Source of the DNA: a virus
IMG/VR virus record: IMGVR_UViG_3300021364_000059
Coordinates: 1-39,690 of that record
Direction: 5' to 3' (one strand)
DNA: 39,690 nt
In this document: positions 1-39,690 of the stretch, piece after piece
Layout of the letters: each line of letters starts with the position of its first letter
Position numbering within the stretch: position 1 is the first letter of the stretch
The notes under the pieces: generated by a model
What the model saw: only the letters and a program-made list of their open reading frames with translations
Databases searched by the model: none
What the model was told of the DNA's origin: nothing
Made by a program: the position numbers and the translations under genes

Positions 1-393
1 ATGTTCCATGGTGATATTGCTATTGTAGACAAACGCAGACCAGAAGCAGGCAAATCAGAAGTAATGAATCTAATTGGTGATGTAAAAAATAAACATGCAA
101 TCCTTGTAGATGATATTGTTGACTCAGGTGGCACTCTCTGTAATGCCGCTGAAGCAATTATGAAAGCAGGAGCCGCAAGTGTTCGTGCATATATCACACA
201 CGGCGTACTCAGTAACGAAGCATGTCAAAAGGTTGAGAAGTCAGTATTAGATGAACTAGTAGTTACAGATAGTATTCCTAATCGTTGTCCTAAGAATTGT
301 AAAAAGACACGACAGGTTAGTGTCGCGCCTTTGTTTGGTGAAGCTATCCGTAGAGTTACTAACGAAGAGTCAGTGTCTAGTTTATTTGTTTAA
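1..393 (+). CDS. prs: Ribose-phosphate pyrophosphokinase (PRPP synthetase), C-terminal part, 5' end outside window
   Basis: The 130 visible residues match the C-terminal half of PRPP synthetase, which makes PRPP from ribose-5-phosphate and ATP for nucleotide synthesis. Seen: a KRRP flexible-loop segment near residue 12, then a GDV strand, then the PRPP-binding loop DDIVDSGGT (family DDxxDTGGT) at about residues 37-45, and the C-terminal THGVLS strand. The ATG at base 1 aligns with an internal methionine, because the whole N-terminal domain (about 150-180 residues) is missing; the true start must lie upstream. It converges with the minus-strand lipase, overlapping by 4 nt. With GMP reductase and RNR elsewhere in the window it fits a phage purine and nucleotide supply role. 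Confidence 0.9.
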
Positions 394-1151
394 GACTTCC
401 AATTTTCAATGTGTTTGATGTAATCTGTGATGCTATGATCTGAGAAGTTATCTATTCTTTTCTTCTTGATTCCCATCCACATTCCACGCATACGATCTTT
501 GAAAAGTTGCCAACCTGAAGGATTTCTAACATTGCCATAAGCATTGATGTAATGCTTTTCACCGTGATGTATATAACCCATTATCCATAAAGGCACGGCT
601 GTAACTATGTCATTGTTGTTTACCCATCTATGATGTGTAACACCTAAACTTTTAACATACTTTCTCCAACCAACTCTAGGTGAACCATATGTATGAAGTT
701 CGACAGGATCATTTAGTTCTACATCATGTAAACATCTACTTGCCATTATAGTTGCCATTGCGGCTCCTAAACTATGTCCACAAAACCATAAATGCTTTTT
801 AAGATTTACTTTTCTATTAATGTCTTCGCACACCCTTGGCCATAGATCATCTACTTCTTGTTTAAATCCTAGATGTACTTTTCCAACTGTTTCTGCCATT
901 ACAGGAACAGCTCTTAGGTCAGCTCTAATATCATTAAATTCATTTGGCTGTGTTCCTCTACAAGCAATAACAATGTCCGTTTTATTCATAAAACGATATG
1001 CTTGAGCACCATCCTTGTCATAGAATTCTGTTGTTGTAAATCCTAACTTTTTTGCTTGACTTGTTGCATTCTTAGTGTTATTATATGCAATACTAGACAA
1101 CTTCGCAAACAAAAGAGTTCTATCTTTGAAACTTAACTTTATAATATCCAT
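390..1151 (-). CDS. Class 3 lipase-like alpha/beta hydrolase
   Basis: The 253-residue protein resembles the fungal-type class 3 (triacylglycerol) lipases. The nucleophile elbow GHSLGAA lies near residue 125. Downstream, YGSPRVG, a [12 protein letters not shown] segment carrying the likely catalytic Asp, and a HHGEKHY segment carrying a likely His complete a plausible Ser-Asp-His triad in the usual order. No signal peptide is seen, so it would act in the cytoplasm or after lysis. The start is supported by a GGAGAGGG ribosome site 6-7 nt upstream. A late-promoter-like AATAAATA lies on the minus strand at about 1167-1176. It is one of only two minus-strand genes here. Membrane lipid breakdown at lysis is an inference. 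Confidence 0.8.
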
Positions 1152-1193
1152 ATTATACCCTCTCCGTTATAGTAATATTTATTGCTTTACCTG

Positions 1194-1201
1194 ACTAAAT
1201 A
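1194..1201 (+). promoter_or_regulatory. Weak T4-type late promoter box
   Basis: ACTAAATA matches six of eight positions of the T4 late consensus TATAAATA, 21 nt before the ATG at 1223. It is a degenerate match, listed because better copies of the same box precede many genes here. Confidence 0.35.
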
Positions 1202-1222
1202 CGTTATAAGGAATGTACCACA

Positions 1223-1483
1223 ATGAAAAAAGCTACTAGATCTATACTTGATGAACTTAATAACCTCAATTTTAATCGAAATAAAGAGCATTTGATTGAA
1301 ACTTCAGGCACAAATCTTATAGAAAGCACAATCAATCTGTTTGAACAAATCCATGAGCATTATACAGATGAAGAAGCATTAGAGCTAGAACGTAGATTTA
1401 TTAACAGTATTAAGAGTTCAGATCCTCGCAAATTCAAAAGAGGCGTATCAAAAATTAACGAGAGTAAAAAGAATGATTCTTAA
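1223..1483 (+). CDS. Conserved phage protein of unknown function, 86 aa
   Basis: Small charged, helical-looking protein with no domain that I recognise. Its start MKKATRSILDEL resembles the N-termini of small proteins in marine T4-like phages. The C-terminus is rich in Lys and Ser. It overlaps the next gene by 11 nt, so the two are probably translationally coupled. It is the first plus-strand gene of the virion block and sits behind a weak late-promoter box. No function is assigned. Confidence 0.65.
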   Translation: MKKATRSILDELNNLNFNRNKEHLIETSGTNLIESTINLFEQIHEHYTDEEALELERRFINSIKSSDPRKFKRGVSKINESKKNDS

Positions 1484-3791
1484 AGAAGGCGGAAATGTTT
1501 TCAGGAACGAAGAGGGACCGATTACCCAACGTATTGCCACGGACGATATCAAGCCAACAGTTGATTGGATGAATAGCACCTTCGGGTTTAAGTTTACCGA
1601 TGAAGAAATGCTAGGAACAACTGGTAAGAAAAGACATGATGATGGTACATTTGAAAAGAATTCATCGGGTGATATTGATCTAAACACTGATGCAAGAGAA
1701 TTACCCAAAGAAGAAATTATCGCAAAACTTACTAATTGGTGTCAAAAGCAAGGCATACCAGATTTAGAAATAATGAACAAGGGTAGAACATTCACAAAAG
1801 GTTGGGTGGCCAATGCAGGCGACCAAATACACTTTCGCACTCCTATCAAAGGTAATCCAGATAATGGCTTTGTACAAACAGACTTTATGATGACAACCAA
1901 TCCTGCACTTCAAAAAGGTGCAAAGCGTGGAGGTACAGAAAAGTTTACAGGTGCAGATAGAGCTATTATGTTATCTAGTCTAGCAAGAGGACGTGGCCTA
2001 AAGTTTAGTCCTAAGTTTGGCGTTGTGGATCCCAACAATGGAGACAAAGTAATTGCAGACGAATGGGATAAGATCGCAGAAATACTTTTAGGTAAAGGTG
2101 CAACAGAAAAAGATACTCACACAGTAGAACAGATGCTAGCCAAGATTAAAAATGATCCTAACTATGAAGAATTAGTGGCAGGTATCAAAGGCAGTTTTGA
2201 AAAGCAAGGCAGAATGTTTCCTGAATCAGCAAAGGGTATCCAACATGGAATGAAACTCGCTGAAAAGAATATGCTTGGTAAAGCATTAGATACATTCAAA
2301 GCAGGATACAAAGTAGGACGTGGTGGATCAAAAAGTGTAGGACAAATGGCTAAGACTTACAAAGATGCAGGTGGCGGCAAAACTACTATTGGTCAAGTAA
2401 GTGATATAGGAACAAGGATAGGACAAAAGATTACAGGTGATACTGTAACTGTAAAAGGTAAGATTAAAGGAGTTGATAAGTTCCTTAGTATTGCAAAAAA
2501 TGATTTGAAAGCATATACAGACAAAGGTTGGAAAGTTGTACCGAAAGATGCTGTCATTATTCAACACCCTAGAAATCCAAATAGAACAAAAGAAATTTCC
2601 AAAAAAGATTTTCATGAAAAAGGTTGGGATAGAGAAGGCTGGCAAATTGTTAAGCCTGAAGAAGTTGCAAAACAAAAAGCAAAAGAAAGTATTAGTGAAG
2701 CGGCAAGGATTGATCATGCTGAAGACCTAGTTTACCTACAAGGATCTAAAGGAGCAATGAGAGCTCTGCAAAGTTTACGTGATATGTCACAAGGAGGCAA
2801 AGGCAATGTTACGCTCAAATGGGATGGATCTCCCGCAGTCATTTTTGGACGCAATGAAAATGGAGAGTTTGTACTTACAGACAAAAGCGGTTTTGTTAGA
2901 AAGGGAGGAGAAGGTAGAACAACTGATCCCGAATCACTCAAACAAGATCTACTCATGCGTAAAGGCGGAATCAACAAAGACAAGCCAGATAGAATAGAAT
3001 TTGCAAACAATATGGCAGGCGTGTTTCCTGTGTTTGAAAAAGCAGTGCCTGAAGATTTTAGAGGATACTTTAAGGGTGACTTGTTATATTATAACACACC
3101 GCCAGTACAAGATAAAAACTTTGTATTCAAACCTAACATTGTAGAATATGCAATTGATGTTGACAGTGACTTAGGTAAAAAGATAGCAAAGTCAACTGCT
3201 GGGGTTGTGGTACACAGAATGGTTGACCCAGATGGATCAGAAAGTGCATTAAAAGATTTAGATGTTTTCCAAGGCAACAGTTTATTAGTTGTACCTCCTG
3301 TTACTATTGAGCAACCTGCAAGTGTTCCAAACGAAGAAGTTGAAAGGCTTGCAAAAATTATAGAAAAAGACGCGGCGGCTATTGATAAACTATTAGATCA
3401 AAATACATTGATCCAAATGAAAGTGAAAGACTTTCCTAAGATCATTTATGCATATATGAACAGCAAAGTTGATACAGGATTAGACAATCTAGGCCGTGAC
3501 TTTGTTAAATGGTTAGAAACAAGCAAAGTAAGTAGAGTCAAGCAACAAAAGATTATTGAATACATTAAACAAAACATGAACGGTTGGACAGCATTATTTG
3601 AAGTTATCAACGGTATAATGAAAGTAAAGAATCATATTATTGCAGACTTAGACAAAAACCCAGGTGCGGTCAAATCTAAGACTGACGGTAAAGATGGCGG
3701 CGAAGGGTATGTGTTAGCTCATCCTGGAGGCGATATAAAACTAGTTAACAGAGCAGGGTTTACTGCGGCTAATAGAGCAGTAGAGAGATAG
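1473..3791 (+). CDS. Large nucleotidyltransferase-like plus DNA/RNA ligase-like phage protein, 772 aa
   Basis: The C-terminal half carries covalent nucleotidyltransferase (ligase/capping) superfamily signatures: KWDGSP near residue 449 (motif I KxDG, the adenylated Lys), and near the end EGYVLAHP (about residue 743) followed by IKLVNR (motifs IV and V). The N-terminal third has SSGDIDL near residue 65 and VQTDFMM near residue 145, arranged like the three carboxylates of pol-beta-type nucleotidyltransferases. The two halves meet near ESISE/AARIDH (about residues 404-412), which fits the T4 prohead-protease pattern [I/L]xE before a small residue. Proteins with a KxDG module occur in marine T4-like phages as conserved unknowns. 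Neither activity is proven. It starts inside the previous gene; the first residues MILKEGG are short and signal-like. Confidence 0.7.
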   Translation: MILKEGGNVFRNEEGPITQRIATDDIKPTVDWMNSTFGFKFTDEEMLGTTGKKRHDDGTFEKNSSGDIDLNTDARELPKEEIIAKLTNWCQKQGIPDLEIMNKGRTFTKGWVANAGDQIHFRTPIKGNPDNGFVQTDFMMTTNPALQKGAKRGGTEKFTGADRAIMLSSLARGRGLKFSPKFGVVDPNNGDKVIADEWDKIAEILLGKGATEKDTHTVEQMLAKIKNDPNYEELVAGIKGSFEKQGRMFPESAKGIQHGMKLAEKNMLGKALDTFKAGYKVGRGGSKSVGQMAKTYKDAGGGKTTIGQVSDIGTRIGQKITGDTVTVKGKIKGVDKFLSIAKNDLKAYTDKGWKVVPKDAVIIQHPRNPNRTKEISKKDFHEKGWDREGWQIVKPEEVAKQKAKESISEAARIDHAEDLVYLQGSKGAMRALQSLRDMSQGGKGNVTLKWDGSPAVIFGRNENGEFVLTDKSGFVRKGGEGRTTDPESLKQDLLMRKGGINKDKPDRIEFANNMAGVFPVFEKAVPEDFRGYFKGDLLYYNTPPVQDKNFVFKPNIVEYAIDVDSDLGKKIAKSTAGVVVHRMVDPDGSESALKDLDVFQGNSLLVVPPVTIEQPASVPNEEVERLAKIIEKDAAAIDKLLDQNTLIQMKVKDFPKIIYAYMNSKVDTGLDNLGRDFVKWLETSKVSRVKQQKIIEYIKQNMNGWTALFEVINGIMKVKNHIIADLDKNPGAVKSKTDGKDGGEGYVLAHPGGDIKLVNRAGFTAANRAVER

Positions 3792-3801
3792 GAGAAAAAC
3801 T

Positions 3802-4233
3802 ATGAAAATGAAAGACATTAACGAAGCGTTTGGTGAAGCACATGACGACTTTGGTCTAGCAAGACACGGTAGTGAATTAGATGATCCAGAAGCAGGTATG
3901 AAGCCTGGCTTCAAGAAGGTTCCTTTATCATCACAACTGATGAAAATATTAGATTCACGTAGCAATCCAAATCCAATCAAAAGTGTACAGACAGATGATG
4001 GCAAGGAAGTACCTATGAGTGCAAATATGGCAAAGGCTTTACTTGCATTATTACGCGGACAAATTGGTAATATGAAACCAATGGCACGTGAAAGACTTAC
4101 AGACAAGTTACAGCAGTCATCAGGTTTAGAAATGGTAATGAAAGCCAAAACAGGTGAACAACTTATTGCAAATGCTGAAGAACTTATCGGCATGGGCGAT
4201 ATGGATAGACAAAAAGATAAGAGTATCTACTAA
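3802..4233 (+). CDS. Conserved phage protein with capsid-targeting-like N-terminus, 143 aa
   Basis: The protein begins MKMKDINEAFGEAHDDF, where INE followed by Ala fits the T4 prohead-protease cleavage pattern after a short amphipathic leader. The remainder is Met- and Lys-rich and mostly helical, with no domain that I recognise. It is preceded by GGAGAAAAACT, a good ribosome site, and is followed directly by the next gene at 4234. Context and leader suggest a capsid-interior or scaffold-associated protein; this is an inference. Confidence 0.6.
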   Translation: MKMKDINEAFGEAHDDFGLARHGSELDDPEAGMKPGFKKVPLSSQLMKILDSRSNPNPIKSVQTDDGKEVPMSANMAKALLALLRGQIGNMKPMARERLTDKLQQSSGLEMVMKAKTGEQLIANAEELIGMGDMDRQKDKSIY

Positions 4234-5109
4234 ATGGAATTCATTAAAGAACTTCACGAAGCAAGACTGACTAGACAGGGAGGTGCATTAAAATCACTTA
4301 CCTATACAGACTGTTGTGAGCGAGCATATCTTACAATGCTCATTATGGAAGTTCTTAGACGTTTTCCTAACTTTGCGGCATATGCACATGGATATGCTAA
4401 AAAGACATCAGGGCATGATAACTATAAACATTTTAGGATGTCAGGAACTGATTTGTATAACTTTATATACTTTGTTGTGGGTGACAAAGATGCTCTTGAT
4501 AAATTAAAAGATCCAGGAGCGGCGTATGCATTACGTAGAACTACACAGTTTCCGTTAATGGGTTTCAATAGATATGTTTCAAAATTAAGCATGGGCGGTG
4601 TTGGCAATGTTGCACAAGACCAACAGACTTTTATTAATATGGAGTCTGCTCTAAAGATTACTAATAGCGATTACAAAGCTATTAGAAGAAATCTTTTTAG
4701 TTTCCAATCCCTATCCTCAAACAGTAAGAAGCAGTTGGTTACAAGATTACTATTAGCATCTCGTGCTAAATTAAGAAACAGTGATATTATACAATACTTA
4801 GAAGAACTTTCAGCAGAAAGAAATCTTGAAGTGTATAAAGTAAATGATCCGGAACCAAAAGTTAGTGTTCCAGACATTGCAGTTACCAGTCAGGATATGG
4901 CTGGTTACCTAAGATTAGTAGGTGCTAAAAATTTAATGCTAACAAAGAAGTTTTTAGAGCTTGCTAAAGACGGCAAAAGTATTCCTGCAAATGTATTGCA
5001 GGCTTACATGCCTGCTATTATTATATTGGATAATATAGCAAAAGGCGGTGCAGGATTTGTACAGGCCCTAAGAGCTTTGGAAAATCGAGCTCAAAACAGC
5101 CGAAAATAA
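4234..5109 (+). CDS. Conserved marine T4-like phage protein, 291 aa
   Basis: The ATG follows the previous stop codon directly, so coupling is likely. The N-terminus MEFIKELHEARLTRQGG contains LHE followed by Ala, again a prohead-protease-type site. The rest is largely helical with aromatic clusters (for example YNFIYFVVGDKDALDKL) and has no recognisable catalytic motif. Its neighbours also carry short leader-like N-termini, so a virion-interior role is possible. It ends 19 nt before a consensus late promoter that opens a new unit. Confidence 0.6.
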   Translation: MEFIKELHEARLTRQGGALKSLTYTDCCERAYLTMLIMEVLRRFPNFAAYAHGYAKKTSGHDNYKHFRMSGTDLYNFIYFVVGDKDALDKLKDPGAAYALRRTTQFPLMGFNRYVSKLSMGGVGNVAQDQQTFINMESALKITNSDYKAIRRNLFSFQSLSSNSKKQLVTRLLLASRAKLRNSDIIQYLEELSAERNLEVYKVNDPEPKVSVPDIAVTSQDMAGYLRLVGAKNLMLTKKFLELAKDGKSIPANVLQAYMPAIIILDNIAKGGAGFVQALRALENRAQNSRK

Positions 5110-5127
5110 GCGTTTTTATACGCAGAT

Positions 5128-5135
5128 TATAAATA
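5128..5135 (+). promoter_or_regulatory. T4-type late promoter, perfect TATAAATA
   Basis: A perfect TATAAATA followed by CT, 49 nt before the ATG at 5185. Together with the terminator at 5557-5592 it forms a one-gene late transcription unit, the arrangement expected for an abundant virion protein. Confidence 0.8.
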
Positions 5136-5184
5136 CTATTAACGTACTTTAAAACAAAGTACAAAAACCCTTAAGGAGAAAAAA

Positions 5185-5529
5185 ATGGCAGGATTAGCAC
5201 AAGGAGCAGGTGGTTTAGCTCAAGAAGGTAATGGTGCAGGTGGACGTACCCGAATCATTAACTTAGCAAAAACTAACATGACAGAAGCAGAACTACAAGC
5301 GGCTTTAGAATTTTTAGCGGCAGGTGGAACAGCTGGAACTGACGATGCTCACACAATCGCAGGTGTAAGTGTACTAACTGAATCAGGTATTTTCACAAGT
5401 GGAACTACTGATAATGTACAAGTTGCAATCCAAGGTACAGGCGCATTTACAGCGGCTTCTAACTTTGGTATTGGTTCAACTGGTGTAACAAGTTCACTAC
5501 TAGCTGACTTCAATCAGAACCCAATGTAA
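5185..5529 (+). CDS. Small Ala/Gly-rich probable late structural protein, 114 aa
   Basis: It begins MAGLAQGAGGLAQEGNGAGG and is low in charge, rich in Ala, Gly and Thr, with beta-type segments such as HTIAGVSVLTESGIFTSG. I recognise no named family. It has a strong ribosome site (AAGGAG, about 8 nt upstream), its own perfect late promoter and a strong terminator, implying high late expression. A head-decoration or other abundant virion protein is the most plausible reading; this is inference from transcription signals and composition, not homology. Confidence 0.65.
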   Translation: MAGLAQGAGGLAQEGNGAGGRTRIINLAKTNMTEAELQAALEFLAAGGTAGTDDAHTIAGVSVLTESGIFTSGTTDNVQVAIQGTGAFTAASNFGIGSTGVTSSLLADFNQNPM

Positions 5530-5556
5530 TATAGTAAATTACATTAAAATAAAATA

Positions 5557-5592
5557 AAAGAGCTCGTTATTTTAGGATAACGGGCTTTTTTT
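5557..5592 (+). terminator. Intrinsic terminator
   Basis: A 10-bp stem (AGCTCGTTAT pairing with ATAACGGGCT, one G-U pair), 6-nt loop, then seven T residues. It closes the single-gene unit starting at 5185. Confidence 0.85.
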
Positions 5593-5602
5593 ATGGTTAT
5601 AC

Positions 5603-5610
5603 GGTAAATA
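5603..5610 (+). promoter_or_regulatory. Late-promoter-like box
   Basis: GGTAAATA matches six of eight positions of TATAAATA, in the gap between the terminator and the ATG at 5668. It probably drives the second small late protein. Confidence 0.45.
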
Positions 5611-5667
5611 ATAGTAACAACTTCGCAGAGTAGCGAATTGTGTCATTAGAGAACATAGGAGAATAAA

Positions 5668-6000
5668 ATGGCAGGAATCACAAAAGTAAATCAGGACGGA
5701 CGCGATCATGGCGTTCAGTACGCAACAGCAGACATCACAGGTGTTGAAATTGACTGTATTGTTAACATTTCAGCAAAAGATGGCGTAGACGGTGCATTGG
5801 CTCAAATCGTAGCTGAGTTTTCACCACTACTATATAAGTCAACAGGTACAGCAGGTAAAATCTTTGCAATCGTACACGGACATGCTCAAACAGCGGCTTC
5901 AATGCAAACTCGCTTACAAGCAATGGGAACAGTGGACGGTGTAGACCTTTCAAGTGCAACAGTAACAGCACGTGACTTAGACGGATTTGTTGCTACATAA
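5668..6000 (+). CDS. Second small probable late structural protein, 110 aa
   Basis: Like its neighbour it starts MAG and is isolated between a late-type promoter box and a strong terminator. The sequence is a compact alpha/beta protein (EIDCIVNISAKDG, KIFAIVHGHAQTAASM) without a recognised motif. A good AGGAG ribosome site precedes it. The separate, terminator-closed unit suggests high expression during virion assembly. A structural role is inferred only; no sequence relationship to a known capsid protein is claimed. Confidence 0.6.
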   Translation: MAGITKVNQDGRDHGVQYATADITGVEIDCIVNISAKDGVDGALAQIVAEFSPLLYKSTGTAGKIFAIVHGHAQTAASMQTRLQAMGTVDGVDLSSATVTARDLDGFVAT

Positions 6001-6023
6001 GATTTAATAATCTTACTAACACT

Positions 6024-6055
6024 AAAGGGTGTCGTTTTTACGGCACCCTTTTTTT
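6024..6055 (+). terminator. Intrinsic terminator
   Basis: An 11-bp stem (AAAGGGTGTCG with CGGCACCCTTT, one G-U pair), 6-nt loop, then a run of T. It closes the unit starting at 5668. Confidence 0.88.
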
Positions 6056-6074
6056 ATGACCGATAAGTAGTTAT

Positions 6075-6473
6075 ATGAAAGTATATTCACTTATTGATAT
6101 CACAGAAACAAAACAACGCAGGAACAATAGCAGTGACCAAAAAGCTATTGGGCAACAGGCTAACTGGATGACTTTCATGCAGACTATGATGCTTAGAATA
6201 AATGTTATATGTGAAACACCTATCGTGGTAGAACGCACCCAAGCAGAGCTTAAAGAACTAGGCTTTGGTAGCAGTTACACAGGCAAACACAAAGTATGGG
6301 AAGTAAGCTGTAAAACAGATGAGTATCAATACTTTCCCCCTATTGAATCTCTTGAAGAAGATTTTAATTTTGTACCAGTTATTGGTCAATTAAATGAGAC
6401 AATTAAGATAAATAATAATGTGTTTAGAACAACACCAGAGGCACGTAACATCATATTCAAGGCAGAAGATTAG
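6075..6473 (+). CDS. Conserved phage protein of unknown function, 132 aa
   Basis: Predicted soluble alpha/beta protein beginning MKVYSLIDITETKQRR; no domain recognised. The ATG has no ribosome site, but a degenerate late box GATAAGTA (6062-6069) ends 5 nt upstream, the same geometry seen at four other genes here. The message may therefore be leaderless. A homologue search would be needed for a function. Confidence 0.55.
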   Translation: MKVYSLIDITETKQRRNNSSDQKAIGQQANWMTFMQTMMLRINVICETPIVVERTQAELKELGFGSSYTGKHKVWEVSCKTDEYQYFPPIESLEEDFNFVPVIGQLNETIKINNNVFRTTPEARNIIFKAED

Positions 6474-6529
6474 GCTAACCTAGAGTTTACTAATACCCTT
6501 TGAGCGAGGGAGAATATGGAGAATACAAT

Positions 6530-6772
6530 ATGGCTAAAACTAAAGCCACAAGTCTAGAACGTGAAAACCTCGAAGCACATGTTGATATGTGCGAACAAAG
6601 ATACATCAACCTAGAATCGCGTTTAGATAAAATTGAAGCTAAAGTTGAGCATATACATAATGATATTACACACGGCAACAAGTCGTTAACCAAAGTAATC
6701 ATCGGTGCAACAGGAACTATTGTTGCAGGACTTTTAAGTACCATAGTAGTCCTTTTAATTAATTTTTCATAA
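6530..6772 (+). CDS. XhlA-like small membrane protein, 80 aa
   Basis: The protein has a charged N-terminal helical part with heptad-like spacing (SLERENLEAHVDMCEQRYINLESRLDK) followed by one C-terminal membrane helix (VIIGATGTIVAGLLSTIVVLLI). This is the layout of haemolysin XhlA and similar phage holin-associated proteins. An earlier ATG in frame at 6500 exists, but 6530 is preferred because GGAG lies about 9 nt upstream and the protein then starts MAKTKA. It could take part in host lysis. Topology supports the comparison; sequence identity was not tested. Confidence 0.6.
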   Translation: MAKTKATSLERENLEAHVDMCEQRYINLESRLDKIEAKVEHIHNDITHGNKSLTKVIIGATGTIVAGLLSTIVVLLINFS

Positions 6773-6780
6773 CAAACCTA

Positions 6781-6788
6781 CATAAATA
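6781..6788 (+). promoter_or_regulatory. Late promoter directly abutting a start codon (leaderless type)
   Basis: CATAAATA ends 5 nt before the ATG at 6794. In T4 late promoters transcription starts about 6 nt after the box, which would place +1 at the A of the ATG. No Shine-Dalgarno sequence is present. Confidence 0.65.
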
Positions 6789-6793
6789 CTGTT

Positions 6794-7075
6794 ATGTTAG
6801 TAACAGAGATCGTATCGTCTGATCTTGCAGAGAAACAAATCTGGGGTAGACGAGGTAAAAAAATTGTAAGAAAATATCGTTGTATGACAGGGCAACGTCG
6901 AGGTCGTATTGTTGCGAATCTAGGACAATGCTTTGCCTCTCCTAACATAAAAAAGAAATTATCTATGAAGCGTACTAGGGCAAGACTTGGTGCTAGAATG
7001 GCACGTAAAGCTCGTAGAACTAAACGTACGAATCCAGCTTCAATAGCTCTTAAGAGGTTAAACAAAAGAAGATGA
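6794..7075 (+). CDS. Very basic internal-protein-like phage protein, 93 aa (paralogue 1)
   Basis: Almost a third of residues are Lys or Arg. The N-terminus MLVTEIVSSDLAE is acidic and hydrophobic, unlike the basic rest, resembling a short capsid-targeting leader. The body shares a clear block with the next protein: VRKYRC, then a basic GRIVA segment, a second Cys, then a K-L-S/T-MK-R-TRAR segment. The two are tandem paralogues. The strong positive charge suggests nucleic-acid binding. By analogy with T4 internal proteins, which are packaged, cleaved and injected, it may travel with the phage DNA. That role is inferred; there is no homology claim to T4 IPs. Confidence 0.6.
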   Translation: MLVTEIVSSDLAEKQIWGRRGKKIVRKYRCMTGQRRGRIVANLGQCFASPNIKKKLSMKRTRARLGARMARKARRTKRTNPASIALKRLNKRR

Positions 7076-7392
7076 TTATTTCAGATATACTAACAGAAGC
7101 GGCAACAACAACCTACGGTAGAAGCAAAGGTAAGGTTGTACGTAAGTATAGATGCACAAGCGGCGAGCGTAAAGGACGTATCGTTGCAAAAGCCTCTACT
7201 TGTAATGCACCTATTAACGTTAAAGCAAAACTTACAATGAAGAAAACAAGAGCTCGTAAATCTCCTATTATTAAAATTAAGACAAGATTTCAAAAACGTA
7301 TGGGAGCTCAATCAAAACGTATTGCAAGATTAAATAAAACAAGAATGAAACCAACAAGACGTTCGACAGCCAAGCGTAGGAGAATGAAATAA
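7072..7392 (+). CDS. Very basic internal-protein-like phage protein, 106 aa (paralogue 2)
   Basis: It overlaps the first paralogue by 4 nt (ATGA) and repeats its design: a non-basic leader MIISDILTE followed by AA, which fits the [I/L]xE prohead-protease site, then GKVVRKYRC, GRIVA, a second Cys and KLTMKKTRAR, ending in an Arg/Lys-rich tail (STAKRRRMK). The pair of conserved Cys residues could bind metal or form a disulfide. Expected behaviour is packaging into the head with DNA; this is an inference from charge, leader and neighbours. Confidence 0.62.
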   Translation: MIISDILTEAATTTYGRSKGKVVRKYRCTSGERKGRIVAKASTCNAPINVKAKLTMKKTRARKSPIIKIKTRFQKRMGAQSKRIARLNKTRMKPTRRSTAKRRRMK

Positions 7393-7970
7393 TGAAATTA
7401 AACGAATTAAATAATCAACGCATTCAAGAACTAAAAGCACAACAAGTAGCTCAAGGTGCAAAGGTAGCCGGTAAAAAGGCAGTAGGTGCTGTCAAAAAAG
7501 TTGCGGGTGCTGTTGCTGGTGGTGCAAGAAAAGTAGCCGACAAGGGTATGGACAAGGCCGCAGGTGCATTGGCAAATCAAGCAAAAGCAATGGGTGCAAC
7601 ACGAGGTGATGTAGCTGGAGCACAACAAGAACTTTCAAAACAGGGTGGACTTGCTGGTAAGGTGGCTAACTCAAAACTTGGAAAAAATATGGCAGGCAGA
7701 GTTGCTAAGAAATTACCTGCAGATGCAGATCCTAAAGCGAAACAAGTAGCACTACAAAAAGCACAAAGAGCCGCACAAGGTTCTAGACTAGCTGGTGGTA
7801 AGTCAGCCGCTAAGTTTCAACAAGGTGTAGATGCAATAGGAAAAGGAAAAGCTGTAACAGGAATGGTGTCAAAAGAAATGGCTCCACACATTAAAAATTT
7901 ACAAGCAGTTTTAGGTGATCCAACACTTAGAATGAAATGGATGCAATTAGTTAAACAGGCAAAGAAATAA
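7392..7970 (+). CDS. Histone H1-like Lys/Ala-rich phage protein, 192 aa
   Basis: Its start overlaps the previous stop by 1 nt. After the leader MKLNELNNQRIQELKAQ come repeated Ala/Lys/Gly/Val segments (AGKKAVGAVKKVAGAVAGGA), resembling histone H1-like tails and amphipathic helices. A more ordered, less repetitive C-terminus follows (APHIKNLQAVLGDPTLRMKWM). No enzyme motif is seen. It sits in a run of four basic or Ala-rich proteins with similar leaders, so DNA condensation inside the head or injection with the genome is plausible but untested. Confidence 0.6.
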   Translation: MKLNELNNQRIQELKAQQVAQGAKVAGKKAVGAVKKVAGAVAGGARKVADKGMDKAAGALANQAKAMGATRGDVAGAQQELSKQGGLAGKVANSKLGKNMAGRVAKKLPADADPKAKQVALQKAQRAAQGSRLAGGKSAAKFQQGVDAIGKGKAVTGMVSKEMAPHIKNLQAVLGDPTLRMKWMQLVKQAKK

Positions 7971-8428
7971 TGAGGTTCAACGAATTTAAAGAAGAACGCA
8001 CAGACGAAATAGCACCAGCACTAGCGGTTGCAGGTAGAGGCCTTGCTAAAGGTGCCGCGGCCGCAGGTAAGATGGCGGCTAGGGGTGCAGGAGCAGTTGC
8101 TAAGAAAGGCATGCAAGTTGGCAAAGGTGCTGTTAACAAAGGCATGAACTTAGCCAAGCAAGGTTTACAAAAAGGAAAACAAATGGGTATGGATGCTATG
8201 AATACAATGGCAAACCCACAAGGAGGAGTACAAGGCGGGCCAGGAGCAAAGCCTAACCAAGAAGCACCACCTGCACCAGGTGATCCAATGGGTAATGATG
8301 CAATGATGCAAGACCCAAAGGTTATGCAACAACAAAAGAAAACACTACAAGCTCAACTAAAAGCACAGGAAAAACAGCATAAAGCTACTGTGACACAACT
8401 TAAAAAACAGATTGCAAGTATAAAATGA
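7970..8428 (+). CDS. Ala/Gly/Lys-rich phage protein with leader-like N-terminus, 152 aa
   Basis: It starts MRFNEFKEERTDE, overlapping the previous gene by 1 nt. The middle is a run of Ala/Gly/Lys amphipathic repeats (AAAAGKMAARGAGAVAKKGM), followed by a Pro/Gly-rich linker (about residues 80-105) and a C-terminal Gln/Lys-rich helix likely to form a coiled coil (QQQKKTLQAQLKAQEKQHK). Composition is close to that of the previous protein, suggesting a shared origin. A virion-interior role is likely; nothing more specific is visible. Confidence 0.58.
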   Translation: MRFNEFKEERTDEIAPALAVAGRGLAKGAAAAGKMAARGAGAVAKKGMQVGKGAVNKGMNLAKQGLQKGKQMGMDAMNTMANPQGGVQGGPGAKPNQEAPPAPGDPMGNDAMMQDPKVMQQQKKTLQAQLKAQEKQHKATVTQLKKQIASIK

Positions 8429-8628
8429 AGATAAATGAACTCTTACATAAATTTACTATTCAATGCACAAACGAAGAGCGGGCAGTATTGAAGAAATGTA
8501 ATCATGTTAGATCATTAGACAGTTATTCAGAGAGGGACAGATTCGTAATTGAGGGTCTGATACGGAAAGCATTAGTAAGTAAACTAATACAAGATGGAAC
8601 TGTAATGGTCGTTGTAAATGAGTTTTGA
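8425..8628 (+). CDS. Small phage protein of unknown function, 67 aa
   Basis: It overlaps the gene before by 4 nt (ATGA) and the gene after by 11 nt, so it is part of the same translationally coupled string. It begins MKINELLHKF, the same M-basic-I/L-N-E leader pattern as its upstream neighbours. The rest is a short mixed-charge helical protein. No function is recognised. Confidence 0.55.
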   Translation: MKINELLHKFTIQCTNEERAVLKKCNHVRSLDSYSERDRFVIEGLIRKALVSKLIQDGTVMVVVNEF

Positions 8629-9049
8629 CAAACAATTAGCAAAAGAACTTGAAGAAATCGTAGTACATGGGCTTGCTCAAGTACCAATTCCTTATGAAAA
8701 AGGCAATAGTATTAGGGTAAAAAACATAGTAATCCGCAAACATAGGAACGGTTACCGTATTTTTGATATAAGTACTAATAAGCATGTAGTTACTACATTT
8801 ACTAAGACTGCGGCCCTTGCTATAGCAAAAATAGTAGGAGAACGTGGTAATAGTAATGATATTAAGGACATTATTGCTTTAGATCATAAGGTTTCTAAGC
8901 ATTATATGGACGCAGTATTTGCAAAAAGAGCTATTGAAGTTAGCAAAGATATTACGAGGATAGAGGCATCAGAAGTAAAATTTGACATAGCAACAGACAA
9001 AGCATGGAGCTCACTTGCCCAGATAGAAAGTTACATCTTTGATAAATAA
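8618..9049 (+). CDS. Conserved marine T4-like phage protein, 143 aa
   Basis: Soluble helical protein beginning MSFDKQLAKELEEIV with a beta-hairpin-like stretch (IRVKNIVIRKHRNGYRIFDISTNKHVV). I associate this type of protein with T4-like marine phages but know no function. Its tail overlaps a late promoter box (9041-9048) that serves the next gene, so that gene can be transcribed separately. Confidence 0.55.
   Translation: MSFDKQLAKELEEIVVHGLAQVPIPYEKGNSIRVKNIVIRKHRNGYRIFDISTNKHVVTTFTKTAALAIAKIVGERGNSNDIKDIIALDHKVSKHYMDAVFAKRAIEVSKDITRIEASEVKFDIATDKAWSSLAQIESYIFDK
9041..9048 (+). promoter_or_regulatory. T4-type late promoter
   Basis: GATAAATA (seven of eight positions of the consensus) overlaps the end of the previous gene and lies 27 nt before the ATG at 9076, which also has an AAAGGA ribosome site. 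Confidence 0.6.
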
Positions 9050-9075
9050 ATACATAATGACAAAGGAACAATACT

Positions 9076-9987
9076 ATGCATATTAGAGAATTTTCAAAGC
9101 CCATTACAGTCAAAGCACTGAATGAGAACCTGGCTAAAAAATATGGAAAAACAATTAATGTAGATAAGTTTACTATGGAACAATTATTAGATGTTCGTAA
9201 TAGACTAAGAACTACACTATCACAAGTTGAAACTAACGAAAGTTTTGACTCAGTACACACAAGCGAAACTTACCAGAAGAATAAATTGTTCCTTGAACTT
9301 CTGAACCAAGCTATCGCAGAGCGTGAAGCAGTTGAAGAAAAAATGGATCCAGTAGGCAAAGAAGATGACGATGTTAATAACGATGGTAAAGAAGATAAAA
9401 CAGACGATTATCTAAAAAATAGACGTAAAAAAGTTTCAGCCGCAATTAACAAAGGCAAAGGTAAAAAAGATAAAAAAGACGAGTCAGTAGTACGTGAAGG
9501 CGCTGAAGAAGAAGCAACACTAGTTATGGCCGCTAAAGACATGGTCGACAGAGTTACAGGCTGGATGGAAGACACAGCAGAAATGCAAACAGAATCCATG
9601 CTTGAAATAGGCGACAAGATCAGAGACGAAATGGGCGTAGATAAATCAGAAGAATTTATTAATGCAGTTAAACCTGCACTAGGCTCTTTATTCACAGCAT
9701 TGGAAAGCACACGAGATTCACTTACAGGTGGCGTAGCTATTTTGACTGGTGAAGGTGCTCCTGACACAATGGGCGATGAAGTACCTGCAGATGACGATAT
9801 GGACATGGAGCCAACAGTCGATGCAGATGCGGAAGCAGAAGCCCCAGAAGGCGATATGGGTGATGAGTTTGCGGCGGCAGACGCATCAGCAGGCGGTGAA
9901 GAAGAAGACGATAGAGGCAAACGGGAAAGTATTGAGCTTTCAAAGCGTTTAGGTCTGCTATTAGCGGATTCAAAAAAAAAGGATTAG
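9076..9987 (+). CDS. Acidic prohead-core-like phage protein, zero-frame product 303 aa
   Basis: The protein starts MHIREFSKPITVKALNENLAKKYG, where LNE fits a prohead-protease site. It contains charged Lys/Asp/Glu tracts (residues 90-140), a helical middle (MVDRVTGWMEDTAEMQTESM) and a very acidic Asp/Glu/Ala-rich segment (residues 230-280). Strong acidic and helical character with a cleavage-type leader is reminiscent of T4-like head scaffold or core proteins. The zero frame stops at 9985-9987 directly after the codons AAA AAA AAG; the -1 frame continues for about 100 further codons (next entry), so the full product may be about 404 residues. Confidence 0.6.
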   Translation: MHIREFSKPITVKALNENLAKKYGKTINVDKFTMEQLLDVRNRLRTTLSQVETNESFDSVHTSETYQKNKLFLELLNQAIAEREAVEEKMDPVGKEDDDVNNDGKEDKTDDYLKNRRKKVSAAINKGKGKKDKKDESVVREGAEEEATLVMAAKDMVDRVTGWMEDTAEMQTESMLEIGDKIRDEMGVDKSEEFINAVKPALGSLFTALESTRDSLTGGVAILTGEGAPDTMGDEVPADDDMDMEPTVDADAEAEAPEGDMGDEFAAADASAGGEEEDDRGKRESIELSKRLGLLLADSKKKD

Positions 9988-10289
9988 ATAGACTCGAAGA
10001 GACTACTTCCGATAAGCTCGCACAAGTAATTCATTTAAAAGCACAAGAAGGCGCAACTAGGATTGGTTGGGAAGAACTAAACCGATACCTTGCAAACTCA
10101 GAAAAAGAACACTACGATAAAGAGAGCTTCGTCGTTGCTTACAATAATGATCAACGTTTACAAAATCTAGTAAACAATTTTGATGAACAGGGTCTAGTAT
10201 TAGCCGGCGGCGAAGATCCAAAATCCCCACCTGAAGATAAAACTTTAGATAAAATGGCAGATAGGGCAACAGCCAACGCACTCAAATAA
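9936..10289 (+). CDS. -1 frame continuation of the acidic protein after an A9 run; no start codon of its own
   Basis: In the frame -1 relative to the gene at 9076 the DNA is open from 9936 to a TAA at 10287-10289. There is no ATG, GTG or TTG before an ATG at 10255, close to its end. Translation from 9981 gives a normal protein-like sequence of about 102 residues beginning GLDRLEETTSDKLAQVIHLK and containing EELNRYLANSEKEHYDKES. It joins the upstream frame at nine consecutive A residues (9972-9980), a classical slippery run. Either the ribosome shifts -1 here to make a longer form, or the run is one base off in this sequence or strain. Without it the stretch 9988-10289 would be unexplained. 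Confidence 0.6.
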   Translation, partial: AFKAFRSAISGFKKKGLDRLEETTSDKLAQVIHLKAQEGATRIGWEELNRYLANSEKEHYDKESFVVAYNNDQRLQNLVNNFDEQGLVLAGGEDPKSPPEDKTLDKMADRATANALK

Positions 10290-10292
10290 GAC

Positions 10293-10321
10293 TTGACTTC
10301 TTAGTTTTTTTGTTATATAAT
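10293..10321 (+). promoter_or_regulatory. Sigma70-type promoter for the oxygenase gene
   Basis: TTGACT, 17-nt spacer, TATAAT; the ATG follows at 10344 with an AGGAG ribosome site. The match suggests early expression by host polymerase. Confidence 0.78.
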
Positions 10322-10343
10322 AAGTAGACATTAGGAGTTTTGA

Positions 10344-10943
10344 ATGAGCCTACTTAAAAAAGTAAATGACGTTGAGTTATATCTTACACAAAATCAACAT
10401 TGGGTAGTAAGTGCCATATATCCTCACTACAAAGACCTAGAAGATTTATTTGATTTTACAACTGCTGATATTTCAACAGGAACTTGTACAGTAAATGGTA
10501 TACAAAAACCTTTAGAATATAGTGAATGGGACAAGCAACGCAAAGATTATAAAGAATGGTTGCTAGATTGTTTTAAGCAAGTAGACTTACCTATTACTCA
10601 AATTACAGAACGAACTGAAGGCCAAGAAACAAAAGCATGGACTATAAATTATTTTCCAGGCGGCTGGCAAGCAGGACACTTTCATTCAACTGATAGGGTG
10701 CAACAACAAAATAGACGTTTTGCATCTAGTGTTATGTTGTTTGATCATATAACTCCTACAAAACAAAATCAATTCAATGGTTGTATGTATACAGTCATGC
10801 AAAATCAATATGGCTATACATATGATCACAAGTTTCATCCTACTCCAGGTAGAGTAGTAGTTATGGACGATAGAGTATGGCATGGTGCATACCCAACCGA
10901 AGACAATAGACGCTGTCTAGTTTGGGACTTTGACATCAGATGA
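10344..10943 (+). CDS. 2OG-Fe(II) oxygenase-like phage protein, 199 aa
   Basis: The C-terminal half has the look of a double-stranded beta-helix oxygenase: GGWQAGHFHSTD with candidate metal ligands, then PGRVVVMDDRVWHGAYP with a distal His, then an Arg-containing RRCLVWDFDI strand that could bind 2-oxoglutarate. The standard HxD motif is not clear (HFHSTD instead), so the metal site is tentative. It is expressed from its own sigma70-type promoter and overlaps the next gene by 4 nt. Such oxygenases are frequent in marine phages; the substrate is unknown. Confidence 0.5.
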   Translation: MSLLKKVNDVELYLTQNQHWVVSAIYPHYKDLEDLFDFTTADISTGTCTVNGIQKPLEYSEWDKQRKDYKEWLLDCFKQVDLPITQITERTEGQETKAWTINYFPGGWQAGHFHSTDRVQQQNRRFASSVMLFDHITPTKQNQFNGCMYTVMQNQYGYTYDHKFHPTPGRVVVMDDRVWHGAYPTEDNRRCLVWDFDIR

Positions 10944-11188
10944 AAATTAGATTCTATCAAAAATTAGACAAAGGCAGATGGTTAGGTTTTATGATAGCCA
11001 TACTAGCCGCATATATATTATCAGATGCTAATACAGATACACAAGCAATAGGTTGGGGCATGGCGTGTATTAGTTGTTTAATGTGGATTTACTTTGCAGT
11101 GAAAGATAAAGATATTCCAAGAGCATGTATGGAACTTATGTATATGTTACTTGCTATGCGAGCAGTTTACAATTGGATGATAGGATGA
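10940..11188 (+). CDS. Small membrane protein, 82 aa
   Basis: About three hydrophobic helices (FMIAILAAYIL; IGWGMACISCLMWIYFAV; ELMYMLLAMRAVYNWMI) and a basic N-terminus MKIRFYQKLDKGRW, so an inner-membrane protein is expected. It overlaps both neighbours by 4 nt (ATGA), forming a coupled string of oxygenase-like gene, this gene and hemC. Function unknown. Confidence 0.65.
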   Translation: MKIRFYQKLDKGRWLGFMIAILAAYILSDANTDTQAIGWGMACISCLMWIYFAVKDKDIPRACMELMYMLLAMRAVYNWMIG

Positions 11189-11928
11189 AGATAGGCGTTC
11201 GCGGTAGTAAGTTAGCCTTGGCCTATGCCCAAAAGGCAATTGATGCAATAGGCGAAGGTGAAATAGAAATAATCAAAACAGATGGTGATTTACATCCTGA
11301 TACTCCAATACATGAAATTGGTGGTAAAGGAGTATTCTGCAATGCTATTGAATATGCACTTGCACAAGGAATAGTTGATGTAGCAGTACACAGTCTAAAA
11401 GATATGCCAGGAGATGTAGAACATCCTGACCTACATATTTGTGCAGTTTTAGAACGTGCTAGGCCTAGCGATGTTCTAATAGGAAATATAAAAGATAACT
11501 TTGTACTAGGAACTAGTAGTCCAAGACGTAAAGCTCAATTAGAACAACTGTATGCTAACCATCATGTACAAATCAAACCTATAAGAGGTAATATAGATAC
11601 AAGGCTTGCAAAATTAGATGCAGGTGAATACGATGCTATTGTATTAGCAGAAGCTGGACTAGATGCTTTAGGCATAAAAAGAGAATATACAAGATTACCT
11701 ATCATTCCAGCAGTTGGGCAAGGTATAATTGCTTTGCAAACACGTAAAGACGATGCAAAGACAAATGAAATAGTAAGCAAAGCAAATCATAAACTTACAT
11801 ATGAACAGGCAAAATTAGAAAGAGCATTACTTAAAGGCATAGCAGGAGATTGTCATACTAGAGTCGCAGGACATGCGAAAGGTGATAATCCAATAAAGCT
11901 AGAAGCAGTATATTACACGGAGAATTAA
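11185..11928 (+). CDS. hemC: Porphobilinogen deaminase (hydroxymethylbilane synthase), short form
   Basis: HemC condenses four porphobilinogens to hydroxymethylbilane, an early step of heme synthesis. Seen: GVRGSKLALAYAQ at the N-terminus, GGKGVF, the catalytic-Asp segment HSLKDMP (Asp near 73), GTSSPRRKAQL, RGNIDTRLAKL, PAVGQG, and the dipyrromethane-cofactor Cys in AGDCHTRV (Cys223). All core motifs are kept. At 247 residues it is about 60 shorter than typical HemC, losing most of the third domain after the cofactor loop. The start at 11185 is chosen over 11125 because the protein then begins at the conserved N-terminus and overlaps the previous stop as ATGA. It may feed the heme oxygenase/bilin reductase pair near 30.5-31.8 kb. 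Confidence 0.9.
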   Translation: MKIGVRGSKLALAYAQKAIDAIGEGEIEIIKTDGDLHPDTPIHEIGGKGVFCNAIEYALAQGIVDVAVHSLKDMPGDVEHPDLHICAVLERARPSDVLIGNIKDNFVLGTSSPRRKAQLEQLYANHHVQIKPIRGNIDTRLAKLDAGEYDAIVLAEAGLDALGIKREYTRLPIIPAVGQGIIALQTRKDDAKTNEIVSKANHKLTYEQAKLERALLKGIAGDCHTRVAGHAKGDNPIKLEAVYYTEN

Positions 11929-12608
11929 TGAGCTTAATTACAGAGAGATATAACTATCAAGAAATCAAACGTCAGTCAGTAGATGGCAAGCGTTTATATG
12001 CTTGTCCTGACGGCAACGCAGTCGCAAGTGTTACTACGATCCTTGATAAAACCAAAGATAAGACCCATTTAATTGCTTGGCGTAAGCGAGTAGGCGAACA
12101 AAAAGCACAAGAAATTGTTACTGAAGCATCAAGTGTAGGTACACGTATGCACAAGTATCTTGAAGACTATATAGAGTTTGGTGAATGGCCTACACCTGGA
12201 TCAAACCCATATGCCCAACAAGCACATAAAATGGCTACCCAAGTCAAAGAAAATGCAATGGTTGATGTAGACGAGATTTGGGGTAGTGAAATTAATTTAT
12301 ACCATCCTAAAATTTATGCAGGTACAACAGACCTTGTAGGACAATACAAAGGACAACCTGCAATAATGGATTTCAAACAGACTAATAAACCTAAAAAGAA
12401 AGAATGGGTTGAGGATTATTATCTACAACTAACAGCCTATGCTCTAGCACATAACGAAGTGTTTGGCACTAATATACGTGAAGGACATGTGTTTATGTGT
12501 TCAAGAGACTTACAATACCAGCAGTTTGACTTATGGCCAGACGAATTTGATGCTTGGGAACAAAAATGGTGGGATAGAGTGTATGAGTATTACGACAAAC
12601 ATGCATAA
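11928..12608 (+). CDS. RecB/Cas4-like PD-(D/E)XK exonuclease
   Basis: The 226-residue protein has the motifs of RecB-family nucleases: a Glu segment (WGSEINLYHPKIYAG) leading into GTTDLVG with the first metal Asp, IMDFKQTNKP with the D-x-K pair, and YYLQLTAYALAH with the QxxxY motif. It probably degrades or processes DNA during replication, recombination or host DNA breakdown. It overlaps hemC by 1 nt at a TAATG junction. No helicase domain is present. A late promoter for the tailspike overlaps its end. Confidence 0.8.
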   Translation: MSLITERYNYQEIKRQSVDGKRLYACPDGNAVASVTTILDKTKDKTHLIAWRKRVGEQKAQEIVTEASSVGTRMHKYLEDYIEFGEWPTPGSNPYAQQAHKMATQVKENAMVDVDEIWGSEINLYHPKIYAGTTDLVGQYKGQPAIMDFKQTNKPKKKEWVEDYYLQLTAYALAHNEVFGTNIREGHVFMCSRDLQYQQFDLWPDEFDAWEQKWWDRVYEYYDKHA

Positions 12609-12611
12609 ATA
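12604..12611 (+). promoter_or_regulatory. T4-type late promoter for the tailspike
   Basis: CATAAATA (seven of eight) lies 20 nt before the tailspike ATG at 12632, with AAGGAG between. Late expression fits a virion protein. Confidence 0.65.
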
Positions 12612-12631
12612 TATAAAATAAGGAGCAATTA

Positions 12632-14248
12632 ATGGCAGTCGTACAAATTTCAAGAATCCAAGTTAGACGTGGTAAAGGAACTAATGGTATTCCACAATTA
12701 GCTGGAGGTGAATTTGGCTGGGCAGTAGACAATCGTGCATTATATATAGGTAATGGTAGTGTAGCAGAAGGTTCACCAGCTGTAGGAAACACCAAAATTA
12801 TAACAGAACACGATAATCTTTTTACACTAGCGAATTCATACACATATTTAAATGGTGTTTCTGTACAAACAGGTTCTAGTCCAACTGCTCCTATCAAAAG
12901 AACACTACAGGAAAGATTAGACGAAATTGTAAATATCAAATCTTTCGGTGCTAATGGAGACGGTGCAGTTGATGAAACAGCATCTATCCAACGAGCAATA
13001 GATCAATTATACATTAATAATTCTACAAAAGGAACAGAGCAAAGTCGCGTTAAGTTATATATTCCTGCAGGATTATATAAAGTTTCAGGGACAATCTATC
13101 TGCCGCCTTACACAACCATTTATGGTGATGGCATAGACAAAACTAAATTTAATATGACTGGTGATGCACCTGTATTCCAAACAGTCAATAGCACAAGCAC
13201 TCCAGGTAACTATGCAAACGATAGCACAAGTACAACATTAAATCAGGCAAGTAATATCCATTTAGAAGGATTTACTATTGCAACTGTGTCTACAACAAAT
13301 CCTGTAATCAAATTACAAAGTTGTAAGAGCAGTCACTTTAGAGAAATAAAACTTGCAGGACCATGGACGACAGGCACAGCAGTTACTACATCAAACGCAG
13401 GTATTGAATTAGGATCACTAAGTTCAATAGTTGGTTCTCAAAAGAACAAGTTCGATCATATTATGTTTAATGGATTAAGTGTAGGTATTGCAAGTGATGA
13501 TGATATCTATAACAATCATTGGAATTGTTGTCATTTTGAAAACTTAGGTCACGGTGTAGTTTTCGGAGAAGGTACATCATTAGGTGCACAAGGACAAGCT
13601 ACTGCACCTTGTAAAAATTCAATAAGTCATTCTTCATTTATGGATATAGACAGAGAAGCTCTCGTAATTACTGAAGGAACAAACAATACAAGCACACATA
13701 ATAACTATGAAGGTGTAGGTAATGTTGGAGGCAACGAAGGTAATGCACAGTATAGTGTTATTGATTTTAACAGGCCTGGTAATAATAGTGTAGAAGACTA
13801 TTTTGCTAGAACTGCTGATCTAGGATACAACCAAACATATATTTCAACATACAAATATGTGTCTGAAATAAAAGGCAAAGTAAACGCAACACTTGGCGGC
13901 CTTAATAGTCTAGAAGTTCAAGAGGCATCTACGCCTACTTACTTGTTTAGATTACCAGGTGATTACAGCCGAACTTATCATATTGAGTACTACTATGAAA
14001 GTAACCTTGTTAACGCACAAAGAAGCGGAACAATGGAATTTATGTTAGATGCAGGAACCAATACATTAAATTTTGTAGACGATCATTCATATCAGGGTGA
14101 TAGTAACTACGAAACAGCATTAACCTTTACTGCCGCTACAATTAACGCAGATGGTAATTTAGGGGTTGACACGATAGTGGTTTCTATGTTAAACTCTACA
14201 ACAAATGACCAAGGTGTATTCAACTACAAAATCAAAGTTCGAAGTTAA
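12632..14248 (+). CDS. Tailspike/tail fibre with pectin-lyase-like beta-helix, 538 aa
   Basis: The N-terminus (MAVVQISRIQVRRGKGT, then GEFGWAVDNRALYIGNG) matches the short attachment domain common on receptor-binding fibres of marine T4-like phages. Residues about 105-160 carry the pectate-lyase-3 signature: IKSFGANGDGAVDETASIQ, then LYIPAGLYKVSGTIYLPPYT and IYGDG. A long Asn/Ser/Gly-rich beta region follows, consistent with a right-handed parallel beta-helix. The C-terminal 100 residues form a separate beta domain (trimerisation or receptor contact). The likely job is host attachment, perhaps with polysaccharide cleavage. It is preceded by a late promoter and overlaps the next gene by 1 nt (TAATG). 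Confidence 0.8.
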   Translation: MAVVQISRIQVRRGKGTNGIPQLAGGEFGWAVDNRALYIGNGSVAEGSPAVGNTKIITEHDNLFTLANSYTYLNGVSVQTGSSPTAPIKRTLQERLDEIVNIKSFGANGDGAVDETASIQRAIDQLYINNSTKGTEQSRVKLYIPAGLYKVSGTIYLPPYTTIYGDGIDKTKFNMTGDAPVFQTVNSTSTPGNYANDSTSTTLNQASNIHLEGFTIATVSTTNPVIKLQSCKSSHFREIKLAGPWTTGTAVTTSNAGIELGSLSSIVGSQKNKFDHIMFNGLSVGIASDDDIYNNHWNCCHFENLGHGVVFGEGTSLGAQGQATAPCKNSISHSSFMDIDREALVITEGTNNTSTHNNYEGVGNVGGNEGNAQYSVIDFNRPGNNSVEDYFARTADLGYNQTYISTYKYVSEIKGKVNATLGGLNSLEVQEASTPTYLFRLPGDYSRTYHIEYYYESNLVNAQRSGTMEFMLDAGTNTLNFVDDHSYQGDSNYETALTFTAATINADGNLGVDTIVVSMLNSTTNDQGVFNYKIKVRS

Positions 14249-14673
14249 TGTTTGAATTAAAATTTGAAGACAAAGTAAAAGTCTGGAAAGATTTAAGAGA
14301 TAAACTTGAATCTGCACCTAGACCGTTTGACTTGCTGTTGAAGTTTATCAATGGTCTTCCACGAAGTTCACGTAAACAGAATCCATGGGATCCTGATAGC
14401 GTGGCAGAACCGTGGCACTTGATAGAGAACAGTTCATTTACTGAGTATGAAATTGCACTATTATGCGCCTATACTTTACAGTTAACAGATCGTTTTAGTG
14501 ATGCAAAAGTCGAGATACATATCAGTAAGGACATAAAAGAAGACGTAAACATGTACCTAGTGTATTTGGACGGAAGTATTGTTTTAGGATACAACAACGA
14601 AGTATTCACAAGCAACTCATTACCGCAAAGCATTGTATCACAAAAGGTGATCCAACTGCCTCCACTACACTAA
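14248..14673 (+). CDS. Conserved marine T4-like phage protein, 141 aa
   Basis: It starts at the TAATG junction with the tailspike and is therefore probably co-translated with it. The sequence (MFELKFEDKVKVWKDLRDK, PRSSRKQNPWDPDSVAEPWHLI) is a soluble alpha/beta protein with no motif that I recognise. Position beside the tailspike makes a tail or chaperone function conceivable, but nothing in the sequence proves it. Confidence 0.6.
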   Translation: MFELKFEDKVKVWKDLRDKLESAPRPFDLLLKFINGLPRSSRKQNPWDPDSVAEPWHLIENSSFTEYEIALLCAYTLQLTDRFSDAKVEIHISKDIKEDVNMYLVYLDGSIVLGYNNEVFTSNSLPQSIVSQKVIQLPPLH

Positions 14674-14703
14674 ATATTTTTTAATCAAAGAAAGTGAAGT
14701 AAG

Positions 14704-17016
14704 ATGAAGCAAAACCTAAATATTTTAAAGCGTGATGGAACTAGTGTTCCGTTAGATATACAAAAAATCCACAAAGTAGTTAATTTTGCATGTGAAGGCC
14801 TAGCAGGAGTAAGCAGTAGTTTAATCCAAATGAATGCTGGTATTCAATTTGCAGAGGGTATGACGTCAAGAGAAATACAGGACTTGTTGGTAAGATCAGC
14901 AAATGATCTAATTACACTAGAACAACCTAACTATCAATATGCGGCGGCTAGACTTTTACTATATGGAGTATATAAAGATGTTTACGGTGGCTTTGAAAAA
15001 ATTACTTTGAAGGAAATGATTAAGAAAAATATTGATCGTGGTGTATACGATAGTGCAATACTAGATGTGTATACTGACGATGAATTTGCAAAATTAGATT
15101 CATACATCCATCACAAGCGTGATGAGAACTTTACCTACGCAGGTCTGCGTCAGGTAGTGGACAAGTATCTTGTCCAAGATAGATCAAGCGGAGAGTTGTT
15201 TGAAACTCCACAACACATGTACATGATGATTGCGGCAACACTCTTTGCCAACTATCCAAAAGAAGATAGGTTACATTATGTAAGGAGATATTATGACTCG
15301 ACCTCGCTTTTTAAAATCAACATCCCCACTCCGGTCATGGCGGGAGTGCGTACCCCGGTCAGACAGTTCGCGAGTTGTGTCCTTGTTGATTCGGACGACA
15401 CCCTTGATTCCATTTTTGCCAGTGATATGTCTATTGGACGTTACACGGCGCAGAGAGCTGGCATCGGCATTAACGCGGGGCGCATCAGAGGAGTTAATTC
15501 AAAAATTAGAGGAGGCGAAGTTGCACACACAGGAGTAGTTCCTTTCCTTAAAAAGTTTGAAGCGACTGTAAGATGTTGCACACAAAACGGTGTACGTGGT
15601 GGTTCAGCTACTACACACTTTCCTTTTTGGCATCAAGAGATTGAAGACATCCTTGTTCTAAAAAACAACAAAGGCACAGAAGATAATCGTGTTCGTAAAC
15701 TAGACTATTCAATTCAGCTTAACAAAACAATGTATGAAAGATTGTTAACAAGCGGAAATATAACTCTTTTCTCGCCACATGATGTGCCAGGCTTATATGA
15801 AGCATACTTTGGAGACCCAGAAAAGTTTCAAGAGATGTACGAAATGTATGAGCGTAAAACAAGTATTAAGAAAAAGGTTATACCTGCAATGGACTTGTTC
15901 TCAGCACTAATTAAAGAACGTGCAGAAACAGGACGTATCTATATTATGAATGTAGATCATTGCAATACACACAGCTCATTTAAAGACAAAGTATATATGA
16001 GTAACTTGTGTCAAGAAATAACATTGCCTACAAAGCCACTTCAACACATTGATGACGAAGAAGGTGAAATTGCATTATGTATTTTGAGTGCAATTAACGT
16101 TGGTGTGCTTAAAGACTTAGATGACTTAGAAGAACTATGTGACCTTGCAGTAAGAGCATTAGAAGAAATTATTGACTATCAAAAGTATCCTATCAAGGCG
16201 GCTGAGAAATCAACAAGAGCAAGACGTTCACTAGGAGTAGGTTATATTGGACTCGCACACTATCTTGCAAAGCATCAGTTAGCATACAATCATAAAAGAG
16301 CTTGGAAGAAAGTACATGAACTTACAGAAGCCTTCCAATATTACTTGTTGAAAGCTAGTAATGATCTTGCAAAAGAGCGTGGTGCATGTGATTACTTCCC
16401 ACAAACTAAATACTCAGACGGCATCCTTCCTATTGATACATATAAGAAAGATGTTGATGAGCTAGGGGACTTTAAACTTAAATATGATTGGGAGACTCTT
16501 AGAGCCGATATCAAGGAACACGGGCTACGGCACAGCACATTGTCCGCACAGATGCCTTCAGAGAGCAGTTCCGTTGTGTCGAACGCAACAAATGGTATCG
16601 AACCACCTAGAGGATACTTGTCCGTTAAGAAAAGCAAAAAAGGGCCTCTTAAGCAGGTTGTTCCGCAGTATACTACACTGAAGCAACATTATACACTACT
16701 TTGGGATATGCCAAGCAACGAAGGATATATCAACATTGTAGCGGTAATGCAAAAGTTCTTTGATCAAGCAATTAGTGGTAATTGGTCATACAATCCTACA
16801 CACTTTGAAAATAACGAAGTGCCTATGAGTGTAATGATTAAAGATTTACTGAATACGTATAAGTATGGATGGAAGACTTCATACTATCAAAACACTTATG
16901 ATTACAAAACAGATGGTGATATGGTAGAAGAAGCAAAACAAGAACCAGTTGCAAGAGAAGATTTTGCAGGAACAGATCAGGAATATGAAGAACATTGTGA
17001 GGCATGTGCAATTTAA
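14704..17016 (+). CDS. nrdA: Ribonucleoside-diphosphate reductase class Ia, alpha subunit
   Basis: NrdA reduces ribonucleoside diphosphates to deoxy forms for phage DNA synthesis. Residues 1-95 form an ATP-cone. ASCVLVDS carries the redox Cys225; SNLCQEI holds Asn434, Cys436 and Glu438 of the active site; the tail EEHCEACAI has the thiol pair that passes electrons from glutaredoxin. Length (770) is typical. A weak late box ACTAAATA (14669-14676) and GTGAAGTAAG precede it. Codon use changes sharply in two tracts: about 15296-15490 (residues 198-263, GC-rich, CCG/GTC/GCG codons) and about 16487-16640 (residues 595-646). Both cover highly conserved motifs, which suggests recombination scars. nrdB and glutaredoxin follow. 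Confidence 0.97.
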   Translation: MKQNLNILKRDGTSVPLDIQKIHKVVNFACEGLAGVSSSLIQMNAGIQFAEGMTSREIQDLLVRSANDLITLEQPNYQYAAARLLLYGVYKDVYGGFEKITLKEMIKKNIDRGVYDSAILDVYTDDEFAKLDSYIHHKRDENFTYAGLRQVVDKYLVQDRSSGELFETPQHMYMMIAATLFANYPKEDRLHYVRRYYDSTSLFKINIPTPVMAGVRTPVRQFASCVLVDSDDTLDSIFASDMSIGRYTAQRAGIGINAGRIRGVNSKIRGGEVAHTGVVPFLKKFEATVRCCTQNGVRGGSATTHFPFWHQEIEDILVLKNNKGTEDNRVRKLDYSIQLNKTMYERLLTSGNITLFSPHDVPGLYEAYFGDPEKFQEMYEMYERKTSIKKKVIPAMDLFSALIKERAETGRIYIMNVDHCNTHSSFKDKVYMSNLCQEITLPTKPLQHIDDEEGEIALCILSAINVGVLKDLDDLEELCDLAVRALEEIIDYQKYPIKAAEKSTRARRSLGVGYIGLAHYLAKHQLAYNHKRAWKKVHELTEAFQYYLLKASNDLAKERGACDYFPQTKYSDGILPIDTYKKDVDELGDFKLKYDWETLRADIKEHGLRHSTLSAQMPSESSSVVSNATNGIEPPRGYLSVKKSKKGPLKQVVPQYTTLKQHYTLLWDMPSNEGYINIVAVMQKFFDQAISGNWSYNPTHFENNEVPMSVMIKDLLNTYKYGWKTSYYQNTYDYKTDGDMVEEAKQEPVAREDFAGTDQEYEEHCEACAI

Positions 17017-17019
17017 AGG

Positions 17020-17048
17020 TTGACTTTGCATATATACAATGTTATAAT
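17020..17048 (+). promoter_or_regulatory. Sigma70-type promoter for nrdB
   Basis: TTGACT, 17-nt spacer, TATAAT, directly after the nrdA stop. The sequence AGGTTGACTTTG around the -35 box resembles the three-copy element found at 22.1-23.7 kb, without its upstream ACCAAAAT half. Confidence 0.85.
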
Positions 17049-17077
17049 AGATGGAGTTATGAGACAGAGGAAAGAGA

Positions 17078-18181
17078 ATGGCTAAAACAGTATTCAATCA
17101 AGATAAAGTAGACTTTACAAAGAGCACAATGTTCTTTGGACCAGATCAAAACACACAAAGGTATGATGTATTCAAGTTCCCAGAATTTGATAAACTTAAC
17201 CAAACAATGCTTGGTTATTTTTGGAGACCTGAAGAAGTTAGTTTGCAGAAAGATCGTGCAGACTTTGCAGACTTCAGACCAGAACAAAAACATATCTTTA
17301 CTAGTAATTTGAAATATCAAACATTGCTTGATAGTGTACAAGGACGTGGTCCTAGTTTGGCTTTCTTGCCACACGTATCACTACCAGAGCTAGAAGGTTG
17401 TATTGTTACTTGGGACTTCTTTGAAACTATTCATAGTCGTTCTTATACACATATTATGAAAAATGTGTATGCAGATCCAAGTGAAGTGTTTGACACAATT
17501 TTAGATGACAAAGAGATTCTTAAACGTGCAACCGCAGTTACAAAAAACTACGATGCGTTTACAGAAGCGGCTGATGCATTTATTCACCGCAAAGAAGGCA
17601 ACATGCGTGACGTTAAAAAGAAACTATTCTTAGCAATGCACAATGTTAATATCCTTGAAGGATTGCGTTTCTATGTTTCCTTTGCTTGTACATTTGCATT
17701 TGCTGAAAGTAAAGTTATGGAAGGCAGTGCAAAAATTATTTCATTGATTGCAAGAGATGAAGCAACACACCTAAACCTATCAACTTCTATTCTTAAGAAT
17801 TGGATTAAAGGACTTGATGACAAAGACTTCCAATCTATTGCTAAAGAATGTGAAGAAGAAGTATTAGATATGTGGCGTACTTGTGTTGATGAAGAAAAGG
17901 CATGGGCTGACTATTTGTTTAAGGACGGTGCTATTATTGGATTGAACGAAGAGTTATTGTATCATTATGTAGAATACATTGCTAACCGTAGACTTAAAGC
18001 ACTTGGTTACAAACCAATCTACGATCGCCCACTTAATACTAACCCACTACCTTGGACACAACATTGGTTGAGTTCGTCAGGATTACAAGTGGCTCCGCAA
18101 GAGACTGAAGTAGAGTCATATATCATTGGCGGTATCAAACAAGATGTAGACAAGGACTCACTGAAAGGATTTAGTCTATAA
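17078..18181 (+). CDS. nrdB: Ribonucleoside-diphosphate reductase class Ia, beta subunit
   Basis: NrdB holds the di-iron site and tyrosyl radical for NrdA. The ligands are visible: Asp in TLLDSVQGRGPS, Glu and His in FFETIHSRSYTHI, Glu in CTFAFAESK, Glu and His in ARDEATHL. The radical Tyr is the Y of HSRSYTHI. Length (367) is normal. It has its own sigma70-type promoter and an AGAGGAAAGAG ribosome site, so it can be expressed apart from nrdA. It overlaps the glutaredoxin gene by 1 nt (TAATG). Confidence 0.97.
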   Translation: MAKTVFNQDKVDFTKSTMFFGPDQNTQRYDVFKFPEFDKLNQTMLGYFWRPEEVSLQKDRADFADFRPEQKHIFTSNLKYQTLLDSVQGRGPSLAFLPHVSLPELEGCIVTWDFFETIHSRSYTHIMKNVYADPSEVFDTILDDKEILKRATAVTKNYDAFTEAADAFIHRKEGNMRDVKKKLFLAMHNVNILEGLRFYVSFACTFAFAESKVMEGSAKIISLIARDEATHLNLSTSILKNWIKGLDDKDFQSIAKECEEEVLDMWRTCVDEEKAWADYLFKDGAIIGLNEELLYHYVEYIANRRLKALGYKPIYDRPLNTNPLPWTQHWLSSSGLQVAPQETEVESYIIGGIKQDVDKDSLKGFSL

Positions 18182-18456
18182 TGCAAGAAGTAGTAATTTA
18201 TAGCAAGCCACATTGTCCTTCATGCGTAAAGGCAAAGGCTGTATTTGACAAAATGAATATTGAATACAAAACTTACACACTTGGTACTGATATTCAGCCA
18301 AGCGAACTAATGGCACTCTTTGAAGAAAAAGGATTGCCAGCACCAAGAACTGCTCCACAGGTTTTTATTGGTGATCAACATATAGGAGGTTATGAGCAAC
18401 TACTTTCTTATATTGATGCAACCGGATGGAACGGAACAGGATCAAGTTTAGGATAA
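18181..18456 (+). CDS. grx: Glutaredoxin
   Basis: A 91-residue thioredoxin-fold protein with the active site HCPSC near residues 12-16, the cis-Pro segment TAPQVFIGD and the glutathione-contact GGYEQL. The tandem position after nrdA and nrdB marks it as the electron donor for the phage ribonucleotide reductase. It starts at the TAATG junction with nrdB. Confidence 0.93.
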   Translation: MQEVVIYSKPHCPSCVKAKAVFDKMNIEYKTYTLGTDIQPSELMALFEEKGLPAPRTAPQVFIGDQHIGGYEQLLSYIDATGWNGTGSSLG

Positions 18457-18459
18457 AAT

Positions 18460-18753
18460 ATGTTATTAGAAGCAACTTATAAAGACGGCGATACTATCAG
18501 CTTCAAAACTGTAGCAGGTGAAGAAGTAGTAGCTCGCTTGATTAAGAAAGAAAAAGATTCAATGAGAGTTAAGAAGCCTATGGCTCTTACTATGACTAAA
18601 GAAGGTGGAATTGGCTTGGTGCCATTTACCTTTACTGTTGGCCGCGATAGCGAAATAGATGTAAACTTAGGATCTATTGTGTTTATTGCTAAGACTGAGA
18701 AAGCAATGGCAGACCAATACATTGAATCAACAACCGGCATAAAGATGAACTAA
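18460..18753 (+). CDS. Small beta-barrel (Sm-like) phage protein, 97 aa
   Basis: It follows glutaredoxin after 3 nt. The pattern of short beta strands (DTISFKTVAGEEVVARLIKKEKDSMRVKKPMALTM, then GSIVFIAKTEKAMADQYIE) resembles the Sm-like fold of small proteins widely found in T4-like marine phages. In bacteria such folds bind RNA, but no specific residues are diagnostic here. Role unknown; the fold assignment is tentative. Confidence 0.6.
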   Translation: MLLEATYKDGDTISFKTVAGEEVVARLIKKEKDSMRVKKPMALTMTKEGGIGLVPFTFTVGRDSEIDVNLGSIVFIAKTEKAMADQYIESTTGIKMN

Positions 18754-18766
18754 GGAGGTTATAAAG

Positions 18767-18949
18767 ATGTCAGAACAATCAATTCACGAACAGATCGTAA
18801 GCATGTATGAAACATACATTGCAGAGAATGAAAAATTTGAAGGCGGCACAAAAGCGTCAGCGGCAAGAGCTCGTAAAGCATTAGGCGAAATGGGTAAACT
18901 TGCAAAAGCAAAACGTGCTGAGATTCAAGAAAAAAAGAACAATATGTAA
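18767..18949 (+). CDS. Small Lys/Ala-rich helical phage protein, 60 aa
   Basis: A strong AAGGAGG ribosome site precedes the ATG. The body is helical and rich in Ala and Lys (GGTKASAARARKALGEMGKLAKAKRAEIQEKK), similar to histone-H1/Hc1-type DNA-binding segments. Small proteins of this kind occur after the RNR genes of marine T4-like phages. DNA binding is plausible from composition only. Confidence 0.65.
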   Translation: MSEQSIHEQIVSMYETYIAENEKFEGGTKASAARARKALGEMGKLAKAKRAEIQEKKNNM

Positions 18950-18984
18950 TAAATATTACAGGGCGTAGGCTTTCTACGCCCTGT
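18948..18984 (+). promoter_or_regulatory. Late-type box followed by an 11-bp perfect hairpin without T-run
   Basis: AATAAATA (18948-18955) is followed at once by ACAGGGCGTAG, a 5-nt loop and its exact complement CTACGCCCTGT (18958-18984). No T-run follows, so simple intrinsic termination is doubtful. The hairpin could be the 5' end of the cold-shock mRNA or a processed 3' end of the preceding gene. Confidence 0.55.
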
Positions 18985-19004
18985 ATACTAAAGAAGGGCA
19001 GTAA

Positions 19005-19226
19005 ATGATTAATCAGGGCAAATTAAAATGGTACAATCATGTTAAGGGATATGGATTTATATCTCGTGACGAAGGTCAAGCAGACCTATTTGTACATATA
19101 TCAGAGTTCAGAAAATCAGGTATAAAGAAAGTTGTAGAAGGTATGGTTGTTGAATACACTATAGACGACCATAACGGAAAACCTGTAGCCGTTGATGTTA
19201 AAGTAATTCATACACCAGAACAGTAG
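19005..19226 (+). CDS. Cold-shock domain protein
   Basis: A 73-residue single cold-shock domain. Seen: GKLKWYNHVKGYGFI (RNP1 KGYGFI) and DLFVHIS (RNP2), then the conserved VVEGMVVEYTI segment. It should bind single-stranded RNA or DNA and act as an RNA chaperone; in a phage it may open structured late mRNAs or favour phage translation. The upstream 11-bp hairpin could control it. AAGAAGGGCAGTAA gives an acceptable ribosome site. Confidence 0.92.
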   Translation: MINQGKLKWYNHVKGYGFISRDEGQADLFVHISEFRKSGIKKVVEGMVVEYTIDDHNGKPVAVDVKVIHTPEQ

Positions 19227-19240
19227 AAAGGAATAGTCCA

Positions 19241-19618
19241 TTGGGCATGATTGAAAGTTTATTTGTGCTTTGGGGACTGTTTATCAAACACGCTATTGCA
19301 GACTTAGCGATACAATCTTTCAGAACACCAGGAGACAAAAGCAACCTTAGAAATCCTAAGGGTTGGATCCATGCGTTTGATCATTCTGCACTCACATTTG
19401 TTGTGATAATTCTAGCAACATTTAATTTTACAAATGCAATACTTATTGCTCTACTAGATTATGTTTTACACTTTATAATTGATTACGTTAAAACAGTAAT
19501 TATTAAAAAGAACAAATGGGACATAGATAGCAGAAAGTATTGGATCGCACAATCAGTAGATCAAATGGCTCACTTTAGTTGTTATTTAATTTACGTTCTT
19601 CTCTTGACATCTACCTAA
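19241..19618 (+). CDS. DUF3307-like membrane protein, TTG start, 125 aa
   Basis: Several hydrophobic helices (residues 4-14, 46-64, 68-86 and 108-122) with polar motifs typical of the DUF3307 family: IKHAIADLAIQS near the start, GWIHAFDHSALTF, and LLDYVLHFIIDYVK. The His/Asp pairs inside membrane segments are characteristic of that family, whose function is unknown. The TTG start is preferred because AAAGGA lies about 8 nt upstream; the ATG two codons later is the alternative. A sigma70-type promoter for the tmRNA lies inside the end of this gene. Confidence 0.7.
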   Translation: MGMIESLFVLWGLFIKHAIADLAIQSFRTPGDKSNLRNPKGWIHAFDHSALTFVVIILATFNFTNAILIALLDYVLHFIIDYVKTVIIKKNKWDIDSRKYWIAQSVDQMAHFSCYLIYVLLLTST

Positions 19619-19634
19619 AAAGACAGTATAAATA
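19604..19634 (+). promoter_or_regulatory. Overlapping sigma70-type and T4 late promoters for the tmRNA
   Basis: TTGACA, 17-nt spacer, TATAAA; the -10 box is the start of a perfect late-promoter octamer TATAAATA (19627-19634). The same site can thus serve host sigma70 polymerase early and the phage late sigma factor later, giving constant tmRNA supply. Confidence 0.75.
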
Positions 19635-19650
19635 TAAACGTAACGTTGAA

Positions 19651-19985
19651 GCAATTCAAACGCTAGACAGGACCTGGGGGCAGTACCCAGCAGGTCCACC
19701 ATAAACACATTGTAAGTTTGCGATAGTGTGTTTATGATGGGCCTGAACTAGGATCGACTGGTAGTTAATAGATGAGTGGAGTTGCCCGGATCTAAGCTCG
19801 GTTAACGCGAAGACACTTTACAAATGCAAACGCAACTGTAAACAACGGCGAATTTACTTTCGTGAACTTCGGTGCACTTAATGACTTCGCTGTCAATGAG
19901 GATTTCGCCCTAGCGGCCTAATCGCTCGGGGTTGGCGACTTACCTAGCAACAGAAAAGTCGCACTTTTACTATGTTACCTGACAT
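19651..19985 (+). ncRNA. ssrA: Circularly permuted (two-piece) tmRNA
   Basis: tmRNA rescues stalled ribosomes and tags the nascent protein. The acceptor piece comes first: the T-arm CTGGG/CCCAG, then CAGGTCC and ACCA (19691-19701). A spacer hairpin (TAAACACA pairing with TGTGTTTA, about 19702-19735) follows; then the coding piece begins GGGCCTGAACTAGGATCGA at 19739. GGGCCTG pairs with CAGGTCC over seven positions (one G-U), rebuilding the acceptor stem across the permutation. The tag frame runs from GCA at about 19826 to TAA at 19919-19921: 31 residues starting ANATVNN and ending EDFALAA, an ssrA-type degradation tail. Two-piece tmRNA is the alphaproteobacterial form, supporting such a host. 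The outer ends and the resume codon are estimates. Confidence 0.9.
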
Positions 19986-19993
19986 TATAAATA
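19986..19993 (+). promoter_or_regulatory. T4-type late promoter, perfect TATAAATA
   Basis: A perfect TATAAATA followed by CTT, 95 nt before the ATG of the outer-membrane protein gene at 20089. The leader between them has no other gene; it contains the repeated words TATAAG/TTATATAA and an AGAGGAAAA ribosome site. Confidence 0.75.
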
Positions 19994-20088
19994 CTTCGTG
20001 CCATAAAAGCACATCATATCTATAAGTTTAGATAACTACACATTGTAGGCAAGTACGACCTACACTTTTATATAAAAGAGGAAAATAA

Positions 20089-20676
20089 ATGAAAAAGACT
20101 TTAATAACCGTCGCTTTGGCGGCGATGTTAGGGACATCTGCTTTGGCAGAAGACTTTGACAATACGACTATCAAATTGACTGCAAAGACAGATGATTATT
20201 CTATAAGCATTAAGGATAAGAAAACTGGCGCAACTGAATTTCACCTGCGTGGTGATGTAGGACCAATTGACACAACAGTAAAATGGATGCGTGATGGTTC
20301 TGTAGATAACTATGCATTAAAAGGCGAAAAGAAGCAAAAGTTGCCGACAGGTCCCCTATATGTAGGTGCTCATGCTGAACTTACATTCGGCGATAGCTAT
20401 AACACAGATACACGTACAGTGGATTTAGAACCATACGTAGGTGTAGAACATGCATTTGGAAAAGTAACACCTTTTGCAGAAGTAGGCTATACATGGCAAT
20501 CAACAACAGACGATGTAATTGATTTTGATCGTAATTCAAGTTATATTGAATTTGGTGCAAAATACGCATTATCAGAAAAAGTAGACATGAAACTTAAAGT
20601 GAAAGAAAAGCGTGATGTAGACTTTAACAATCCTGGTGATATGAACGCAGAACTAGGATTAACTTTCAAGTTCTAA
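20089..20676 (+). CDS. Outer-membrane beta-barrel protein, phage-encoded, 195 aa
   Basis: A clear signal peptide (MKKTLITVALAAMLGTSALA, cut before EDFDN) is followed by alternating beta strands (LYVGAHAELTFGD, VEPYVGVEHAFGKVTPFAEVGYTW as short repeats) and a C-terminal strand ending GLTFKF, the terminal Phe recognised by the BAM machinery. The size suggests a barrel of 8-10 strands. It is made from a perfect late promoter and closed by a strong terminator, so it is probably abundant late in infection. It could shield the host surface against superinfection, alter permeability or replace a host porin; none of these is shown. Confidence 0.75.
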   Translation: MKKTLITVALAAMLGTSALAEDFDNTTIKLTAKTDDYSISIKDKKTGATEFHLRGDVGPIDTTVKWMRDGSVDNYALKGEKKQKLPTGPLYVGAHAELTFGDSYNTDTRTVDLEPYVGVEHAFGKVTPFAEVGYTWQSTTDDVIDFDRNSSYIEFGAKYALSEKVDMKLKVKEKRDVDFNNPGDMNAELGLTFKF

Positions 20677-20697
20677 AGCAGTCTTAGAACTAACTTT

Positions 20698-20725
20698 AAA
20701 AGGTCGCCTAGTGCGGCCTTTTTTT
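20698..20725 (+). terminator. Intrinsic terminator
   Basis: AAAGGTCGC pairs with GCGGCCTTT (one G-U pair) around a 5-nt loop, followed by a T-run. It closes the outer-membrane protein gene. Confidence 0.88.
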
Positions 20726-20738
20726 ACGACTTGTTTTC

Positions 20739-20746
20739 AATAAATA
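20739..20746 (+). promoter_or_regulatory. Late promoter box
   Basis: AATAAATA (seven of eight), 21 nt before the small gene at 20768, with AAGGAGGG between. Confidence 0.55.
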
Positions 20747-20767
20747 CATACATAACCAAGGAGGGTT

Positions 20768-20911
20768 ATGAAATTACATAAAACTTTTGTAGCACATGAA
20801 ACACAACCAAAGAAAACAAGTATAGGACATAATCACAGTAGAACAAAGTTTAGTTCTATGAACAAAAGTAAGAAACGCTCTTACAAAAAGTATAAAGGAC
20901 AAGGAAGATAA
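20768..20911 (+). CDS. Tiny basic phage protein, 47 aa
   Basis: A 48-codon frame with a near-perfect AAGGAGGG ribosome site and a late box upstream. The product starts MKLHKTFVAHETQPKKTS and ends in KKRSYKKYKGQGR; about one third of residues are Lys, Arg or His. Very small proteins of this style are conserved in marine T4-like phages. The charge suggests RNA or DNA binding. It ends 1 nt before the next ATG, so coupling is likely. Confidence 0.65.
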   Translation: MKLHKTFVAHETQPKKTSIGHNHSRTKFSSMNKSKKRSYKKYKGQGR

Positions 20912-20912
20912 A

Positions 20913-21116
20913 ATGGCAAAAGAAACCGACGATCAAGGAAAACTAGAAGTAAGTGTTCGTATATTAGGTAACGAACTGATTGGGCTTAAAATGGTAGTAG
21001 ACGATTTTAAGATGAAATGGTTAGTACTAGGAGTAGTAACTATTGTAGCATTGGGCTGGGCAGGTAGCACGTTTGGTCCTGCATTATTTGAGATGGTCGG
21101 TGACAATGTTAAGTAA
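20913..21116 (+). CDS. Small single-pass membrane protein, 67 aa
   Basis: A charged N-terminal half (MAKETDDQGKLEVSVRILG) is followed by one membrane helix (WLVLGVVTIVALGWAGSTFG). It is coupled to both neighbours (1-nt gap before, 11-nt overlap after). First gene of a run of three small membrane proteins before the nuclease gene. No family recognised. Confidence 0.6.
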   Translation: MAKETDDQGKLEVSVRILGNELIGLKMVVDDFKMKWLVLGVVTIVALGWAGSTFGPALFEMVGDNVK

Positions 21117-21303
21117 AGAATGTAAACTGCATCTAAAAGAAGTTGGTGACACACCTTTACAACATATGAAGAAGGCACTTATAATTGCAGGCAAACTGCA
21201 ACTGTTAGTGCCTGCTTTAATAATACACAGTATTGCACCACGGTTTTTTAAAAACACAGCAACCAATGTGATGAAAGATATATTGAAGGATCGGAATGGG
21301 TGA
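21106..21303 (+). CDS. DUF6356-like small membrane protein, 65 aa
   Basis: Starting at 21106 the product is MLSKECKLHLKEVGDTPLQHMKKAL followed by a hydrophobic helix (LQLLVPALIIHSIAPRFF). The pattern HLKEVG, a Q-H-M step and an IHSIAP segment matches small capsule-sized membrane proteins that I know as DUF6356. An upstream in-frame ATG at 21073 is rejected because it lies deep inside the previous gene. The function of the family is unknown. Confidence 0.6.
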   Translation: MLSKECKLHLKEVGDTPLQHMKKALIIAGKLQLLVPALIIHSIAPRFFKNTATNVMKDILKDRNG

Positions 21304-21616
21304 ACACACAGCTGGTTTAATCTTCATAGGTTTAATGTTTTTGGCAGTTTGGATTTACTATAAAAGAAATCCAGAACTATACAAACATCTAGATGCTAAA
21401 ACAAGTTTCGGTCCAGACAAGCCTGCTAAGATGCGTAGTTGGGACGGTGTAATCTACGTATTATGGAACTGGAAAAGTTATGCGGCAAAGACTGTCTGGC
21501 TTGCTGGAGTTCCGGTAGTTTGGTATATAGAAGGAGGAGGCCCTGCAATAGCATGGCTGATACTAGGCGGCATATTAATACTAATGGGAAAGTTTTGGGA
21601 ACTTTTCAAAAAATAG
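21296..21616 (+). CDS. Small membrane protein, 106 aa
   Basis: Two or three hydrophobic segments (TAGLIFIGLMFLAVWIYY near the N-terminus; VWLAGVPVVWYI and PAIAWLILGGILILM near the C-terminus) flank a soluble loop with DGVIYVLWNWKSY. It overlaps the gene before by 8 nt. No family recognised; inner-membrane location is likely. Confidence 0.62.
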   Translation: MGEHTAGLIFIGLMFLAVWIYYKRNPELYKHLDAKTSFGPDKPAKMRSWDGVIYVLWNWKSYAAKTVWLAGVPVVWYIEGGGPAIAWLILGGILILMGKFWELFKK

Positions 21617-21625
21617 GAGAGGGCA

Positions 21626-22090
21626 ATGTATGAATATAAATGTAAAATACTAAGAGTAGTAGACGGCGACACAGTAGATGTAGATATTGATCTAGGCTTT
21701 GGTGTTTGGATGCACAAAGAACGTGTAAGAATGATGGGCATCGATACACCAGAATCAAGAACAAGAGACAAGGTTGAAAAACTATTTGGTCTTGCATCTA
21801 AAGAATATCTAAAAGGCATGCTTCCAATAGGATCAATGCAAGTCTTAAAAACGCAGATTGATAAAAGCGGTGAAGATAAAAAAGGCAAATTTGGTCGTAT
21901 ACTAGGAGATTTCCTTATTGATAACAAAAAGGCAACTGACATATTGATTGAAAACGGATATGCTGTGGCTTATTTTGGTGGATCAAAAGACGAAATTGAT
22001 ATGAAGCATATGGCAAATCGGGAGAAATTGCTACGTGAATCTGCTGTAAATAAGGCAGATTATGACGCCGCAGTGGCAAAAATGAAATAG
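21626..22090 (+). CDS. Staphylococcal-nuclease-like (SNase) endonuclease
   Basis: The 154-residue protein keeps the SNase active site: VVDGDTVDVDIDLG with the calcium-binding Asp residues, VRMMGIDTPESR with the first catalytic Arg, Asp and Glu, and GKFGRILGD with the second Arg. No signal peptide is visible, so it probably degrades nucleic acid inside the host, supplying nucleotides for the RNR system. An AGGAGAGGG ribosome site precedes it. The protein lacks accessory domains. Confidence 0.9.
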   Translation: MYEYKCKILRVVDGDTVDVDIDLGFGVWMHKERVRMMGIDTPESRTRDKVEKLFGLASKEYLKGMLPIGSMQVLKTQIDKSGEDKKGKFGRILGDFLIDNKKATDILIENGYAVAYFGGSKDEIDMKHMANREKLLRESAVNKADYDAAVAKMK

Positions 22091-22093
22091 TTT

Positions 22094-22133
22094 ACCAAAA
22101 TAGGTTGACTTTTACAACGTTTGATAGTATATT
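22094..22133 (+). promoter_or_regulatory. Sigma70-type promoter with 16-bp conserved upstream element, copy 1
   Basis: ACCAAAATAGGTTGAC (22094-22109) contains the -35 box TTGACT; 17 nt further is TATATT. The 16-mer is identical in copies 2 and 3. Transcription would start near 22140, just before a short leader with an intrinsic terminator. Confidence 0.85.
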
Positions 22134-22173
22134 TGTTATATTATGTTTATAATAGATAAGCTAGAAACAATAA

Positions 22174-22199
22174 AGAGAGCTCTTTTGAGCTCTTTTTTT
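22174..22199 (+). terminator. Intrinsic terminator inside a leader (possible attenuator)
   Basis: AGAGCTC pairs with GAGCTCT around TTTT, followed by seven T. It lies between promoter copy 1 (start near 22140) and the ATG at 22218, so most transcripts from that promoter would stop after about 60 nt unless termination is suppressed. It may also serve as terminator for the upstream nuclease operon. Confidence 0.8.
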
Positions 22200-22217
22200 A
22201 ATGAAAAGGAGACCATA

Positions 22218-22478
22218 ATGGTAAAATCAAACACTACTGGTTCTAAATACTTTAAAGTAGGATCACAGAACCAACAAATCCTAGCAAAATACTGGGGTAC
22301 AGGTAAAACTTTCACACTTGACGGTTTAAGAGAGCAAATGAATATTGCTTCTCCAGGTGCAAGAGTATCTGAAATCAGAGATGCTGGTTTTAATGTAAAA
22401 TCAAAAACAGCAGAAACTGGTTACCAAGGTAGACCAGCACTTGAGTACACAATCTCAAGAAGAAGAGTAACTGCGTAA
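22218..22478 (+). CDS. Winged-helix-like DNA-binding phage protein, 86 aa
   Basis: The chosen ATG has AAAGGAGA upstream; a longer frame from 22143 runs through the terminator hairpin and is rejected. The sequence SQNQQILAKYWGTGKTFTLDGLREQMNIASPGARVSEIRDAGFNV as separate segments looks like a helix-turn-helix followed by a wing (GYQGRPALEYTISRRR). Small proteins of this kind recur in marine T4-like phages. It could be a transcription regulator and may act on the repeated promoter element that flanks it on both sides (copies 1 and 2); this is inference. Confidence 0.6.
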   Translation: MVKSNTTGSKYFKVGSQNQQILAKYWGTGKTFTLDGLREQMNIASPGARVSEIRDAGFNVKSKTAETGYQGRPALEYTISRRRVTA

Positions 22479-22485
22479 TTAAGTT

Positions 22486-22525
22486 ACCAAAATAGGTTGA
22501 CTTTTGTGCCTTCCTCAGCTATAAT
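22486..22525 (+). promoter_or_regulatory. Sigma70-type promoter with 16-bp conserved upstream element, copy 2
   Basis: ACCAAAATAGGTTGAC (22486-22501), -35 TTGACT, 17-nt spacer, -10 TATAAT (22520-22525). Drives the gene at 22557, which has a GAAAGG ribosome site. Confidence 0.87.
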
Positions 22526-22556
22526 ACATGTATTAATAGGCGAAAGGTAGGCACAA

Positions 22557-23012
22557 ATGACTATGCATCTAGCACGTGGCTTGACCACGATAAATACTAA
22601 GAAGAGAAAGAAAGCAAAACTTACTCTCACAAAAATTTCCAAATATCAAGAACAGATGAAGATACACAACAAGGAAATGAAACGCCTTGGTTGTCATAAT
22701 CTAGTGATGAATTTACAAGAATATATAGATTACTGTCAAGGTAATTACAAACCCAAATCAACTCCTACTGTAACAAAGGCACCTTGGCAACAAGAGGGTT
22801 ACACTCGCACTACAGATCCTGTGCCGAGTCATAATAGCGAACATAGTTTCGCTCCAGCAACAAAGAAAGAAGCAATGCAATACACAGGCGAACGTAAACT
22901 TGTAGGTATTGCAATGATGCACAAGTCAAACCTTGTGCCTGTATTTGCTGATGATGACGATAAAACAGGGTCAAAACAAGCAACAGAAATAGCACAAATG
23001 AGGAGAAACTAA
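22557..23012 (+). CDS. Conserved marine phage protein, 151 aa
   Basis: A protein type that I recognise from many marine T4-like phages without known function. Landmarks are MTMHLARGLTTINTKKRKKAK at the start (a basic patch after a short hydrophobic strand), the NLVMNLQEYIDYCQG segment, and the C-terminal YTGERKLVGIAMMHKSNLV followed by an acidic DDDD patch and QMRRN. It is expressed from promoter copy 2 and ended by a terminator overlapping its stop, so it forms its own early unit. Confidence 0.72.
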   Translation: MTMHLARGLTTINTKKRKKAKLTLTKISKYQEQMKIHNKEMKRLGCHNLVMNLQEYIDYCQGNYKPKSTPTVTKAPWQQEGYTRTTDPVPSHNSEHSFAPATKKEAMQYTGERKLVGIAMMHKSNLVPVFADDDDKTGSKQATEIAQMRRN

Positions 23013-23031
23013 ACTGAGCAGTTTAGTTTTT
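23009..23031 (+). terminator. Intrinsic terminator overlapping the stop codon
   Basis: CTAAACT pairs with AGTTTAG around GAGC, then five T. It includes the TAA of the preceding gene. A late-like TATAAATC begins at its last base (23031-23038) and would serve the hydrolase gene. Confidence 0.75.
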
Positions 23032-23065
23032 ATAAATCAACTTTAAATATTATATGAGGTATATC

Positions 23066-23638
23066 ATGAAATCAACTATACTATGGGTGATTGCCGTCCT
23101 GAGTTTATCGACCGCTTTCGCTCAATCTCAAGCAAGTACATTTCAAAACCCAGTCAAAGGTGAATTGTACTCAGAAGAACGTCAACCGGAACTGTACTGC
23201 CTAGCAATGAACATTTATTTTGAGGCACGTGCAGAACCACAAGCAGGACAATATGCCGTAGCAGACGTTGTCTTGAATCGTGTACAGGACACAAGGTACC
23301 CTGGCACAATCTGCGAAGTAATTAAAGAAGGACCTATACGTGAAAGCTGGAAGACACGAAAAGATCCTGACCTAAAGGACGATGAAAGGAAATATTATCC
23401 TGTGAGACATCGTTGTCAATTTTCATGGTACTGCGATGGTAGAGCCGATAATGTATACGACAGTGATGCATGGAGGATTGCACAAGAGATTGCATTCCGT
23501 ATTGTAAACGAAAGACGTATGCGAGGACTAACTGAAGGTTCTACACATTACCATGCTGATTATGTTTCCCCAAAATGGGCAAAAGAACTCGATCTAGTAG
23601 GTCGTGTAGGCACACACATATTTTATCGTTGGCCGTAA
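23066..23638 (+). CDS. SleB-type cell-wall hydrolase with signal peptide (endolysin candidate)
   Basis: The start at 23066 gives MKSTILWVIAVLSLSTAFA, a signal peptide; the in-frame ATG at 23054 lacks a ribosome site. The mature part has the hydrolase-2/SleB signatures: LAMNIYFEARAEP with the catalytic Glu, YAVADVVLNRV, CQFSWYCDG, then THYHADYVSPKWAK and a final GTHIFYRW. Family members cleave peptidoglycan glycan strands. Export by a signal peptide would place it in the periplasm without a holin. It is probably the phage lysin, under a late-like box. An alternative is a virion-associated wall-degrading protein. Confidence 0.88.
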   Translation: MKSTILWVIAVLSLSTAFAQSQASTFQNPVKGELYSEERQPELYCLAMNIYFEARAEPQAGQYAVADVVLNRVQDTRYPGTICEVIKEGPIRESWKTRKDPDLKDDERKYYPVRHRCQFSWYCDGRADNVYDSDAWRIAQEIAFRIVNERRMRGLTEGSTHYHADYVSPKWAKELDLVGRVGTHIFYRWP

Positions 23639-23654
23639 TTGGTAAAAAAGGTTA

Positions 23655-23694
23655 ACCAAAATAGGTTGACCTTTGCAATTACCTATGCTATATT
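23655..23694 (+). promoter_or_regulatory. Sigma70-type promoter with 16-bp conserved upstream element, copy 3
   Basis: ACCAAAATAGGTTGAC (23655-23670), -35 TTGACC, 17-nt spacer, -10 TATATT (23689-23694). Drives the run of exported proteins that begins at 23735 and has a TAAGGAGG ribosome site. Confidence 0.86.
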
Positions 23695-23734
23695 ATATGT
23701 AACATTAACTATAAAGGCTTTTAAGGAGGCACTT

Positions 23735-24016
23735 ATGAAATATATGAAGACAATGGCTGTAGCAATGGTGCTATTGGCTGGTCAAGTTCAGGCACAAGAT
23801 AATCCTATTGTTACAACAGTTGATAGTATGAAAGACAAAGCTGTCAACAATAAGGTTACAGAATTTGTTGTTAACGAATATAATGATATTAAGCAATATC
23901 AAGCAGACAGTTGGCAACAAGGTAAAGATCAACTAGCTCGAAACAAAGAGCAGATTGTTGGTATCTTTGCAAACGTCAAAGACGCATTTTCACACTACTT
24001 TGTTAAAGAAAACTAA
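23735..24016 (+). CDS. Small exported protein, 93 aa
   Basis: The product starts MKYMKTMAVAMVLLAGQVQAQDNP, a signal peptide with cleavage after AQA or QAQ. The mature part is short and helical, with heptad-like charged residues (SMKDKAVNNKVTEFVVNEYNDIKQY). No family recognised. It is the first gene after promoter copy 3 and heads four consecutive exported proteins. Start chosen by a perfect TAAGGAGG 7 nt upstream, rejecting the longer frame from 23639, which runs through the promoter. Confidence 0.65.
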   Translation: MKYMKTMAVAMVLLAGQVQAQDNPIVTTVDSMKDKAVNNKVTEFVVNEYNDIKQYQADSWQQGKDQLARNKEQIVGIFANVKDAFSHYFVKEN

Positions 24017-24028
24017 TAGGAGGATATT

Positions 24029-24544
24029 ATGAAAGGCATTCTCAAAAATCTTGCAATCCTTAGTTTGGTTGCATCACTTGGCGCATGTTCGACTTATACT
24101 ACAATCGCAGAACGTGACGAATATGCTCAACCTAAATGGTATGCAAACTGTGTAGAAGCAGGTGCTGAAGGTTGGTTTTGGTGGAAAAAAGAAATGGCAT
24201 ATGCTTGCGGTGCAGGTGAGTCAATCTTCCAACAGGCCGCTGAAGAGCAGATGTATGCTATTGCAATGAACAACTTTGCAAAACGTATCAATTCAGAAGT
24301 AAACAGTGAAACTATTCTTGAGTTCAAAGATCAGAACGGTGGCGAGAGTAGAAAAACTTATACTAAGATTAGTTACGTTGTGAATAGCACAACTATTCGC
24401 GAGCATATCGCTAAGGAGACAGGAACATTTAAGTACCAAGGTAAAATGTATACCTTTGTAAAACTCAAGATGGATAAAGAGATCTTTGATGCTCTAGTCC
24501 AGGAGGCTAAAAATGTTAAGACCGCACAACTCAACAATGGTTAG
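24029..24544 (+). CDS. Probable lipoprotein, LPP20-like, 171 aa
   Basis: A lipoprotein signal is clear: MKGILKNLAILSLVASLGACS, lipobox LGAC. The mature protein (PKWYANCVEAGAEGWFWWKKE, then AEEQMYAIAMNNFAKRINSEV, and VKLKMDKEIFDALV) resembles LPP20-type lipoproteins, in which conserved strands follow an A-x-x-x-A helix. Attachment to the outer membrane by the lipid is expected. An AGGAGG site precedes it. The next gene begins inside its 3' end with its own AGGAGG. Confidence 0.68.
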   Translation: MKGILKNLAILSLVASLGACSTYTTIAERDEYAQPKWYANCVEAGAEGWFWWKKEMAYACGAGESIFQQAAEEQMYAIAMNNFAKRINSEVNSETILEFKDQNGGESRKTYTKISYVVNSTTIREHIAKETGTFKYQGKMYTFVKLKMDKEIFDALVQEAKNVKTAQLNNG

Positions 24545-24872
24545 ATCCATTGTAATGTTAGGAGCAGTTCTGGCAGTAACAGCCTGCTCCTCGCATACCG
24601 AAAAGCCTGTAATGGCACAGTTTCAACCACAGTATTGTCACACTGATAGTCAATATACTTTGAAAGACGGCAACAAAGCAAATAGCAGAGTTGATGTCAA
24701 ATGTACCGACAATCCTGAAAACAAACATTTTTTAGCATACAGTGGTATGGCTAAAACTTGTAGGGAGCATTATTATGAAATTAATCTCAATGGTAAAAAT
24801 GTTAGGCAACGTGGTTTCGTCTGCCAAAAACTTGATGGCAGTTGGGAAATCGTTAACCATCCTTACAATTAG
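24513..24872 (+). CDS. Probable lipoprotein with 17-kDa-surface-antigen-like C-terminus, 119 aa
   Basis: The start has CCAGGAGG upstream and overlaps the previous gene by 32 nt. The signal (SIVMLGAVLAVTACSS) has lipobox VTAC. The last 40 residues, TCREHYYEINLNGKNVRQRGFVCQ as segments then DGSWEIVN, match the C-terminal pattern of rickettsial-type 17-kDa surface antigens (Cys-Arg, Gly-Lys, Cys, DGxW). Its 3' third is overlapped out of frame by the next lipoprotein gene for 98 nt. Envelope association is likely; function unknown. Confidence 0.65.
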   Translation: MLRPHNSTMVRSIVMLGAVLAVTACSSHTEKPVMAQFQPQYCHTDSQYTLKDGNKANSRVDVKCTDNPENKHFLAYSGMAKTCREHYYEINLNGKNVRQRGFVCQKLDGSWEIVNHPYN

Positions 24873-25275
24873 TGTAGGACTACTATCGGCTTGCTCAGCA
24901 CAAAACACATTATTGCATACTAGCGAAAGTTCGTATGCAAGCACTAAAACTGACTATCGACCAGTAGATACAAGTGTTGGTGCCCTAGTAAACTACTTTA
25001 GTTGGAACATGAATCGTATGACACCATATGATCAAAAACAACAAGAACAAAGTGTATTTTTCGCACTTAATAATCTACAAAACGGAGAAGTTACACGTTG
25101 GTATAATGGTAACACAGGTGCCCAAGGCGCCGTACAGGTAGCTATGACATACCCACAAGGAAGTGGTTATTGTAGAGTTATTATGAGTCAAATCTATTAC
25201 AAAGGTAAGCAAAGAGACTTTAAAGAGACTGCGTGTATTAATGCAGTAGATAACTCCTGGCGTTTTATCAGGTAA
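24775..25275 (+). CDS. Probable lipoprotein, paralogous C-terminus to its neighbour, 166 aa
   Basis: The start at 24775 has TAGGGAG 7 nt upstream. The lipobox LSAC (Cys40) follows an unusually long N-terminal region; a start at 24835 would give a normal 20-residue signal but has no ribosome site. The C-terminal domain, YCRVIMSQIYYKGKQRDFKE with ACINAVDNSWRF, matches the same 17-kDa-antigen pattern as the preceding protein, so the two are diverged duplicates. The 98-nt overlap in different frames is unusually long for this genome. Confidence 0.62.
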   Translation: MKLISMVKMLGNVVSSAKNLMAVGKSLTILTISVGLLSACSAQNTLLHTSESSYASTKTDYRPVDTSVGALVNYFSWNMNRMTPYDQKQQEQSVFFALNNLQNGEVTRWYNGNTGAQGAVQVAMTYPQGSGYCRVIMSQIYYKGKQRDFKETACINAVDNSWRFIR

Positions 25276-25304
25276 ATATTGTATTGCATAATAGGAATTA
25301 ATAC

Positions 25305-27089
25305 ATGGCATTAGGAATTTTAGTTTTAATTACAGCTCTTTCTATTTCGGCTGTAGCGATATATTATAGTATCGCAGGTTTGGTTGCAATCTTTGCGGCC
25401 GCGGCTATCCCAATTATGATTATGGGTGGCGTTTTAGAAATAGGTAAACTAGTTACCGCAGTATGGTTGCATAAGTATTGGCGACAGGCAAAATGGTGGT
25501 TGAAGTCTTATCTTGCGACAGCAGTGGTTGTACTCATGTTTATTACAAGCATGGGTATTTTTGGTTTCTTATCTAAAGCTCATATTGAACAGACAAGTGC
25601 CAGTGTAGAAAATGTTGCACAGGTAGAACAAATTGATAAGCAAATTGCATCACTAAATGCTGTCATCACAAGAGCAGAACAAACTATTAAGAAAACAGAA
25701 ACATCAGGCACAGGTGCAGATCAAAATATACAAGCACAAATTGATAAAGAACAGGAACGAATTAATACTGCCTATGATAGAGTAAAGCCTGCTATAGATC
25801 AAACTAATGCACAACTAAAAGAAGATTCTAAATTATATACAGATCAAATTGCGGCTGTAGATGTAGAATTAGAAAAATTAGCATCTATGTCAAGTATAGA
25901 CACAAGTGATAGAGATGCAGTAAAATTATTACAACAATTGGTAGGAGCCAGACCAGATGGAAGATACGGTAGTGGCACAGCCAAAGCTGTCAAAGAATTT
26001 AAAGAAGGCTTAGAAACAAAAAAGCAGAATCTATTTGCACAGATAGAAGAATTAAAAACTACTGCCAAAGAAGAAGTAAAACGATTACGTCTTAGAGCAG
26101 AGACTGAAATTGATGATAGTAATAGACTTATTGAACGTCTACGTAAACAATTAGGTACTGACACTGGTGTAGATATTGATGCTATTATTGATGAACAAAA
26201 CACAAGAATTAAAATTGCAAATGCAGAACTTGATGTTCTGACAGAAGAAAAGTTTCAAATAGAATCAGAATATAGAAAACTAGAAGCAGAAGTAGGACCT
26301 ATCAAATACATTGCAGAATTTGTCTATGGCGAAGCCGCAGATAAAAGTATGCTTGAAGAAGCAGTTCGTTGGGTAATTATTACTATTATATTTGTTTTTG
26401 ATCCACTAGCAGTATTATTGCTTATTGCTTCACAGTACACATTTGACTTTGCAAGACGCAAAGACAAAGAAAAAGAGTGGAAAGATTATGAAACTGCTCG
26501 CGGCAATATGATTGCGAGGAATGAAGGCCCAAAGCCTGATACTCCTGAAGAGGAGGATAAATTCGAGGATGTCGATCAAGAAACACTTGACAAAGAAGCA
26601 GAAGAAGATAAGACATTCGAAAACGAAGTAATGCAAGTTGCTGAAAAAATTATGGAAGAAGATAAAGAAATATTAGAGCAACTAGAAGATACTCCAAAAG
26701 AAGAAACTAAAAAAAAAGAAGTAGAATCATCGGAAGAGTCAAACGAAGAACCAACTGACATTGAACAGTGGAACAAGTGGGTCGCGGCCGCAGAAGAAGA
26801 AGTTGCAAAAGAACAAGCAATGATGTTCGGCGAAGATAATCTTAAGAAAAACGAGATTAGAGAAAGAGCAAACCTTGTTGCAAAGTATGAAAAAGACGCA
26901 GAGTGGAATAAAGCAAAACGTAAATGGAAAGATGATAATCCAGATCAAAATATAAAGGATTGGAAGCAGGCTTATGTTTCAGGTAGAATTCACGAACTAC
27001 CTTGGGCTCCTCAAGAAGGTTATGTACAAAATGCTGAACAGAATGAAAGTTCAGTTTGGAACAAACTTCAAGACAGCAAAAATAAGTAA
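25305..27089 (+). CDS. Large membrane coiled-coil protein, 594 aa
   Basis: Three or four membrane helices lie in residues 1-90 (for example LGILVLITALSISAVAIYYS and LATAVVVLMFITSMGIFGFL) and one or two more near 350-375 (WVIITIIFVFDPLAVLLLIA). Between them is a long Glu/Lys/Gln coiled coil, interrupted by a peptidoglycan-binding-like ARPDGRYGSGTAKAVKEF segment (about residues 214-231). The C-terminal 200 residues are very acidic, then basic (KRKWKDDNPDQNIKDWKQ). I recognise the layout from conserved proteins of marine T4-like phages. It may span the inner membrane and contact the wall during lysis; this is inference. Confidence 0.68.
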   Translation: MALGILVLITALSISAVAIYYSIAGLVAIFAAAAIPIMIMGGVLEIGKLVTAVWLHKYWRQAKWWLKSYLATAVVVLMFITSMGIFGFLSKAHIEQTSASVENVAQVEQIDKQIASLNAVITRAEQTIKKTETSGTGADQNIQAQIDKEQERINTAYDRVKPAIDQTNAQLKEDSKLYTDQIAAVDVELEKLASMSSIDTSDRDAVKLLQQLVGARPDGRYGSGTAKAVKEFKEGLETKKQNLFAQIEELKTTAKEEVKRLRLRAETEIDDSNRLIERLRKQLGTDTGVDIDAIIDEQNTRIKIANAELDVLTEEKFQIESEYRKLEAEVGPIKYIAEFVYGEAADKSMLEEAVRWVIITIIFVFDPLAVLLLIASQYTFDFARRKDKEKEWKDYETARGNMIARNEGPKPDTPEEEDKFEDVDQETLDKEAEEDKTFENEVMQVAEKIMEEDKEILEQLEDTPKEETKKKEVESSEESNEEPTDIEQWNKWVAAAEEEVAKEQAMMFGEDNLKKNEIRERANLVAKYEKDAEWNKAKRKWKDDNPDQNIKDWKQAYVSGRIHELPWAPQEGYVQNAEQNESSVWNKLQDSKNK

Positions 27090-27094
27090 TATTG

Positions 27095-27490
27095 ATGAAT
27101 GATCCTGTACTCAATTTAATTACTTCACCTGATAAACTTTTCAATAACAATCCTAGTTTATTGTTGGTCAATCCTAGTGACACTATCAAAGAAAATTTTA
27201 ACTTTCATGCAAAAGAATTTAAGTCAGGTGTAAATTTATATCTATATGAAAATATAGAAGAAGAATTGGGTTGGCTTTTAGATATCGTTCAAAGTGTGGA
27301 TCATATAGTGTTAGATATTGATAATACAAAGAATAACCATTGGATAATTGGACATTTATTAGGTTTTGGTAAAACTTTCTACTTGACAAATACCCCCAAT
27401 CCAGTGTATAATGTAATTAATAATAATAGAATATATGAACTTAAACAATTTATGGAAGGAGTAAAATATTTTGGCATACAACAACAATAG
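27095..27490 (+). CDS. Conserved phage protein of unknown function, 131 aa
   Basis: Start chosen at the ATG of MNDPVLNLI. A compact alpha/beta protein with SLLLVNPSDTIKE and DHIVLDIDNTKNNHWIIGHLLG strands; no motif recognised. The sigma70-type promoter at 27383-27412 lies inside its last third, and the next gene overlaps its end by 20 nt, so the region carries both coding and regulatory load. Confidence 0.6.
   Translation: MNDPVLNLITSPDKLFNNNPSLLLVNPSDTIKENFNFHAKEFKSGVNLYLYENIEEELGWLLDIVQSVDHIVLDIDNTKNNHWIIGHLLGFGKTFYLTNTPNPVYNVINNNRIYELKQFMEGVKYFGIQQQ
27383..27412 (+). promoter_or_regulatory. Sigma70-type promoter for the bS21 gene, inside a coding region
   Basis: TTGACA, 18-nt spacer, TATAAT: both hexamers perfect. 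It lies 59 nt before the bS21 TTG start, implying strong early transcription. Confidence 0.82.
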
Positions 27491-27758
27491 ACGTGGCGGA
27501 TATAATTTCAGATCAAGACGTGGATCTGAACAAAAAGATCCTAGCAAAAGAGGTCTTTATGTAGAAGTACGTAACGGTGACGTTATGAAAGCACTTAGAA
27601 TTTTCAAAAAGAAAGTTCAAGAAGAAGGTATTCTACAGGAATACAAAGAAAGACAACACTACGAAAAGCCTAGTGCAAAACGTAAAAAAGCAAAAGCGGC
27701 TGGTCGTAAACGTTGGTTAAAATTACAAGAAAAGCAAAAGTTAGAACGAGGTTACTAA
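27471..27758 (+). CDS. rpsU: Ribosomal protein bS21, phage-encoded, TTG start
   Basis: bS21 binds the 30S subunit near the anti-Shine-Dalgarno region and helps mRNA selection. The core from about residue 28 (GLYVEVRNGDVMKALRIFKKKVQ, then EYKERQHYEKPSAKRKKAKAAGRKR as segments) matches bS21 throughout, including the YEKPS/KRKKAK signature. At 95 residues it is longer than cellular bS21 (about 70) because of an N-terminal Asn/Arg/Gly-rich extension (AYNNNRRGGYNFRSRRGS). The TTG start is fixed by GGAAGGAG 10 nt upstream and by the lack of ATG. Phage bS21 genes are known from marine viruses including SAR11 phages; they probably bias host ribosomes. Confidence 0.93.
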   Translation: MAYNNNRRGGYNFRSRRGSEQKDPSKRGLYVEVRNGDVMKALRIFKKKVQEEGILQEYKERQHYEKPSAKRKKAKAAGRKRWLKLQEKQKLERGY

Positions 27759-27759
27759 A

Positions 27760-28350
27760 ATGGCACTGACTGCTGAACAGTGGTTCCCTTCAGTAATTTG
27801 GTCTGGTATGATGGATGGTGTTGAAAACGCCGCCATTGAAACATTCGCACAAGATCGTAAACAGGTAGATGAAGGTGTACACGTATCTAATTATATAGGT
27901 TGGCAAAGCGGACCTATTAGGCAAGGTGATAACGAAGAATTTGATAATCTTGTGAAAGCCATTGACGAACAAATCCATAATTGTGCAGTGCAGGCAGACT
28001 TGCCCGAATTACAAATCCAAAACATATGGCTCAATGTAAATGGTCCTGGTTCATATAATCATCTGCATAATCACGCAGGATCTATATTAAGCGGAGTGTA
28101 TTATGTAAAGGCTACTCCCGAACAAGGCAATATCTTTTTTGAAAGAGGAGATAATGCTGAATACTTCCTTCCACCAATGGAGAAACCAAACTATTTTACA
28201 AGCACCGCAACAACATATAAAGCAATGACAGGTGCAATTTATATTTTCCCTGGTTGGTTGAAACACAGTGTACAACCTAACCTTACAAAAGAAGATAGAA
28301 TTAGTATTTCGTTTAATTACGGTATCAAACCAAAAGAGGTAGTTAAGTAA
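27760..28350 (+). CDS. 2OG-Fe(II) oxygenase-type protein (TIGR02466-like), 196 aa
   Basis: Landmarks: [21 protein letters not shown] with the metal-binding His residues, [35 protein letters not shown] with the distal His, and [10 protein letters not shown] with the Arg that usually binds 2-oxoglutarate. This order matches the family of putative 2OG-Fe(II) oxygenases frequent in marine T4-like phages. The substrate is not known; hydroxylation of a protein or nucleic acid is possible. It follows bS21 after 1 nt and overlaps guaC by 1 nt, so all three are probably coupled. Confidence 0.82.
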
Positions 28351-29510
28351 TGCGTATCGAAGAAGATATGAAGTTAGACTATAAAGATGTTCTTATTCGT
28401 CCTAAGAGAAGCACACTAGGTAGTCGTAAAGAAGTTGATCTAGAACGTGGCTTTACCTTCCGTAACTATAAGCCTGAAGCAATGACTATGGAAGATATTA
28501 GGCCAGAATATAGACACTATCGTGGCACTCCTATTATGGCAAGTAATATGGACGGTGTTGGTACATTTGAAATGGCAGATACTCTTGCTACTGGAGGTAT
28601 CTTTACTTGTCTAGTAAAAACCTATAGTGTAAATGAACTTGTTGGTTATTTTGATAGAGATGATAAATCACATGATCCTGCAAGAACAGAATACGTTGCA
28701 ATGAGCATTGGTATTACAGATGCAGATCATGCAAAATTTAGAGATGTATATGAGCAAACTGGTAGCAGACTAAAGTATGTTTGTATTGACGTAGCAAATG
28801 GCTACTCAGAAAGATTTGCACAGTTTGTAAAAGAATTTAGAAGTCAGTATCCTAATATTGTTATTATTGCAGGCAATGTAGTAACTGGCGAAATGACAGA
28901 GGAGTTAATTTTAAGTGGTGCAGATATTGTTAAAGTTGGTATTGGTCCTGGTAGTGTTTGTACTACCCGTATCCAAACAGGCGTTGGCTACCCCCAACTG
29001 TCAGCAGTCATTGAATGTGCCGATGCCGCACACGGACTTGGAGGACATGTTATCGCAGACGGAGGATGTACCTGCCCAGGAGACGTTGCTAAGGCTTTCG
29101 CTGGAGGTGCCGATTTTGTTATGCTTGGAGGAATGTTGGCAGGTCACGATCAAGGTGGGGGAGAAGTAATTACAAAAATTTATGAAACTAACCAAGTTAA
29201 AAAAACCGATGACGGATTCTTTGAATCTGTTTACGAAGAAAAGCAGTTTGTACAGTTTTATGGCATGAGCAGTAATGCCGCCAATAAGAAGCATTTTGGT
29301 GGACTCAAAGACTATCGTTCATCAGAAGGCCGTGAAGTACTTGTTCCATATAGGGGCGATGTAGCGGCTACAGTGCAGGATTTACTAGGTGGAATACGTA
29401 GTACTTGCACATATGCAGGCGCACTTAGACTAAAGCATCTAATGCGTTGCACAACATTTGTACGTTGTACTCAACAATTCAATGGTATATATGCTACAGA
29501 TGATAAATAA
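28350..29510 (+). CDS. guaC: GMP reductase (IMPDH/GMPR family), 386 aa
   Basis: GuaC converts GMP to IMP with NADPH, moving guanine into the adenine branch. Seen: [25 protein letters not shown] at the start as segments, [34 protein letters not shown], the catalytic-Cys loop [55 protein letters not shown] and GGIRSTCTY. No CBS domains are present, separating it from IMP dehydrogenase. It is slightly longer than cellular GuaC (about 346) through insertions near residues 40-55 and 290-300. Base composition rises in GC around 28985-29130, over the active-site region. In a phage it would rebalance purines released from host nucleic acid. Confidence 0.93.
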
Positions 29511-29576
29511 ATGTGTACAAAGAGACAGAGCTCAATGTACATGCAGGGCCCATAAGGGACTGCAAATATATAAATC
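29502..29576 (+). promoter_or_regulatory. Intergenic leader with two late-type boxes and a small hairpin
   Basis: GATAAATA (29502-29509) overlaps the guaC stop and TATAAATC (29569-29576) lies 22 nt before the Hsp20 ATG. Between them is a hairpin with stems GCAG/CTGC and CCC/GGG (29542-29562). AAAGGAG serves as ribosome site for Hsp20. Confidence 0.45.
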
Positions 29577-29598
29577 TTGCTTATAAAAGGAGAAAACA

Positions 29599-30060
29599 AT
29601 GACAAGAATAACAACTCTAGACTTACCCTCAATACATAGACACTTTGTAGGATTCGACAGAATGTTCGATGAAATGGACAGAATGTTTGAAAACTCTAAG
29701 AGTCAAGGGTATCCTCCATACAACATTGCACAGATCAACGATAATGAATATATGATTTCATTGGCAGTTGCTGGCTTTGGTATGGATAATCTTTCAATTG
29801 AAAAGGACAAAAATGTTCTAAAGATTGAAGGTACTGCTCCAAAAGGAGACGATGAAGTAAATTATCTACACAGAGGAATTGGCGGAAGATCATTCCGTAG
29901 AGAGTTTACTCTAGCAGAACACGTAGATGTTCACAATGCTGAACTTAAAAATGGTATGCTTAATATCCATTTGAAGCGTGAAGTTCCAGAAGAACTGAAG
30001 CCTAAGAAGATTGAAATCAACTCAGGCGCAACTATCGAAGGAACCGTTTCCGAGAAGTAA
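29599..30060 (+). CDS. Small heat-shock protein, Hsp20/IbpA type
   Basis: A 153-residue alpha-crystallin-type holdase that keeps unfolding proteins soluble. The N-terminus HFVGFDRMFDEMDRMFEN is the IbpA-like amphipathic arm. The crystallin domain follows: YPPYNIAQINDNEYMISLAVAGF as segments, then IGGRSFRREFTLAEHVDV and the LKNGMLNIHLKRE strand, with a PKKIEI tail. It may protect capsid or host proteins during infection. A GGGGGAG/CTCCCCC hairpin separates it from clpS. Confidence 0.93.
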   Translation: MTRITTLDLPSIHRHFVGFDRMFDEMDRMFENSKSQGYPPYNIAQINDNEYMISLAVAGFGMDNLSIEKDKNVLKIEGTAPKGDDEVNYLHRGIGGRSFRREFTLAEHVDVHNAELKNGMLNIHLKREVPEELKPKKIEINSGATIEGTVSEK

Positions 30061-30068
30061 ACAGTCTA

Positions 30069-30090
30069 GGGGGAGTGAAATACCTCCCCC
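30069..30090 (+). promoter_or_regulatory. G/C-rich hairpin between hsp20 and clpS
   Basis: GGGGGAG pairs with CTCCCCC around an 8-nt loop, with no T-run after it. In this AT-rich DNA it stands out. It could be a processing or mRNA-stability element; a full terminator is unlikely. Confidence 0.5.
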
Positions 30091-30108
30091 GAACAAAGGA
30101 AAGATGAT

Positions 30109-30420
30109 ATGAGTGTAGAACTAGAAACAGAAATTAATGTAAAAGAACGTATTAAAGACGTTGTTCAAGAACCTGGAAAATATAAGGTTATCTTTGCTAA
30201 CGACAACGAAACTCCTATGGACTTTGTTGTAGGATTACTAGTAGATGTGTTTAGACATAGCAATGAAACTGCCAAAGAATTAACCATGCGTATACATGAA
30301 AAAGGGTCCGCAGTAGTCGGTGTATATGTATTCGAAATTGCAGAGCAAAAAGCAGTCGAATGTACTAAGATTTCAAGGGAGCAAGGCTTCCCATTACAAG
30401 TCGCAATTGAAAAAGAATAG
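30109..30420 (+). CDS. clpS: ClpS adaptor, phage-encoded
   Basis: ClpS delivers N-degron substrates to ClpAP and lowers ClpA use of ssrA-tagged ones. The 103-residue protein has the full adaptor domain: YKVIFANDNETPMDFVVGLL (the N-degron pocket, with Asn-Asp and Met), the helix ETAKELTMRIHEKG, the AVVGVYVFEIAEQKA segment and REQGFPLQV. The N-terminal extension that contacts ClpA is present (about 25 residues). It lies downstream of hsp20. With the phage tmRNA it suggests that the virus re-targets ClpAP. Confidence 0.92.
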   Translation: MSVELETEINVKERIKDVVQEPGKYKVIFANDNETPMDFVVGLLVDVFRHSNETAKELTMRIHEKGSAVVGVYVFEIAEQKAVECTKISREQGFPLQVAIEKE

Positions 30421-30428
30421 TATAAATA
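30421..30428 (+). promoter_or_regulatory. T4-type late promoter, perfect TATAAATA
   Basis: A perfect TATAAATA right after the clpS stop and 41 nt before the heme oxygenase ATG at 30470, which has an AAGGAG ribosome site. It opens the heme oxygenase/bilin reductase unit. Confidence 0.78.
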
Positions 30429-30469
30429 CACTAGTAAATTGAATGATAACTATTACAAGGAGTAATTAA

Positions 30470-31057
30470 ATGAGTTTAGCATCACTAACACAGGCCGCTC
30501 ATCAAAATGCAGAACGTCAGGAATTCGCAAGAGAAATGATGTCAGGCAATATGAGCCCTGAAAAATATAAAACATATTTGTATAATATGTGGTTAATTTA
30601 CGACATCCTAGAAGATGTTGCACTAAGCATGGGTTGCTTTGGACCTGAAGATCCACAAATGCCAGATGACGATCTACCATTAGATGGACTAATCCAAGCA
30701 GATGATATTTGGGCTGACTACACAGAACTAGGTGGAACTGAAGAAAATGCACCTACAGTAGTACCAAGCACTGAAGCATACAGAAGTCACATTATCAAAA
30801 ACTGTCAGCATGACAAAGACAAGTTGTTTGCACACATTTATGTTAGACATATGGGCGATTTAAGTGGCGGACAAATGATTAAGGACAAAGTTCCTGGATC
30901 AGGTAAAATGTATCAGTTTGCTGATATGACACATTCTGTAGATGAAATGAAAGGTCTAATCCGTAGACGTACTAAAGATAGTATGGCTGACGAAGCAAAT
31001 AAGGCTTTTGAATTTTCAACTAAGATCTTTGAAGAACTAAACGATTTAACTTACTAA
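30470..31057 (+). CDS. hemO: Heme oxygenase
   Basis: Heme oxygenase opens heme to biliverdin IX-alpha, CO and iron. The 195-residue protein carries the proximal-His helix (LTQAAHQNAER, His11), the FAREMMSGNMSPEKYKTYL helix and the distal-helix signature GDLSGGQ (about residues 129-135). Length is normal for bacterial or phage forms. The perfect late promoter at 30421 and the tight link to a bilin reductase 20 nt downstream suggest both act in one pathway. In cyanophages such pairs make bilin pigments; here the host is apparently not a phycobilin producer. Confidence 0.93.
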   Translation: MSLASLTQAAHQNAERQEFAREMMSGNMSPEKYKTYLYNMWLIYDILEDVALSMGCFGPEDPQMPDDDLPLDGLIQADDIWADYTELGGTEENAPTVVPSTEAYRSHIIKNCQHDKDKLFAHIYVRHMGDLSGGQMIKDKVPGSGKMYQFADMTHSVDEMKGLIRRRTKDSMADEANKAFEFSTKIFEELNDLTY

Positions 31058-31077
31058 AGTAAAGTAAGGAGAGTAAA

Positions 31078-31764
31078 GTGATCTGGGATCAACTCGTCGA
31101 CTGTCAAAAAGCTATCATTCAAATGTTCGATGCCCACGGTACTGAAATAGAGGAGCCAGGAATGGCACACTTTAATCAGGCGGATGGGGGTTGGATAAAC
31201 AGAGTATGGGAAAACGAACATGTTCGCAGAGCTCATATTGATGTTGTTGACGCAAGAGATTCCAAAGGGTTATGGATGATGCATGTATGTGTATTTCCAC
31301 AACTTAACAATAACGGACCTATTTACGGATTTGACGTTATTGCAGGAAAGTCCAAAATGACTGGTGCTTTCCATGATTTTTCTGCTAGTTCTGGCGGAGA
31401 AGATCACCCTATGGTTCAGTGGTATCAGAGTGCAGTACAAGATTTTGTGCCAGAAAAAAAGCGTGAGTTACCCGAGTGGGCAACTAACATCTTTACTCCA
31501 AGTATGATTGCCGCAAGCAATGTAAAGGAAGAAGAAGCAACTGTTATTATTCAACTGGCGCTAGACAATCTTGAAACTTACTTTGATTCCATTGGCCAAT
31601 ATACAGGTTATGGTGATAGAGATTTAACTATTGCAAGCCAAAACTATTACTGTCATAACCAACAACAAAATCCACACACTCCGAGAGTAATGAAAAGCCT
31701 CGGGCTTAATGAAGCAGATGTTGATAAATTCTGTACAGACATGCTCTTTCCTAAGATTAACTAG
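31078..31764 (+). CDS. pcyX: Ferredoxin-dependent bilin reductase, PcyX/PcyA-like, GTG start
   Basis: These enzymes reduce biliverdin with electrons from ferredoxin. The pattern fits the family: NNGPIYGFDVIAGKSKMTG, then HDFSASSGG, LPEWATNIFTPSMI, and a C-terminal YCHNQQQNPHTPRVMKSLG with DVDKFCTDMLFP. Length (228) is typical. The GTG start has AAGGAG 8 nt upstream. From its sequence style and its partner heme oxygenase, I place it near PcyX, the phycoerythrobilin-forming reductase described from marine viral DNA of non-cyanobacterial phages; PcyA or PebS-type products cannot be excluded without active-site comparison. Confidence 0.85.
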   Translation: MIWDQLVDCQKAIIQMFDAHGTEIEEPGMAHFNQADGGWINRVWENEHVRRAHIDVVDARDSKGLWMMHVCVFPQLNNNGPIYGFDVIAGKSKMTGAFHDFSASSGGEDHPMVQWYQSAVQDFVPEKKRELPEWATNIFTPSMIAASNVKEEEATVIIQLALDNLETYFDSIGQYTGYGDRDLTIASQNYYCHNQQQNPHTPRVMKSLGLNEADVDKFCTDMLFPKIN

Positions 31765-31788
31765 TCAGTTTATATAAACCCATAATCA

Positions 31789-31815
31789 CGTAAATATTAT
31801 TAGTAGAGCGTGAGG
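31789..31815 (+). promoter_or_regulatory. Late-type box followed by a shared leader motif TAGAGCGTGAGG
   Basis: CGTAAATA (31789-31796, six of eight) is followed 7 nt later by TAGAGCGTGAGG (31804-31815). The same 12-mer follows the curli-cluster late promoter at 33112-33123 at almost the same distance, i.e. at the predicted 5' end of both messages. Confidence 0.55.
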
Positions 31816-31848
31816 GCGCCTTACTCCAAAGTCTTAGGAGTTTTATGA

Positions 31849-32331
31849 ATGATAGATCCATTCACCGCAGTCGCGGCGGCCACAACAGCATTCAACACAG
31901 TGAAAAAGTTTGTCAATGCTGGCCAAGAATTCGAAAACGTAATGGGCCAAATGGGCAAATGGTACACCAGTGTATCTGATTTCCGCAAAGGCCAAGCACT
32001 ACAAAAGAAACCACCAATATTCAAAAAACTATTAGCCGCAGGTTCAGTAGAAGAAGAAGCACTCCAACTGTTAATCCATGAAAAGAAAATAATGGAGATG
32101 GAGAAAGAACTTCAAACTCTGCTTAATCTACGTTTTGGGTTTGGTACATGGGATGAACTCAAAGAAATGCAACGCAAGATAAGAGCGAAGCGTGAAAAAG
32201 AAGTATATAGACAAGCAGAAGCAAGACAAGCATTAATAAACGGCTTTGCTATAGTAATATTGTTATCTATAACTGCCGCTATGTTAGTTGGATTGTTTTA
32301 TTTTGTAGGAAAGGCGAAAGGATTATTCTAG
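31849..32331 (+). CDS. Conserved phage membrane protein, 160 aa
   Basis: N-terminal helical part (MIDPFTAVAAATTAFNTVKKF), a basic middle (ELKEMQRKIRAKREKEVYRQAE) and one C-terminal membrane helix (GFAIVILLSITAAMLVGLFYFV). Proteins of this layout are conserved in marine T4-like phages without known function. A long leader with a late box and the 12-nt motif precedes it; TTAGGAG is the ribosome site. It ends directly at the start of the next gene. Confidence 0.66.
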   Translation: MIDPFTAVAAATTAFNTVKKFVNAGQEFENVMGQMGKWYTSVSDFRKGQALQKKPPIFKKLLAAGSVEEEALQLLIHEKKIMEMEKELQTLLNLRFGFGTWDELKEMQRKIRAKREKEVYRQAEARQALINGFAIVILLSITAAMLVGLFYFVGKAKGLF

Positions 32332-32553
32332 TTGAAGTATTCATACAAGGAATATACATATTTGTATGATTACAATGAAGGACTACTATACCGCAACAAA
32401 CATTTAATATTCAAAGGTAATGGATGGTCCGGCATACAATTCTTTTTAGCTCAAACAGGAAATGCACCAGAAGTTCGAGCTATGTTCAGACAACAATTAG
32501 AACAAAGAGAAAAGCCTAAATATACTAATTCAGAGAAAAATGCAAAAAGATGA
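32332..32553 (+). CDS. Small phage protein, TTG start, 73 aa
   Basis: The TTG follows the previous stop codon directly; an AAAGG lies 12 nt upstream. The product begins MKYSYKEYTYLYDYNEGLLYRN, very rich in Tyr, then GWSGIQFFLAQTGNAPEVRAMF and a basic tail. No family recognised. It overlaps the next gene by 4 nt. Confidence 0.55.
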   Translation: MKYSYKEYTYLYDYNEGLLYRNKHLIFKGNGWSGIQFFLAQTGNAPEVRAMFRQQLEQREKPKYTNSEKNAKR

Positions 32554-32780
32554 TACACGCTTTCTTACTTGTTGTTATACTAGGATCAGGCGAAACCGCA
32601 AAACAACAACCAAATCCTATGATCTTTAGAAGTATAGATGTATGCCAATATTATGCAAAAAGGATTCCTAGACAATATGGAAACTATGGCTACAAAGATC
32701 TAGTTCCAGCCGAACATAGAGTAACTGCCTATTGTAAACCAGTATACGTTCAAGACGGACCTAATGTATACGATCACTAA
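32550..32780 (+). CDS. Small phage protein with signal-like N-terminus, 76 aa
   Basis: It starts MIHAFLLVVILGSGETAKQQPNP, a short hydrophobic N-terminus that could be a weak signal peptide or anchor. Two Cys residues (DVCQYYAKRIP and AYCKPVYV) could form a disulfide if exported. It resembles small exported proteins of marine T4-like phages. It converges with the Fis-like gene on the other strand with a 4-nt overlap. Confidence 0.58.
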   Translation: MIHAFLLVVILGSGETAKQQPNPMIFRSIDVCQYYAKRIPRQYGNYGYKDLVPAEHRVTAYCKPVYVQDGPNVYDH

Positions 32781-33004
32781 ACTAGTTCGTATTTCTTTGC
32801 CTTAGCAATAAAAGTAACCCTACCTAATTTAAGTGCTTTCGCGGCTTTGGTTTGATTACCTGAGTGAGTGCTGAGAGCCTCCATTATACGGCTCCGTTCT
32901 AAATCAGCAACTTCTTCTGCTAGGTCCGTATCTAAATCTAAATTTGAAAATGCATCGTCTAGTGATTCCCAGAGTACATCTTGTTCTGTTTTCCAATCCA
33001 CCAT
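32777..33004 (-). CDS. Fis/NtrC-type helix-turn-helix regulator, 75 aa
   Basis: The C-terminal part (VADLERSRIMEALSTHSGNQ, then TKAAKALKLGRVTFIAKAKKYEL) has the Fis-type helix-turn-helix: GNQTKAAKALKLGR corresponds to the Fis turn (GNQTRAAxxLGINR). The N-terminus is acidic. The start at 33004 is preferred because a late box TATAAATA on the minus strand (33017 to 33010) ends 5 nt upstream and no ribosome site exists, suggesting leaderless translation; 33010 is the alternative. It is divergent from the curli-like cluster, with a 10-bp dyad in between, and is a candidate regulator of that cluster. Confidence 0.72.
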   Translation of the reverse strand: MVDWKTEQDVLWESLDDAFSNLDLDTDLAEEVADLERSRIMEALSTHSGNQTKAAKALKLGRVTFIAKAKKYELV

Positions 33005-33009
33005 ATACA

Positions 33010-33017
33010 TATTTATA
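33010..33017 (-). promoter_or_regulatory. Late promoter for the Fis-like gene, leaderless geometry
   Basis: TATAAATA read on the minus strand, then TGTAT, then the ATG at 33004. All eight consensus positions match. Confidence 0.6.
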
Positions 33018-33071
33018 AAAACACACATTTGGTTTTTTGCATACGAAAGTATATAAACTACAACTATTAAG

Positions 33072-33095
33072 TAGGTGTAAAATAATTTACACCTA
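33072..33095. promoter_or_regulatory. 10-bp perfect dyad upstream of the curli-like cluster
   Basis: TAGGTGTAAA, a 4-nt centre ATAA, then its exact complement TTTACACCTA. It ends 2 nt before the late promoter TATAAATA at 33098 and lies between the divergent Fis-like gene and csgF. There is no T-run, so an operator for a dimeric regulator is more likely than a terminator. Confidence 0.65.
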
Positions 33096-33097
33096 TA

Positions 33098-33123
33098 TAT
33101 AAATAATAGCATAGAGCGTGAGG
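33098..33123 (+). promoter_or_regulatory. T4-type late promoter and leader motif of the curli-like cluster
   Basis: A perfect TATAAATA (33098-33105), followed at 33112 by TAGAGCGTGAGG, the 12-mer also found at 31804. The csgF ATG follows at 33179 with an AAGGAG ribosome site. Confidence 0.72.
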
Positions 33124-33178
33124 AGGCATAGGCGGTTTCAAACAAAAGCTGGTAAATATATATGAAGGAGTCTGACAA

Positions 33179-33649
33179 ATGTACAGAGTTGTTTTTTACG
33201 TAGTCATCTCGGCAATGATATTAATCAGCAAACCAGTAGCCGCTGAACTTACTTGGGGCTTTAAAAGTCCTGCGTTCCATCATGGTAATGGTTACTCATC
33301 ACATGTTTTAAGTGTTGAGCAACTACAACATAATAGAAAGCAAGATTTAAAAGACAAGGCAGATGCAGAGGCAAGGAGATTAGAACGAGAGTTAGAAAAC
33401 ACTACCCTGAACAAATTTGTTAAGAACGTTGAGTCAAGAATTTACGCAACATTATCAAAACAAATGGTAGATAGTATGTTCGCTGATTGTGGAAACAGTT
33501 GTGCAAACAGTGGTTCCGCAGAAATAGAAGGCTCGCAAATATCGTGGGTCAAAGACACTACTACAGGAGCGATTACGCTTACTGTAATAGAAGAAGACGG
33601 AAGCACAACAACTATCGAAATACCTGGATCAGGGGATTTTAACTTTTGA
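33179..33649 (+). CDS. csgF: CsgF-like curli assembly factor
   Basis: In curli systems CsgF sits on the CsgG pore and couples secretion to fibre nucleation. The 156-residue protein has a signal peptide (MYRVVFYVVISAMILISKPVAA) and then the CsgF N-terminal block: ELTWGFKSPAFHHGNGYSSH, with the family features xSPxFxGGN. The family's helical middle follows (LKDKADAEARRLERELEN) and a beta C-terminus (ITLTVIEEDGSTTTIEI). It overlaps csgG by 4 nt. The gene order csgF-csgG, the pair needed for secretion, supports the call. Confidence 0.85.
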   Translation: MYRVVFYVVISAMILISKPVAAELTWGFKSPAFHHGNGYSSHVLSVEQLQHNRKQDLKDKADAEARRLERELENTTLNKFVKNVESRIYATLSKQMVDSMFADCGNSCANSGSAEIEGSQISWVKDTTTGAITLTVIEEDGSTTTIEIPGSGDFNF

Positions 33650-34629
33650 ACAAGATCTTAATTATACTAGGCTTATTGTTACTAACTGGATGCAGTGGAA
33701 CAATGCAAAAGTCGTTGGCCATAAAGGAAAACGCTGGACCACCAAGGGTACAGCCGGCTCCATTAGCTGATAGACTAATTGCAGTTCCTGAGTTAGATGG
33801 CAAGAAAATAACTATCGCAGTTTACAGTTTTTCTGATAAGACTGGACAACGTAAACCTGCAGATAATATTGCCAATCTATCTAGTGCAGTAACACAAGGA
33901 TCCGAAGTATGGGTGATTAAGGCGTTACAAGAGATAGGCAACAAAACGTGGTTCGAAGTTGTTGAACGTATAGGTATGGATAACTTGATTAAAGAAAGAC
34001 AGTTGATCCGTAACACTAGAGAAGTATACGAGAAAAACTTACCGAACGGTCCTAGAGCATTGAAACCAATGGTGTTCGCAGGATTAATACTTGAAGGCGG
34101 CATCATTGGTTACGATAGCAACGTAGCTGTCGGAGGTGTAGGGAGTCGATACTTAGGCATAGGTGCTCAGACAGAGTACAGAGTTGATACGGTAACGGTA
34201 GTTATGAGAATTGTATCAGTAAGCACAGGGAAAGTGCTTTTGAGTATTGCAACGGAAAAAACCATTGCAAGTTCGAGGTCTGGAGCAGACATTTTTAAGT
34301 TCCTTGATATGGGAACTAAATTAATAGAATCGGAGACAGGTTATTCTGTCAACGAACCAGTAAATTACGCTGTAAGGGCGGCGATCGAAGCAGGTGTAGT
34401 TCAACTGGTATATGAAGGTGAAAAGGAAGGACTTTGGAAGTTTAAGGACACAACATACCATGGAGGTACACCTAAACAGAGACCATTACCAATCAAGGAC
34501 GCATTGGATAAATGGCCTGAGGCGAGATTGTACTGTAATGAGAGAGACTTATGTTGGCCTGTAGCTGAAGAAACAACAAAAACAACGAGGGACAACAATG
34601 ATAATGACAAGAAAGTACACCAAGAATAG
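33646..34629 (+). CDS. csgG: CsgG-like outer-membrane secretion channel, TTG start
   Basis: CsgG forms the nonameric outer-membrane pore that exports curli subunits. Seen: a lipoprotein signal (MNKILIILGLLLLTGCSG, lipobox LTGC), PPLADRLIAVPELDGKK-type segment and ITIAVYSFSDKTGQRKP, WFEVVERIGMDNLIKERQ, the transmembrane hairpin region AGLILEGGIIGYDSN and GIGAQTEYRVDTVTVVMRIV, and the C-terminal YAVRAAIEAGVVQLV. Length 327 is close to E. coli CsgG (277) plus a polar C-terminal tail of about 45 residues rich in Thr and Lys. The TTG overlaps the csgF stop (TTTGA). CsgG/CsgF homologues have, to my recollection, been noted in other SAR11-type myophages. Confidence 0.92.
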   Translation: MNKILIILGLLLLTGCSGTMQKSLAIKENAGPPRVQPAPLADRLIAVPELDGKKITIAVYSFSDKTGQRKPADNIANLSSAVTQGSEVWVIKALQEIGNKTWFEVVERIGMDNLIKERQLIRNTREVYEKNLPNGPRALKPMVFAGLILEGGIIGYDSNVAVGGVGSRYLGIGAQTEYRVDTVTVVMRIVSVSTGKVLLSIATEKTIASSRSGADIFKFLDMGTKLIESETGYSVNEPVNYAVRAAIEAGVVQLVYEGEKEGLWKFKDTTYHGGTPKQRPLPIKDALDKWPEARLYCNERDLCWPVAEETTKTTRDNNDNDKKVHQE

Positions 34630-35353
34630 CATACTAGCTTTGGTACTACTATCTATGTTCTCAGTGACTCCAGCAATAGCTAACGACATCTATATAGAAC
34701 AAGTTGGTGACACACTAGACTTAGACATTACGCAAGACGGCGCAAACAACGTTATTGGTACATCAACAACTGATGTAAATTTAGACGGTGACGATATGAC
34801 ATTTGCGATAACACAAACTGGAAGCACAAACTCAATTGTAGCAGATATACAAGGTAACAGTTATACTGGTACATGGGTATTTACTGGAGACAGTAATACA
34901 GTAGATTTAAGTTGTGACAGCACAAGTGGAACAAATTGTGAAAACATAACTTTAAATATTACAGCGACTGGTGATTCAAACGCATTTACATTTGATATTG
35001 GTGATACAGCTGATGCAGATGGATCTAGCATTGGATTTACAATTACTGGAGACGGAAACGTTATTAATTCAAACGTAGACGGCAAAAGTGCAGAGATAGT
35101 TGTAAGTGTTAATAACAGTTCAAGCACAGCAAGTGGCGGTGCGGCGAGCGGATTGCTAACGTCAAGTGGTTCAGGAAACATAGTTGACATTGACATAGAT
35201 GGCGATGGAGATAGTGCTGGACACACAGTAAAAATAGATGCAACTGGCGGTGCAAGTCACTACAAGGTTACACAAAGTGGAACAGCTGATAATATGATAG
35301 ATGCTGACTTTGCTGGTGATGACCAAGAAGTGAACATTACACAGTCTGACTAA
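34598..35353 (+). CDS. Curlin-repeat protein 1 (secreted amyloid subunit candidate)
   Basis: A signal peptide (ALVLLSMFSVTPAIA) is followed by ANDIYIEQVGDTLDLDITQDG, then repeated units of the pattern I/V-x-Q/D-x-G-x-x-N at roughly 20-25 residue spacing (for example AITQTGSTNSI, VFTGDSNTV, TATGDSNAF, TITGDGNVI, KVTQSGTADNM). Curlin repeats (xQxGxxNxxxxxQ) form beta-hairpin stacks in CsgA/CsgB. The body is Asp-, Ser- and Gly-rich with two Cys near residue 105. It overlaps csgG by 32 nt and has GAGGGACAACA as ribosome site. The mature N-terminus recurs in the second curlin protein, so they derive from one ancestor. Confidence 0.8.
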   Translation: MIMTRKYTKNSILALVLLSMFSVTPAIANDIYIEQVGDTLDLDITQDGANNVIGTSTTDVNLDGDDMTFAITQTGSTNSIVADIQGNSYTGTWVFTGDSNTVDLSCDSTSGTNCENITLNITATGDSNAFTFDIGDTADADGSSIGFTITGDGNVINSNVDGKSAEIVVSVNNSSSTASGGAASGLLTSSGSGNIVDIDIDGDGDSAGHTVKIDATGGASHYKVTQSGTADNMIDADFAGDDQEVNITQSD

Positions 35354-35362
35354 GGAAGAGGC

Positions 35363-36517
35363 ATGGCGCCAAACAAGTACACATGGTTTCTGGTCTTTGG
35401 CTTAATAATACTAGCTATACTAGTCAAACCAGCATATGGAAATGTTGGAGAGATCGGACAGATTAAAGGATCAGGCGTACTTGAAAGAGACGGTGACATT
35501 GTCATTGAAGGTAGTGCAGGTGTTGGCGTACAGTCAATGGACGAAGCAGTCACAGCAAACGGTACAATGCGTATCGACTTTATAGACGAAACCCGAGTTG
35601 AACTTACTGAACAATCTAGATTAGTAATTGATGAATTTGTATATGACCCTGCTAATGATGTAGGGTCATTATCAATCAAAGCGTCATTAGGAACAGTAAG
35701 ATACGCATCTGGACAAATTGCAAAAAAATACAAACAAAATGTTAAGATAAGAACACCAAGTGCAACTATTGGTGTACGTGGTACTGACTTTATAATGGTG
35801 GTAGACGAAATGGGTGGTAGTATGATTACTTTACTACCAAGTTGTGATACAGCAGGAATGTGCTATGTTGGCGAAATAGAAGTGCAAACAGATGCAGGCT
35901 TTGTAGTTCTTAATCAAGCGTTCCAAGCGACAGCAACAGTACACGGTATGAGAAAACCTACAGTTCCTATTGTTCTAGATATTTCAGAAGATCAATTAAA
36001 CAACTTATTGATACTTAGGAAGAAAACACCTATTGATGAATATGCAGAAGATGAAATACAAAAACGTAGACAACTTGCAGACTTTTTAGGTTTAGACTTT
36101 TTAGAGTTTGATGGATTAGACGGAGATGCTCTTAAAGATAGTATTGAAGGTATTTGGAAAACAGCATTAGATGAAACTTCTTTTATGTTGGCGGACATGT
36201 TGCATGATATGTTAGATAAATTAAATGCGGCACTTGCGGCTCTATTCCAAGATGAACTTGATAGACAAAATAGAAGAATGTTACAAAATGTGCCACAAGT
36301 AGGATTTGATCCAGAAACACAAATTAGATTAGATCTCATTGAACCTTATTGGGTCTGGCAACGTGAAGACTTTGAACAGGGTGGATTTATTAGATTGAGA
36401 TTAAATAATCAGTACGACTATACTTTAGACGTACAACAAGGGGAGTTTTTTCTATATGATTATAGATTGGGTGCTGAGGGCAACAATAGTATTACTATTA
36501 TTCAAACCAATAACTAG
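35363..36517 (+). CDS. FecR-domain secreted protein, 384 aa
   Basis: An N-terminal hydrophobic segment (TWFLVFGLIILAILVKPAYG) is a signal peptide or anchor. Then comes a FecR-type domain: DGDIVIEGSAGVGVQSMDEAVTANGTMRIDFIDETRVELTEQSRLVIDEFVYDP as consecutive segments, followed by the strand SLSIKASLGTVRYASGQIAKK and the IRTPSATIGVRGTDF segment typical of this family. In bacteria FecR domains pass signals from outer-membrane events to the cytoplasm, but many secreted FecR proteins have other roles. The C-terminal half is helical and charged, with a beta tail (FIRLRLNNQYDYTLDVQQ). It lies between two curlin genes and overlaps the second by 62 nt. Confidence 0.85.
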   Translation: MAPNKYTWFLVFGLIILAILVKPAYGNVGEIGQIKGSGVLERDGDIVIEGSAGVGVQSMDEAVTANGTMRIDFIDETRVELTEQSRLVIDEFVYDPANDVGSLSIKASLGTVRYASGQIAKKYKQNVKIRTPSATIGVRGTDFIMVVDEMGGSMITLLPSCDTAGMCYVGEIEVQTDAGFVVLNQAFQATATVHGMRKPTVPIVLDISEDQLNNLLILRKKTPIDEYAEDEIQKRRQLADFLGLDFLEFDGLDGDALKDSIEGIWKTALDETSFMLADMLHDMLDKLNAALAALFQDELDRQNRRMLQNVPQVGFDPETQIRLDLIEPYWVWQREDFEQGGFIRLRLNNQYDYTLDVQQGEFFLYDYRLGAEGNNSITIIQTNN

Positions 36518-37487
36518 TTTTGCAAACGATATCTATATGGATCAAGTTGGTGATCAACTTGATATGGATATTACTCAGGACGGCCAAAATAATTCTATTC
36601 GCAGTCTAAACACTACAAGTGGTGATGCATATATAGGTGGTAATAACAAAACATTTTCAGTTACACAACAAGGTAACAATAACCGTGCAGGATTTTGGAC
36701 ACACGGTGGTAACCAAGTTATGTCCTTGACACAGCAAGGTAATTCAAATGTAAGTTCAATGGACAATCACGGTAACAACAATGATATGACTGTTACTATT
36801 GAGGGTGACAGTAATGTCACACACACAGAAATAGGCAATGGTGGAGATATTAACAATACAATTACTGTTACAATAGACAATGGTGATAGTAATACAATCT
36901 ATACAGAAGTGTTAGATGGTAGTACAAACACTATTGATGTTCAGGTACACGACCAAAGTAATAACATCAACACAGTTACAGTAAACGGTAGCAATAACAA
37001 TGTAAAAGCATGGCAGGGCAAGCACGAAGACGGTACAATTGATAATGATGAAACAGGCGACAATGACGTGTATTGGATCATAGCAGGTAGTAATAACGAT
37101 TTGGAAAGTTATCAAACAGATGATAATGGCAATGGTGGTCAGCATATTGCAAATTATATCACAGGTGACAGCAACGATGTTAAACATACACAGCGTGGCG
37201 GAGGTGACCATGAAGGATATGTTGAGATAAACGGTGATAACAATGATGTTACACTATTACAACGTGGTAACACAGATGATCAATTTGCTGATATAGTTTT
37301 AGATGATGGGCATACTGTAGATGTTTATCAACGCTATGGTTCACATACAACTAATATTGATCTTACAAATGCAGGAGGTGGCTACAATTTAGATTTGGAT
37401 CAGACAGGCACTTCAAACAAAACCTACAATCTTACTGGCACATGCACTAACTCAAACGGCTGTGGTGTAACCGTCACTCAAAATTAA
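36456..37487 (+). CDS. Curlin-repeat protein 2 (secreted amyloid subunit candidate)
   Basis: A signal peptide (VLRATIVLLLFKPITSFA) is followed by ANDIYMDQVGDQLDMDITQDG, nearly identical in pattern to curlin protein 1. About ten repeats of the xQ/x-x-G-x-N-N type follow (SVTQQGNNNRAG, SLTQQGNSNVSS, TVTIEGDSNVTH, TVNGSNNNVKAW, YITGDSNDVKHTQ, EINGDNNDVTLLQRG). Asn plus Asp and Gly make up a large share of residues. It ends with a pair of Cys (GTCTNSNGCGVTVTQN). The start overlaps the FecR gene by 62 nt and has GGGGAG upstream. It is the best fibre-forming candidate because its repeat is more regular than in protein 1. Confidence 0.82.
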   Translation: MIIDWVLRATIVLLLFKPITSFANDIYMDQVGDQLDMDITQDGQNNSIRSLNTTSGDAYIGGNNKTFSVTQQGNNNRAGFWTHGGNQVMSLTQQGNSNVSSMDNHGNNNDMTVTIEGDSNVTHTEIGNGGDINNTITVTIDNGDSNTIYTEVLDGSTNTIDVQVHDQSNNINTVTVNGSNNNVKAWQGKHEDGTIDNDETGDNDVYWIIAGSNNDLESYQTDDNGNGGQHIANYITGDSNDVKHTQRGGGDHEGYVEINGDNNDVTLLQRGNTDDQFADIVLDDGHTVDVYQRYGSHTTNIDLTNAGGGYNLDLDQTGTSNKTYNLTGTCTNSNGCGVTVTQN

Positions 37488-37494
37488 ATAAATA
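37487..37494 (+). promoter_or_regulatory. Late promoter with leaderless geometry for the SOD gene
   Basis: AATAAATA (seven of eight) overlaps the previous stop and ends 5 nt before the ATG at 37500. No ribosome site is present. Confidence 0.6.
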
Positions 37495-37499
37495 GTATT

Positions 37500-38060
37500 A
37501 TGGAACCTAGTGAAATTCGTCACATTATAAATCTACTTGAAGGCAAGGAAGAAAAATTAACTCTATCTCCTTTGCCATATGACATGGGTGACTTATCTCC
37601 TGTATTATCAAAAGACAATGTAGACTATCATTATAATGTATTATCAAAAGGATATGTTGATAGATATAATAAAAAAGAAGGGGATCCTAAATTCAATTAC
37701 GGTGGAGCAATGCTACACAATTTGTTTTGGACTCAACTTAGAAAACCAGCAGGAGCAAACAATCCTGTAGGCTCTATCAAATCTCTTATAGAAGACAAGC
37801 ACAAAGATTATAAAACTTTCAAAGAACATGTAATTGAACAAGCAATGACCATTCAAGGTAGTGGTTGGGTATATCTTTCTAAGAAAGGTGAAATCAAAAC
37901 TACACCTAACCAAAGTTATAAGACAGATATACTAATGCCAATTGACATGTGGGAACACAGTTTTACAGATTATGTTCCAGCTAAAGATGCTAAGAAGAAA
38001 TATATTGCAGGTATCATGCGTCTTATTAATTGGGACATTATAAACCAAAGGATGTCATAA
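37500..38060 (+). CDS. sod: Fe/Mn-family superoxide dismutase with capsid-signal-like N-terminal extension
   Basis: SOD converts superoxide to oxygen and peroxide. All four metal ligands are visible: His44 (VDYHYNV), His73 (GGAMLHNLFW), Asp149 and His153 (DMWEHSFTDY). The gateway Tyr52 is present, but the partner His of the usual KHH segment is Leu. GSGWVYL is conserved. Gly69 and a Gln at TTPNQ place it nearer the Mn type than the Fe type. A 20-residue extension, MEPSEIRHIINLLEGKEEK, precedes the normal SOD start (LSPLPYDMG). LLE followed by Gly fits the T4 prohead-protease site and the extension resembles capsid-targeting leaders, so the enzyme may be packaged in the virion. That part is inference. 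Confidence 0.85.
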   Translation: MEPSEIRHIINLLEGKEEKLTLSPLPYDMGDLSPVLSKDNVDYHYNVLSKGYVDRYNKKEGDPKFNYGGAMLHNLFWTQLRKPAGANNPVGSIKSLIEDKHKDYKTFKEHVIEQAMTIQGSGWVYLSKKGEIKTTPNQSYKTDILMPIDMWEHSFTDYVPAKDAKKKYIAGIMRLINWDIINQRMS

Positions 38061-38704
38061 TGGCTTTTCTCGTGCATAACCTTCCTCCTGTGCATGTATT
38101 AGTAAGAAAAGAATATTTGTATGATCTAGAAAAAGGACACGGCGAATACACAGAAGGTATTTGGATAAGCGTCAAGAGCATACAAGGCAAAGCATTTTAT
38201 TTTGAAACACTACTTCCTGAATACGGAGCTCTATTCGATAAACTTCCTATAAGTGCGTTTGTTTGGAAAACAGAACACGGCGATTTACCTTTAGACAATT
38301 TACAATTATGGGATTGTTTTGACTACAATCTTACTGTGATTAAAAAACCTTTGCTTAGTATGTGCGAATACTATGGCAAAGATAAACAAATGCATTCAGG
38401 TGAATACTTGTTTACTATTGATACATGCCATAGTGAAAGTAGCACACTTGATACTAACTTTTCAGAACACGATCCTGAACATAAAACATTCAATGTAATT
38501 AAATTAGATAACGGACAATTTGCCGCACAGCCAAACAATAGAATTATTTGGAGAGACCAAAGTCTTATATCAGATAAATTAATTCAACCAGACTTCAAAG
38601 TATGCACACAAAACTATAATGTAGAAACTACTCCTAAGTGGTCAGTAGGACACACAGAAAATTGGCAATACAAAACCGAAGACGAAGAAAAAAACAACAC
38701 ATAA
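38060..38704 (+). CDS. Conserved T4-like phage protein, 214 aa
   Basis: Start chosen at the TAATG junction with the SOD stop (38060); a longer frame from 38030 lies inside SOD and is rejected. It begins MAFLVHNLPPVHVLVRKEYLYD, a signature that I recognise from conserved proteins of marine T4-like phages with no known role. Landmarks: GIWISVKSIQGKAFYFETLLPEYG, LQLWDCFDYNLTVIKKPLL, and a C-terminal PNNRIIWRDQSLI. It is soluble and possibly virion-associated. Confidence 0.72.
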   Translation: MAFLVHNLPPVHVLVRKEYLYDLEKGHGEYTEGIWISVKSIQGKAFYFETLLPEYGALFDKLPISAFVWKTEHGDLPLDNLQLWDCFDYNLTVIKKPLLSMCEYYGKDKQMHSGEYLFTIDTCHSESSTLDTNFSEHDPEHKTFNVIKLDNGQFAAQPNNRIIWRDQSLISDKLIQPDFKVCTQNYNVETTPKWSVGHTENWQYKTEDEEKNNT

Positions 38705-38707
38705 ATA
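38700..38707 (+). promoter_or_regulatory. Late promoter with leaderless geometry for the CHASE2 gene
   Basis: CATAAATA (seven of eight) ends 4 nt before the ATG at 38712, again with no ribosome site. Confidence 0.6.
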
Positions 38708-38711
38708 CTGT

Positions 38712-39690
38712 ATGACGAAGTATATCACACACTGGGCCGTGGTGTTTATTACGGCTTTTATTATGATAGGATTGCACTACAACGATGGCTCTTTAGTGCA
38801 AACTGCTCGCCTTAAGCAATTCGATCTACTTCAACAAACTGATAAGGCAACATTATCCCAAGATATCGGTGTAGTTACTATCGACGAAGCCGCCATTGAA
38901 AAGTACGGGCAATGGCCTTGGAAGCGTGACATACTTGCAGATATAATCTGGAAACTTCGCGAGGCAGGTGCTGGTATCATCGTAATTCCTGTTATCATGT
39001 CGGAGACTGATAGACTAGGTGGTGATATTGGATTAGCTGAAGCACTTGCGGGTAACGGTGTTGTGATAGCACAAACAGGAAGTACCCAAACCAATCGTAA
39101 TGCGGTCCCAAGAGGCATTGCGAAAATTGGAGATCCCCTACCATACATGTTTGAATGGCCAGGGATGTTAGGACCAATCCAATTGCTAGGAGATAATGCT
39201 GACGGTGTAGGTGTGTTGAATACTAATCCTGAAATCGACGGTGTTGTGCGTAGAGTACCACTCCTAATGCGTGTCGGCGAAGACACGTATCCCGCTTTGG
39301 CAATTGAAGTTATACGTGTTGCAACAGGAGCTCCTAGTTATCAAGTTAAAGAAGCTGGTGGCGGAATAGAAGCAGTGCGTGTTCCTGGTTACCCGGTTAT
39401 AAGAACAGATCCTAATGGACAGATATGGTTACGTTGGAATAAACAATTTGAAACTATTAGTGCGGCTTCAGATGATTATAAATTATTTGAAGGAAGGACT
39501 GTTATTATAGGAGTAACCGCAGACGGCATAGGTGGTTTAATCGCTAGTCCGACTGGACCACAGTACAATTATATACCTGCGGCAGTGACACTTCAAACTG
39601 TGATAGACGGCGATCAAATTGAACGCCCCTATTGGGCATTCTTAGCAGAGCTTATCACTACCGGACTACTTGGCATAGCTTTAGCGTTGG
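38712..39690 (+). CDS. CHASE2-domain sensor protein, N-terminal part, runs off the window
   Basis: 326 codons are visible. An N-terminal membrane helix (WAVVFITAFIMIGLHY) is followed by a CHASE2 domain: SLVQTARLKQFDLLQQ, DIGVVTIDEAAIEKYGQWPW, KRDILADIIWKLREAGAGIIVI, GVLNTNPEIDGVVRRVPLL and GRTVIIGVTADGIGG. The end (AFLAELITTGLLGIALAL) begins the second membrane region. CHASE2 is an extracytoplasmic sensor normally joined to a cyclase, kinase or phosphatase domain beyond these helices; that part lies outside the window. In bacteria CHASE2 proteins are often found with FecR-domain proteins, which fits the gene at 35363. Confidence 0.85.
   Translation, partial: MTKYITHWAVVFITAFIMIGLHYNDGSLVQTARLKQFDLLQQTDKATLSQDIGVVTIDEAAIEKYGQWPWKRDILADIIWKLREAGAGIIVIPVIMSETDRLGGDIGLAEALAGNGVVIAQTGSTQTNRNAVPRGIAKIGDPLPYMFEWPGMLGPIQLLGDNADGVGVLNTNPEIDGVVRRVPLLMRVGEDTYPALAIEVIRVATGAPSYQVKEAGGGIEAVRVPGYPVIRTDPNGQIWLRWNKQFETISAASDDYKLFEGRTVIIGVTADGIGGLIASPTGPQYNYIPAAVTLQTVIDGDQIERPYWAFLAELITTGLLGIALAL

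Follow-up and report, generated by a model that had tools for sequence, protein, structure and literature searches.

Among the described systems that resemble the locus discussed here, the bilin reductase PcyX_EBK42635 (PDB 5owg) was reportedly presented by Ledermann in 2016 and 2018, together with the marine viral hemO-pcyX cassette to which it belongs. The cassette has also been published from pelagiphages, as passages of Wegner 2024 (PMC11480375) relate, and is carried by Pelagibacter phage Mosig. The same passages name Asp55 as a catalytic residue specific to PcyX, record AlaS together with hemO-pcyX in phages, and call it enigmatic why phages whose hosts lack phycobilins carry genes for heme oxygenase and bilin reductase (FDBR). 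For Mosig, part of PMC7892664 gives HTCC1062 as the isolation host and notes that a second phage was still present in the culture; for the deep-ecotype pelagimyophage PMP-MAVG-4, passages of PMC7029224 name coproporphyrinogen oxidase, porphobilinogen deaminase and GMP reductase. Published work already covers the cassette, the puzzle of its purpose and its origin in pelagiphages; the stretch of viral DNA analyzed here (IMG/VR record IMGVR_UViG_3300021364_000059, 39,690 nucleotides, hereafter the window) adds another carrier. With a probability of roughly 0.6, we read its locus as a hemO-pcyX cassette belonging to a T4-like pelagimyophage, expressed late and making phycoerythrobilin from heme.

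The first gene of the pair, hemO (30470-31057, plus strand), encodes a heme oxygenase (HO) of 195 amino acids that matches PF01126 (E=1.6e-20) from residue 3 to residue 189 and retains both His11, the proximal heme ligand, and the distal GDLSGG motif, in agreement with the identity assigned to it in the earlier note; the enzyme is predicted to open heme to biliverdin IX-alpha. The two genes are separated by the 20 nt stated in that note (gap 31058-31077), after which a GTG start opens the reductase gene (31078-31764, plus strand, 228 amino acids; PF05996, E=6.8e-17). The encoded FDBR is of the PcyX type, a predicted phycoerythrobilin synthase that would use ferredoxin to reduce biliverdin. By sequence match to the PDB, its nearest solved structure is PcyX 5owg (E=1.2e-78), with the best PcyA structure (2d1e, E=1.9e-14) far below, and its predicted structure (pLDDT 87.6) superimposes on 5owg with a Z of 25.7 and an rmsd of 1.2 Å over 180 residues, indicating an FDBR fold. 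The phylogeny with PcyA, PebS and PcyX that had been proposed places the window protein inside a single clade formed by 5owg and 26 FDBR of the window set (99/96), with PcyA in a separate clade (99/97) and PebS represented by a single sequence on a very long branch, which bears out the suggested affinity to PcyX. Within the PcyX clade the window FDBR occupies a separate subclade, and Mosig lies closer to 5owg.

The catalytic positions point in the same direction. Position 55 is Asp in PcyX 5owg and PebS, and Glu in all six PcyA references. Asp55, His69 and Asp86, the active-site residues whose loss would have spoken against an active enzyme, are intact in the window protein and invariant in all 52 dereplicated FDBR aligned (obtained from 80 of 303 FDBR-encoding viral-contig stretches plus Mosig and the window, Mosig being the most distant at 53%), an invariance that is partly expected because the relatives were picked by similarity. 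No FDBR match was found in plasmids. Comparison of the window with five relatives gives dN/dS values of 0.084-0.138 for HO and 0.046-0.075 for PcyX, indicating purifying selection on both; chance or decay of the gene pair is ruled out by these low values. Both genes are intact, linked and under selection.

The cassette had been described as standing behind a perfect late promoter. The octamer TATAAATA, which agrees at every position with the T4-type late promoter consensus, lies at 30421-30428 on the plus strand, 49 nt before the hemO ATG. The perfect match stands, but its conservation is restricted to the nearest clade, and the count in the window is close to chance (six copies, with 4.9 expected). 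An exact copy occurs within 120 nt upstream of hemO in seven of 50 dereplicated hemO-bearing loci; in six of these, namely the window and its closest kin (L003, L007, L009, L014 and L017), it is found at -46 to -51, and in the seventh (L020) at -92. Elsewhere, in many of the remaining loci, the start of hemO coincides with or closely follows the end of clpS, in an operon-like arrangement, and scans for sigma-70 promoters and terminators around the cassette yielded nothing above shuffled sequences.

Both genes find their best annotated match in Mosig EXVC030M, a Pelagibacter phage with HTCC1062 as host; within the searched collection, no other phage record carries both HO and FDBR. A SAR11-like host had been proposed from a permuted tmRNA and the overall gene content, an argument that is only partly upheld. 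The tmRNA is present (19608-20012, plus strand, ARAGORN; Rfam alpha_tmRNA, E=4e-25), but it does not fix the host, because the OM43 phage Melnitz has a SAR11-related permuted tmRNA, as passages of PMC9004378 describe; the predicted tag has 31 residues, versus nine in Mosig, and its start may be misplaced. The RNR of the window, about 70% identical to cyanophages and Mosig alike, does not separate the two. The matches to Mosig and HTVC008M lend the proposal some support: in the csgF-csgG pair of the window (PF10614, 8e-13; PF03783, 4e-48), which the same passages also report from Melnitz, CsgG is closest to HTVC008M and next to Melnitz. As judged from such matches, a SAR11-type host is likely for the window phage, with OM43 as a less likely alternative. 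The pair belongs to a single run of genes (33179-38060) for csgF, csgG, a FecR-domain protein, a curlin-repeat protein and an Fe/Mn superoxide dismutase (SOD).

The absence of phycobiliproteins expected of such a host agrees with the genomes: heme oxygenase, bilin reductase, phytochrome PHY and phycobiliprotein families were each found in 0 of 397 genomes (completeness unstated) of the SAR11 order, taken as the order of the Pelagibacterales MED-G40 genome G098 (the genome of L150), and an initial sample of 32 SAR11 genomes likewise gave 0 with FDBR. The proposed host order therefore shows no counterpart of either cassette gene. There is only a very slight chance that the pair maintains phycobilisomes in a cyanobacterial host, as do PcyA and PebS of cyanophages. 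FDBRs do occur in cyanophages, and the RNR is as close to theirs as to that of Mosig; against this, cyanophage FDBRs match the window FDBR at only 24-30%, the annotated phage nearest to the window in both genes infects SAR11, and both the CsgG match to HTVC008M and the alpha-type tmRNA disfavor such a host. No placement of the phage with a cyanobacterial host was found.

The link between the two enzymes is close, with HO adjoining or near FDBR in 50 of the 52 dereplicated loci, and yet it shows exceptions. In a sister clade (L010, at 9421-9990, L012 and L022), the HO homologue has lost the usual ligand His and its Gly motif is broken, while PcyX beside it is intact; the His-less HO is itself constrained, with a dN/dS of 0.067 between L010 and L012. 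Five further records (L050, L053, L057, L068 and L073; contigs of 14 to 33 kb) carry pcyX in a differing neighborhood, on contigs without any heme oxygenase. PcyX may therefore not always need HemO. Other loci hold additional genes between hemO and pcyX: in L013 (2629-3255), a second HO-like gene in which Tyr replaces the ligand His, and in five others (L023, at 2479-4760, L015, L024, L027 and L031), a gene of the flavin tryptophan-halogenase family, alone or together with a CN-hydrolase; halogenase and CN-hydrolase occur at this position in four and five of the 52 loci, respectively.

The earlier note missed a gene of the window that bears on the purpose of the cassette, namely hemC (11125-11928, plus strand; PF01379, E=5.1e-60), which encodes a porphobilinogen deaminase about 19 kb upstream. 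Cys243, which we take to be the cofactor cysteine, is invariant in 11 aligned phage HemC. A host origin of phage HemC was considered: among the 80 bacterial matches listed for it the best eight are from SAR11, but in a tree 15 phage HemC form one clade (99/97) outside 18 SAR11 HemC, with an unresolved base. Examination of 50 pcyX-bearing records (49 contigs of at least 30 kb plus Mosig) revealed HemC in nine, AlaS in seven (counted above the curated cut-off) and HemF in two; HemE is present on six pcyX-bearing contigs (L230, L232-L235 and L143). Relatives such as L100 and L230 have HemF-HemC or HemE-HemF-HemC operons, plus AlaS, and one contig (G069, locus L034) brings together six tetrapyrrole enzymes: AlaS, HemE, HemC, HemF, HO and PcyX. 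Among 47 HemC-bearing contigs, HemE is nearby in 13 and HemF in eight (families confirmed on examples), and FDBR is present in five; where the contig extends 22 kb or more downstream of hemC, PcyX is found in four of five, a small sample to set beside the 32 of 61 GMP reductase loci described below. A ferrochelatase in the phage line was considered and rejected, PF00762 being matched in 0 of the 50 pcyX-bearing records, Mosig included; a Mosig gene (MT647606, 43207-43977) is annotated as a putative ferrochelatase, yet lacks a PF00762 match. Among the literature matches listed, no paper was found that joins the two published sets, the heme-synthesis genes named for PMP-MAVG-4 and AlaS with hemO-pcyX, and none of the matches shows HemE with hemO-pcyX in a phage.

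Upstream of the cassette lie, in order, genes for a 2OG-Fe(II) oxygenase (27760-28350; PF13759, E=5.8e-24), a GMP reductase of the IMPDH/GMP reductase family (28350-29510; PF00478, E=1.7e-68), the small heat-shock protein HSP20 (29599-30060; PF00011, E=3.9e-16) and the ClpS adaptor (30109-30420; PF02617, E=5e-26), all on the plus strand, ClpS being the usual upstream neighbor of hemO. They recur, mostly upstream and in the order of the window, in 30, 27, 45 and 45 of the 52 dereplicated loci, respectively (36, 32, 46 and 45 by looser clustering). The cassette is common among relatives, yet not fixed: of 61 GMP reductase loci followed by 4 kb or more of sequence, 32 have FDBR, 31 of these 32 also having HO, and the cassette occurs in 14 of the 29 CsgG loci whose flanks are complete; a 594-aa upstream gene, as an alternative occupancy probe, gave eight loci only and was set aside. 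The gene that follows pcyX (31849-32331) has no Pfam match, no ferredoxin was found in the window, and no bilin acceptor was recognized among the neighbors by Pfam or PHROG match.

Iron release, bilin signaling and antioxidant action had been listed as options for the pair; no acceptor for a signaling bilin was found, and HemC makes the first less likely. According to the iron-release reading, HemO would free the iron of host-cytochrome heme late in infection for phage 2OG-Fe(II) oxygenases, RNR and SOD, and PcyX would merely clear biliverdin. Possible iron users are indeed encoded in the window (a 2OG-Fe(II) oxygenase, an Fe/Mn SOD and an RNR), several 2OG-Fe(II) oxygenases adjoin the cassette in Mosig, iron supply is discussed in passages of PMC11480375, and a podophage raises the expression of SAR11 iron-uptake genes, as part of PMC12753301 reports. 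Nevertheless, opening heme that the infected cell has newly synthesized would leave iron neither gained nor lost, so that, given the heme-synthesis genes of the same phages, the net yield of iron would be zero; biliverdin could be cleared at less cost than by a four-electron reductase, and the HO ligand is lost in a clade that retains PcyX. We thus consider iron release unlikely.

A control of redox state or heme, in which excess heme or porphyrin is drained and the bilin protects the infected cell as an antioxidant, could account for the SOD and glutaredoxin genes of the window, for the peroxiredoxin and rubrerythrin annotated in Mosig, and for the stress genes HSP20 and ClpS that so frequently stand beside the cassette. 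However, these phages boost heme synthesis rather than reduce it, and GMP reductase and HemC are common to the window and to PMP-MAVG-4, which passages of PMC7029224 describe as a deep ecotype; if the window phage lived at such depth, light stress would be small. This explanation appears decidedly improbable.

In the preferred reading, that of a late cassette that makes phycoerythrobilin, HemO would open the heme ring, yielding biliverdin IX-alpha with release of CO and iron, and PcyX, probably fed by ferredoxin of the host, would reduce biliverdin by four electrons to phycoerythrobilin; expression would be late, alongside that of the phage's own genes. With HemC in the window and HemE, HemF and AlaS in relatives, heme would be both made and opened during infection. 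Since the turnover would be iron-neutral and iron could be released without PcyX, the iron reading is weakened and the bilin is favored as the product; we put the proposal that the reduced bilin itself, rather than iron, is what is selected for at slightly under even odds. The lack of an acceptor match, the His-less HO clade and the five pcyX-bearing records without HO weigh against it, as does the fact that HemC and PcyX share a contig in part of the sample only, and the phage heme genes could serve respiration instead. The limited conservation of the late promoter also counts against the preferred reading. A further extension, which we regard as quite unlikely, is that SAR11-type phages bring in an almost full set of tetrapyrrole enzymes (AlaS, HemC, HemE, HemF, HemO and PcyX), partly missing in their hosts, for a bilin foreign to the host, that relatives with flavin halogenase and CN-hydrolase tailor it further, and that it acts via an undescribed phage or host acceptor. 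A host order with neither enzyme nor acceptor family, together with heme synthesis fed by the phage, renders iron release less likely and narrows the question, and Mosig with HTCC1062 offers a cultured system in which the bilin could be tested as the product.

Compared with PcyX_EBK42635 (5owg), the window reductase shares family, residue numbering, Asp55/His69/Asp86 and fold, but differs in about half of its residues and belongs to a separate subclade; its pairing with hemO is that of the marine viral cassette described in passages of PMC11480375. Mosig EXVC030M (MT647606), whose host is SAR11, likewise has adjacent HO and FDBR genes, a permuted tmRNA and an RNR, whereas its HO and FDBR are only 37.9% and 52.6% identical to those of the window, and its cassette adjoins 2OG oxygenases and neck genes, with no HSP20-ClpS directly upstream and no HemC match in the phage; HSP20 lies elsewhere in the Mosig genome, and in the window directly upstream of ClpS-hemO. 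PMP-MAVG-4 is alike by description in its GMP reductase and porphobilinogen deaminase, but the main text of PMC7029224 gives it a coproporphyrinogen oxidase and no bilin gene, the word bilin occurring there 0 times. The phages of likely pelagiphage origin in passages of PMC11480375 also combine a heme-synthesis gene with hemO-pcyX; theirs is AlaS, whereas the window has HemC, with no AlaS seen, and its relatives add HemE and HemF. What appears new to us, relative to these systems, is the linkage of a HemE-HemF-HemC operon to hemO-pcyX, the clade with a His-less HO, and the loci in which a flavin halogenase and a CN-hydrolase stand between hemO and pcyX.

Follow-up and report, generated by a model that had tools for sequence, protein, structure and literature searches.

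Type VIII (curli) secretion genes have been described in pelagiphages as a module of csgF, csgG, curlin, FecR, curlin, and cyclase genes (Wittmers et al. 2022, PMC9599517; Zaragoza-Solas et al. 2020, PMC7029224). These six genes recur, arranged identically, in Pelagibacter phage HTVC008M (gp014-gp019) and in Methylophilales phage Melnitz (genes 99-104); the Melnitz annotation names FecR and curlin repeats. The Burkholderia BiofilmReg operon (PMC5192318) likewise sets an exported FecR-domain protein beside a CHASE2 sensor, but there the proteins are a LysM-FecR and a CHASE2 histidine kinase with a response regulator, and curli genes are missing. Phage-borne curli are widespread among marine viruses, IMG/VR containing at least 589 loci with a related CsgG, and the published guesses about their purpose conflict.

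Here, we analyzed a stretch of marine bacteriophage DNA of 39,690 nt (positions 1 to 39,690 of IMG/VR record IMGVR_UViG_3300021364_000059; the window); hosts are inferred. Pfam matches in the window run in the order Fis-type HTH, CsgF, CsgG, curlin-repeat protein, FecR, and CHASE2, so the block that an earlier note on this DNA had claimed is real. All genes named there are present, and two further genes inside the block, for a superoxide dismutase (SOD) and for phrog_3704, had been overlooked. The genes of the block, these two included, overlap or abut throughout. Its core is a further member of the already known phage curli module, with the pelagiphage content and order; the cyclase domain lies past the contig end and is seen in relatives only. 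The novelty that the note saw in the gene order is unsupported because the order csgF-csgG-curlin-FecR-curlin-CHASE2/cyclase has been published for pelagiphages (PMC9599517; also PMC7029224 and PMC9004378), and the search of pelagiphages that the note recommended returned the identical order in HTVC008M and Melnitz.

Several features set the window apart. Compared with the pelagiphage module, it adds a divergent Fis-like gene with a candidate operator and has SOD and phrog_3704 between the second curlin gene and CHASE2. HTVC008M (52% identity in CsgG and 54% in CHASE2) is without all three of these genes and has a pair of one-TM proteins, named c1, upstream, whereas Melnitz (CsgG, 49% identity) is without a Fis-like gene upstream of csgF. 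Sequence comparisons point to strong purifying selection on every operon gene. In close pairs of relatives, which are few and in several of which dS is near saturation, dN/dS is mostly 0.06-0.25 for the structural genes, higher (up to 0.33) where alleles of the second curlin differ, and 0.16-0.41 for Fis. The only Rfam match in the window is a tmRNA.

Pore, exported FecR-fold protein, and curlins

The block genes from csgF onward lie on the plus strand. csgF (33179-33649; phrog_35372) has a Pfam CsgF match above cut-off (E 8e-13) that covers nearly the whole model, which identifies the CsgF partner of type VIII secretion. csgG (33646-34629) encodes the lipoprotein outer-membrane pore. A Pfam match (E 4e-48), a whole-length match to E. 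coli CsgG structures (residues 1-268; E 8.5e-51), and a Cys16 that is invariant across 15 phage sequences together place it in the CsgG family of curli secretion pores. CsgG and CsgF would form an outer-membrane pore. Meanwhile, CsgE (PF10627) had no match in 12 phage records, the window, HTVC008M, and Melnitz among them, in a search whose E. coli control was positive. The absence of CsgE that the earlier note had remarked on thus extends to the window plus 11 related records. CsgE has been reported as stimulating rather than essential (PMC7029224).

The FecR gene (35363-36517; Pfam FecR E 4e-9) encodes an exported protein in which the FecR fold is followed by a beta domain at the C terminus. 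Its AlphaFold2 model matches the FecR-type domains of 6ovk (Z 15.2, 135 residues) and 4m0n (Z 14.2, 137 residues), as expected of the periplasmic FecR fold. A signal-peptide-like helix at residues 5-20 leads directly into this fold, and the protein has no FecI/FecR-type cytoplasmic anti-sigma domain or TM segment ahead of the FecR domain. The earlier note had taken FecR and CHASE2 for a sensing pair; because of the signal peptide and the missing anti-sigma domain, such a role is unsupported in the FecI/FecR sense, while the pairing itself is documented in bacteria by the BiofilmReg operon. For the C-terminal 70 residues, the prediction shows regular strands. We considered this C terminus as a curlin-like nucleator and set the idea aside as no more than a guess: an HMM built on it did little better on real curlins than on shuffled ones (1 of 196 against 0 at E <0.01, and more shuffled than real at E <10), and a profile comparison with curlins aligned the signal peptide only. 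The protein may instead be a periplasmic accessory factor (plug, adaptor, or fiber anchor) in a system that works without CsgE.

CHASE2 (38712-39690; Pfam CHASE2 E 7e-39) is the N-terminal half of a CHASE2-cyclase and is cut by the contig end, matching residues 4-321 of the 681 in phrog_35576. In relatives, the gene continues into a class III cyclase that keeps the catalytic Asp pair, Lys, and Arg, with the Asn changed to Ser in 45 of 79. The CHASE2-cyclase might inform the cytoplasm of conditions in the periplasm or envelope.

Two genes encode curlin-like proteins, as the earlier note had it, although only one of them passes the Pfam cut-off. Curlin 2 (36456-37487) matches Curlin_rpt in two stretches (E 1e-5), as a curlin-repeat substrate should, and carries nine G-[DNS]-[GNSD]-N motifs, whereas 2000 shuffled sequences average 0.8 and never exceed 5. 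Its AlphaFold2 model is a beta-solenoid. Foldseek gave no significant match for this model; realignment of Foldseek's list put CsgA (8c50) closest, at Z 29.6, with the next at 20.3. Curlin 1 (34598-35353) falls below the cut-off (E 0.07); it has a signal peptide and so an exported sequence, is repeat-bearing and conserved in relatives, and is joined in one cluster with curlin 2 by BLASTP linkage across loci. The note would have given way to a CsgG missing its transmembrane hairpins, to curlins that do not fold as stacked beta-hairpins, or to FecR and CHASE2 genes unlinked from csgG. None of these was found, since CsgG aligns without gaps to its E. coli counterpart through the hairpin regions, which it keeps, the fold predicted for curlin 2 is a stacked solenoid closest to solved CsgA, and the linkage holds in practically all related phage loci that have sufficient flanking sequence.

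The two curlins differ in their history. Across 80 pairs of loci whose CsgG proteins are 80-98% identical, the median identity is 0.79 for curlin 1 and 0.83 for FecR but 0.46 for curlin 2. These comparisons, new here, show that curlin 2 is exchanged among phages as a module, whereas curlin 1 and FecR are not, and such low identity would be expected for a diversifying external product. Curlin 1 might be the constant, nucleator-like subunit of an extracellular fiber, and curlin 2 its interchangeable major or specificity subunit.

The Fis-like gene, its candidate operator, and the c1 pair

Upstream of csgF, a T4-type late promoter box, TATAAATA (33098-33105, plus strand), drives the operon. The earlier note's late promoter stands on conservation rather than on the window itself: of 117 distinct related loci, 36 carry TATAAATA no more than 180 bp upstream of csgF, far above the ~0.019 expected per locus, and we therefore regard the box as real despite an unremarkable count across the whole window (6 found, 4.9 expected). 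Divergent from the operon is a gene for a Fis-type HTH regulator of ~75 aa (32777-33004, minus strand, with an alternative start at 33010; Pfam HTH_8 E 7e-10). The longest ORF here, of 133 aa, was rejected as its extent, given that the lengths of relatives point to ~75-77 aa. In 28 curli loci, a Fis relative of 75-98 aa is encoded on the opposite strand to the operon; most curli loci have no Fis gene. Nor is the gene exclusive to curli, since 20 of 48 Fis loci have neither csgF nor csgG inside the flank.

Next to the late promoter lies a palindrome, TAGGTGTAAA-ATAA-TTTACACCTA (33072-33095), which we propose as a candidate operator of the Fis-like protein and which is new here. Its core, GTGTAAA-N4-TTTACAC, is present in 36 of 68 distinct Fis loci, in 35 cases at a distance of 16-91 bp from the start of Fis, and none of the 321 loci that lack Fis has it. 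When IMG/VR was scanned blind for this core, there were 45 matches, 26 of them no more than 92 bp from a Fis-like gene. The Fis-like protein may bind this site and hold or boost the adjacent late promoter, and the switch offers a concrete DNA target for binding assays. In curli-less relatives, as a further new observation, it faces operons for other signal-peptide proteins.

Wittmers et al. placed one or two 'histidine kinase' genes upstream of csgF. The window has none there; its upstream neighbor is the Fis-type gene. In related loci, the genes at the published position encode c1 proteins of ~95 aa without a kinase domain, and these are probably the 'histidine kinase' in question. The c1 pair, reported here as a neighbor of the curli block, is apparently obligate. 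In Fis loci with enough flank it follows the cyclase and is on the opposite strand, a position that is off the contig here; the cyclase domain and after it c1-c6-c1, on the minus strand, would be expected shortly past 39690. Single c1 members resemble YvrJ (E 0.09) and a holin PHROG (E 0.024) below threshold. This resemblance was at chance level across the family, and we discarded c1 as holins. The pair would be a missing component that earlier work labelled hypothetical and, probably, histidine kinase.

Putting these elements together, we tentatively suggest, as a possibility that falls short of an even chance, that in marine T4-like phages the Fis-like protein and its GTGTAAA-N4-TTTACAC operator beside a late promoter form a cassette that switches on interchangeable exported-protein operons; in some phages the operon would encode curli whose specificity subunit is shuffled, and in others different signal-peptide proteins. 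For curli, the obligate inner-membrane one-TM pair c1A/c1B would be required as an unrecognized exporter part or timing device.

What the block may do for the phage

We consider it probable that the block is a phage operon for type VIII (curli) secretion whose products form a regulated amyloid exporter in the late phase of infection. The amyloid fiber is predicted from sequence, and none has ever been seen for phage curli. We infer its benefit to the phage: a fiber on infected cells would likely gather neighbors or virions, or block competing phages. The Melnitz authors observed no clumping in cytograms or TEM (PMC9004378), and they proposed that CsgG and CsgF form a gated pore for lysis, analogous to a pinholin or secretin, with the other genes as regulators or relics. 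Late expression and the absence of CsgE agree with a lysis device, as does the sub-threshold likeness of one flanking one-TM family to YvrJ and a holin PHROG, but that likeness does not rise above chance in the c1 family, and the window holds a separate Cell Wall Hydrolase endolysin candidate (23054-23638). A pore alone needs no curlins, yet both are under purifying selection in relatives, and the diversification of curlin 2 by exchange would be superfluous for it. The shuffling of curlin 2 thus favors a secreted surface product, selected for variety, over a bare lysis pore, which we judge unlikely.

The curlins and their exchange are also left unexplained if the pore takes up or releases small molecules (cofactors, siderophores, or polysaccharide) that FecR and CHASE2 sense, as suggested in PMC7029224 and PMC9599517. 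The FecR-fold domain, with its PupR-like match, fits such a role, but the protein has no anti-sigma domain and hence is not a classical iron-uptake regulator; we find this function quite improbable. A fiber could, with some small chance, serve mainly as a coat for superinfection exclusion and not for capture, as proposed in PMC9599517. A surface product that is diversified and expressed late could well block competitors, although early expression would be more useful for exclusion than late, and sequence cannot separate a coat from the capture of siblings or virions.

A bacterial relative and cargo genes

One bacterium, newly reported here, has a FecR/CHASE2 curli operon. The chromosomal operon of Hyphomonas sp. 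TMED17 (L098:9456-15479) carries csgF, csgG, curlin, FecR, and CHASE2/cyclase genes in that order. It is flanked by ordinary bacterial genes on a contig of 705 kb, and its CsgG falls inside the phage clade with 100/100 support. It differs from the window in having one curlin of 504 aa instead of two, no c1 pair, and no Fis gene, and its cyclase keeps the catalytic Asn. In a family search for more such bacteria, only the TMED17 genome matched among 105, and genomes drawn from its class (385) and from its phylum (398), two sets with some members in common, gave a full-length match in that genome only. The combination of FecR and CHASE2-cyclase is, then, not a viral addition alone.

The two overlooked genes, both on the plus strand, appear to be cargo. 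The Fe/Mn SOD (37500-38060; Pfam 2e-17 and 7.5e-11; Mn-SOD structures E 8.5e-20) was rejected as a part of the curli system because its IMG/VR relatives adjoin curli in only 5 of 80 loci. The phrog_3704 gene (38061-38704; E 6.5e-104) is 73.6% identical to its counterpart in Synechococcus phage Syn19; this family is a neighbor of purM in cyanophages and pelagiphages and is labelled ferredoxin.

Content of the curli block and earlier descriptions

The window is an IMG/VR virus record of 39,690 bases that is classed as linear. At its right end is a tight series of csgF, csgG, the conserved curlin 1 (34598..35353), a FecR-domain protein, the variable curlin 2 (36456..37487), a superoxide dismutase (SOD), a phrog_3704 gene and the first part of a CHASE2 gene, with a Fis-type helix-turn-helix gene lying divergently upstream. 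An earlier note had placed a curli-like block with FecR, CHASE2 and a Fis-type regulator at 32777-39690. Its coordinates and gene order are correct and the genes that it named are there, though it passed over the SOD and phrog_3704 genes between curlin 2 and CHASE2. It also read the Fis frame at maximal length; relatives indicate a protein of ~75 aa starting near 33004. The curli block is real.

Its core is already known. csgF and csgG were described in pelagimyophages, with a proposal of sibling capture (Zaragoza-Solas et al. 2020, PMC7029224), and in Melnitz, where clumping was not seen and a role in lysis was proposed (Buchholz et al. 2022, PMC9004378). The gene arrangement is likewise in print (also Wittmers et al., PMC9599517), and the order in HTVC008M and Melnitz is identical to that of the window. 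The new parts are the regulator with its candidate operator, a shuffled curlin and an apparently obligate partner pair. Term searches of PMC7029224, PMC9004378 and PMC9599517 turned up neither a Fis-family regulator nor a helix-turn-helix protein or a palindrome, an absence that is no proof of novelty because the literature covered was open-licence papers.

A search with the CsgG of the window gave 79 IMG/VR loci, in which block order is near-constant wherever the contig is long enough; a profile scan gave at least 589 CsgG relatives. In related loci, the cargo that separates curlin 2 from CHASE2 differs from phage to phage; SOD and phrog_3704, each a phage gene in its own right, occupy this slot only in the window. 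The SOD (37500-38060) is of the Fe/Mn type. Viral contigs contain 83 of its relatives, some of them 75-79% identical, and counterparts in Pseudomonas phage PA5oct and others show ~36% identity. Elsewhere in the window, a heme oxygenase gene followed by a ferredoxin-dependent bilin reductase gene (30470-31764) looks like a phage bilin-synthesis pair; about half of the related loci carry these genes upstream of their curli block as well. A permuted alphaproteobacterial-type tmRNA gene with TATAAATA boxes at both ends is found at 19608-20012.

A Fis-like regulator and its candidate operator

A perfect palindrome, TAGGTGTAAA-ATAA-TTTACACCTA (33072-33095), is found in the stretch separating the Fis start from csgF; it precedes the late box (33098-33105) by two bases. 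An equally good palindrome arose in 2 of 2000 shuffles of the intergenic sequence. Late-promoter prediction is reported to have failed in these phages (Zaragoza-Solas et al., PMC7029224). The core GTGTAAA-N4-TTTACAC occurs in 36 of 68 distinct Fis loci and in 0 of 321 loci without Fis, counts that are not independent because many loci are related and were collected via curli or Fis genes. In 35 of the 36, its distance from the Fis start is 16-91 bp. Most of the remaining strong Fis loci show the core at the same place with one to three changes. In two curli loci, the site is upstream of curlin 1 instead.

In a blind test, all viral contigs were scanned with GGTGTAAANNNNTTTACACC. Among the 45 contigs returned, 26 have a Fis-like gene no more than 92 bp from the site, and 18 of these 26 also have csgF or csgG beside the site. 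In curli-less loci, the operons opposite the Fis-like gene and site encode other proteins with signal peptides (for example, L535:7265-9833, L551:7367-9866 and L556:6982-9892, all divergent from the regulator). Since curli-less loci share both gene and site, the site tracks the regulator rather than curli. The facing proteins gave no Pfam match, one family of them is phrog_20531, and a late-box-like GATAAATA adjoins the site in the curli-less examples listed. Some of these proteins have long Thr/Asn-rich stretches. In loci L534-L536 and L549, a second operator copy lies ~9 kb away.

Pore, curlins and selection

CsgG residues 1-268 match E. coli CsgG structures (E 8.5e-51), both hairpin regions included. 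Near the constriction, the window has KPADNIANLSSAV where E. coli has KPYPASNFSTAV. The Phe at this place belongs to the constriction ring in E. coli; the phage pore therefore lacks the constriction-ring Phe. An AlphaFold2 model of curlin 2, built with 23 relatives (mean pLDDT 77, pTM 0.75), has about 27 strands. Its best VIA-align match is the solved CsgA 8c50 (Z 29.6 over 290 residues), with an rmsd of 8.9 so high that the superposition is piecewise; the second-ranked solenoid scored Z 20.3.

We compared 80 locus pairs whose CsgG proteins are 80-98% identical. Median identity was 0.79 in curlin 1 and 0.83 in FecR, against 0.46 in curlin 2, which fell below 0.5 in 54% of pairs; as pairs share loci, these figures are a description, not a test. 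Curlin 2 identity to the window is 80% in related locus L009 and 72% in L018 but drops to 37% in L003, a locus where CsgG identity reaches 91%. Such shuffling fits a secreted product selected for variety.

Against six close or moderately close relatives, dN/dS was well under 1 for every gene: roughly 0.06-0.22 for csgF, csgG, curlin 1, FecR and CHASE2, 0.16-0.41 for Fis, and, for curlin 2, 0.07-0.09 with the same allele and 0.26-0.33 with a different one, ratios that are indicative because several dS values are near saturation. Judged by this selection, the block is functional.

The FecR protein model (pLDDT 84) opens with a helix resembling a signal peptide. A FecR fold and then further helices follow, and the C-terminus is a beta domain modelled with confidence. 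The fold matches the PupR signalling domain 6ovk (Z 15.2) and 4m0n (Z 14.2), and no anti-sigma domain is found in the whole model. We read the protein as a probable exported accessory rather than a transcription regulator. It may plug or anchor the pore, the sole encouragement being a match to 5ix9, a 'cell surface anchoring domain' (Z 7.2, within the range that the tool terms common).

Cyclase, partner pair and a bacterial counterpart

The window carries the sensor half alone of a CHASE2-cyclase. CHASE2 proteins of relatives carry a class III cyclase domain, closest to CyaB, in which the Lys, the Arg and the Asp residues that bind metal are conserved. Ser replaces the transition-state Asn in 45 of 79 full-length phage CHASE2-cyclases (for example, L003:8522-10570), the window's nearest relatives among them.

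The c1 pair consists of two paralogous ~95 aa proteins (phrog_18771 and kin), each with one N-terminal TM segment, encoded upstream of the module on the same strand or past the cyclase, in most cases on the other strand. A search with c1 sequences only found curli genes within 10 kb in 128 of 140 loci, a total that includes overlaps as two scans matched the same contigs; in the remaining 12, the contig ends within ~1.1 kb of c1. HTVC008M and Melnitz are the only named phages with c1. From its position, we infer that c1 is the gene termed histidine kinase in PMC9599517; no kinase domain is found in c1. The two paralogous one-TM proteins surround a 60-85 aa protein in a c1-c6-c1 cassette that adjoins every testable curli module, downstream of the cyclase in L003, L005 and other relatives.

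In a scan of 84,980 species, one chromosomal csgF-csgG-curlin-FecR-CHASE2/cyclase operon was found, in Hyphomonas sp. TMED17 (L098:9456-15479), on a 705-kb contig of a metagenome-assembled genome with ordinary bacterial neighbours. It is an exception to the claim that bacterial curli operons lack FecR and the cyclase. Its CsgG groups in the phage clade with 100/100 support and a long branch. Some bacterial metagenome-assembled genomes include curli contigs of the phage type (L086-L090, L117, L119, L127 and L151), which are likely misbinned phage.
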